In this document: positions 1 through 35,110 of the stretch, in pieces
Layout of the letters: each line of letters begins with the position of its first letter
Position numbering within the stretch: position 1 is the stretch's first letter
Assembly (NCBI GenBank): GCA_030263375.1
Contig: SZOV01000026.1
Coordinates: forward strand, 1 to 35,110
DNA: 35,110 bases
Source of the DNA: Deltaproteobacteria bacterium PRO3
Lineage (GTDB): Bacteria; UBA10199; DSSB01
Reading direction: 5' to 3'
The notes under the pieces: model-generated
Told to the model about the DNA's origin: nothing
Seen by the model: the letters and a program-made list of their open reading frames with translations, nothing else
The model's database searches: none
Position numbers and translations under genes: made by a program

Positions 1-2
1 CC

Positions 3-3000
3 TCGGATCTCACCGACCGCGACCGCACCGACCGGATCGGCCGCAACCTGACCGAGCTCTTCGAGCTGCGTCGGAGCCTGCGCGGCGCCACCACGCACGA
101 GTGGATCGAGGGCCGCGACGTCGAGCTCGTCACGCACGACGCCGAGGAGCGCATCGCCGAGGTCAACACGCTGATGCGGGATTACGCGATCGACCTCCAC
201 AACGCGTCGTCGGGTTTCATCGAGAGCCGCGGTGCCTCGGCGGCCATCGACCGCTTGATGTCGGGGATCATCGAGGGCGAGCGGGAGGCTCTCGTGCCGA
301 GGCTCAGCGCGGAGGGGCTGACGGAATACTGCCGACAATCCGCAGAGGCCGAGGCGGCGGTAGAGCGGGCCGGCGGCCTGAGCGACCCGGCCGAGCGCCG
401 CACCGCCCTGGCCGAGGCCCTGCGCGGCTTCGTCGCCTTGGGCGACTCCACGCGCGTCAACGACGTCTTCGACCAGATGGTCGCCTCGCTGCCGGCCGAC
501 GCCGGCGACTTGCTGCGCCTCCAGGTCTTCACCGCGATGGGCAGCATCCTGCACGGCTCCGGCATGGGCGCGGAGGAGCGTCTCAGGGATTTGGCCTCGC
601 CGATCGCCCGGCGCCTGGCCTCGACGCCCACGCCCTCGATGTACCGCGAGGAGATCGAGGTCGACGACTTCAGCGTCGGCGGCACGACCCGGGCGCACAC
701 CGTCTCGCGGACCCTGGTCAACCCCCGCGCCTACCTCGACACCGCCGCCTCCATCCTGGCGGTCCGTTCCTATTTCACCGCCGTCGGCGACTCGGAGGCC
801 GCCCGCGCCACCGACGAGCGCCTGGGCACCCTGCGCAGCCAACTCGACGACCAGCTCGGCGGCACCACCGATTCCCGCCGGCGCATCGAGATCGCCGCGA
901 CCTCCGTCGAGATCGACATGGCCCTGGACGGCATCGCCAGCCCCGAGCACCTGAGCGCCTGGCGGAACTCGATCCGCTCCGCCACCGACCTGCCCACCGA
1001 CGACCGCCTGACCCAGGCGCGGACCCTGCTGCGGGTCGCGACGCTGTGCCGCCGGGAGGCGGAAAGCTCGGGAACCACCCGCACGGACCTGGCCGAGATC
1101 AACACCTGGGCGACGCAGGTCATCGGCGACATCGCGGCGGACCGCATTCGGCACCTGCGCAACGAGCGCCACGTCGACGCGGAATTCGCCGACGCGGTGA
1201 TCGCCGACTTCCGCAGCCGTCTCGACCGCGCCGTCACCGACGGCGACACCGCCTGGCTGGGCGCCGTCAGCGAACGGGCCATCGACCAGTTCGCCGACCT
1301 GGCCCAAAGCGGCCACGTCCTGCTCAGCGGCCGCCACACGCCGCCCACCCGCCGAGAGCTGCAGGCCTGCCTCCAGGCCGCGGCGATCTTCGGGCGCCTC
1401 GGTCTCAACGCCCGGGTCAACGAGGCGATGGCGCCCCTGATCACGCAGGCGGAGGGCATCGAAAATTCGACCGAGCGCGCCAACTTCTATTTGACCCTGG
1501 GGCAGGTCTTTCAAGAGGCGGGGATGAGCACCGAGGCCAACGGAATGCTCGACCGCATCGTCGCCCTCGACGTCGAAGGCGCGCCGCGGGAGCTGCACCG
1601 CATCGCCGAGATGGTGCCCGCGATGCGCGAGATGAACCTGGGCCACCTCGACCGGGCCCGCGAGCTGCTGGGGGCGATCCGCGGCAATCCCCGCGCCGAG
1701 GAGATGCTGCGCAACGTCGAAGGCGCCGTCCGCCGCGCCCGCGCCTTGCAAGTCCTCGATGCCCTTCGCCTGGTCGCCGGCGATTACATCGCCCAAGAGC
1801 GGGAACGCGGCTCCACGCGGGCCTCCGAGAGCGACCGTGAGATCCGGCGCGCGCTGGACGAGGCGCAACGTCTGATCCTCTCGGGACGCTGCGGCTCGGT
1901 GCGGGAGGCCTTGCGTCGTTTCAGCGATTACGGGCTCAGGGACATGCTTTGGGAATCCCGGGCGTCCGCCCCGATCCGCGACATCCTCGACGCCTCGGCG
2001 GACATCACCTTGAGCGACGATACCTTCTCCGACCGGATGCTTTCCTTCGCCTCCAGCCTCTCGGCCGGGCGCATGTACTCCTCCGCCTCGCAGATCGGCA
2101 ACCTCCTGACCCGCAATCCGCACACGCGGGACGCCGCGCGAGCCCTGGTGGACGGAATCCCGGGCGAGGCCCGGCTGAGCGGCATCCTGACTGAGCTCGG
2201 CAACATGACCATCATCTTCGCGGAGTCCGACGCCGCCGCCATCCGCAGCGGCGTCATTACCGCGGTGACTTTCGGAGTTGGAAGTCTGGCCGCGCGTGGG
2301 GCGGAGCTGGCCTTCGCGGCGTATGTCACGGAAACTACACTTGCCTCCACGGTAGCTCTCCGCGCAACCGGATTTGTGGCGGGCTCACTTACAGAGGCCG
2401 TGACTTATAATCTTGCAGACATGGCCTTTGAAACCATGTTCTCAGGTCGAACCGACCACTGGACCCTCGAAAATTTCGGCCGCCGTGTCGGCGCCATGCT
2501 GGTGACTTTCATGTTTTGCCGGAGCATGGGTGCAATAACCTCGGGGCTCGGGAGGGCCGCGGCACGCACCAGCCTGCTAGGGGAGGCTGCGGCCGGCGGA
2601 GGACGTACCTTAACCTTGGGAGGCCGCATCGCCGTTGGAACCCTTGGTTACGGAGGAACAATTACCGGTCTCACCGGTGTGGAATACCTCAACGAGGCCA
2701 TGGGACTCCATCCCTCCGAGGGCCATGTCCCTTTCTTAACCCGGCTCTTAGGAGCTGCGGTGATGGATGCACAAATGCGCTTGGCCGGTCGCCTGGCCAA
2801 CGAGGTTACCGGGGGCACTATTGAACGATGGGGCGCGGCGACGCGCGAGCGCTACGCCATCCACGAACTTTTGCCCGCGGTCGAGCGCCTCGGCTTCGGC
2901 CGACCCAACGAACGGGGCGAATTGAGCGCCGAGGGAATGACCGCGCTGAGCGCCATGCTCGCGCGGGTCGCCCGCGGCGAGAGCGCGGCGGACGTCGCCT

Positions 3001-6000
3001 CGAGCGTCGGACGCGAGACGAGCGGGGACCTTTCCCGCGTCACCTCCATGGTCCTGGGCGTCGATGCCAACAGCGCCGAGGGCAGAAGGCTTCAAGCCCT
3101 GTTATTCTCTTACCGCGCCTCCCACCCCGAGGCGGATTTGGCCGAGGTCGCCGGGCGCCTGCAGGTCGAGGCCGGCCGTCTCGCGCGCGCCGCGGGACTG
3201 CGCGAGGGCCCGGCCTACGAGATCGTCCGCGCCGAGCTGCTGCGCCGCGCCCTGGCCTCGGGAGCGACGGTGGAAAGCCTGAGCTCCGGCGGCGAGGCGA
3301 TGGAGCGCCTGAGGCCCGAATTGGAGGGACTGGCCAACGAGCTGCTCGGTCCGCGGGGCGCGGCCAGCCTCGAGGGGCAGCGCCTGATCGGGGATTTGCT
3401 GCTGCGCACTTTGGACCATCCCGGCGGCGTCAGCGTCGAGGGCGGCGTAGTCGCGCGGATCCGCGAGCAGGTCCGCGGCATGGGGCTCGACCCCGCCAGC
3501 GCGGCCGGACGGCGCATGGCCGCCGATCTCCTGCTGGCCCGTCTCGCGCCCGCCTCCGAGACCCTCGCTTTGGAAGCAAACGCTGAGGCCGGGAGCTCCC
3601 GCTTAGACGGAGGGGTCCTCCACGTCGACTTCAGCCGTCCAGGCTTCCGCCACGTCTCCATCGCCGGTCACGGGGAAATCTGGTTCGGCGAGACCGCCGC
3701 CGCGGGCGAGTACCGCGTCGACAACCACACGGGCGAGACGATCACCGTGATCCGCGCACACGCAGTGCCCGAGGGGTCGGGCCGTTCGATGACCGAAACA
3801 CTGGCCCCGGAGACCGCCAGCGCCCCCGCAGGATCAACCGTCCTTCGTCCGGGCGACCGCATCCGCTTCGCCGACGGCCGCGAGTTCGTCGTCGGCGAGC
3901 CGCTGCGCGCCGCCCGAGCCGAGGCCCCGGCCGAGGGGCCCGGCGCTGAGGGCACCGCCCGCCCGGGGCGGACGAGGACCGGCGAGGCGCCGGTGATCCC
4001 GCTCGAGGGCCGGGGAGAACGTCCGCCCACCGCCGAGCCCGACCTGCTCGCCGCCTTCCGCCACGCCGACCCCTCCGAACCTCCCTCGCGTGAGCTGCTC
4101 CGCCGTTCCTTCGCCTTGTCCGACCGCCTCGCCCGCGAATTGGGCCTCACCGACCCGCACGATGCCGCGGCGAATCGCCCCTTCCGCGAGGCCTTCGCCC
4201 GTCGCGCCGCCCGGGGTCCGGTCACCGAGTCGACGCTGCGCGAGATCCGAGACTCCTTCCGCGCCCTCGACGCCTCCCTGCACGGCGTCGACCCGATGAT
4301 GCGCAGCGAGGTGCGGCGCCGCGCCTTCACCCGCCTGCTCAGCGGCGAAATGTCGGGTGAAGCCGCCCGCGAGCTCTCCCGCCGCATCCGCGAGGGCGAG
4401 GTTCGCGTCGAGACCGGCCGCGACGGCGCCTTGGATATCGTCGAGGTCCCGGCCGAGGGCCGCGCCGAGGCCCGCTCAACCGCGCGGCGCCGCATCTTCG
4501 ACCACTTGGCCGAGGCGCATTTCCCCGAGACCGTCACCGCGCGGCTGCGTTCGGGCTACGAGAGCGGCAGCGTTACTTTGGAGCGCCTGGAGGCGACCGT
4601 CGAATCGCTCCCCGCCGTCCGGCGCTGGATCAGCGCCGGCGGGGTGGAGCCTTCCTCCACGGCCGGCCATCGCATCTTGAGCCGCACCGTGGTCGGTTTG
4701 GCCGAGGGGCGTCTCGAGCTGCGCGAGGGCCGGGTGGTCGAAGCGGCGCGCGGGGAAGGTCCCCGTGTCCGCGCTCCCGAAACCGGCGGCACGGCGGAGG
4801 GCGCGCCTCCCTTGCCCGCCGAGGTGGAGGGCCTGATCACGAGGAATTTTCCCGAAAGGCTGCGCGAAAGACTGCGCGCGGGGGTTCGGGACGGAAGCAT
4901 CACGCAGGCTCGACTGGAGGCGGCCGTGGGAGCCCTGCCGGCGGTCCGCCGCTTCATCGCCGATTCGGGCACCGATCCCAGCAGCCGCGAGGGGGCACGG
5001 ATCTTGGACCGCGTGGTGACGGACTTGGCCACCGGACGATTGGAGGTCCGCGAGGGGCGCATCGTCCGGCCCGGCGTCGAAACCGAAGCTAGGCCCGAGG
5101 GCGGCGACGAAGGACGCGGCACCGTCGTCGAAGGCCGGGGGAGAGGCGCTAGGGATCGGGCGGAATCCGGGGAAGAAGCCGGCACCGTCGTCGAGGGAAG
5201 AGGACGCGGCGGCAGGACCGAGGGGAGCGCCGAGGGCGAGGGCCCGATGGTTTCCGGGGCTGGAAGCGAGGGGGTGAGCTTCTCCGAAGGCACCTTGACC
5301 GTCGACTTCAGCGACGCCCGCCGGCCCTTCCGCAACGCGACGATCCCCGGCCTGCGCGGGCCGATCCGCCTCGCCCTCGCCACCGGCGGCGGGGTCATGC
5401 TGCTCAACACCAGCGGCGAGCCGGTCACCGTCGTGCGGCCGAACGCCCGCGAAGGTTTTCTGCCGGAAGAGGTCGTCCGACCCGAGACCGCCACGGCCCA
5501 TCCCGGCCGCGCCGAGCTCGTCTCCGGCGACCGGATCCGCCTGGCCGACGGTCGCGAGATCGTCCTGCGCTTCGAGATCCCCGCCGAGGGCGCGGAAGCA
5601 CCCGCCGAACCGGCGGGGCCTCCCGGCGGACCGGTGGAACCCGAATCCGGCGCGGGAGGGGGCACGGTCGTCCTGGGCCCGCGTCGTCCCCCGACGCCCG
5701 ACCCGGCGGCCGAGGTCGGCACGGTGGTGATCCGAGGCGGAAGACCGGCCGAACCGGCGCCGCGCGAAGGCATCCTGCCCATGGCGAACCCCGAGGGCAC
5801 GCCCGTGGAGGCCATCCCCCGCGCCCCCCGAGTCCTGGCCGACGGCGAGCGCGCCGCCGCCATCGACGTGCGCCTCACCGAGATCGCCTTTCCCGATCCC
5901 GCCGAGCGCGGCGGCTTCGCCAATAATACCGTGGCCCTGGAATTGGGCAGCATCGCCGACGGCCTGGAGGGCGCCCACCCCGAGGTCGCCCGCTCCATCC

Positions 6001-7979
6001 GGGGGGACCTTCGAACTTTGGAGACGGAGGCGAGCGTGGATTCTCCCGCCTTCGAGGCCGCGGCCCGACGCCTGGCCGCCGTAGTGCGGACGCGCCGCTT
6101 CGACGCGGCCTTCCGCGGCGCCGACGTGCCGCTGATGTCCGGCGAGATGCGCCGCGACTTCGCCCGCCGCGTCGCCGAGCTCTACGATCCGGCCGCCGGC
6201 CCGGGGCGAGTGGCGGAGCTGCTGCCCCCGCCGCCGGTCGCGCCGCCCGAGCCCGGCGTCACCGAGCGCCGCGACATGATTCAGCGCGGCTTACTCGATT
6301 TGGCCTTCTCCGGCCGAGCCCGGCCGGCCTTCGCGGAACGTCTCCGCGCCGTCGACCAGCTGGAACTCCTTGCCACGCGGCTCGAGGAGGACGGCTTCGC
6401 TGAGGCGGCCTCGGACTTGCGGACCGACTTGACGGTGCTGCGCGAAGGCAGCGTTCACGGCCCGGCCTTTCAAAACACGATGCGCCGGCTCGGCCGCGTG
6501 CTGGGCACCCACGTGGGCGAGGCAACCTCGGTGCCGCTCGTCAACGCGATCGGCGAAGCCGACTTCGCCAGGCTGGCCCAAAGCATCGAAGCCATTTACC
6601 GTCCCCCCGCCGTCGAGGCCCCCGCGGTGGCCGAGGGCGCGCCGCTCGAGGGCGATCCCTTCGATTTCGGCGATCTCAACGCGGAACTGGGCCTAGAGGG
6701 CGGAAGCTCCCCGCGCCGTCCGGCGACCGGGACCGCCGACCCCCTCGATTGGGGCGACATGAACGCCGAGCTGGGCCTCGAGGCGCCGGGCACCGCGCGG
6801 CCTCCCGAGAGCGGCGGCGCTCCCGAGGCGCCCCCGCCGGAGGCCCCGGTAGCCCCCGTCGTCCCCCTGCGTCCGCCCGTTCCTGCGGTACGCGAGGCCC
6901 CGCGCCTTGCGGCCTTGGCCGCCGACGTCGCGGTGATGGGCGACACCGTCCTGATCGGGGAAGAAGTATTTTCGCTGCGCACCGAGCGCGCCGACGCCGT
7001 GATGGGTGAGGTCCCGCCCGTGGAACGCACCGTGTTCCGCTTCACCAACACCACCCTGACCGGCGGCTCGGGCGTCGCCTTGGCTCTACCCAGCACCTAC
7101 ACCGCGGAGGACGCGGCCCGGATGGTCTCGCGGCTCTCGCCTTCGGTGCGCCGCAGCTTGAGCCGAATGCGGCCCGAGGACGTGGGGCGCATCGTGGAGA
7201 TGTCTGAGCGGATGCGCGCTTCGTCTCCCGCCACGACGGTGGAGGGATATGCCTTGCCCGCCTCCATGGGCGGAGGCACCGTCGGCGGCGGCATCGGCGA
7301 AAGCGTCGTCTGCACCGGAGAGATTATCGGCGTCGGCAGCGGCCGCACCACCTTCCGCGGCTACGTCACCGAGGCCGACGGCACGCGGCGTCCCGTGGCC
7401 CTGGTGATGCTCACCCATTCGATGGGCGGGACCTTCCACAGCGAGGCCTTGAACTTAAGCCGCCTGGCCGAGGCCGGCGTCGGCGAGGTCCGCTTCGACG
7501 GGCTGGTCCGAATCGACGGCCGCCAAGCCTTGGTCGTCAACCTGGCCGAGGGCACGCCGCACGTCGGGCTGGGCGATCTCTCGGTTCGGGATCGCGCCGA
7601 TTTCAACCCGCTGATGGCCCGCGATCTCGCGCGGATGGCGGTCGCCGGCTACACCTCGGGGGCGGGAACGGACTTTCAGTATATTTGGGGAAGGGACGCG
7701 CGCGGACGGCCGCGCCTGCAGTGGATCGACACCGAGTCCTCGGTCCTGACGATCGACGACGCACGCACGGCGGCCTTGCGCGAGCGCCTGGGCCGCGAGA
7801 CCCTCACGGCCCAGGATTGGTATTTGGAAAATCTCCGCGGCTTCGGCCTCTACAACCCGGAGACGGGACGCTTCGCCGACGGGGTGCCGCACACCTTTCA
7901 GGACGCCCTGCGCTACGAGCCGAGCGCCTCGCGGCCCCGCGGCGAGCGCAGCAGCACCCTCCCTCCGCCGCCGAGCTAG
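3..7979 (+). CDS. Giant multi-domain protein, 5'-truncated by the window edge
   Basis: Function not recognised. The frame is open with strongly GC-rich third positions from base 3, 57 codons before the first Met at 174, and that ATG has no ribosome binding site, so the true start lies outside the window. Residues below are counted from that Met (2601 aa visible). About 1-670 is helical and TPR-like. About 680-885 is a hydrophobic Gly/Ala-rich module shared with the two large genes at 8587-14948. About 1143-1240 and 1700-1803 are two copies of a beta-rich FHA-like domain with the pattern LxVDFS ... PETA ... GDRIRxADGRE. About 1438-1530 and 1553-1640 are a duplicated helical unit, and about 1890-2015 and 2030-2143 another. 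Low-complexity linkers carry a recurring GTVV motif. About 2375-2590 resembles a degenerate protein-kinase fold: VALVM stands where VAIK is expected, and WIDTES (Asp2519) resembles the DFG region. No enzymatic activity can be asserted. The stop codon shares the CTAG at 7976-7979 with the convergent toxin gene. Confidence 0.9.
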   Translation, partial: SDLTDRDRTDRIGRNLTELFELRRSLRGATTHEWIEGRDVELVTHDAEERIAEVNTLMRDYAIDLHNASSGFIESRGASAAIDRLMSGIIEGEREALVPRLSAEGLTEYCRQSAEAEAAVERAGGLSDPAERRTALAEALRGFVALGDSTRVNDVFDQMVASLPADAGDLLRLQVFTAMGSILHGSGMGAEERLRDLASPIARRLASTPTPSMYREEIEVDDFSVGGTTRAHTVSRTLVNPRAYLDTAASILAVRSYFTAVGDSEAARATDERLGTLRSQLDDQLGGTTDSRRRIEIAATSVEIDMALDGIASPEHLSAWRNSIRSATDLPTDDRLTQARTLLRVATLCRREAESSGTTRTDLAEINTWATQVIGDIAADRIRHLRNERHVDAEFADAVIADFRSRLDRAVTDGDTAWLGAVSERAIDQFADLAQSGHVLLSGRHTPPTRRELQACLQAAAIFGRLGLNARVNEAMAPLITQAEGIENSTERANFYLTLGQVFQEAGMSTEANGMLDRIVALDVEGAPRELHRIAEMVPAMREMNLGHLDRARELLGAIRGNPRAEEMLRNVEGAVRRARALQVLDALRLVAGDYIAQERERGSTRASESDREIRRALDEAQRLILSGRCGSVREALRRFSDYGLRDMLWESRASAPIRDILDASADITLSDDTFSDRMLSFASSLSAGRMYSSASQIGNLLTRNPHTRDAARALVDGIPGEARLSGILTELGNMTIIFAESDAAAIRSGVITAVTFGVGSLAARGAELAFAAYVTETTLASTVALRATGFVAGSLTEAVTYNLADMAFETMFSGRTDHWTLENFGRRVGAMLVTFMFCRSMGAITSGLGRAAARTSLLGEAAAGGGRTLTLGGRIAVGTLGYGGTITGLTGVEYLNEAMGLHPSEGHVPFLTRLLGAAVMDAQMRLAGRLANEVTGGTIERWGAATRERYAIHELLPAVERLGFGRPNERGELSAEGMTALSAMLARVARGESAADVASSVGRETSGDLSRVTSMVLGVDANSAEGRRLQALLFSYRASHPEADLAEVAGRLQVEAGRLARAAGLREGPAYEIVRAELLRRALASGATVESLSSGGEAMERLRPELEGLANELLGPRGAASLEGQRLIGDLLLRTLDHPGGVSVEGGVVARIREQVRGMGLDPASAAGRRMAADLLLARLAPASETLALEANAEAGSSRLDGGVLHVDFSRPGFRHVSIAGHGEIWFGETAAAGEYRVDNHTGETITVIRAHAVPEGSGRSMTETLAPETASAPAGSTVLRPGDRIRFADGREFVVGEPLRAARAEAPAEGPGAEGTARPGRTRTGEAPVIPLEGRGERPPTAEPDLLAAFRHADPSEPPSRELLRRSFALSDRLARELGLTDPHDAAANRPFREAFARRAARGPVTESTLREIRDSFRALDASLHGVDPMMRSEVRRRAFTRLLSGEMSGEAARELSRRIREGEVRVETGRDGALDIVEVPAEGRAEARSTARRRIFDHLAEAHFPETVTARLRSGYESGSVTLERLEATVESLPAVRRWISAGGVEPSSTAGHRILSRTVVGLAEGRLELREGRVVEAARGEGPRVRAPETGGTAEGAPPLPAEVEGLITRNFPERLRERLRAGVRDGSITQARLEAAVGALPAVRRFIADSGTDPSSREGARILDRVVTDLATGRLEVREGRIVRPGVETEARPEGGDEGRGTVVEGRGRGARDRAESGEEAGTVVEGRGRGGRTEGSAEGEGPMVSGAGSEGVSFSEGTLTVDFSDARRPFRNATIPGLRGPIRLALATGGGVMLLNTSGEPVTVVRPNAREGFLPEEVVRPETATAHPGRAELVSGDRIRLADGREIVLRFEIPAEGAEAPAEPAGPPGGPVEPESGAGGGTVVLGPRRPPTPDPAAEVGTVVIRGGRPAEPAPREGILPMANPEGTPVEAIPRAPRVLADGERAAAIDVRLTEIAFPDPAERGGFANNTVALELGSIADGLEGAHPEVARSIRGDLRTLETEASVDSPAFEAAARRLAAVVRTRRFDAAFRGADVPLMSGEMRRDFARRVAELYDPAAGPGRVAELLPPPPVAPPEPGVTERRDMIQRGLLDLAFSGRARPAFAERLRAVDQLELLATRLEEDGFAEAASDLRTDLTVLREGSVHGPAFQNTMRRLGRVLGTHVGEATSVPLVNAIGEADFARLAQSIEAIYRPPAVEAPAVAEGAPLEGDPFDFGDLNAELGLEGGSSPRRPATGTADPLDWGDMNAELGLEAPGTARPPESGGAPEAPPPEAPVAPVVPLRPPVPAVREAPRLAALAADVAVMGDTVLIGEEVFSLRTERADAVMGEVPPVERTVFRFTNTTLTGGSGVALALPSTYTAEDAARMVSRLSPSVRRSLSRMRPEDVGRIVEMSERMRASSPATTVEGYALPASMGGGTVGGGIGESVVCTGEIIGVGSGRTTFRGYVTEADGTRRPVALVMLTHSMGGTFHSEALNLSRLAEAGVGEVRFDGLVRIDGRQALVVNLAEGTPHVGLGDLSVRDRADFNPLMARDLARMAVAGYTSGAGTDFQYIWGRDARGRPRLQWIDTESSVLTIDDARTAALRERLGRETLTAQDWYLENLRGFGLYNPETGRFADGVPHTFQDALRYEPSASRPRGERSSTLPPPPS

Positions 7980-8293
7980 AGGAACAAACCGCGCCAATCC
8001 CGGCCGGGCGCCGTGAGGTGGAGCACCAGGACCGAGTGGACCTCCACGGTATAGAAAATCAAATAGCCGTTGTGTTCGATGAAACGGATCTCCGGTCCTC
8101 CTTCGGGACCTTCCAACAGCTCGACCCTGCGACCGCGCCGGGGAAACCTGCCCAAGGCAAGGATTTTTCTTTTCAGACCCTCGGTGAATCGTCGGGCGCG
8201 CGCCGGCGAGTCCTCGCCGATGAAACGATAGATACCCTCCAATTCCCGCAAGGCATCGCTGTGGATTCGGACCCGATAGGATTTAACGCCCAT
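7976..8293 (-). CDS. RelE/ParE-family toxin (type II toxin-antitoxin)
   Basis: A 105-aa basic protein with the RelE/ParE layout: an N-terminal strand (YRVRIHSDA), two helices (ALRELEGIYRFI and ARARRFTEGLKRKI), the FPRRGRRV turn, then the strands around PEIRFIEHNGYLIFY and VLVLHLT. Family members either cleave mRNA at the ribosome (RelE) or poison gyrase (ParE). The sequence alone does not say which, although the long helical hairpin and the FP-RxGR turn look more ParE-like. Its ATG lies inside the 3' end of the antitoxin gene (11-nt overlap), the usual order and coupling for such pairs. Its TAG overlaps the stop codon of the convergent giant gene, so the two reading frames meet with no intergenic base. 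Confidence 0.88.
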   Translation of the reverse strand: MGVKSYRVRIHSDALRELEGIYRFIGEDSPARARRFTEGLKRKILALGRFPRRGRRVELLEGPEGGPEIRFIEHNGYLIFYTVEVHSVLVLHLTAPGRDWRGLFL

Positions 8294-8552
8294 GGTACTT
8301 GCGATCGAGGGCTCGGAAGGCGGCCGAGGCGTCGACGGAGGCCTCAGGCCGGCGGGCGCGCCGCTTGAGCAGATCGCGCAGGTCCTTGATCTGCGAAGCG
8401 ATCTCCAAGGTCTCGAGGTCGCAAACGCCGAAATCCGGGCGGCCGTTGTTGGTGATGATGATGGGGGTCTTCTTGAGCTGGGCCTTGACCTTGTCGAGGT
8501 TGGTCCGCAGCTCGGACATGGGTAGGATGGATTTTTCGAAGGAAATGGCCAT
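8283..8552 (-). CDS. Phd/YefM-family antitoxin
   Basis: An 89-aa protein with the Phd/YefM N-terminal pattern: KSILPMSELRTNLDKV, then PIIITNNGRPDFGV, then a helical segment from DLETLEIASQI. In this family the N-terminal half dimerises and binds the operator, and the charged C-terminus (here KRRARRPEASVDASAAFRAL) wraps the toxin. It is the first gene of the pair and overlaps the toxin start by 11 nt. The ATG at 8552 follows an AT-rich promoter so closely that almost no leader remains, and no Shine-Dalgarno sequence is visible, so a near-leaderless mRNA is likely. A later Met (MSELRTN) would delete the first strand and is a poorer choice. Confidence 0.88.
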   Translation of the reverse strand: MAISFEKSILPMSELRTNLDKVKAQLKKTPIIITNNGRPDFGVCDLETLEIASQIKDLRDLLKRRARRPEASVDASAAFRALDRKYHGR

Positions 8553-8555
8553 GGA

Positions 8556-8590
8556 TTTTAAAATAATATAAAAATTATTTTAAAAGTCAA
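8556..8590 (-). promoter_or_regulatory. Toxin-antitoxin promoter inside a perfect 12-bp inverted repeat
   Basis: Bases 8556-8567 and 8574-8585 are perfect inverted repeats (TTTTAAAATAAT and its complement) around a 6-bp centre. On the minus strand TTGACT (8590-8585), a 16-bp spacer and TATTAT form a good sigma-70-like promoter lying over this repeat, so a bound Phd-type antitoxin would block it. The -35 box overlaps the TGA (8589-8587) of the upstream 1254-aa gene. The predicted transcript starts only a few bases before the antitoxin ATG. Confidence 0.7.
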
Positions 8591-11500
8591 TCGCCGGCTT
8601 CCCCCAGCCATCGCCGCCACAGGGGCGAGGTCTCCGGCAGAGACCCGGAGAAATATTCCTCCAAGCCCTCCAGCATCCGGAGGACGTCGCCCTCCGCCCG
8701 GACCCAGCGCCGGCCCAGGCCCACCGTCATCAGGTCGCCGGCAAAATAGTAGAGATCGTCCACCAGGACGTCGAAGGGGAAATCGGGAAAGGGCAGCTTG
8801 GCCACCGTCAGATCCGGGAGGCGGCGCAGCTCCTGCTCGCTGCGGATTCCCTCGAGGAAGTCCCTGCCTACCTCGCTCTCGAAATGCCTCGCGTAGTGCT
8901 CGCGAAACTTGAGGCGATCCATGTAGTGCGGCGCCGCGTTCAGGTCCTGAAGGCCCACCAACCGGTGCGGGTCGCCGGGCGGCGCGATCTCCATCGCCAC
9001 CTTGATCAGCGGGAAGTCGTTAAAGAAGACCTCGTGGTTGCCGACCAGGTTCTCCGAGGCGGTGTAGAGCCGCACCCGGTTGCCGGCGGCCCAGAGCCCG
9101 AGCAGCATGGCCTGGACCCCGCGGTAAGGAAGTCGCAGGCGCGTGTACTGGTGGATATAGTCCTCCATCCGCACGTCGAAGTCCTGGGGACGCTCGCGGT
9201 AGGCGTCCTCGGCCAAGTAGCGCATCAGGGTGTCGCCCAGCGTCTTGTCCAGGTCGAAGGCGATGTCGCGGCCGCGGATCGGCCCGCGCGCGGCGCGCTC
9301 GTAGAGCGCGGCCTGCTCGGGGGAGAAATTCGGGTGGAAGCGCCGCAGGAGGTCCAAGCCGGTCTCGTAGCGCAAGACGGGGTCCAAGGCTTCCGTCGCG
9401 ACCGGCTCGGCGCGCGGCGGGGCGATGTCGAAGACGCCCTGTAGGGCCAGCCAGTCGCCGCGGCGCCGGATCTCCTCCTCGCCGCGCATCGAAGGCGGAC
9501 TCAAGTAAAGATCGTAGAGCGCGCGCAGCTGCCGCGAGGCGCGGCGCCACGTCGTGAAAGAGGCGTCCAATCTTTGGAAGGCCTCCCGCTCCGCCGCGAA
9601 GCCGCTGGCGTCTTCCCGCAGCGCCGTGCCGAAGGCCCCGCGCGCCGCCACGACGTCGCGCTGGAATTGCTCCAAGGCCCAGTCGGCCTCGGTCAACCAC
9701 TCGGGCAGGTTGGCGGAAAGGGGCCTTGCCCCTGCCTGGTTCATCCCGTCGAATTCCCGCGCGGCCAGGTTCAGCAAGCCGCGGATGTACTCGGACTGCC
9801 CCTCCAAGGACGCCAGGCGAAGCCGGGCCGCGGCCGGATCCAGCGCCATGGCGGGGCTGCGATCCGCGCGGCCGGCATTGCGCAGGAAATAGATCGCCTC
9901 GATCCGGTCGCGCAGGTAGAGGGCCGGCCCCGCCGGAGACTCGCGGAACATCGCGTCCAGCTCCTCGGGGTGGCCCAGGAGCGCGCGATAATGGATATGG
10001 CGCAGGTGCGCGGGCAGCTCCTCGCGCAGCGCGGAGAGATCCGTGCGCGGACTCAAGGTCGGCCGGAGGTGGTGGTCGAACTCGTGGACGACGTCCACCA
10101 GCCGCTCGCGTAGGACCCGCCGGAAGACGGGCTCGGAGACGCGTTGCACCTGGCGCAGGACCAACTGGTCCGCCGCCCTGCCCTCCCCCGCGGGCAGCAG
10201 GAAGGCGCGGATCATCGCGCCGCTGTGGCCCCGGTTCTCGCGGGCGAAGAGGGCCTCAAATTCGAAGTCGGGCAAGAGGCGGATCTCCACCTCGCCCGCG
10301 CGCAGCGCGGCGGCGACCTGGGTGGAGATGGGGTCGCCCAGGGCCTCGAAGGCGCGGGTGAGATCTTCGGGGCTAAGTTCACGAGGCTCGGGGAAAAGGC
10401 CGCGCAGGACCTCCTCGCTGCGCTCGCGGCGCCGCATGGCCTCGAGGGGGTTTCTCAGGGAGCGATTGTCGGCCAGCATGCGGTTTAAATAATCCAGCCA
10501 GCGCAGGTCGGCGAGATAGCCGTCGCCCTGCGAGCGCAGGAGGGCGTAGCCGCTCACCTCGCGCTCCCGATCGCCCCACAGGCGCAGGCGCGGATCGGCC
10601 AGCTCGAAGAGCTTGGCGTCGATCGCGGCGTCGTGCTCCAAAACTTGGAAAAGCCGCACCATCCTCAGGTAGGAGACCGGGCTGTGGCGAAACTCCTCCA
10701 AGGTCGGCTCGATCAGGCGCGCCACGGGATCCCGCGAGCGCAGGCGCTCGTCCAGGTGCCGGAAGAATTCCATCGGCACCTGGCCCTGGTAGCGGAGAAA
10801 GCGGAGCAAGACCTCGCGGGCCGACTCGCCCAAGGGCAAGGCCTCGACAGCGCGCGTCTGGGCTGCGCCGGGCGGAAAGTCCCGCGCCAGTCCCCTCCCG
10901 CCGCGCCGGCCGAAGAGGTCGAAGGCCGGAACCTGCTCGGCCAGGAAGGTCTCCAAGGCCTCGACCGGCGCCCCGTTTTCTAGGAGCTCGAAGAGTCGCC
11001 GTCCCCAGTCGGCCCGGCCCTGACGGATCGTCTCTTGGGTCGAGAGGCGGAGCAGCCAATTAAGGTAGCCGCCGTTCAGCCCCTCGTCCGAGGAGTGCTC
11101 GACCGCGTGGCGCAGGCGGCGCAGGCCGAGATGCAGGCGCTCGCCCTCCCACTCCAGCCAAGGGCGGCCGACCTCGTGGAGGCGGCCGAAGGGTACGTCC
11201 AGCAATTTCGCCAGGGCCTCGAAGGCGTTCAGGACGCGGACGCCGGTCTCCCGGTCGTAGCGACCGATAATCTCGCGGCGCGCGGCGTTCTCCGCCTCGG
11301 GAGCGAAGGCTTCCGGCCTGGGCGGAAGCTCGCTCGAGCGCCGCGAGGCGGCCAGGCGCCAAGGGGGCATCGTCGCGGTTTCCGATTCGCGCGGATGCAG
11401 CGCGAAACGGGGCGCGGGTAAAAGCTCGCGAGGCGTCGATGCCTCCAAAAAGGCCTCGAGGCGCGGCGCCGCCGCCGGCATGACACCGTGCAAGAGGCGC

Positions 11501-12351
11501 GCGCCGACCTGCATCTGCAAAAAGGCGTCGACGCTGTCCACCACGCGGCCCGCCCCGTCCTGACGGGGCCTCAGTCCGAGGGACTCCTGCAGGAGGTGGG
11601 CGCCGTAGATGCCGCCCAGCTGGGAGGCGGCCGAGACGCCGCCCCGCAACAGCGGCGAGGCTGCGCGGCCGCGCAAGAGCTCTCCGGCGAGACCGCCGCT
11701 CAGCTTCAAGACTCCCAGGAACACCGCCGCGCCCGCCAGCTCCTCGGCCCAAGGGGCGCTCGCGGTCTCCGGGTGCAGCAGGCCCCGCGCGGCCCGGTGG
11801 GCGCCGACGAAGATGGGGACCTCCGCCGCGTAGGCCAAGCCGCCGCCGAGCAGCCGCGCGCCGAGGCCGCGCGTGAGAAAGCCCGGCGCCCGCAAGGCCA
11901 GCCGCGCCGCCGTCCCCGCCCGCACCAGGCCCGCGATCCCGCCGGCCAGGCCGAAGGCGAAGATCATCGCGGGGTCGGTGGCCTGGGCAACGAAGCGGCG
12001 GCCCAGGTCCTCGAGACGGTCTTGCCAGGGGCCGGTCCCGAGCAGCGCGTGGATCCGATTTTCAAAACGCCGCCGTAGGGGCCTTTCGCGAACGGCCCCC
12101 ACGGAGGACCGATATACCTCGAGCGCCGCCTCGGTATTTCCATGGCGTTCCAAGCGGCCGGCAAAGGCGAACAGCGCCTCCACGACCAACCTGTCATTCC
12201 GCTCGCCGACAAGCGACCGCAATTCCCGCCACTGGCCCTCGGACAGCGCCCGCCGCAGCGCCGGGTTTCCGAGCAGGGCTTCCAACGGAGCGGGCTCGCC
12301 TGAGTCAACCGCCGCCGGGCGGCGGAAAAAAATGGCTGCGGGTACCGTCAT
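8587..12351 (-). CDS. Large protein with HExxH metallopeptidase-like motif and C-terminal HAD-like domain
   Basis: A 1254-aa protein, paralogous over about 850 residues to the gene just upstream. Order: N-terminal helices with a TPR-like segment and the block ENRIHALLGTGPWQDRLEDL (about 105-125); a hydrophobic Gly/Ala-rich module (about 130-300), also found in the giant protein; a long helical region; HEFDH at 756-760 followed about 20 residues later by REE, an arrangement resembling gluzincin zinc ligands; a helical linker; and a HAD-like domain from about 1025. The HAD signs are FDLDKTLGDT (Asp1033, Asp1035), YTASEN as a motif II candidate, and VLVDD near the C-terminus. The HAD family includes mostly phosphatases; the substrate here is unknown. 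The ATG overlaps the upstream stop (ATGA), so the two genes are translationally coupled. No signal peptide is evident. Peptidase and phosphatase activity are inferred from motifs only. Confidence 0.88.
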   Translation of the reverse strand: MTVPAAIFFRRPAAVDSGEPAPLEALLGNPALRRALSEGQWRELRSLVGERNDRLVVEALFAFAGRLERHGNTEAALEVYRSSVGAVRERPLRRRFENRIHALLGTGPWQDRLEDLGRRFVAQATDPAMIFAFGLAGGIAGLVRAGTAARLALRAPGFLTRGLGARLLGGGLAYAAEVPIFVGAHRAARGLLHPETASAPWAEELAGAAVFLGVLKLSGGLAGELLRGRAASPLLRGGVSAASQLGGIYGAHLLQESLGLRPRQDGAGRVVDSVDAFLQMQVGARLLHGVMPAAAPRLEAFLEASTPRELLPAPRFALHPRESETATMPPWRLAASRRSSELPPRPEAFAPEAENAARREIIGRYDRETGVRVLNAFEALAKLLDVPFGRLHEVGRPWLEWEGERLHLGLRRLRHAVEHSSDEGLNGGYLNWLLRLSTQETIRQGRADWGRRLFELLENGAPVEALETFLAEQVPAFDLFGRRGGRGLARDFPPGAAQTRAVEALPLGESAREVLLRFLRYQGQVPMEFFRHLDERLRSRDPVARLIEPTLEEFRHSPVSYLRMVRLFQVLEHDAAIDAKLFELADPRLRLWGDREREVSGYALLRSQGDGYLADLRWLDYLNRMLADNRSLRNPLEAMRRRERSEEVLRGLFPEPRELSPEDLTRAFEALGDPISTQVAAALRAGEVEIRLLPDFEFEALFARENRGHSGAMIRAFLLPAGEGRAADQLVLRQVQRVSEPVFRRVLRERLVDVVHEFDHHLRPTLSPRTDLSALREELPAHLRHIHYRALLGHPEELDAMFRESPAGPALYLRDRIEAIYFLRNAGRADRSPAMALDPAAARLRLASLEGQSEYIRGLLNLAAREFDGMNQAGARPLSANLPEWLTEADWALEQFQRDVVAARGAFGTALREDASGFAAEREAFQRLDASFTTWRRASRQLRALYDLYLSPPSMRGEEEIRRRGDWLALQGVFDIAPPRAEPVATEALDPVLRYETGLDLLRRFHPNFSPEQAALYERAARGPIRGRDIAFDLDKTLGDTLMRYLAEDAYRERPQDFDVRMEDYIHQYTRLRLPYRGVQAMLLGLWAAGNRVRLYTASENLVGNHEVFFNDFPLIKVAMEIAPPGDPHRLVGLQDLNAAPHYMDRLKFREHYARHFESEVGRDFLEGIRSEQELRRLPDLTVAKLPFPDFPFDVLVDDLYYFAGDLMTVGLGRRWVRAEGDVLRMLEGLEEYFSGSLPETSPLWRRWLGEAGD
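11963..12083. repeat. 121-bp direct repeat, copy 1 (inside the 1254-aa gene)
   Basis: This stretch matches 14521-14641 without gaps. I count 17 mismatches in 121 bases. It encodes the ENRIHALxGTGPWQDRLEDLGRRFVAQAT block of both paralogues. Similarity resumes after a small insertion in the second copy. Confidence 0.8.
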
Positions 12352-14948
12352 CGAAGCCCCTCTCTTTCCGGCACACCGGACTCCGCCATCGGATGAACGC
12401 GATAGATCGAGCGCGCCGGGCGCCGCAGGTAGGCGGTCTCGACATGGTCGCGCAGGTACATGCCCAACCCCAAGGGCGAGACGCGCAGGATCTCCTCGAT
12501 CGATTCGGGAAAGCCGCTGCGGGCCCGGAAATGCAGGTGCCGCAGGTGCGCGGACATCTCCTCACGCAGCAAGGCGATCCGCGGCGAGGCGGCCGCGGCG
12601 GGATGCGCGTGGTGCTCGTACTCGTGCACCAGGGCGACCAAGCGCTCGAAAATCATGTCATGGAACACCGGCGCCGAAACATGGCGGACTTGACGAATCG
12701 CGATCATGTCCTCCGGATAGCTGGCGTCGCCGCGCACGGTGAAGCCCGCCCACAAGTCGCCGCGGTCGTCGCCGTTGAAGCGCCGGGCCAGCCCGTTGAA
12801 CTCGGCGTCGTCCAGGATCCTCAGGTTGAAATCCCGGTTGCGCAGGGCCCGCGCGATGGGATCGGTCATCGGGTCGTCGAGGCCAGTCAGGGCGCGCAGG
12901 AGGTCCTCGCGCGTCAGCGGGCGCGGCGCGGGCCAGACCTCGCGGATCACGTCCATGGCCCAGGTCTCGTTCAGCGCGCGCATCACCGTGCGTTGTGACT
13001 CTCGCCAATCGCGATGGAAAGCGGCGAGATATTGACTGAAGTGGGTGTCGGCCAAATAAGCGTCCTGAACGGATCCCAACACGGACACTTGTCTCGGAAA
13101 GACGGCGTCGCCTCCGCGATAAGGCAGGATTTCCGCTTCCGGCTCGCCCAACTCGAGCACCTTGGGATAGAGGCGCTCGGAGGACTCCATTTCGTTCAAC
13201 ATGCGAAGGATGCGCAGATAAGCCAGCGGCGAACTTTGCGCCCGCAGCAAGACGGCCTCGGCTACCGTTTTCCATTCCGGTTCCCGCCGCATCAATTCAT
13301 GGATTTCGGAAAATAGGCGGGTCTCGAACATCCCCTGATAACGCAGGAATTCCTTGAGGGTCCTCCGGGCCGCCGCAGAGACGGGCAGAGCTTCGACCAG
13401 TCGAAAGTTTTCCAGAGAGTAGAGGCCGCCGGCCGCCGCGCGCGGCCTCGACGGCCTCGGCATTACCCGAAACAGATCGTAGCCCGGGAAATACGGCGCG
13501 ACGACACGCTCGAGCCGGTCCAGGTCGGCACCCTCGCGCAAGCCGAGGAAGAAGAGATCCAAGCGCGCCATATCGCCGCGGCGGTAGGCCTCGACGGCCA
13601 ACAAGCGGCCCATCCAATTGAGGTAGCTTCCCGCCCGGCCTTCCGCGTCGGAATAACGCAGCATATAATGCAATCGCGCCCATCCGGCCTCCAGCGTCGT
13701 CGCGTCGCTCAATTCGCTGCGGAAACAAAGGCGCTCCAAGGCCCCAGGACTCTGCCCGAGCAGCCGGGCGCTGCCCTCCAGGTCCGGAAGAAATCGGCGC
13801 ACCGCGGCCTCGCCCCAGCGCTGGAACATCGCTTGGCGCTCCGGAGAATCGAAGCTCTCGGCCAGGATCTCCCGGGGCCGGCTCAGGGAGGCGTCCTCAA
13901 AGGAAGCCGCGACGAAAATTCGGTTGGAAGGCGACGAAATCGGAGGCGACGAGGCGGGGATCGCCCCGACTTCCGCGGCCCGCCGCGGCATCGTCAACCC
14001 CTCCAAGCGCGCCTCGAGCAGGACCCCGCGGGGATCCGTCCGCAGCAGGCGCGCGCCGGCCAGCATCTGAAGCCAGGCATTGAGGCCGTCCACCCAGCGG
14101 TTCGCCTCGTCTTGAACGGGGCGCAGGCCCGCGCCCTCCTGCAGGCGGTGTCCCAGGTAGACGCCGCCGAGGCTCCCCAAGGAAGCGCCCGCGAGGCGCA
14201 GCCCCGGGACCTGCGTCAGGCGCGCGGCCAGCTCGCGGCCCGCGAAGCCGCCGAGCTTCAAGCTGCCGAGGAAGAGGCAGGCGCCGGCCAACTCTTCCCC
14301 CCAAGAGGGAGAGACGGCGTCGGGCGAAGCGGAAAGCAATTCGCGAAAAAATCTACCGGCGGCGACGAAGGCCGGGGCCTCCACAAAGGCGGCCGCACCG
14401 CCGGCGGCTAGGCGGGCGCCGTAGCCACGCGTCAGCAACCCGCCGCCGCGCAGGGCGAGCGAGGCGAGGCTCGCACGCCGCACCCAGGCCGCGAGACCGC
14501 CGGCGACGGCAAAGCTGAGGATCATCGTCGGATTGGTGGCTTGGGCGACGAAGCGGCGGCCGAGGTCTTCCAAGCGGTCTTGCCAGGGGCCCGTCCCGGT
14601 TAGCGCGTGGATCCGATTTTCAAAACACCTCCGTAGGGGCCCGTTTCCCCCATCCGGGGGACAAGCGCGAACGGCCCCTATGGAGGACCGATACAATTCA
14701 ATAGCCGCAGACATTTGCCCGGCCCGCTCCAGGCGAGTCCCAAAGGCCAACAAGGCCTCGGCCAAAACTAGAGGATCGCGCTCGGCGCTTAGCGATTCCA
14801 ATTCTTCGAATTGTGCGGGAGTCAAGGCGCGGCGAAATTCGCGGTTCGTCAAGAGGTCCTGGAGGGATTCCGACAAGGCGGGTGCCGTGACGGGCGATCC
14901 CGCGCGGCGCGAAAACCAAGATGTCGGCACAAGGGGGCGATGGACCAC
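12348..14948 (-). CDS. Large protein with HExxH metallopeptidase-like motif, paralogue of the downstream gene
   Basis: An 866-aa protein read from a GTG at 14948, with AAGGGA seven bases upstream. It shares with the downstream 1254-aa protein the N-terminal helices, the block ENRIHALTGTGPWQDRLEDL, the hydrophobic Gly/Ala-rich module (about 140-310), conserved helical blocks such as SYLNW and EFLRYQG, and the segment IRQVRHVSAPVF leading into HEYEH at 775-779, with REE about 20 residues on. It stops soon after this peptidase-like region and lacks the HAD-like extension. Conservation of HExxH and the downstream Glu in both copies, while surrounding residues vary, argues that the metal site matters. 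The function is unknown. It is first in a two-gene unit with a 4-nt overlap, and its promoter should lie in the divergent gap 14949-15088. Confidence 0.87.
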   Translation of the reverse strand: MVHRPLVPTSWFSRRAGSPVTAPALSESLQDLLTNREFRRALTPAQFEELESLSAERDPLVLAEALLAFGTRLERAGQMSAAIELYRSSIGAVRACPPDGGNGPLRRCFENRIHALTGTGPWQDRLEDLGRRFVAQATNPTMILSFAVAGGLAAWVRRASLASLALRGGGLLTRGYGARLAAGGAAAFVEAPAFVAAGRFFRELLSASPDAVSPSWGEELAGACLFLGSLKLGGFAGRELAARLTQVPGLRLAGASLGSLGGVYLGHRLQEGAGLRPVQDEANRWVDGLNAWLQMLAGARLLRTDPRGVLLEARLEGLTMPRRAAEVGAIPASSPPISSPSNRIFVAASFEDASLSRPREILAESFDSPERQAMFQRWGEAAVRRFLPDLEGSARLLGQSPGALERLCFRSELSDATTLEAGWARLHYMLRYSDAEGRAGSYLNWMGRLLAVEAYRRGDMARLDLFFLGLREGADLDRLERVVAPYFPGYDLFRVMPRPSRPRAAAGGLYSLENFRLVEALPVSAAARRTLKEFLRYQGMFETRLFSEIHELMRREPEWKTVAEAVLLRAQSSPLAYLRILRMLNEMESSERLYPKVLELGEPEAEILPYRGGDAVFPRQVSVLGSVQDAYLADTHFSQYLAAFHRDWRESQRTVMRALNETWAMDVIREVWPAPRPLTREDLLRALTGLDDPMTDPIARALRNRDFNLRILDDAEFNGLARRFNGDDRGDLWAGFTVRGDASYPEDMIAIRQVRHVSAPVFHDMIFERLVALVHEYEHHAHPAAAASPRIALLREEMSAHLRHLHFRARSGFPESIEEILRVSPLGLGMYLRDHVETAYLRRPARSIYRVHPMAESGVPEREGLR
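14521..14641. repeat. 121-bp direct repeat, copy 2 (inside the 866-aa gene)
   Basis: Partner of 11963-12083, 2558 bp away in the same orientation. The rest of the two genes is much more diverged at the DNA level. Confidence 0.8.
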
Positions 14949-15042
14949 GGCCCGATCCCTTCATGTGCCCGCCGAATTTCAGGATGCCCCATTATCGGCG
15001 CCAAGCGCCCGGGGTTGCCTGCTTTGCCCTTGAAAATAGTCC

Positions 15043-15070
15043 ATTGTTTTTAATGGCTTATCTCGGTCAA
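15043..15070 (-). promoter_or_regulatory. Possible promoter for the 866/1254-aa gene pair
   Basis: On the minus strand TTGACC (15070-15065), a 16-bp spacer and AACAAT (15048-15043) lie in the AT-richest part of the divergent gap, about 90 bases before the GTG start. The -10 match is only 4 of 6. A promoter for the opposite gene must share this region, but I could not place one with correct spacing. Confidence 0.3.
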
Positions 15071-15088
15071 TTCCATTAATTTTTTGCC

Positions 15089-16708
15089 ATGTCCCGCCGC
15101 AAAGCATGGCTGTGCCTCTGCATTCTCCTGGTGCTTCTCTGCGCCGGCCGCGCCCTCTACGCCGCCGCGGGGAAAGGCGGCGCCGTCGCCACCCAGCACC
15201 CCTTGGCCACCGAGGCCGCCGCGCGGGTCTTGAGCGAGGGCGGCAACGCGATCGACGCCGCCGTCGCCGCCGCCCTGACCCTGGGCGTCGTCGAGCCCTA
15301 CAACTCCGGCCTCGGCGGGGGCGGCATGGCGTTGGTCTGGCCCGCCAAGGGCCGAAAGGCGCAGGCGCTGGACTTCCGCGAGACCGCGCCGCTCGCCGCG
15401 CGCGCCGACCTGTACCAGAATCCGGAGCTGGGCCCCGAGGCCTCGCGCGTGGGCCCGCTCGCGATCGCCGTCCCCGGACAGATCGCCGGATTGGAATGGC
15501 TGCACCGCCGCTGGGGCCGCCTCCCCTGGGCCTCGCTCTTCACCGAAGCGATCCGCCACGCCGAAAGCGGCTTCGGCCCCGAGCCCTCCCTGCGCGAGCG
15601 CGTCCGGGAAAAGACGGACTGCCTGGCGCGCGACTACCACAGCTCGCGGGTCTACCGGGAGCTGCTTAAGCCCAAGGGCACGGGGATCCTCGTGCAAAAA
15701 GAGCTGGCGGAAACCTTGAAAAAACTCCGCGACCGCGGCGCGGCGGAATTCTACCAAGGCCAGCTGGGCCGCGCCCTCGTCGAAAACCTCCGCGGCAAGG
15801 GCGCGATCCTCGACTTGGCGGACCTCAGCGCCTACCGCGCGGTCGAGCGCGAGGCCCTCGCGGTGGAATTTCCCTTCGGCAAGCTTTGGGGCATGCCGCC
15901 GCCCAGCTCCGGCGGCGTCGGCGTCCTGCGCGGGATGATCCTGCTGGAGAAATTTTTCAAGAAGGAGAAGTCCCCCACGCCGGAGGCCTGGACGATTGCC
16001 CTCCTCCAAACCATGGAAACGATCTTCCGCGAGCGCAACGCCGGGATGGGCGACCCGGATTTCGTCAAGGACATGCCGGTCAAGGTCTGGCTGAAGAAGG
16101 ACGGCGGCGACACCAGCCACCTCTCGGTGATGGACGGCGAGGGCAACGCGGTCGCCATGACGCTGACGATTAACCTCTCCTTCGGCTCCTGCGTAACCGC
16201 GGGGGACACCGGCATCCTGATGAACGACGAGATGGACGACTTCGCCGCCCTGCCCGGAGTGCCCAACGCCTTCGGACTCGTGCAGTCGGAGAAAAACGCG
16301 GTGGCGCCGGGCAAGCGCCCGCTCTCCAGCATGTCGCCGACCCTCGTCACCAAGAAGGACCGCGCGCTCCTGGCCCTCGGCTCGCCGGGCGGGCCGCGCA
16401 TCATCACCAGCGTCCTGCAGACCCTGATGCGGCATTACTTTCTGAAAGAAAGCCTGGAGGCGAGCGTCGCGGGCGAGCGCCTCCATTATCAGGTGGAACC
16501 GCCCGCCGTCTTCGGCGAGTCGGATCGACTCTTCGGCTGGATTGTGGAAAAATTCAAGATCGGCACGCGCCTGCAAAAGCCCTGGGGGAACGTCCAGGCC
16601 GTCGCCTACGACCCGAAGGCCAAGCGCTTCGAGGCGGTCAGCGACCCGCGCGGACAGGGCAAGGCCCTGGTTTTGGATTCCAACCTCGAAAAAGGAGATC
16701 CCCGATGA
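15089..16708 (+). CDS. ggt: Gamma-glutamyltransferase (glutathione hydrolase), periplasmic
   Basis: A 539-aa precursor close to the usual GGT length. A signal peptide (hydrophobic core LCLCILLVLLCAG, likely cut after ALYA) sends it to the periplasm, where the family transfers or hydrolyses the gamma-glutamyl group of glutathione. Family signatures are in order: the N-terminal ATQHPLATEAA and GGNAIDAAVA blocks, SGLGGGG, the substrate-binding Arg in FRETAP, the autoprocessing site DTSHLSV with catalytic Thr342, MNDEMDDF, PLSSMSPT and GSPGGPRI. In this family the precursor cleaves itself before the catalytic Thr into large and small subunits, and every residue needed appears present. No strong ribosome binding site precedes the ATG. 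The next gene starts inside its stop codon. Confidence 0.95.
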   Translation: MSRRKAWLCLCILLVLLCAGRALYAAAGKGGAVATQHPLATEAAARVLSEGGNAIDAAVAAALTLGVVEPYNSGLGGGGMALVWPAKGRKAQALDFRETAPLAARADLYQNPELGPEASRVGPLAIAVPGQIAGLEWLHRRWGRLPWASLFTEAIRHAESGFGPEPSLRERVREKTDCLARDYHSSRVYRELLKPKGTGILVQKELAETLKKLRDRGAAEFYQGQLGRALVENLRGKGAILDLADLSAYRAVEREALAVEFPFGKLWGMPPPSSGGVGVLRGMILLEKFFKKEKSPTPEAWTIALLQTMETIFRERNAGMGDPDFVKDMPVKVWLKKDGGDTSHLSVMDGEGNAVAMTLTINLSFGSCVTAGDTGILMNDEMDDFAALPGVPNAFGLVQSEKNAVAPGKRPLSSMSPTLVTKKDRALLALGSPGGPRIITSVLQTLMRHYFLKESLEASVAGERLHYQVEPPAVFGESDRLFGWIVEKFKIGTRLQKPWGNVQAVAYDPKAKRFEAVSDPRGQGKALVLDSNLEKGDPR

Positions 16709-17610
16709 TGCGCCCCTCGTGGAGAGGCCTTGCGCCCTTCCTGTTGATTTTTTGCCTCGCCTCCGCCGCCCGCGCGGCGGGACCCTTCTCCGCCGTCTCC
16801 GGAACCATTTGGTTCCAAGGCGCCTGCCCCGAGGCGGCGCAGAAGGGCCGGGACGTCTGCGCCCAAGACCGCGTGGGGACCAAAGGTCCAGCGACCTACC
16901 TCAACGTCTTGAAGCAGGCCTATCCGAACCTGAAGCCGGACGGCAGCGCCGCAGATTCAAAAAAACCGCGCGCGGAATTCGGCGGCTTCTCGGGCGAGAC
17001 GGGTTCGGGCGGCTCTCCGCTCGCCAAGGGCGAGATCCTTTACTTTCTGAAGGTCCAGGACGGCGACTCGCTGCGCGTCTTGACCCTGCAAGAAGGCACG
17101 GGACTCTTGGCCTATGTCCAGGTGGAGCCGACGCTCAAGCTCTTGGACCTGGTCTCGATCGCCCAGGACCAGCACGTCAGCCTCAACGCCGACCTCGGCG
17201 TGATCCCGGTGCGGGCGGGGGAGTTCGTCTTCCTCGCCAACAACTGGCACTTCAATTCCTCGGAGGCCTTCAACATCTACAACCTGTTTCTGGCGGGACC
17301 GGAGCGGGTGAGCCTCGTCTACGACGGGCCCTTTCTCTACGGCTTCGCCCTGCCGCAGCGGCCCGAATGTCGCCTCGGCCAAAGGATGATGCCGCTGCAG
17401 GCCCTGCCCACGAGGCACGAGGGCGTTTCGGACCTGGTCTTCCGCGTCGAGGAAGAGCGGGTCTGCCAAGGCAAGGACCGGGAAATCGTCTCCGGGCGGC
17501 GTTCTTTCGAAGGGAAGCTTCACTGGGAAAAGGGAAAATACATGGGCGGTTCGCGCGAGCTGCACCGCCTCAACCATTGCCGGACGGAGGGCAAGCCCGG
17601 CTGCGGCTAA
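16705..17610 (+). CDS. Secreted protein of unknown function, coupled to gamma-glutamyltransferase
   Basis: A 301-aa protein that I do not recognise. A signal peptide (LAPFLLIFCLASAARA, likely cut before AGPF) indicates export. The mature part is mixed alpha/beta with six Cys, including a spaced pair near the N-terminus (GACPEAAQKGRDVC), and several aromatic-rich strands such as FVFLANNWHFN. The start is firm: AAAGGAG lies 7 bases before the ATG, and the ATG overlaps the TGA of the upstream GGT gene, so both proteins are made together and probably act in the same compartment. A role in glutathione or peptide metabolism is only suggested by this linkage. Confidence 0.8.
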   Translation: MMRPSWRGLAPFLLIFCLASAARAAGPFSAVSGTIWFQGACPEAAQKGRDVCAQDRVGTKGPATYLNVLKQAYPNLKPDGSAADSKKPRAEFGGFSGETGSGGSPLAKGEILYFLKVQDGDSLRVLTLQEGTGLLAYVQVEPTLKLLDLVSIAQDQHVSLNADLGVIPVRAGEFVFLANNWHFNSSEAFNIYNLFLAGPERVSLVYDGPFLYGFALPQRPECRLGQRMMPLQALPTRHEGVSDLVFRVEEERVCQGKDREIVSGRRSFEGKLHWEKGKYMGGSRELHRLNHCRTEGKPGCG

Positions 17611-17655
17611 ACAACGGCCCCGCCGCCTCAGCTGATCGTAAATCGCCGGCGATCC

Positions 17656-17919
17656 TTATTGATGGATGATGAAGACCCGGTCGTGCTCCCGCACCTTGTC
17701 GTGGACGGGGATCCCGACGTGCATGCCGGGGTCGGCCTCGCGGACGTCCCTATGCTCGACCTGCATCGAGGTGACCGTCTCTTCGAAATCGGTGGTGTGG
17801 CCCTTGATGTGGACGCGGTCTCCCAGTTTCAGCTTGCCGTTCTTGAGCCAGATCCCGGCGATATGGGCGTGGCTGTAAAAATGATCGACTTGGCCGATTT
17901 CTTCTTCCCAGCTTTCCAT
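17656..17919 (-). CDS. Orphan EF-Tu domain-II-like protein
   Basis: An 87-aa protein corresponding to just the beta-barrel domain II of translational GTPases: IGQVDHFYSHAHIAGIWL, then KLGDRVHIKGHTTDFEETVTSMQVEHRDV, then a C-terminal strand ending VREHDRVFII. There is no GTPase domain, so it cannot be an elongation factor itself. Stand-alone proteins of this type are known in archaea and various bacteria, usually annotated as translation elongation factor-like, and their role is not established. GGAGG lies 4 bases upstream of the ATG. It follows the aldehyde dehydrogenase gene on the same strand with an 81-nt AT-rich gap, so it could be co-transcribed or have its own promoter. Confidence 0.8.
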   Translation of the reverse strand: MESWEEEIGQVDHFYSHAHIAGIWLKNGKLKLGDRVHIKGHTTDFEETVTSMQVEHRDVREADPGMHVGIPVHDKVREHDRVFIIHQ

Positions 17920-18000
17920 AATGCCTCCGATTTGATTTGAAATAATTTTATTCCATTTTTCCGTCCCGGGACAGGGGCGTCTTGAGGCTTGAATTTCCGG

Positions 18001-19356
18001 CTAACCCATCAATTTTTTGACCACCTTCAACTTGTAAGGGGCGGAATAAGGGGGATAGCGCACCGGGATGTCGATCTTGGTTGAGCGCTTGAGCACCGCG
18101 CGCGGGTGCGAGAAGGTCTCGAAGCCGCGCCGGCCGTGGTAGCTGCCGAAGCCGCTGCCGCCGACGCCGCCGAAGGGCAGCTCGGGGCTGCCCAGGTGCG
18201 CGATCGTGTCGTTGACGCAGCCGCCGCCGAAGGAGACGCGGGAGAGGACGTGAGCCTCCGCCTTGGGGTCTTCGGCAAAGAGGTAGAAGGCCAAGGGCTT
18301 TGGATAGTCCAGGATCAAGTCGAGGGCCTCGTCGAGCGCCTCGTACTCGAGGATGGGAAGGATGGGACCGAAGATCTCGTCCTGCATGACGGGGGCGTCG
18401 CGCTTCACCCCTCCGAGCAGGGTCGGGGCGATGTAGCGGTCTTGGGCGTCGGTCTTCCCTCCGGCGAGGATTTTACCCTGCTTCAGGTATTCGCTCAGCC
18501 GCTGGAAGTGGGCGGCGTTGACGATGCGGGCGTAGTCGGGGCTTTTTTGCGGGTCGTCGCCGAAGAAGTCGCGCAGGACCGCGCGCATCTTTTCGATCAA
18601 GACTCCGGCGCTCGCCTTCGGAACCAATAAGTAGTCGGGCGCCACGCAGGTCTGCCCGGCGTTGAAGAACTTCCCCCAAACGATGCGCCGGGCGGCGGCG
18701 TCGAGGTTGGCGCTGGCGTCGACCAGACAGGGGCTCTTCCCGCCCAGCTCGAGGGTGAGCGGCGTCAGGTTTTTCGCGGCCGCCTCCATGACGATCTTGC
18801 CGACGCGCGGGGATCCGGTGAAGAAGATGTAGTCGAAGGGCTGCTCGAGGAGCTTTTGGGTCTCGGGGACGCCGCCCTCCGCCACGTCGATATATTCCTT
18901 CGGAAAGTTTTCGTTGATCATCCGGTGGATCAGGGCCGCGCTGTGCGGGGCGAGTTCGGAGGGTTTGAGCACCGCGCAGTTGCCGGCGGTCATCGCGCCG
19001 ATCAAGGGACCGAGCAGGAGCTGGATGGGATAATTCCAGGGGCTTAAGATCAGCGCGACGCCGTAGGGCTCTTGCGTGACTTGGGCGCTGGCCGGCCAAT
19101 GCACCAGGCCCAAGGACGGCCGCCGCGGCCTCGCCCAAGACTTCAGGTGCTTGATCGCGTGCCTCGTCTCCTCGAGGAGGATCCCCAATTCGCCGGCATA
19201 GGCCTCGAAGACCGGTTTGCGCAGGTCCTCGTGGAGGGCGCGGTAGATGTCTTGTTCGTGCTCCTCCAGGACTTCGCGCAGCTTGCGGAGCTGCTGGAGG
19301 CGGAAGCCTAAGTCCCGGGTGATACCGCTTTGGAAGAATTGGTTCTGGGCCTGCAT
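18001..19356 (-). CDS. NAD(P)-dependent aldehyde dehydrogenase, class-3 type
   Basis: A 451-aa ALDH that oxidises aldehydes, probably fatty or aromatic ones judging by subfamily, to acids. The class-3 layout is clear: an N-terminal helix pair (FRLQQLRKLREVLEEHEQDI), PYGVALILSPWNYP, the cofactor Lys in VLKPSE, FFTGSPRVGK, the general base Glu203 in LELGGKSP, and the nucleophile Cys237 in NAGQTC. The 34-residue spacing of Glu and Cys is what ALDH3 enzymes have, and the length of about 450 fits. The frame is open further upstream (to 19638), but that part overlaps the divergent OsmC-like gene and is not ALDH-like. I chose MQAQNQFF by family alignment; MLGNRG at 19395 is an alternative. The C-terminus is basic. 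Confidence 0.93.
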   Translation of the reverse strand: MQAQNQFFQSGITRDLGFRLQQLRKLREVLEEHEQDIYRALHEDLRKPVFEAYAGELGILLEETRHAIKHLKSWARPRRPSLGLVHWPASAQVTQEPYGVALILSPWNYPIQLLLGPLIGAMTAGNCAVLKPSELAPHSAALIHRMINENFPKEYIDVAEGGVPETQKLLEQPFDYIFFTGSPRVGKIVMEAAAKNLTPLTLELGGKSPCLVDASANLDAAARRIVWGKFFNAGQTCVAPDYLLVPKASAGVLIEKMRAVLRDFFGDDPQKSPDYARIVNAAHFQRLSEYLKQGKILAGGKTDAQDRYIAPTLLGGVKRDAPVMQDEIFGPILPILEYEALDEALDLILDYPKPLAFYLFAEDPKAEAHVLSRVSFGGGCVNDTIAHLGSPELPFGGVGGSGFGSYHGRRGFETFSHPRAVLKRSTKIDIPVRYPPYSAPYKLKVVKKLMG

Positions 19357-19393
19357 GGCGGCATTGTGGCATCGCCGACCCCGATTGCCAAGC

Positions 19394-19422
19394 ATGACTT
19401 CCCGCGCAAAACGGGGTATACG
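19394..19422 (+). promoter_or_regulatory. Possible promoter for the OsmC-like gene pair
   Basis: ATGACT, a 17-bp spacer and TATACG precede the OsmC-like start by about 22 bases. Each box matches the sigma-70 consensus at 4 of 6 positions. The spacer contains a small CCCG/CGGG inverted repeat. It is a weak but correctly spaced candidate. Confidence 0.3.
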
Positions 19423-19443
19423 GTGGAGGAAAAGAGGTGCCCC

Positions 19444-19896
19444 ATGTCCGAACATCGCGCCGCGCTGGCCTGGAAACGTGAGACCCCCGACTTCAAATAC
19501 GAGAGCTACGACCGGACGCACGAGCTGCGCTTCGGCGGCGGAGCGTCCCTGCAAGCCTCCTCGGCCCCTCAGTATCTGGGGCGCGCGGAGTTTCCCAATC
19601 CCGAGGAACTGCTCGCCGCCTCGGCCTCGAGCTGCCACTTCCTCACCTTCTTGGCGATCGCCGCCAAGTCGCGCTTCGTCGTCGACGAGTACCGCGACGA
19701 GGCCGTCGCGATCCTCGAGAAGAACGCCGCCGGCAAGGAGGCCGTCACGCGAATCTTATTGCGGCCGAGCGTGCGCTTCGGCGGCGATAATTTGCCCGCC
19801 CCCGAAAAGATCCGCCAGATGCACGAGCGCGCGCACGAGCTGTGCTTCATCGCCAACTCCCTGACCAGCGAGATCCTCGTCGAACCCCAGCCTTAA
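19444..19896 (+). CDS. OsmC-family peroxiredoxin-like protein
   Basis: A 150-aa OsmC/Ohr-type protein. The family reduces organic hydroperoxides with two conserved Cys. Both are visible: Cys64 in SASSCHFLTF, at the start of the long central helix, and Cys134 in HELCFIANSL. The N-terminal strands (KYESYDRTHELRFGG) and the NPEELLAAS motif also fit, and the length is normal. The ATG at 19444 is preceded by AGAGG; the upstream extension in the same frame overlaps the divergent ALDH start and is unlikely. The 77-aa gene follows 10 bases downstream. Pairing with an aldehyde dehydrogenase suggests a shared role in clearing lipid-peroxidation products, which is inference. Confidence 0.9.
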   Translation: MSEHRAALAWKRETPDFKYESYDRTHELRFGGGASLQASSAPQYLGRAEFPNPEELLAASASSCHFLTFLAIAAKSRFVVDEYRDEAVAILEKNAAGKEAVTRILLRPSVRFGGDNLPAPEKIRQMHERAHELCFIANSLTSEILVEPQP

Positions 19897-19906
19897 GGAA
19901 ACGCCC

Positions 19907-20140
19907 ATGAGCGACGAGAAAAAATCCTACCAAATCCAAGTCACCACCGAAGACGGACGGAAGATCCTCTGGAAGAAGCAGGGCAAGCCCGCCCTCCTCC
20001 CCGAGGAACTGGTCGAGACCTGGGTGAGCAAGTTCCGCACCGACATCTGGGAGATCACCGCCGAGGGCGAGATGGTGGGGGTGGGGCGGGCGACAGGGCC
20101 GACCCTGAAGATCGCCAAGGTCGAAAAAATCCCGGTTTAA
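19907..20140 (+). CDS. Small hypothetical protein downstream of the OsmC-like gene
   Basis: A 77-aa soluble protein, not recognised. It reads as a strand-rich small domain (YQIQVTTEDGRKILW, then a central helix LPEELVETWVSKF, then DIWEITAEGEMVGVGRA and LKIAKVEKI). An AAGGAAA ribosome binding site lies just before the ATG, and the gap to the OsmC-like gene is 10 bases, so it belongs to the same operon. It lacks Cys and membrane segments. Confidence 0.75.
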   Translation: MSDEKKSYQIQVTTEDGRKILWKKQGKPALLPEELVETWVSKFRTDIWEITAEGEMVGVGRATGPTLKIAKVEKIPV

Positions 20141-20151
20141 TTTTTTCGGAG

Positions 20152-20277
20152 TTCGAAACTTACGAGGCGTTTTTGAACGGGACCTGTCCGGGCTGCACCC
20201 CCACCGTCCTCGCAAGCTGCGGGCGGCGGGGGGCCCCCGCCCGGCCACCCGTTCAAAAACGCCTCGTAAGTTTCGAA
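20152..20277. repeat. 126-bp palindromic element with perfect 30-bp inverted arms
   Basis: Bases 20152-20181 and 20248-20277 are exact reverse complements (30 of 30), enclosing a 66-bp very GC-rich centre that can itself fold (CCGGGC at 20188 with GCCCGG at 20239). The ends are TTCGAA. It sits between convergent genes. A T-run lies before the left arm and an A-run after the right arm, the wrong sides for simple intrinsic termination. No clear target-site duplication is visible. It could be a MITE- or REP-like mobile repeat, or a structured RNA. Confidence 0.85.
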
Positions 20278-20301
20278 TTTATTAAATCAAAAAAACCCGA
20301 C

Positions 20302-21462
20302 CTATTCCGTCTCCTCGGCCTCGCGTTCCGCCGCTCGGCGGAAGGAGTCGTGCTCCCGCGCGTAGGCCAGCTCTTCCGCGATGAAGGCCTTTTCCTTCTC
20401 GAGGAAATGGCGGATCCCCTCGCGGAAGCCGGGGTGCTCGATCCAGTGGGCGCTGTAGGTGAGCTCAGGGCGGAAGCCGCGCAGCATCTTGTGACTGCCG
20501 CCCGCGCCGGCGTCCACTCGGGCCAGGCCGTGCCGGATCGCGTACTCGATCGTGCGGTAGTAGCAGAGCTCGAAGTGGAGGTTGCGGTATTCCTCCGCGC
20601 AGCCCCAATAGCGGCCGTAGAGCGCCGCGCCCTTGCGGTAGTTGATCGAGCCCGCCACCCACTCCCCGCCGCGCCGGGCGAGGATCAGGACCATTCTCTC
20701 GCGCATCCGCGCGTGGACCTCCTCAAAGAAGCGGCGGCTCAAATAGGGCGAGCAGAATTTCTTGTGAAAGGTCGCGACGTAGAAGCTGTACATCGCGCTC
20801 AAGTGCTCGGCCTCGATCTCCGCGCCGGTCAGCGCGACGATCTCCACCGGCAGCTCCGCGACCCGCCGCCGCTCGCGCGCGACCTGCAGGCGGCGCTTGC
20901 GGCGCAGCCCGTCGAGGAAATCCTGAAAATCTCGGTAGCCCGCGTTGCGCCACTCGAACTGGTAGCTGTGCCGGATCATCGCCCCACAGTCGCGGAAGAT
21001 CGGGATCTCGCCCTCCGCGAGATATAGATAGTGCAGGCCGCTGCCGCCCTCGCGGCGGCGCAGCTCGAGGGCCCGCTCCAGCAGGGCGTGGCCCAGCGCC
21101 TCGCGGTCGGCCTGGGGGTGGATGAGCAGCTTGGGCCCCGTCACCGGCGTGAAGGGGCTGGCCGAGACCCACTTCGGGTAATAGCTCAGGCCGTGCTCGT
21201 GGTAGGCGCGGGCCCAGCCGAAGTCGAAGATGAACTCGCCGTGGCTGTTGTCCTTCTGGTAGAGGAAGCTCGCGCCCAGCAGCCGCCCGCCCTCCCAGGC
21301 GCCGAGGTAATACGGAATCCAGCCAGGCTCCGCGCCGACGCAGGCCCCCAGCTCCATCGCGAGGAGGTAGTCGTATTCCGCAAAGGGGAAGTCCCCCATG
21401 GCCAGGGCGTTCCAGGCCTCGCGGGGGATCTCTTGCAGGCTGCGGTGGATCTTCCATTCCAT
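20302..21462 (-). CDS. GNAT-like acyltransferase, COG3146/DUF482 type
   Basis: A 386-aa protein of the family annotated as GNAT N-acetyltransferase or peptidoglycan recognition/biosynthesis-like (COG3146). Recognisable blocks are the N-terminal IPREAWNAL, PFAEYDYLLAME, FDFGWARAYHEHGLSYYPK, SPFTPVTGPKLL, then the second GNAT-like half with FYVATFHKKF, ERMVLILAR, ALYGRYWGC, LHFELCYYRTIEYAIRHGL and FRPELTYSAHW. The fold is related to FemAB-type aminoacyl transferases. The substrate is unknown. The ATG at 21462 starts at the family's usual N-terminus; the frame runs further upstream only as a shadow of the divergent hydrolase gene. The C-terminal tail is highly charged. It ends 24 bases from the palindromic element. 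Confidence 0.88.
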   Translation of the reverse strand: MEWKIHRSLQEIPREAWNALAMGDFPFAEYDYLLAMELGACVGAEPGWIPYYLGAWEGGRLLGASFLYQKDNSHGEFIFDFGWARAYHEHGLSYYPKWVSASPFTPVTGPKLLIHPQADREALGHALLERALELRRREGGSGLHYLYLAEGEIPIFRDCGAMIRHSYQFEWRNAGYRDFQDFLDGLRRKRRLQVARERRRVAELPVEIVALTGAEIEAEHLSAMYSFYVATFHKKFCSPYLSRRFFEEVHARMRERMVLILARRGGEWVAGSINYRKGAALYGRYWGCAEEYRNLHFELCYYRTIEYAIRHGLARVDAGAGGSHKMLRGFRPELTYSAHWIEHPGFREGIRHFLEKEKAFIAEELAYAREHDSFRRAAEREAEETE

Positions 21463-21535
21463 AGAAAAGCTTTTCGCCTCGGGCGGCGTCAGGCAGTATA
21501 ACCTTTGCGGAGCATTTGAACAGTGTAGGGATATT

Positions 21536-22582
21536 ATGGATCCGTTGACGCAGGGACTTCTGGGCGGCGTGGCCGCCCAGGCCGTTTTAAGAAAAAGAGT
21601 CACGCCGGCGGCGACCGTCGCCGGCATCCTGGGCGGCATGGCGCCGGACCTGGACATCTTCATCCGCTCGCAGGCAAATCCCCTGCTGATGTACGAGTAC
21701 CACCGGCACTTCACGCACAGCCTGGCCTTCATCCCGGTGGGCGGAGCCCTGGTGGGATTTCTGCTGTGGCTGCTCCTGCGGCGCAAGCCTCCCCTCGCGC
21801 TGATGCTGGTCGCCGCCATCGCCGGCTTCGCGACCCACGGCCTGCTGGATGCCTGCACCTCCTACGGCACGATGCTCTACTGGCCCTTCTCCCGCGAGCG
21901 CGTCGCTTGGGACAACGTCTTCATCATCGATCCCTTCTACACCCTCGCCCTCCTGGTCGGATTGGTCGTCTCTTGGCGCCGGCGCCTTGGCAACGCGGCG
22001 ATCGCCGCCCTGCTCTTGTCCACGGCCTACTTGGGCCTCGGCTTCGTCCAGCACCACCGCGCGGCGGAATTTCAGGCCGAGCTGGCCCGCTCGCGGGGGC
22101 ACGCCGTCGAGCGCGGCCGCGTGATTCCTTCGCTGGGCCCGCACCTGCTGTGGCGCTCGATCTATCTTTCCGACGGCCGGCTCTACGTCGACGCCCTGCG
22201 GGTGCCTTACGGGGGCGCCAAGCAATATTGGCGCGGCGGCTCCCTACCGCATTATTCCAGCAAGGCCCTACTGCGGGACCTGCCGCCCGACTCGACCTTG
22301 GCCCGGGACCTGCGGACCTTCGCCTGGTTCACCCAGGGCTACGTGGCCGAGCTGGACGCGGCGCCCCTCGAGCTGGGCGACCTGCGCTTCTCCACCCTGC
22401 CGCAAAGCCTGCAGCCACTCTGGGGGATTCGGGTCGACCCGCAGGCCCCGGAGCGCCACGTCCAAAGGCTGCGCTTCCCCTGGCGCAGCGAGGATCGCTT
22501 CGAGGCGGTTTGGGAGCTGCTGCGGGGGCGGACGCCGGGCGCCCAGGACCTGCCCGCCGCGGTGGGAATTTCCCCTCATTAA
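21536..22582 (+). CDS. YdjM/YbcI-type membrane-bound metal-dependent hydrolase
   Basis: A 348-aa inner-membrane protein of the DUF457 family. The N-terminal signature MDPLTQGLLGG, the putative metal ligands PDLD, HRHFTHS and THGLLDACTSYGT, and about four hydrophobic helices (LAFIPVGGALVGFLLWLLL; LALMLVAAIAGFA; FYTLALLVGLVVSW; AAIAALLLSTAYLGLGFV) match the family. The C-terminal 170 residues are soluble and beta-rich. In E. coli, YdjM is under LexA control, but no LexA-like site is seen here. The reaction is not established. The ATG at 21536 is chosen because it gives the family N-terminus. It is divergent from the GNAT-like gene across 73 bases. Confidence 0.88.
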   Translation: MDPLTQGLLGGVAAQAVLRKRVTPAATVAGILGGMAPDLDIFIRSQANPLLMYEYHRHFTHSLAFIPVGGALVGFLLWLLLRRKPPLALMLVAAIAGFATHGLLDACTSYGTMLYWPFSRERVAWDNVFIIDPFYTLALLVGLVVSWRRRLGNAAIAALLLSTAYLGLGFVQHHRAAEFQAELARSRGHAVERGRVIPSLGPHLLWRSIYLSDGRLYVDALRVPYGGAKQYWRGGSLPHYSSKALLRDLPPDSTLARDLRTFAWFTQGYVAELDAAPLELGDLRFSTLPQSLQPLWGIRVDPQAPERHVQRLRFPWRSEDRFEAVWELLRGRTPGAQDLPAAVGISPH

Positions 22583-22648
22583 ATGGTTGCTGGCCGCGCG
22601 CCCAGCGGCTATGCTGGGGCCGTCACTAAATTCACGAAGGAATCCCGC

Positions 22649-22918
22649 ATGTTCGAAAACCTGCCCGCCGAGGTGAAGGCCGCTTTTGAAGATTACCTGA
22701 AGAGCGCGAATAAATTGGTCCCCGACCCCAAGGACGACGCCAAATTTTTCAAGTTCGTCATCCTCTGCCACCAAAAGAACGCCGCCATCGAGTCGATCGA
22801 GATCTACGAGATCCTCGAAAAACAGGGCTTCGACGAGGCGATGCAAGACCACCTGGTGATCCTGCTCGAGGGCGGGCGCGAGCTGCTCAAGGAATACGAC
22901 AAGGCCCTGGGCCGGTAA
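22649..22918 (+). CDS. Small helical hypothetical protein
   Basis: An 89-aa protein, not recognised. It is almost entirely helical and charged (LPAEVKAAFEDYLKSANKL, then KFFKFVILCHQKNAAI, then MQDHLVILLEGGRELLKEY), without a signal peptide. GAAGGAA lies 6 bases before the ATG at 22649. The upstream hydrolase gene ends 66 bases earlier on the same strand, so co-transcription is possible. Confidence 0.72.
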   Translation: MFENLPAEVKAAFEDYLKSANKLVPDPKDDAKFFKFVILCHQKNAAIESIEIYEILEKQGFDEAMQDHLVILLEGGRELLKEYDKALGR

Positions 22919-23026
22919 GTCTTTTATTCCCTTCCTTTATTTCAGTCTTTTTCTTGGGCCCCCTCACCTTGAGGGAACGGTGCGGAAATCCGGCTCAGCT
23001 GGATCAGTTTTCGTACAAAATATCGC

Positions 23027-23051
23027 TCAAAATGAGAATTTCTCATTTTGA
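23027..23051. promoter_or_regulatory. 25-bp palindrome, candidate activator binding site
   Basis: TCAAAATGAGAA and its exact complement flank a single central T at 23039. The centre is about 95 bases upstream of the start predicted from the sigma-54-like promoter at 23107, where enhancer-binding proteins normally bind. It slightly resembles a Fur box, but the heptamers do not fit the Fur consensus. Confidence 0.6.
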
Positions 23052-23106
23052 TAGAGCCCGGCCAAAAAACCTTGCATGAAATGATTCAAGAAAAAAATCC
23101 ACGGAA

Positions 23107-23123
23107 TTGGCAACACGATTGCT
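23107..23123 (+). promoter_or_regulatory. Sigma-54-type (-24/-12) promoter for the 302-aa secreted protein
   Basis: TTGGCAACACGATTGCT matches the consensus YTGGCACGRNNNTTGCW with GG (23109) and GC (23121) exactly 12 bases apart and only two mismatches in the less conserved positions. The predicted start is near 23133, leaving a leader of about 35 bases with AGGAGG before the ATG. Confidence 0.65.
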
Positions 23124-23168
23124 AGGTATTTCTGCATCACCTTCGGGGGTGCACGACAAGGAGGACCT

Positions 23169-24077
23169 ATGAAATACCCTATCGTGCCCACCCGCTGGAC
23201 CCGTCTCTTCTTTCTAATCGCCTGCCTGCTAGGCCTAAGCCAATGCTTCAGCGCCTTCACGATCGAAAGCCAACCCTGGGCGGACGGCGAAAAACTCATC
23301 CTCAATTTCGAGGGCCCCGCGACCGTGAGCTACAAGCTCGCGGACGGAAGCCTGGTGAACCTCCCGGTCGACAAGGAAGAGACGATGAAGTTCCTCAACG
23401 TCTTTCCCGACGCGCGGCACCACACGGTGTTCTTCATGGAGCTGAGCGATCAGGAGCTGAAGCTCAACGTCGGCCTGCCGCAGGACCTCGAGGCGCCCAG
23501 CCGCGGGCTGGTGACCCTGTTCAACCAGTATAAGAACCACGAAATCACCGACTACAAGAACCTCAACCGCGACGAGGGGATCTTGGACGCCGCCGTGCCG
23601 GTGAGCATCCAGGGTAAATTCGTCAACGCCGAGACGGAGCGGAGGGTGGCCGTCTGCAAGGACGGCGCCGAGGTGCGCGACGACGTGGGGAGCACGCCCA
23701 ACCTGCGTTGCCCCATCACGAATCGCACGGAGTACACCGGCGAGACCTTCAAGTCGGCCTATACCAAGGACGAGCTGATGCGGAAGCTGAACGACGAGAA
23801 GAAAAACCTGATCGGCGCCGACCCCGGTATCCCGATCGAGGTGGTGGTGAAGAACACCCAACCCGCGGGCGCATCGGGCGGAAACGTCGGCGGCGATTCG
23901 GCGCAGCGAGGAAGCGGCGGATCGGGCGGCGGCGCGGCGACCGGGCCTGCCGCGGGCGCGGAGGGCAAGGGCGGCTGCAGCCTCGCGACCGCACCTGCGG
24001 GGAGCCTGGATTTGGGCCTGCTGTCGGCACTGGTCGCGGGCCTGGCCGGATGGCTTCGGATGCGGCCGAAACCGTAG
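23169..24077 (+). CDS. Secreted surface protein with GGCSLA C-terminal sorting tail
   Basis: A 302-aa exported protein, function unknown. The N-terminal signal region (LFFLIACLLGLSQCFSAF) is followed by a strand-rich domain with features such as ATVSYKLADGSLVNLPV and HTVFFMELSD, a two-Cys loop (AVCKDG ... LRCPITN), a Gly/Ser-rich linker (about 230-265), then GGCSLA, a hydrophobic helix (LGLLSALVAGLAGWL) and a basic end. This tripartite tail resembles the Cys-containing sorting signals of the MYXO-CTERM and Synerg-CTERM kind, where a membrane protease cleaves and the protein is anchored at the Cys. AGGAGG precedes the ATG. It converges on the gene at 24151, which has the same tail, suggesting related surface proteins. 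Confidence 0.82.
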   Translation: MKYPIVPTRWTRLFFLIACLLGLSQCFSAFTIESQPWADGEKLILNFEGPATVSYKLADGSLVNLPVDKEETMKFLNVFPDARHHTVFFMELSDQELKLNVGLPQDLEAPSRGLVTLFNQYKNHEITDYKNLNRDEGILDAAVPVSIQGKFVNAETERRVAVCKDGAEVRDDVGSTPNLRCPITNRTEYTGETFKSAYTKDELMRKLNDEKKNLIGADPGIPIEVVVKNTQPAGASGGNVGGDSAQRGSGGSGGGAATGPAAGAEGKGGCSLATAPAGSLDLGLLSALVAGLAGWLRMRPKP

Positions 24078-24098
24078 TCCCAAAACATCATCCTCAGG

Positions 24099-24135
24099 AA
24101 AAGAACGCCCGCCTCGAAAAAGGCGGGCGTTTTTT
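24099..24135. terminator. Bidirectional intrinsic terminator between the two GGCSLA proteins
   Basis: Perfect 11-bp arms (AACGCCCGCCT at 24104-24114 and its complement at 24121-24131) enclose a 6-base loop. Six T follow on the plus strand. On the minus strand the stem is followed by CTTTT, so it can serve the convergent gene too. Confidence 0.85.
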
Positions 24136-24150
24136 AAAATAGGAAGCCCG

Positions 24151-24849
24151 TTATATAGGCCAAAATCTCCGCACCGCCGCGAAAGCGATTGGCAGAATCG
24201 CCATCCAGGCAGTCCCTAAATTAGGGCCGGCGTTGGCGGCCAGACTGCAACCGCCCGTAGCCCCGCTATTGGGCGCCGGAACAAAATCTTCATTATTATC
24301 GGCCGGGACTTGCGCATCCCCCGAGTCGGCGCCGAGCACTGTGAAACGGATGGCCATGCCTGGCGCAGATGAAAGGCTCAAGGGATTTTCCGCCGCCAAC
24401 TCGTGAAGGACCTCACCGGACTCGCTCAACACCTCCACTTTTTCCGCCGCTGTCAGGATTCTCAGCTTCGGATACCATTGGAAATCTAAGTGCAGCGGCA
24501 TATTGATGCCCGTTTTCTCGGAAGTAAGTTGAACGAGAGTCTCGTCGGAATCTCCCATGACGACAAAGCCGGTTGCCTCTTTGTATTTTTCAAGAATGAA
24601 TTCGTTGTCCTTAGGGGCGTCCACTCCGACGAGGTTGGTGGTGGAGAGGCGAAGCACCTCGTCCGAGGGAATCGAGTGTTCGGTTTCCTCGCCCTCGCTG
24701 TAGATCTTGACTTTAAGGTTCGCCGCATTTTCCGGGGTCAGAGTGATGCGAATCGAACCTCCGCCGATGGCTTCGACGGCGAAGGCCGAGGCGCTGATAA
24801 ACAACGCCGCGAACAGCGAGGCCGCGGAAGCAAGAATCTTGTTTTTCAT
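24151..24849 (-). CDS. Secreted protein with GGCSLA C-terminal sorting tail
   Basis: A 232-aa exported protein, not recognised. It has a clear signal peptide (ILASAASLFAALFISASAFA, likely cut before VEA), a beta-rich body containing SIRITLTPENAANLKVKIYSEGEE, LRILTAAEKVEVLSESGEVL and MAIRFTVLG, an Asp/Asn-rich linker, then GGCSLA, a hydrophobic helix (WMAILPIAFAAV) and RR at the end. The same tail occurs in the convergent 302-aa protein. The start at 24849 is chosen for AAGGAG just upstream and for the signal peptide; the frame extends further without support. Its codons use more A and T than neighbouring genes, which may indicate transfer or weak expression. Confidence 0.82.
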   Translation of the reverse strand: MKNKILASAASLFAALFISASAFAVEAIGGGSIRITLTPENAANLKVKIYSEGEETEHSIPSDEVLRLSTTNLVGVDAPKDNEFILEKYKEATGFVVMGDSDETLVQLTSEKTGINMPLHLDFQWYPKLRILTAAEKVEVLSESGEVLHELAAENPLSLSSAPGMAIRFTVLGADSGDAQVPADNNEDFVPAPNSGATGGCSLAANAGPNLGTAWMAILPIAFAAVRRFWPI

Positions 24850-24928
24850 ATTCGATCTCCTTTGTCTGTCTATCCATTTCCTCCGAAGGGCTTCCGCAAA
24901 GCCCGATGGAGTCTTCCAGGGAGGGAAA

Positions 24929-24945
24929 AGCAAGGGCCGTGCTAA
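24929..24945 (-). promoter_or_regulatory. Sigma-54-like promoter for the 232-aa secreted protein
   Basis: On the minus strand TTAGCACGGCCCTTGCT fits YTGGCACGRNNNTTGCW with one mismatch, the first G of the -24 GG. The AG and GC elements are 12 bases apart. The predicted start leaves a leader of about 70 bases. The mismatch lies in an important position, so activity is less certain than for the site at 23107. Confidence 0.5.
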
Positions 24946-25058
24946 GCGCGGGAGTACGATTTTCAGAGGAATTTCAACGTGGGGGAAAAAAACTGCATTT
25001 TAAGAACGGGGACTGCAGGCAACGATTTTGAAAAAATAGGAAATGAAGAACGCACCCC

Positions 25059-26612
25059 TCATTGGACAAATTTTTCAATCCACGCCAAGGCCGCCCGCAT
25101 TCCATCCACCGCCGCGCTGGTGATGCCGCCCGCGTAGCCCGGACCCTCGCCGCAGGGGAAGAGCCCCTCGGTCGACACGCTCTCGAAGGTTTCCGGGTCG
25201 CGGGGGATGCGGACCGGCGAGGAGGTGCGCGACTCCACCGCGTGCAGGACCGCGTCGGGGTGGGCGAAGCCGCGGCGCCGGCGGTCGAAATCCAAGAGCC
25301 CCTTTCGCAGGTAATCGACGATCCACTCCGGCAGCAGCTTCGAGAGATCCGCCGCCACGATGCCGGAGGGACAGCTCGACTTGGCCGTGACCGGGCCCTC
25401 GCGGCCCTCCAGAAAATCCTCCAGGCGCTGCGCCGGGATCGCCCGGCCCTCGCCGCGCGCGCGGCTCGCGGCGTAGACTTGGCGCTCGATCCCGCGCTGG
25501 AACTCCATCATCTTGAAGGGCCCCTCGCCGGCGACGCGCCAGGTGTCGACGCTGCAGACCACGGCCGCGTTCGCCCACTTGGAATTGCGGTGGTAGTTGC
25601 TCATCCCGTTGACGACGATCGTCCCGGGGTCGGTGGTGCTGGAGATGACGTAGCCGCCCGGACACATGCAGAAGGTGTAGACGCCGACCTTTTCGGCATC
25701 CCAATAGCTTTGCAGCTTGTACTGCGCCGTCTCCAAGCCCGGCAGGCCGCAGGCCTCGCCGTATTGCCAGCGGTCGATAGTAGCCTGGGGGTGCTCGATG
25801 CGCAGCCCCAAGGCGAAGGGCTTCGGCTCGAAACAGACCCCCTGCGATTGCAGGGTATGAAAAAAATCCCCCGCGCTGTGCCCGCAGGCCAAGATAAGCC
25901 CGGTGCCCGCGACTTTCGTCCCGTCGGCCAAGACGACGCCCTGCGTCCGGTTGCCGGCCAGGTCCAAGGCCTCGACCCGCGTGTCAAAGCGCAGCTCGGC
26001 CCCGCGCGCGATCAGGTCGTCGCTCATCTTCTTGATGACCTCGCGGATCAAATTGCTGCCGACGTGCGGGTTGTAGACATAGGCGATCTCCGGCGGCGCG
26101 CCGTAGTCGACGAAGGCCCGCATCACGCGCGGGATCAGCGGGCTCTTGATCCGCGTGATCAGCTTGCCGTCGCTGAAGGTACCGGCCCCGCCCTCGCCGT
26201 TGCAGACGTTGCTGTCCGGATCGAGCTCGCCGCGCCGCCAGTAGCGGCTGATCTTGAGCATCCGCGCGTGGGTCCGCGCGCCGCGCTCGAAGAGGACGGG
26301 CTTGATCCCGTGGGCCAGAAAGGTGTGGGCCGCGAAGAGCCCCGCCGGCCCCGCGCCCAGGATGAGCGGCGGCGGCCCCTTCCAGGAGACCTGCGGAAAA
26401 GGCTCGAAGGTCCGCGCGACCTCCTCTCCCCGGAAATAGACCTCGAGGGAGTAGACCCAGGCCAGCTTGTGCCGTTGCCGGGCGTCGAGGCTGCGCTTCA
26501 GGACGCGGATGTCGCCGATTTGATCGGGGGTAATACCCAGGTGCGCGGCAACCAAGGCCGCGAGATCGGGGTCCCGTTGGTAGGGAATGCGAAATTCGTG
26601 AAGGACCTTCAT
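25059..26612 (-). CDS. FAD-dependent dehydrogenase, COG2509 type
   Basis: A 517-aa flavoprotein. An N-terminal ferredoxin-like domain (about 1-80; HEFRIPYQRDPD) precedes a Rossmann FAD-binding motif (PLILGAGPAGLFAAHTFL, about 83-100), NGEGGAGTFSDGKL, a second nucleotide-related segment around GLILACGHSAGDF, CPGGYVISS, and the C-terminal FAD contact GEGPGYAGGITSAAVDGMRAA. This is the pattern of the uncharacterised FAD-dependent dehydrogenases of COG2509, which have no agreed substrate. Several Cys (SNVCNGEGG, FCMCPGG, SSCPSG) are typical of the group. GGGAG lies 5 bases before the ATG. It follows the TetR gene by 60 bases on the same strand and may be in its operon. Confidence 0.9.
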   Translation of the reverse strand: MKVLHEFRIPYQRDPDLAALVAAHLGITPDQIGDIRVLKRSLDARQRHKLAWVYSLEVYFRGEEVARTFEPFPQVSWKGPPPLILGAGPAGLFAAHTFLAHGIKPVLFERGARTHARMLKISRYWRRGELDPDSNVCNGEGGAGTFSDGKLITRIKSPLIPRVMRAFVDYGAPPEIAYVYNPHVGSNLIREVIKKMSDDLIARGAELRFDTRVEALDLAGNRTQGVVLADGTKVAGTGLILACGHSAGDFFHTLQSQGVCFEPKPFALGLRIEHPQATIDRWQYGEACGLPGLETAQYKLQSYWDAEKVGVYTFCMCPGGYVISSTTDPGTIVVNGMSNYHRNSKWANAAVVCSVDTWRVAGEGPFKMMEFQRGIERQVYAASRARGEGRAIPAQRLEDFLEGREGPVTAKSSCPSGIVAADLSKLLPEWIVDYLRKGLLDFDRRRRGFAHPDAVLHAVESRTSSPVRIPRDPETFESVSTEGLFPCGEGPGYAGGITSAAVDGMRAALAWIEKFVQ

Positions 26613-26672
26613 GCTTCTCCCGGCCGCGATTTATGCGGCAAAGGATTCCTAAAAAATTATCCCGGCGATCGC

Positions 26673-27338
26673 TTAGCCCCGCGCCCGCTTCGGCGCCTCG
26701 GCCTCCTCGATGCTGCCCAGGATCGCGTCCAAGCCACCGCGCAGCGCGGGGTGGATGATGCCGGTGATGACGAAGGTGTAGATCTCGCGCTCGATGTCGC
26801 GGATCGCGGGCTTCTCGGTGCCCAGGACGTACTGGTAAAATACCTCTTTCACCGCGCCCAGCAGGCAGACCGCCAGCACGCCGACGTCGCCCTCGCGCAC
26901 GAAGCCCATCTTCTGCCCCTGCCTGAGGCCGCGGCGGATGTAGTCGAGGACCAGCTCATAGAATTTTCGGATGTGCTCGTCGAACTCGCTGTCCAGGCCC
27001 ACCGCGTCGCTGAACACCAGCTTGATCCACAGCGGGTTCTTCATCAGCAGCGCGGTCACCCGCCGCAGGTTGCCCATGATCTGCGCCGGGATCTGGTCGA
27101 CGGCGTCGAGCGGCAGGGCGCGGATCTGCCCCGCGATCTCCTGGAAGATCTGCGCGATGATCGCCTCGAAGATCTCGCGCTTGCCCTCGAAGTAAAGATA
27201 GAAGGTGCCGCGCGCGACCTTCGCCTGCGCGATGATGTCGGAGACCTGCGTGTCGTGATAGCCCTTCTTGCCGAAGGCGGCCAAGGCGGCCTGCATCAGT
27301 TGAGTTTTGCGCTGCTCTTTGTCGAGGTGTTGGCCCAT
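26673..27338 (-). CDS. TetR-family transcriptional regulator
   Basis: A 221-aa repressor-type protein. The N-terminal helix-turn-helix is standard for the family: LMQAALAAFGKKGYHDTQVSDIIAQAKVARGTFYLYFEGKRE contains helices 1-4, with the GTFYLYF signature at about 44-50. The helical remainder would bind an effector and dimerise. It is divergent from the ether-lipid operon, and a palindrome of the TetR operator type lies between them, so regulation of that operon and of itself is likely. A fatty acid or acyl-CoA ligand would make sense but is inferred from the neighbours. The ATG has no ribosome binding site at normal distance; a perfect AAGGAGGT lies 39 bases upstream beyond a stable hairpin (27346-27373). 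Confidence 0.93.
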   Translation of the reverse strand: MGQHLDKEQRKTQLMQAALAAFGKKGYHDTQVSDIIAQAKVARGTFYLYFEGKREIFEAIIAQIFQEIAGQIRALPLDAVDQIPAQIMGNLRRVTALLMKNPLWIKLVFSDAVGLDSEFDEHIRKFYELVLDYIRRGLRQGQKMGFVREGDVGVLAVCLLGAVKEVFYQYVLGTEKPAIRDIEREIYTFVITGIIHPALRGGLDAILGSIEEAEAPKRARG

Positions 27339-27345
27339 AAAAGCT

Positions 27346-27373
27346 GCGGGCCCCGCATGGGGGGGGTGCCCGC
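27346..27373 (-). other. Hairpin between a strong Shine-Dalgarno and the TetR start codon
   Basis: In the mRNA, GCGGGC pairs with GCCCGC, extended by CCC/GGG across a one-base bulge, within a segment holding a run of eight C (27359-27366 on the opposite strand). AAGGAGGT (27378-27385) lies just upstream. Folding out the hairpin leaves about 12 bases between AGGAGG and the ATG at 27338. Confidence 0.45.
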
Positions 27374-27439
27374 CAAGACCTCCTTCTCATACCTCGGCAC
27401 CCCCTGTCAAATACTGGAAAAATCATAGGAAATTAGCCC

Positions 27440-27469
27440 AAGATTAAACTGACATGTCAGTCTAATTTT
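27440..27469. promoter_or_regulatory. TetR-type operator between the regulator and the ether-lipid operon
   Basis: ACTGACATGTCAGT (27448-27461) is a perfect 14-bp palindrome, extended to 15-base half-sites with 13 of 15 matching. It lies in the 206-bp divergent gap. On the minus strand a TATGAT (27427-27422) lies just downstream of it and could be the -10 box of the regulator gene, so binding would cover the -35 area. Confidence 0.7.
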
Positions 27470-27544
27470 GACTTGTTTTTCCTCGAAAATTCGTCTAGCT
27501 CAAGGCCCATTCTTTCCCGGGAAATCTTTACAGAGGAATCGCGC

Positions 27545-29359
27545 ATGGAAAACTCGCCGACCCGCATCTTCCCCCCGGCCCCCGCTCCCAAGCCCGATGA
27601 AGAAGAGAGCCTCGACGTCTGGGGCTTCCGCGACACGAAATTCGAAATCCTAAACAACGGCAGCGTCCGACTCACCGGCTCGCGTTACTCGCTCTGCGGC
27701 CAGGAGCTGCCCTCGCTGCTCCCCTGGGTGAGCGAGGTCATGAAAGTGCCGGTGCGCGCCGACGACGTCTATCCGCCGGCCTATCCCACGCCCATCCCCG
27801 AGGCGCTGGCGCACCCCCAGTTCCTCGCCGAGCTGCGCAAGACCTTCGCCGAGGACCAGCTGAGCCAGGACCCGAAGATCCGCCTGCGCCACGGCCACGG
27901 CCACACCCAAGAGGAGATGTTCGCGATCAAGTACGGCAAGATCGGACGCATCCCCGACCTGGTCGTCTTCCCCACCGAGGAAGGACAGGTCGCGGCCCTG
28001 GTCGAGGCGGCGCTGAAGTACGAGGCCTGCCTCATCCCCTTCGGCGGCGGAACCTCGGTGACCGAGGCCCTGCGCTGCCCCGAAAACGAGGCCCGCTTCA
28101 TCGTCTCGGTCGACATGCGCCGCATGAACCGCATCCTCTGGATCGATCCGGTCAATCGCATGGCCTGCATCCAGGCCGGCGCGGTGGGCCGCCACATCGT
28201 CGAGCAGCTCAAGGGCTACGGCTTCACGATGGGCCACGAGCCCGACTCGATCGAGTTCTCCACCCTGGGCGGCTGGATCGCCACCCACGCCAGCGGCATG
28301 AAGAAGAACCGCTACGGCAACATCGAGGATCTCGTCCTCGACATCCACGCCGTGACCGCCGCGGGCAAATTGGAGCGCAGCTCGGTCACCCCCCGCGAGT
28401 CGGTGGGCAGCGATCCGCGGCTCTGGCTCTTCGGATCGGAGGGAAACTTGGGCATCGTCACCTCAGCGGTGGTGAAGCTCTTCCCCCTGCCGGAAGTGCA
28501 GAACTACGGATCGATCCTCTTCCCCACTTTCCAGGACGGCGTCGCCTTCCTCTACGAGCTCGCCCAGACCCACGCGGTGCCCGCCAGCATCCGCCTGGTC
28601 GACAACCTGCAATTCCAATTCGGCATGGCGCTCAAGCCCAAGGCGACGGGGCTCAAGGCGCTGAAGAGCAAGCTGGAAAAATTCTTCGTCGTGAAGCTGA
28701 AGGGCTTCGACCCGCAGCAGATGGTCGCCTGCACCATCGTCTTCGAGGGCAGCCGTGCCGAGGTCGCCGCGCAAGAGAAGACGGTCTACGGCCTGGCCAA
28801 GCGCCACGGCGGGATGAAGGCCGGCGCCGAGAACGGCATCCGCGGCTACCAGCTGACCTTCGGCATCGCCTACATCCGCGACTTCGTGATGAAGCACTAC
28901 TTCCTCGCCGAGTCCTTCGAGACCTCGGTGCCCTGGAGCCAGGCCGAGGCGCTCTGCGCCAACGTCAAGCGGCGCCTGGCCGAGGAGTACGAACGCCGTA
29001 AGCTGCCCGGCAAGCCCTTCATCACCTGCCGGGTGACCCAGGTCTACGAGACCGGCGTCTGCGTCTACTTCTACTTCGGCTACTATTATAAGGGCGTTCC
29101 CCATCCTTCCGAGGTCTACGCCGAGCTCGAAGTCATCGCCCGCGAGGAAATTTTGAAAAACGGCGGCTCGCTCTCCCACCACCACGGGATCGGTAAGCTT
29201 CGCCAGCGCTTCCTCCCGCAGATCAAGTCGCCCGCGACCCTCGCCTGGGTCGAGCAGGCCAAGCGCGCCCTCGATCCCCACAACGTCTTCGGCAGCGCCA
29301 ACCAGGGGGTCGGGGCGAAGGACTCGCCGGCCCCGAAGGCCGCGGGAGGCGCGCAATGA
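27545..29359 (+). CDS. agpS: Alkyldihydroxyacetonephosphate synthase (AGPS), ether-lipid synthesis
   Basis: A 604-aa FAD enzyme of the vanillyl-alcohol-oxidase fold. AGPS exchanges the acyl chain of acyl-DHAP for a fatty alcohol and so makes the ether bond of alkyl-DHAP. The match to animal AGPS is close in many blocks: IPFGGGTSVTEAL (FAD phosphate loop), GHEPDSIEFSTLGGWIATHASGMKKNRYGNIEDLV, GSEGNLGIVTSA, PASIRLVDNLQFQFG, GFDPQQ, GYQLTFGIAYIRD, ESFETSVPW, CRVTQVYETG, and the active-site run GGSLSHHHGIGKLR near the C-terminus. The length fits the bacterial and mature animal enzymes; there is no peroxisomal presequence. The ATG at 27545 has AGAGGAA six bases upstream; an earlier start at 27473 lacks this. 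It is first in a four-gene operon, and its stop overlaps the next start (ATGA). Confidence 0.93.
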   Translation: MENSPTRIFPPAPAPKPDEEESLDVWGFRDTKFEILNNGSVRLTGSRYSLCGQELPSLLPWVSEVMKVPVRADDVYPPAYPTPIPEALAHPQFLAELRKTFAEDQLSQDPKIRLRHGHGHTQEEMFAIKYGKIGRIPDLVVFPTEEGQVAALVEAALKYEACLIPFGGGTSVTEALRCPENEARFIVSVDMRRMNRILWIDPVNRMACIQAGAVGRHIVEQLKGYGFTMGHEPDSIEFSTLGGWIATHASGMKKNRYGNIEDLVLDIHAVTAAGKLERSSVTPRESVGSDPRLWLFGSEGNLGIVTSAVVKLFPLPEVQNYGSILFPTFQDGVAFLYELAQTHAVPASIRLVDNLQFQFGMALKPKATGLKALKSKLEKFFVVKLKGFDPQQMVACTIVFEGSRAEVAAQEKTVYGLAKRHGGMKAGAENGIRGYQLTFGIAYIRDFVMKHYFLAESFETSVPWSQAEALCANVKRRLAEEYERRKLPGKPFITCRVTQVYETGVCVYFYFGYYYKGVPHPSEVYAELEVIAREEILKNGGSLSHHHGIGKLRQRFLPQIKSPATLAWVEQAKRALDPHNVFGSANQGVGAKDSPAPKAAGGAQ

Positions 29360-32046
29360 CCAAGCCTGGCCACCATGTCCTGATCACCGGCGTCACCGGC
29401 TTCGTCGGCAAGGTCGTCTTAGAAGAGATCCTGCGCCGCGCGGAAGAGTTCGACCTGGAGAAGGTCTACGTCCTGATCCGCTCCGGCAAGAAGGGCCACT
29501 CGCCCCAAGAGCGCTTCCACCACGAGGTCGCGACCTCGCCCTGCTTCTCGAAGCTGCCGGCCGGCTGGGAAGACCGCGTCGCCGTCGTCGGCGGCGAGCT
29601 GAGCGAGACCGCCTGCGGCCTGAACGCCGCCGACCGCGAGACGCTGGGCGGACAACTCACGCACATCATCAACTGCGCCGCCTCGGTCGAATTCGACCTC
29701 CCCCTGCCCGTCGCGGCCAAGGCCAACATCGCCAGCAGCCTCCATGTTCTCGAGCTGGCCAAGTCCTGCCGGCGCCTGAAGCGCTTCGTCAACGTCTCCA
29801 CCGCCTACGTGACGCCGCACCGCGGGACGAACGTCCCCGTCGCCGAGGCGCCGGTCGCCCTGCCGCGCCCGGCCCGCGAGATCTATCAAGACATCCTCGA
29901 CGGGAAATTCGACGCGCGCAAGCTCTTGAAAGAGACGGGACACCCCAACACCTATACCCTGACCAAGTGCCTCTCCGAGCACCTGCTGCTGGAAAACCGC
30001 GGCGAGGTCCCCTTAAGCATCGTGCGGCCCAGCATCGTCTCGGCCTGCTGGAAGCACCCCTTCCCCGGCTGGATCGACAGCCGCGCGGCCTTCGCCGGCT
30101 TCGTCGCCCTGATCGGCGCGGGCTACCTGCGGGCGGTGGTCGTCGACGAGGCCACGCTGCTCGACATCGTCCCCTGCGACGTGGTCGCCGACCGCATCCT
30201 GCGCAGCGCCTTCACCGATTCCGACGCCGCGCCCGGCGAACCCGCCATCCGCTACGCGGTGGCCGGCAAGCGCCACAGCTGCTCGGTGCGCGAGAACATC
30301 GACGTGATCGAGGGCTACTTCCGCCGCTACCCCCTCGACCGCTACCCGCACCTGCGCTACACCGGGCCCGACAACCTGACCTTCCGCCTGCGCCACTGGC
30401 AGTGGCACCTGGGTCCCGGCAAGGCCCTGGCCGCCTGGTTCAAGCTGAGCGGCAACGAGAAGAAACGAAAGCAGGTCGAGCGCCTCACCGGCCAGCTGCA
30501 TTATTTGAATACGGGTTTTCCCTACTTCACGCACTGCACCTTCGACTTCCGCCCCTCGATGCCGATCGACGACGTAGATTTCGAGAAAAAGGCCTACATC
30601 GAGACGGTGTGCAGCGGCGTCTACCGCTTTTTGATGAAGAAGGACGAACGCGAGGTCCCCTTCGCGGGGCGCAAGCACCGCGGCTTCGAGGGCGACCTGC
30701 GCTGGACCGCCTCGCGGCCCAAGGGCAACGGCGCGATCCGCGCCTCGGCCTACCTGGCGCGCAAGGTGCTGCGCCGCTCGGCGGACGCCATCACCTTCGA
30801 CCGCAAGGCCTTCGAGGCCGCGCGCCGCGCTATCCCCGACGACACCCTGCTGGTGATCGTCCCCACGCACCGCAGCTACCTAGATTTCATCCTCTGCTCT
30901 TATCTCTTCTTCGCCTATCCCGAGCTGGGGATCGCCATCCCGCACATCGCGGCGGCGCAGGAGTTCGGCAAGATCCCGCTGCTCGGCAAGGTCATCCGCA
31001 AAACCCAGGCCTTCTACGTCCAGCGCGGCCTGGGCCGCGAAAACCCCGAGCTGACGCGGCAGATCCACGACTTGGTGAGTCGCAAGCAGGCCTTGGAGTT
31101 CTTCATCGAGGGCACGCGCAGCCGCTCGCGCCAGGCCTTGAAGCCGCGGCGCGGGATCCTCAAGTGCCTCCAGGCCTCGGGCCAGGCCTGCAGCATCTTG
31201 CCGATCTCGATCAGCTACGACCGCCTGCCCGAAGAAAACTCTTTCCAACGCGAGCTGAGCGGGGCGCCCAAGCCCAAGATGCGTCTGGGCGGCCTCTTGG
31301 CCTGGATCGGCCGCGTCCTGCGCGGCGAGATCCGCTTGGGCCGCATCCACATGACCTGCGGCCGGCCCCTGACGATGAACCTCGACAGCGACCTGAACGG
31401 ACTGAGCCTCCAGGTGATGGCCGAGCTGCAGGCGGGCCTGGCGCCCACCACCCACCACCTGCGCAGCTTTTTGCAAAAGCACCCCCTGCCGGGCATCGGC
31501 CTGGACTGGCTGAAGTCGGCCATCGAGGCCCGCGGCGGCCGCGTCCTGGAGAGCCCGCTCAAGGGGGAAGAGAAGGTCGACCCGACGATCGCCGCGACCT
31601 TCCACTACCAGTGGAGCCACTATTTCTTCCCCGAGGCCCTGGCCGCCTTTCCGGAGCACCCGGCGATCCGGCATTTCCTGCGAGGTAATCTTTACATGGA
31701 AGTCCCCACGCCGCGCCCCGGCGCGGCGGGCGACGAGCGCCTTGGCTCGGTACTCCAAGCCCTCTTCCAGCCCCTCTGCCGCGACTACTTCGGCGCAGCG
31801 GAGGCCCTGGGAGAGCGCCCGGGCCACGTGCCGCTCCGCTCCGCCGTGGAGCTGCTGCCGGAGATCCCCGGCGCGCACCTGCCGCACCTCGAGGCCTGCC
31901 TCGAGGACCTCGTCGCGCGCGAGATCCTCGTCCAGCTGCCCAAGGGCGAGGGTTACGCCTGGGGGCCGAAGGCGCAGGACTTGAATCGTTACCGCGAGGC
32001 CTGCCGCTGGCCGGAGGGCGCCGCGCGTCTGGCGGCGGTGGGTTGA
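29356..32046 (+). CDS. Fatty acyl-CoA reductase fused to GNPAT/PlsB-type DHAP acyltransferase
   Basis: An 896-aa two-enzyme fusion. Residues about 1-380 are an alcohol-forming fatty acyl-CoA reductase of the extended SDR type: NAD(P)H motif TGVTGFVGK, NCAASVEFD, FVNVSTAYV and the catalytic YTLTK, with a shortened C-terminal FAR domain to about 440. Residues about 450-730 are a glycerolipid acyltransferase: motif I PTHRSYLDF (His505, Asp510), motif II AFYVQRG, motif III FFIEGTRSRS (from about 582) and motif IV PISISYD, followed by GAPKPK and GGLL as in animal DHAP acyltransferase (GNPAT) rather than E. coli PlsB. The last 170 residues are helical. One chain would thus make both the fatty alcohol and acyl-DHAP that the upstream AGPS combines. 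The 4-nt overlap with agpS supports coupled translation. Which acyl acceptor is used (DHAP or glycerol-3-phosphate) is inferred. Confidence 0.92.
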   Translation: MTKPGHHVLITGVTGFVGKVVLEEILRRAEEFDLEKVYVLIRSGKKGHSPQERFHHEVATSPCFSKLPAGWEDRVAVVGGELSETACGLNAADRETLGGQLTHIINCAASVEFDLPLPVAAKANIASSLHVLELAKSCRRLKRFVNVSTAYVTPHRGTNVPVAEAPVALPRPAREIYQDILDGKFDARKLLKETGHPNTYTLTKCLSEHLLLENRGEVPLSIVRPSIVSACWKHPFPGWIDSRAAFAGFVALIGAGYLRAVVVDEATLLDIVPCDVVADRILRSAFTDSDAAPGEPAIRYAVAGKRHSCSVRENIDVIEGYFRRYPLDRYPHLRYTGPDNLTFRLRHWQWHLGPGKALAAWFKLSGNEKKRKQVERLTGQLHYLNTGFPYFTHCTFDFRPSMPIDDVDFEKKAYIETVCSGVYRFLMKKDEREVPFAGRKHRGFEGDLRWTASRPKGNGAIRASAYLARKVLRRSADAITFDRKAFEAARRAIPDDTLLVIVPTHRSYLDFILCSYLFFAYPELGIAIPHIAAAQEFGKIPLLGKVIRKTQAFYVQRGLGRENPELTRQIHDLVSRKQALEFFIEGTRSRSRQALKPRRGILKCLQASGQACSILPISISYDRLPEENSFQRELSGAPKPKMRLGGLLAWIGRVLRGEIRLGRIHMTCGRPLTMNLDSDLNGLSLQVMAELQAGLAPTTHHLRSFLQKHPLPGIGLDWLKSAIEARGGRVLESPLKGEEKVDPTIAATFHYQWSHYFFPEALAAFPEHPAIRHFLRGNLYMEVPTPRPGAAGDERLGSVLQALFQPLCRDYFGAAEALGERPGHVPLRSAVELLPEIPGAHLPHLEACLEDLVAREILVQLPKGEGYAWGPKAQDLNRYREACRWPEGAARLAAVG

Positions 32047-32077
32047 TGGATTCGTAGGTTTGCACAGGAGCGTGAAT

Positions 32078-33157
32078 ATGAAAAAAATTCCCTTCCTCGT
32101 CACCGGCGCCACCGGCTTCGTCGGCCGCCACCTGCTCCAGGCCTTGAGCCAAGACCCCGAGGTCCTGCCGATCGCCCTGGTCCGCGACAAGAAAAGTTGG
32201 GCCTCCCAAAACTGGACCCACGGCCTGAAGGGCGTCGAGCTGATCGAGGGCTCGGTGACCGAGCCGAAAAAATGGAAGGACGATCCGCGCCTACAGGGCC
32301 TGGGCGGAATCTACCACCTGGCCGCCGTCATCAAGCACACGCGGCGCGAGCCCGAGGAGATGCTGCGCACCAACGTCGAGGGGCTGCTGCGCATGGTCGA
32401 GCTGGGCGCAGAGCGGAAATGCCGCGTCCTCTTCGTCTCCACCTCCGGGACGGTGGGCTGCTTCGCGACGCCGGACCGCCAGGCGGACGAGAAATCGCCC
32501 TACCAAGAGGCGACCGTCGGCTCTTGGCCCTACTACGCCTCGAAGATCCGCGCCGAGCGCGAGGGCCGCAAGCTGGCCGAGTCGCTGGGCGTCGAGCTGG
32601 TGATCCTGCGCCCGCCGGTGCTGCTGGGCCCGGGCGATCACCGGATGCGCGCTACCAGCCACATCGCCCGCCTGCTGCGCGGCAAGCTCCCCTTCATCGT
32701 CAACGGCGGGATGCACTTCGTCGACATCCGCGACGTGACGCAGGCCATGCTCCGCGCCATGCGGATCTCGCGCCCCAAGCCCGTCTACCACCTCTGCGGG
32801 ACCGCCTACCGCATCGAGGCCTTTTTCAAAAAAGTCGCCGAGCTGGGCGGGGTGCCTCCGCCCAAGCTGCAACTGCCGCCGCTGGCGGCCAAGCTGCTCG
32901 CCAAGACCTCGGGCCTGCTCGACCGCTTCCTCCCGCCCCGCCCCCACCCCATCCTGCCGGACCCCGTGGTCTTCGAGATGGCCTCGAAGCACTGGGGCCT
33001 GAGCTCGCTCTATGCCAAGGAAGACCTGGGTTTTGTCTCGCGCAACCCCGAGACGACGCTGCGCGACACCATCCAGTGGCTGAAGGAGAATGTCCCGGAG
33101 CTGAAGGAAAAGGCCGCCGCCGAGCTGGGGCTGGAGGGCGCCGGGATGAAGCCTTGA
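32078..33157 (+). CDS. NAD-dependent epimerase/dehydratase-like SDR
   Basis: A 359-aa extended short-chain dehydrogenase. TGATGFVGRHL is the nucleotide-binding glycine motif, YHLAAVIKHT and LFVSTSGTVG are the expected strands, and YYASK holds the catalytic Tyr and Lys, followed by LRPPVLLGPGD. It is most like 3-beta-hydroxysteroid-dehydrogenase/epimerase-type members. In this operon an alkyl- or acyl-DHAP reductase, the next step of ether-lipid synthesis, is an attractive role, but the animal enzyme is a classical SDR and the sequence does not settle the substrate. AGGAG lies 7 bases before the ATG at 32078; a TTG at 32060 is a poorer start. It follows the fusion gene after 31 bases. Confidence 0.9.
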   Translation: MKKIPFLVTGATGFVGRHLLQALSQDPEVLPIALVRDKKSWASQNWTHGLKGVELIEGSVTEPKKWKDDPRLQGLGGIYHLAAVIKHTRREPEEMLRTNVEGLLRMVELGAERKCRVLFVSTSGTVGCFATPDRQADEKSPYQEATVGSWPYYASKIRAEREGRKLAESLGVELVILRPPVLLGPGDHRMRATSHIARLLRGKLPFIVNGGMHFVDIRDVTQAMLRAMRISRPKPVYHLCGTAYRIEAFFKKVAELGGVPPPKLQLPPLAAKLLAKTSGLLDRFLPPRPHPILPDPVVFEMASKHWGLSSLYAKEDLGFVSRNPETTLRDTIQWLKENVPELKEKAAAELGLEGAGMKP

Positions 33158-33213
33158 GCTTCCTCGCAAAATAGTCCATGTTGCGGCCCAGTCGGGAGGC
33201 CGCGCCGCGACCC

Positions 33214-34587
33214 ATGAGCTCGCTTCTGCACAGGTTCTCCGCCAAACTCTTCCAGCCCGTCGACGCCGCCTCTTTGGGGATGTTCCGCATCCTGTTCGGC
33301 GCCCTGATGGCCTGGCAGGCCTACTATTATTTGGCGCGGGATCGCTTCGTCGACTACTACCTCGAGCCCGGCTTCCGCTTCAGCTATGCCTTCTTCGAGT
33401 GGCTGCGTCCGCTGCCCGAGCCCTACTTCCGCGCCCTGCTGATCCTGATGGTCGCCGCGGGGATCGGCATCGCCGCCGGCATCCTCTACCGGACCTGCGT
33501 CCTGGTCTTTCTGCTGGGCTTCTCCTACGTCTTCCTCTTGGACAAGGCCTATTACAACAACCACTACTACGCGATCATCCTGCTCTGCTTCCTGATGCTG
33601 TTTACCTCGGCGACGCGGTGGGGCTCGCTCGCGCAGCGCCCTCGGCCGTGCGCCCCCTTCGTGCCCAATTGGAACCTCTTCATCCTCCGCGCCCAGTTCT
33701 TCATCATTTATTTCTACGGAGGGCTCGCCAAGCTCAACGCCGACTGGCTGCAGGGCGAACCGATGCGGCGCTGGCTGCTCAAGGTGGCGGACCTGCCCAT
33801 CGTCGGCCCGCTGATGACGACCGAGTGGGCGCCCTACTTCTTCAGCTGGGGCGGCCTGGTCTTCGACCTCTCCATCGGCTTCCTCCTGTGGTGGCGCAAG
33901 ACGCGCTTCGCCGCCTTCCTCGTCGTGCTCTTCTTCAACCTGACGAACAGCGTCCTGTTCCAGATCGGCGTCTTCCCCTTCCTGATGATCGCCGCGGCCA
34001 CCCTCTTCGACGACCCCGACTGGCCGCGCAAATTATTCGCTCAGAAATCCCCGCCGCCGGCGGAGGTCGCGGCCCCAGCGCAAAGCCGAGGGCGGGAGCT
34101 TACCTTGGCCCTGATCGCCGCGTATTTCGCGGTGCAAATCCTCGTCCCCTTCCGGCATTTCCTCATCCCGGGCGAGGTCAGTTGGACGGAGGAAGGCCAC
34201 CTCTTCGCCTGGCACATGAAACTGAGGGACAAGCAGGGACGGCTCAAGATCTGGGTGACCGACCCGGCTACGCAACGGACCTTCCAGGTCGACCCACTGC
34301 TGGAGCTGAATGAATTTCAATACGGAAAGATGAGGCAACGGCCGCAATTCATCTGGCAGTACGTCCAGCACGTGAAGCGCGAGCTCGCCGGCCAGGGGAT
34401 CCAAAACCCGATCATCCGGGTGGATGCCTGGGTCACTTTGAACGGCCGCCCCTACCAGCAGCTGATCGATCCCGACGTCGATTTGGCGACCGCCGACTCC
34501 TCCTTCTTCTCCGCCGATCCGTGGATCATTCCCTTGGATCCCAACCACCACCCGGGCACCCTCCCCGGAGATCCACCGACAGACTAA
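33214..34587 (+). CDS. Vitamin-K-dependent gamma-carboxylase homologue (HTTM family), full length
   Basis: A 457-aa membrane protein (469 aa if started at 33178, which has no ribosome binding site; GGGAGG lies 14 bases before 33214). The animal enzyme GGCX carboxylates Glu side chains using vitamin K hydroquinone. The match covers both parts: the membrane half (SLGMFRILFGALM, LLDKAYYNNHYY, FFIIYFYGGLAKLNADWLQGEP, where the Lys corresponds to the active base of GGCX, LFQIGVFPFLMIAA, DWPRKL) and the soluble half (FRHFLIPGEVSWTEEGHLFAWHMKLRD, then VDAWVTLNGRPYQQLIDPDVDL). Most HTTM bacterial proteins are shorter; this one keeps the lumenal-type domain. It has at least five hydrophobic helices. 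It is last in the ether-lipid operon, and its stop merges with a terminator. The protein substrate is unknown. Confidence 0.9.
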   Translation: MSSLLHRFSAKLFQPVDAASLGMFRILFGALMAWQAYYYLARDRFVDYYLEPGFRFSYAFFEWLRPLPEPYFRALLILMVAAGIGIAAGILYRTCVLVFLLGFSYVFLLDKAYYNNHYYAIILLCFLMLFTSATRWGSLAQRPRPCAPFVPNWNLFILRAQFFIIYFYGGLAKLNADWLQGEPMRRWLLKVADLPIVGPLMTTEWAPYFFSWGGLVFDLSIGFLLWWRKTRFAAFLVVLFFNLTNSVLFQIGVFPFLMIAAATLFDDPDWPRKLFAQKSPPPAEVAAPAQSRGRELTLALIAAYFAVQILVPFRHFLIPGEVSWTEEGHLFAWHMKLRDKQGRLKIWVTDPATQRTFQVDPLLELNEFQYGKMRQRPQFIWQYVQHVKRELAGQGIQNPIIRVDAWVTLNGRPYQQLIDPDVDLATADSSFFSADPWIIPLDPNHHPGTLPGDPPTD

Positions 34588-34620
34588 AAAAAAAGGCCTT
34601 CGCGGATTGCGAAGGCCTTT
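34586..34620. terminator. Intrinsic terminator at the convergent end of operon and lipoprotein gene
   Basis: Perfect 12-bp arms (AAAGGCCTTCGC at 34592-34603, complement at 34609-34620) with a 5-base loop. The nine A at the left give a T-run on the minus strand, so it is an excellent terminator for the lipoprotein gene. On the plus strand only three T follow, so it is weaker there. Confidence 0.85.
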
Positions 34621-34641
34621 GGAAACGGAATCGTCGGGCTA

Positions 34642-34923
34642 CTAGAAGCCGGAATCGTCCACGTCGATGACGGGATCGCCGTCGTCGACGATGATCTCGC
34701 AGTTGTTGCAGCCCGAGACGGTGCAGACGCCGTTCTCGAAGCTGGAGTCGTCGCAATCGTTTTCGTTGGCGTAGACGGTGCACTCGTCGGCGGTGGCCAC
34801 GTTGACCTCTCCGTCGCAGTCGTCGCCGCTGCCGGCGCAGTTGGTGATGACGGTGGCGAATATGAAGACGGCCGGGATGACGACAAGCAGGGCCCGCAGG
34901 GAATTGCGGAATTTATTGAGCAT
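34642..34923 (-). CDS. Small Cys-rich acidic lipoprotein
   Basis: A 93-aa precursor, not assigned to a family. The signal region (SLRALLVVIPAVFIFATVITNC) ends in a plausible lipobox ITNC, so the mature part of about 64 residues would be lipid-anchored. That part is very acidic and has several further Cys in short spacings (CDGE, DECTVY, NDCDDSS, GVCTVSGCNNCE), suggesting disulfides or metal binding. It ends in an Asp-rich run. GGGAG lies about 7 bases before the ATG at 34923; an ATG five codons earlier is less favoured. A good sigma-70 promoter and a strong terminator bracket it, so it is a single-gene unit. Confidence 0.82.
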   Translation of the reverse strand: MLNKFRNSLRALLVVIPAVFIFATVITNCAGSGDDCDGEVNVATADECTVYANENDCDDSSFENGVCTVSGCNNCEIIVDDGDPVIDVDDSGF

Positions 34924-34966
34924 GGGCTTCTCCCTCATGAAGGTTGGAATGGGTGGAACCGGCCGC

Positions 34967-34995
34967 ATCATAGGTCGGATCGCCGGAGCTGGCAA
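34967..34995 (-). promoter_or_regulatory. Sigma-70-type promoter of the lipoprotein gene
   Basis: On the minus strand TTGCCA (34995-34990), a 17-bp spacer and TATGAT (34972-34967) lie about 45 bases before the ATG. Spacing is ideal and both boxes match the consensus at 5 of 6 positions or close. Confidence 0.6.
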
Positions 34996-35006
34996 ATCCT
35001 TTTCCC

Positions 35007-35110
35007 TCAGACCGGGCTGCCGGCGCGGGGGGCCACGGAGGCCGCGTAACGCCCGCGGGCTTTTTTAAGGCGGATGGGACAGCCGAAGGCCGCACTCAGG
35101 TGCTTGGCCG
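35007..35110 (-). CDS. Possible 3' end of a gene running in from the right edge
   Basis: A minus-strand frame is open from the window edge to a TGA at 35007-35009, about 34 codons with strongly GC-rich third positions. The peptide contains AKHLSAAFGCPIRLKKARG. No start is visible and I do not recognise the protein. It is too short to be certain. Confidence 0.35.
   Translation of the reverse strand, partial: AKHLSAAFGCPIRLKKARGRYAASVAPRAGSPV

Follow-up and report, generated by a model that had tools for sequence, protein, structure and literature searches.

A predicted DHAP-route ether-lipid operon of the Myxococcus xanthus MXAN_1676-1674 kind in a different, uncultured bacterial lineage

Three adjoining genes in the window, which is the whole 35,110-nucleotide contig C26 of a draft genome of 3.55 Mb in 198 contigs, are predicted to form an ether-lipid operon of the MXAN_1676-1674 kind that uses the aerobic-type (DHAP) route, a reading to which we assign a probability of about 0.8. 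The genes encode a homologue of alkylglycerone-phosphate synthase (AGPS), a fusion of a fatty acyl reductase (FAR) with an acyltransferase, and an extended SDR. In the proposed pathway, the reductase half would make fatty alcohol from fatty acyl-CoA or from acyl-ACP, and the acyltransferase half would make 1-acyl-DHAP from DHAP. AGPS would then put the fatty alcohol in place of the acyl chain, yielding 1-O-alkyl-DHAP, and the SDR would reduce this to 1-O-alkyl-glycerol-3-phosphate, which would then enter ordinary phospholipid synthesis. A divergently encoded TetR would repress the operon via a single palindromic operator. The gene identities, catalytic residues, co-conservation, and palindrome are read from the sequence; from these we infer what the enzymes do, that the acceptor is DHAP, which step the SDR performs, that the TetR represses, and what is made. 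The operon is real and meaningful, and it is another example of the M. xanthus type rather than a new kind.

The features of the locus are collected in Table 1. The open reading frames and coordinates given in an earlier note on this DNA were confirmed when rechecked in the sequence, as was its 4-base overlap (ATGA) of the AGPS and fusion frames, and all of the motifs that it had quoted occur in the fusion protein, in agreement with the Pfam domains NAD_binding_4 and Acyltransferase. At the other end of the window, an open reading frame of about 2600 codons occupies positions 174 to 7979.

Table 1. Features of the operon and its surroundings; positions are those of the window unless residues are stated.
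Feature	Position	Strand	Remark
FAD-dependent protein gene	25059-26612	-	
TetR-family regulator, divergent from the operon	26673-27338	-	Pfam TetR_N, E = 2.9e-15
Palindrome AAGATTAAACTGACATGTCAGTCTAATTTT, probable TetR operator	27440-27469		between the TetR and AGPS genes; 26/30 symmetric
AGPS homologue (alkylglycerone-phosphate synthase), 604 aa	27545-29359	+	4bby match, E = 1.6e-174
Fatty acyl reductase/GPAT-superfamily acyltransferase fusion, 896 aa	29356-32046	+	Pfam, AlphaFold, Foldseek
Layout of the fusion protein	residues 1-290, 290-470, 470-690, 690-896		reductase; FAR C-terminal-like; acyltransferase; C-terminal helical region
Extended SDR (Pfam Epimerase), ElbE-like	32075-33157	+	kept third gene of fusion loci
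HTTM + VKGC lumenal domain membrane protein gene	33178-34587	+	Pfam

The AGPS homologue matches guinea-pig AGPS (PDB 4bby) over its full length with 585 bits, residues 19 to 586 aligning with residues 89 to 656, and it contains both the FAD-binding domain (PF01565) and the C-terminal domain (PF02913). Residues R419, Y578, and HHH615-617 of the guinea-pig enzyme, which are essential in AGPS, correspond to R350, Y508, and H545-547 in the window protein and are invariant in 7 homologues. R350 was placed opposite R419 by counting along the alignment; for Y508, the PDB mutant chain 4bca departs from the wild type at the first Tyr of CIYFYF, which is this residue. The predicted activity is that of an alkyl-DHAP synthase. 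Together with the co-conserved three-gene unit described below, the AGPS homology and active-site residues lend good support to the ether-lipid assignment made in the earlier note.

Sequence and fold alike relate the reductase half to fatty acyl reductases, and its predicted product is fatty alcohol. Pfam NAD_binding_4 (PF07993) covers residues 10 to 280 (E = 5.7e-62), and the FAR motifs TGxTGFxG and YxxxK are present, with Y200 and K204 invariant in 35 homologues. Foldseek matched the AlphaFold model (from 35 homologues; mean pLDDT of 90.7, pTM of 0.88) best to DPW, a fatty acyl reductase of rice (7eoz), and human GPAT1 (8e4y) was the next different molecule. Because the alignment with DPW spans 502 columns and almost all of 7eoz, residues 290 to 470, which Pfam leaves unnamed, are most likely, in the model, the counterpart of the C-terminal part of plant FARs. 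The Pfam Sterile domain (PF03015, the FAR C-terminal domain) had no match in the window fusion and a weak one in the related locus L069 (E = 0.0026).

What does the second half of the fusion acylate? The earlier note had described a FAR-GNPAT fusion; the fusion of a FAR with an acyltransferase stands, and GNPAT is a putative identity: this half forms its own clade and is neither PlsB nor a proven GNPAT. Pfam Acyltransferase covers residues 492 to 620, and the GPAT/PlsC motif residues H505, D510, R557, E585, R588-R590, and P616 are present and invariant, so that the half retains HRSYxD, the motif-II Arg, and the EGTRSRSR block. We lean toward GNPAT on the basis of the motifs (HRSYxDF, SISYD) and the context. 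It is unlikely, in our judgment, that this half instead uses glycerol-3-phosphate or a lysophospholipid in the manner of PlsB/PlsC, with the fusion supplying AGPS with alcohol and another enzyme supplying acyl-DHAP. Such a role would fit the best named NCBIfam match, which is PlsB, though far under the cut-off (109 versus 610 bits), and mean identities that barely differ: 31% to 9vuq (a PDB glycerol-3-phosphate acyltransferase), 27% to GPAT1, 29% to the PlsB-type proteins of the class, and 33% to a provisional stretch of human GNPAT. No GNPAT was among the solved structures matched. However, in a maximum-likelihood tree with these same proteins, the fusion acyltransferases formed one clade (support, 100/100) apart from the class PlsB proteins, 9vuq, GPAT1, and the provisional GNPAT stretch, the last serving only as a lead. 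A firm grouping with PlsB, which the earlier note had set against its own reading, was thus not what the tree returned. Motif I also reads HRSYxD(F) rather than the HRSH/HKSHxD of the compared PlsB and GPAT1 sequences, and the fusion tracks AGPS across genomes. Finally, the same genome has a separate full-length PlsB-type protein of 902 residues with a GPAT_C domain, which leaves room for the fusion to be pathway specific. Pfam found no GPAT_C in the fusion, and together with the low NCBIfam score this led us to reject it as a member of PlsB.

AGPS and the fusion share one distribution within the class of the window genome: 8 of its 46 genomes carry both, and the remaining 38 carry neither, with one search by the acyltransferase half covering 40 of the 46. 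The chance of such a match is 4e-9 if relatedness is ignored, and the true figure is larger once relatedness is allowed for. In one of the eight genomes, G002, AGPS and the fusion are on separate contigs, and what was seen of the fusion is its acyltransferase end. In a wider survey, one scan of genome contigs kept the best 80 of 272 relatives, picked by reductase-half patterns and hence not an unbiased sample; with the window and genome G004 added, and with genes located by tblastn, it gave 48 loci with the fusion. AGPS lies directly upstream in 41 of these, the SDR lies downstream as the third gene in 39, and all three genes are present in 36. Contig ends explain 3 of the 7 loci that lack AGPS and 3 of the 9 that lack the SDR. 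The gene set and its order recur in dozens of genomes and are not due to chance, and we count both the shared presence in the class and the 36 loci as evidence for the ether-lipid reading. The record titles of the loci, mostly of metagenome-assembled genomes whose labels may be wrong, name Myxococcota, Gammaproteobacteria, Gemmatimonadota, Sericytochromatia, and others. No relatives were found in viral contigs. A survey of the gene order in other genomes had been proposed in the earlier note, which held the compact arrangement to be unusual; the order turned out to be common.

Several loci depart from this pattern or are of interest in themselves. In four spirochaete loci (L072, L073, L077, and L078), AGPS is followed by a reductase of 656 to 730 residues that lacks the acyltransferase half and whose C-terminal part has no Pfam match; in L075 and L079, the reductase after AGPS also lacks this half and has 422 to 457 residues. 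A record titled Comamonas sp. KCTC 72670 carries two AGPS-fusion-SDR operons (L055 and L065), one of them 84 to 90% identical to that of M. xanthus, which suggests that the record is probably a mislabeled myxobacterium. L069 (7977-10388) and L070 (7983-10394) encode a reductase with a very distant acyltransferase-like half (24 to 26%), with no AGPS or SDR beside it. In L023 (G000:C20, about 7998-10650, minus strand), two more reductases, both members of the Male-sterility family, lie side by side, with genes for an AMP-binding enzyme and a pyruvyl-transferase-like protein close by. Acidobacteria loci have comparable reductase pairs; in one such locus, L086, a member of the pair is fused to a HAD domain.

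Some of these observations weigh against the ether-lipid reading, namely, the six loci in which AGPS adjoins a reductase without the acyltransferase fusion and the four fusion loci (L057, L067, L069, and L070) with room upstream yet no adjoining AGPS. The separation of the acyltransferase clade from the provisional GNPAT stretch as well as from PlsB points the same way. Moreover, the activities are predicted from sequence, and the authors of a Black Sea study, who reported AGPS homologues in many phyla there, caution against taking ElbD homologues as proof of ether lipids (PMC11868695).

The closest known system is that of M. xanthus, in which MXAN_1676 (about 42% identical to human AGPS), MXAN_1675 (FAR1-like at its N terminus and GNPAT-like at its C terminus), and MXAN_1674 (NAD-dependent epimerase family) form a three-gene operon whose likely role has been noted since 2006 (PMC9131029). 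Hence, the operon with its FAR-GNPAT fusion was already known. Our survey recovered this locus as L052, with the same gene order, fusion, and family of the third gene as in the window; AGPS, the fusion, and the SDR of the window are 60%, 43%, and 42% identical to the copy in M. xanthus strain AM003. The window copy differs in having a divergent TetR gene with a palindrome and a VKGC neighbor. Disrupting the M. xanthus AGPS gene reduces ether lipids slightly, and elbE insertions reduce them as well, both of which speak for the ether-lipid reading; the contribution of the operon is minor there, with ElbD as the main route, which counts against it (PMC9131029). The elb cluster (ElbD-ElbE; relative L084) resembles the window operon in fusing a reductase to an acyltransferase and following it with a related SDR, but ElbD additionally has acyl-CoA ligase and carrier domains, and AGPS is not among the five elb genes (PMC9131029). 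The proposed reaction sequence is the same as that of the animal peroxisomal enzymes FAR1, GNPAT, AGPS, and DHRS7B/PexRAP, with AGPS clearly homologous; however, the animal enzymes are separate proteins in or on the organelle, and the acyltransferase of the window fusion is only a putative GNPAT. DHRS7B is a classical SDR, in contrast to the extended SDR of the window.

The SDR belongs to the pathway, because in genome G019 the reductase, acyltransferase, and SDR are a single open reading frame of 1170 residues and because the SDR resembles M. xanthus ElbE, being 33% identical to the SDR that follows ElbD in a Myxococcus genome. The one-frame fusion occurs identically at L020 (9252-12764) and L040 (7971-11483); L020 is titled Nitrospira sp., and the same contig was placed in the class of the window (G019), so the title is probably wrong. 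Since the pathway still needs an alkyl-DHAP reductase, we propose that the SDR probably performs this step. We regard as doubtful, though by no means far-fetched, the alternative that its substrate is fatty aldehyde, which it would turn into alcohol, or some other carbonyl, and that a general reductase such as GpsA performs the last step. Its model (pLDDT, 94.8) has its best fold matches in 3wj7, a putative oxidoreductase, and cinnamoyl-CoA reductases. By sequence and fold together, its best relatives are a putative oxidoreductase and reductases of the cinnamoyl-CoA/dihydroflavonol type, and NCBIfam indicates HpnA-like SDRs; these resemblances point to no one substrate. In addition, ElbD is proposed to give an aldehyde in M. 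xanthus (PMC9131029). Against this, the reductase half has the plant-FAR C-terminal region by fold, which makes the need for an extra aldehyde reductase uncertain, and the spirochaete loci that lack the acyltransferase half also lack an SDR beside the reductase, which weakly ties the SDR to the glycerol side.

The earlier note had named an SDR and a carboxylase homologue alongside the arrangement; the SDR is indeed the conserved third gene, and the VKGC-like gene lies outside the conserved unit and is probably a neighbor, not a part of the pathway. A fourth operon member working with the ether-lipid enzymes could be suspected from the gap of only about 20 bp behind the SDR, but we consider this very improbable: a close relative is absent from five of the eight operon-bearing genomes of the class (G004, G016, G019, G034, and G039) and present in three genomes without AGPS (G003, G005, and G006), and in the sister genome G002 the distance between this gene and the SDR is about 1.5 kb and includes a HATPase gene. 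We rejected its membership on this presence profile and neighborhood.

The palindrome is a probable TetR operator. Within AAGATTAAACTGACATGTCAGTCTAATTTT lies a perfect 14-base core, ACTGACATGTCAGT, at 27448-27461; with up to 2 mismatches, it is expected 0.01 times in the window, and it was found once, perfect. The four operon-bearing members of the family (G000, G001, G002, and G004) each have one perfect copy per genome, always roughly 80 to 100 bp ahead of the AGPS start, and a divergent TetR gene is present in each of these genomes whose upstream side is visible (G000, G002, and G004). A search of the genome for further perfect copies found none, only 2-mismatch sites about as rare as with a reversed-pattern control. 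The simplest reading is that this TetR is a single-target repressor of the operon.

Which ether lipids would the operon make? Full-length ElbD (FAR, acyl-CoA ligase, carrier, and acyltransferase) was found only in the Myxococcus control among six genomes searched; the window's own genome has ElbD parts only as separate pieces, and no AGPS- or ElbD-type route other than the operon was seen there. The CarF/PEDS1-type desaturase family PF10520 had no match in any of the eight operon-bearing class genomes, whereas the Myxococcus positive control matched. As neither full-length ElbD nor CarF, both of which M. xanthus has, was found in the genome, the predicted products are alkyl (plasmanyl) lipids rather than plasmalogens. 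M. xanthus does turn its alkyl lipids into plasmalogen (PMC9131029), but vinyl-ether products are quite improbable here given the missing desaturase in the window's genome and the seven others, a search that covered the CarF family.

New here are the one-frame fusion in G019, the palindrome found once per genome, the alkyl-lipid prediction, the exclusion of the VKGC gene, and the occurrence in a different, uncultured lineage. We give even odds to a broader hypothesis, in which the operon is a self-contained cassette of four steps (fatty alcohol, acyl-DHAP, alkyl-DHAP, and alkyl-glycerol-3-phosphate) under a single-operator TetR switch in a lineage without ElbD and CarF, the ElbE-like SDR is the missing bacterial alkyl-DHAP reductase, and G019 carries three of the four activities on one polypeptide. 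The exact functions of the M. xanthus operon genes were left open in a review of that system, where ElbD masks them (PMC9131029). Lineages with the operon alone, together with the natural FAR-acyltransferase-SDR fusion, make it possible to assign the steps more cleanly and to test for the animal DHAP route in a bacterium. If true, the SDR prediction would supply a step that is missing from the bacterial pathway.

Follow-up and report, generated by a model that had tools for sequence, protein, structure and literature searches.

The window, that is the whole analysed stretch of 35110 bases and the entire contig C26 of its genome (G000), carries a gene for a real core enzyme of the vitamin K-dependent gamma-carboxylase (VKGC) type, homologous to GGCX, which is known for the clotting and bone proteins of animals. 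From its sequence features and those of its neighbours, we judge the chances to be about even that this core is an active VKGC acting on the acidic tail of an exported partner, with a small protein of 93 residues encoded beside it as the first candidate.

The VKGC gene and its product

The VKGC gene (33178..34587, forward strand) codes for a protein of 469 aa, assigned to the free-standing subtype on the basis of its open reading frame (ORF), Pfam matches, alignment to GGCX and an AlphaFold2 (AF2) model. An internal ATG at 33214, used as the start in the preliminary description, is plausible and the likely VKGC start. Two Pfam domains are recognized: the HTTM membrane domain (33250..34023, forward strand; PF05090, residues 25-282, E 1.7e-80, profile positions 1-259 of 259, i.e. 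full length) and the VKGC lumenal domain (34096..34539, forward strand; PF22777, VKGC_lumenal_dom, residues 307-454, E 1.4e-45, profile positions 3-150 of 152). A phmmer search against PDB sequences retrieved GGCX entries only (8 distinct sequences, E 3e-56 to 8.5e-56); human GGCX was matched by residues 19-454 (E 3e-56), with 151 identities in 427 aligned pairs. The similarity to GGCX over both the membrane and soluble halves, claimed in the preliminary description, is thus well founded. The two domains are present nearly end to end, but its term "full-length" goes too far: the protein ends at approximately human residue 506 by sequence, or at 512-542 in the structural comparison with GGCX rows, of 758-residue chains. 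It therefore represents the catalytic core without the distal C-terminal region of human GGCX. NCBIfam offers no specific model for this protein; a weak SdpB match far under the cut-off was set aside. A viral origin was also considered and dropped, as no relative of the protein was found among viral contigs.

Active site and predicted fold

Passages of PMC12589487 give K218 as the active base of GGCX, describe the substrate glutamate as held by N159, H160 and Y395 and its backbone by N158 and R436, and list F286, F294, F299, H160, V210, M401 and W223 as lining the naphthoquinone. In the alignment to GGCX, K185 of the window VKGC (33730..33732, forward strand) corresponds to K218 and N127-N128-H129 (33556..33564, forward strand) to N158-N159-H160, so that the active-base lysine in AKLNADW and the NNH motif had been correctly located. 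Further residues kept are, in human numbering, W223, G258, G259, F286, N290, F294, F299, W399, M401 and R476. K218, N159, H160, W223, F286, F299 and W399 are invariant in all 84 aligned bacterial sequences.

Unlike the animal enzyme, the window VKGC does not keep K217 (A184), Y395 (H341), H404 (R), Y425 (Q) or the cysteines of the human C99-C450 disulfide, replaced by F68 and H398; M402 and R436 are both changed to K. The losses of K217, Y395, H404 and C99-C450 count against our preferred reading of the enzyme and its partner.

An AF2 model built from an alignment of 49 rows reached pLDDT 92.7 and pTM 0.91; it replaced an earlier weak model from 7 sequences (pLDDT 71). Foldseek matched it to GGCX chain 9wfc_A with E 1.9e-27 and TMq 0.83, and VIA-align superposed 445 residues on the same chain with Z 35.0 and rmsd 3.1; Z values of 28-35 over 410-448 residues were obtained for 15 of 16 GGCX rows. 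Superposition on GGCX had been proposed earlier as a check, and at the level of the predicted structure (Z 35, pLDDT 92.7) it confirms the fold.

Upstream lipid genes

Three genes lie upstream of the VKGC ORF on the same strand and end 20 bp before it: a homologue of alkyl-dihydroxyacetonephosphate synthase (AGPS; 27473..29359; E 1.6e-174 to mammalian AGPS), probably outside the system, and two neighbours assigned by Pfam, a fusion of fatty acyl reductase (male-sterility domain) and acyltransferase (29356..32046) and an NAD-dependent epimerase/dehydratase (32060..33157). A TetR-type regulator at 26673-27338, divergent from the AGPS gene, is the likely regulator of the lipid genes. Elsewhere in the window (7976-8552), two small adjoining ORFs resemble, by eye, a RelE/ParE toxin and a Phd/YefM antitoxin.

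The position inside a lipid operon, as first described, is correct for the window itself, but it is not conserved within the genus. In G001 the gene before VKGC codes for a DUF4118 protein, and the 5-kb contig is free of lipid genes. In G002 the epimerase and reductase-acyltransferase genes were found with an ATPase-like gene between the epimerase and VKGC, and the contig ends there. Among 18 free-type VKGC loci from other groups, the lipid genes belong to no shared neighbour cluster. With VKGC unlinked to the lipid genes in G001 and set apart from them by another gene in G002, a meaningful connection to ether-lipid enzymes is not supported, and a function in a lipid operon is rejected as the main reading.

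The same evidence bears on the possibility that the fold has been repurposed, either for quinol epoxidation without protein carboxylation or for carboxylation of a lipid or small molecule from the ether-lipid genes. The AGPS and reductase-acyltransferase genes upstream on the same strand would fit such a role, as would the altered glutamate pocket, where His replaces Y395 and Lys replaces M402. Considering that the lipid genes are unlinked in G001 and shared with none of the 18 free-type loci, and that active base, asparagine and histidine are all kept, we find repurposing quite improbable.

The small Cys-rich exported protein

Convergent with the VKGC gene, on the opposite strand, lies a gene that was missed in the preliminary description (34642..34923, reverse strand). 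It codes for a small Cys-rich protein of 93 aa with a signal peptide, a putative lipoprotein, for which neither Pfam nor NCBIfam gave a match. The residue preceding its putative lipobox cysteine is asparagine, which is unusual at this position, so lipidation is uncertain. Its C-terminal residues 77-93 (34645..34695, reverse strand) form an acidic tail, VDDGDPVIDVDDSGF, which is near-invariant in the genus comparison.

This protein is the only neighbour common to VKGC in all three genomes of the genus (G000, G001 and G002). A model of the small protein matches 4 of 99 genomes, namely these three and, weakly, G004. The window and G001 proteins are 56% identical overall and differ at one position in the last 17 residues. 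Codon differences between them are 5 synonymous and 1 nonsynonymous in the tail versus 6 and 24 in the preceding 47 codons (Fisher p 0.006). The DNA pattern for DVDDSGF followed by a stop codon occurs once in each of the three genus genomes and in 0 of the 4 others among the 7 genomes of the family. G004, which belongs to the same family and is 99% complete, has no PF22777 match; its homologue of the small protein, 105 aa long, aligns to no more of the model than positions 16-76 and has no acidic tail at its end.

The small protein may nevertheless be a bystander kept by local synteny, with an active VKGC that has another exported substrate. The two genes converge and do not form an operon, and the pair is confined to three genomes, two of which are close relatives (VKGC 91% identical), with a single tail-less homologue for comparison, all of which counts against a partnership; moreover, most free-standing VKGCs in other phyla have no acidic-tailed neighbour. 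A bystander would not be expected to stay in 3 of 3 genomes when the upstream genes change, as they do between G001 and the others, nor to carry a constrained tail that is absent in the VKGC-less G004, and on balance we consider this explanation rather unlikely. The small protein as partner remains our preferred reading. The preliminary description had suggested that the enzyme modifies a surface protein, and the conserved exported Cys-rich neighbour points in the same direction, a surface protein being a likely target.

Distribution and subfamilies of bacterial VKGCs

Bacterial full-length relatives had been described as rare. A scan of genome contigs matched at least 593 stretches, of which at least 524 encode VKGC relatives, and in the phylum to which G073 belongs, 50 of 146 genomes carry PF22777; rarity is thus rejected. 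Among 99 genomes of the "relatives" sample, PF22777 was found in 6, including the window's own, and all 6 belong to the window's family.

From the at least 524 confirmed relatives, 80 were kept for comparison. L018-L020 (duplicates of L016, L017 and L015) and L013 (frameshift) were left out of the alignment and tree; in L013 (3290-4630) a frameshift or assembly error divides the G003 VKGC between two ORFs. In a tree of 84 bacterial VKGC sequences and human GGCX, a branch with support 100/99 sets apart the VKGCs linked to imelysin genes (59 rows), and the window VKGC is placed among 23 free-standing sequences. Human GGCX forms a long branch adjoining the window's family, a placement not to be over-read since the sample was picked by likeness to the window. 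The two subfamilies are also separated without exception in the 84-sequence set by the residues at human positions 290 and 401, N290/M401 in free-standing and T290/V401 in imelysin-linked VKGCs; human GGCX has N and M. The VKGCs of L238 and L239 are of neither subtype (S290, L401). The window VKGC has N257 and M347 at these positions and lacks the T290/V401 signature. Its assignment to the imelysin type was rejected on this ground, on the lack of an imelysin match in G000 and on the epimerase gene directly upstream.

The window's genome contains a second full VKGC (L011, 6989-8632, contig C99). It adjoins a convergent gene for a choice-of-anchor Q repeat protein, and the same pair is present in G002.

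Acidic-ended neighbours of free-standing VKGCs

Several free-standing VKGC loci adjoin genes for acidic-ended proteins, most with a likely export signal. Apparently unrelated acidic-tailed proteins are encoded upstream of VKGC in L238 (ending GGGGGSDFD), L239 (GGGSDSDSD), L022 (LLDDDDF, overlapping VKGC by 4 bases), L026 (a cupin protein ending FEEEDFE) and L044 (GDDEDD). The acidic-ended neighbour in L093 has a broken reading frame, and in L027 an acidic-tailed protein is located one gene away. Such neighbours occur in a minority of the free-standing loci, the neighbour in L025 is a lipoprotein without acidic tail and that of the second VKGC in G000 has no acidic tail either; all three observations count against tails as partners of VKGC.

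An automatic lipoprotein finder detected acidic tails in 3 of 8 proteins near VKGC versus 1 of 82 far from it; the counts and the p-value (0.002) are only indicative, because the lipoprotein finders were written after examples had been seen and they miss known cases. Both finders miss the window and L022, and the one behind these counts also misses L239. Across phyla, neighbours common to free-standing VKGCs comprise little beyond those of close kin and common planctomycete proteins; antisense ORFs, which made up many of the shared-neighbour clusters, were ignored. Planctomycete VKGCs in L025, L032, L044 and L093 lie near genes for prepilin-like proteins, and in L025 and L044 these proteins have a visible FTLIELLVVIAIIAIL N-terminus.

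Imelysin-linked VKGCs and their D-x-D tails

Imelysin HMMs match 60 of 88 VKGC loci, and the match lies almost without exception just before VKGC. In three genomes of the window's family (G003, G005 and G006), an operon with the gene order imelysin, DUF1111, imelysin ends with VKGC; no imelysin profile match was found in the window's genome. The C-terminus D-x-D is present in 60 of 61 imelysin-B proteins (the exception has DGDS) and in 0 of 20 A-type imelysins, and it ends only 1 of 1479 other ORFs of at least 150 aa in the imelysin-B/VKGC loci examined. In an alignment of the 61 imelysin-B sequences, the two terminal aspartates are the only columns conserved to 100%, the mean being 45%. A comparison of imelysin-B with the PDB gave a single distant imelysin match, which provides no control for the tail.

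In a second sample, the 146 genomes mentioned above, the imelysin encoded directly upstream of PF22777 ends D-x-D in 50 of 50 cases versus 6 of 35 readable imelysins not adjoining VKGC (Fisher p 3.6e-17, kinship ignored). Not included in this count were 8 matches that stop no later than profile position 340, nor the 8 more distant ones within the same operons; L198 was dropped because its match lies at a contig end, leaving 35 of 36 non-adjacent imelysins. Three of the six non-adjacent D-x-D imelysins belong to genomes with a VKGC elsewhere (G151, G213 and G230). The other three come from genomes without a PF22777 match (G128, G229 and G238), which counts against a link between tail and VKGC. 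Of two Bacteroidota-type genomes, one (L279) has a tail-less imelysin and no VKGC in the stretch examined; the other (L281) has a tailed imelysin with no adjoining VKGC and one elsewhere, an argument against strict adjacency. In L222 (5523-6461) and L226 (4197-5174), a D-x-D imelysin occurs with an FA_hydroxylase (PF04116) membrane protein in place of VKGC; in L226 it is encoded by the next gene. This protein is perhaps another tail-modifying enzyme.

On a tree of 99 imelysins, no more than two changes of tail state occur. This leaves a phylogeny-aware test with 1-2 contrasts and without power, and kinship may still be the cause of the association between tail and adjacency. These few independent changes, together with the three genomes that keep D-x-D tails without PF22777 and the resemblance of D-x-D to calcium-loop sequences, would suit tails that serve in docking, sorting or metal binding unrelated to carboxylation, their association with VKGC reflecting shared operon descent. 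Such an explanation leaves aside that the terminal aspartates are the sole fully conserved columns of imelysin-B, and that other VKGC-adjacent proteins are acidic-tailed as well, compared to 1 of 82 distant lipoprotein-like ORFs (an indicative count); we hold it to be improbable. In our reading of the sequences, the acidic tails on exported partners would be carboxylated by bacterial VKGCs or serve them as docking sites.

Proposed mechanism and comparison with known systems

What we infer of the cofactor, catalysis, substrate identity and product of the window VKGC is as follows. Supplied with O2, CO2 and a naphthoquinol (menaquinol), the enzyme would generate a strong base of the vitamin K type and add carboxyl groups to acidic side chains of an exported protein. 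The most likely partner would be the convergent small Cys-rich protein (34642-34923), engaged via its C-terminal acidic tail; alternatively, this tail may act as a docking signal only. Aspartate predominates both in this tail and in the D-x-D ends of the imelysins, which makes beta-carboxyaspartate a possible product instead of gamma-carboxyglutamate (Gla). The window's genome encodes two proteins matching PF02621 in Pfam, which we take to be a family of the futalosine route to menaquinone; the earlier suggestion of menaquinone hydroquinone agrees with the presence of this pathway family, and the enzyme may use it as cofactor. A single VKOR protein is also encoded (G000:C8:9275-9673, L283). 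Its frame continues into what is, by eye, a thioredoxin/DsbA-like part, so that its role may lie in disulfide formation and not in recycling of the epoxide.

With animal GGCX, the window VKGC shares the HTTM and lumenal domains, the fold, the active base, the Asn/His pair and the naphthoquinone pocket. It differs in missing approximately 215-250 C-terminal residues, which in GGCX comprise the rest of the propeptide-binding domain and the Arch-like domain, and in that no propeptide-type substrate was identified. VKGCs of imelysin operons in Bacteroidota, Myxococcota and others, annotated as "vitamin K-dependent gamma-carboxylase", have in common with it the two domains, the catalytic residues and a partner that is exported and ends in acidic residues, which for the window is a proposed one. 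They form a separate clade, carry T290, V401 and M402 instead of N290, M401 and K402, and have imelysin as partner, for which the window's genome has no match. The bacterial VKGC homologue of Leptospira (VKC) is not known to have the active-base lysine that the window VKGC keeps. Searches of the open-access literature found no paper on the Leptospira vitamin K carboxylase, and no description of the association of VKGC with imelysin, of vitamin K-dependent beta-carboxyaspartate or of a VKGC acting via the acidic C-terminal tail of an exported protein.

Implications

As a tentative generalization, which we regard as possible and not as probable, bacterial VKGCs would constitute a widespread system for carboxylating the acidic and mostly Asp-ended C-termini of exported partners, probably to beta-carboxyaspartate, which would give these proteins metal-binding ends. 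Passages of PMC5609570 list VKGC, imelysin and a TonB receptor of Riemerella among putative Fur-regulated genes. If the proposal is true, malonate-like metal-binding ends would equip the imelysin of Fur-regulated operons to capture iron, and would likewise be formed on the small Cys-rich protein in the window's genus. For the latter, a vague guess at a surface protein is narrowed to one 93-residue candidate with a defined tail, and the D-x-D rule supplies concrete candidate substrates in culturable bacteria. Vitamin K-dependent carboxylation would then extend to bacterial envelope proteins and iron uptake, and the Gla chemistry of animals would descend, as a specialised branch, from the carboxylation of tails in bacteria.
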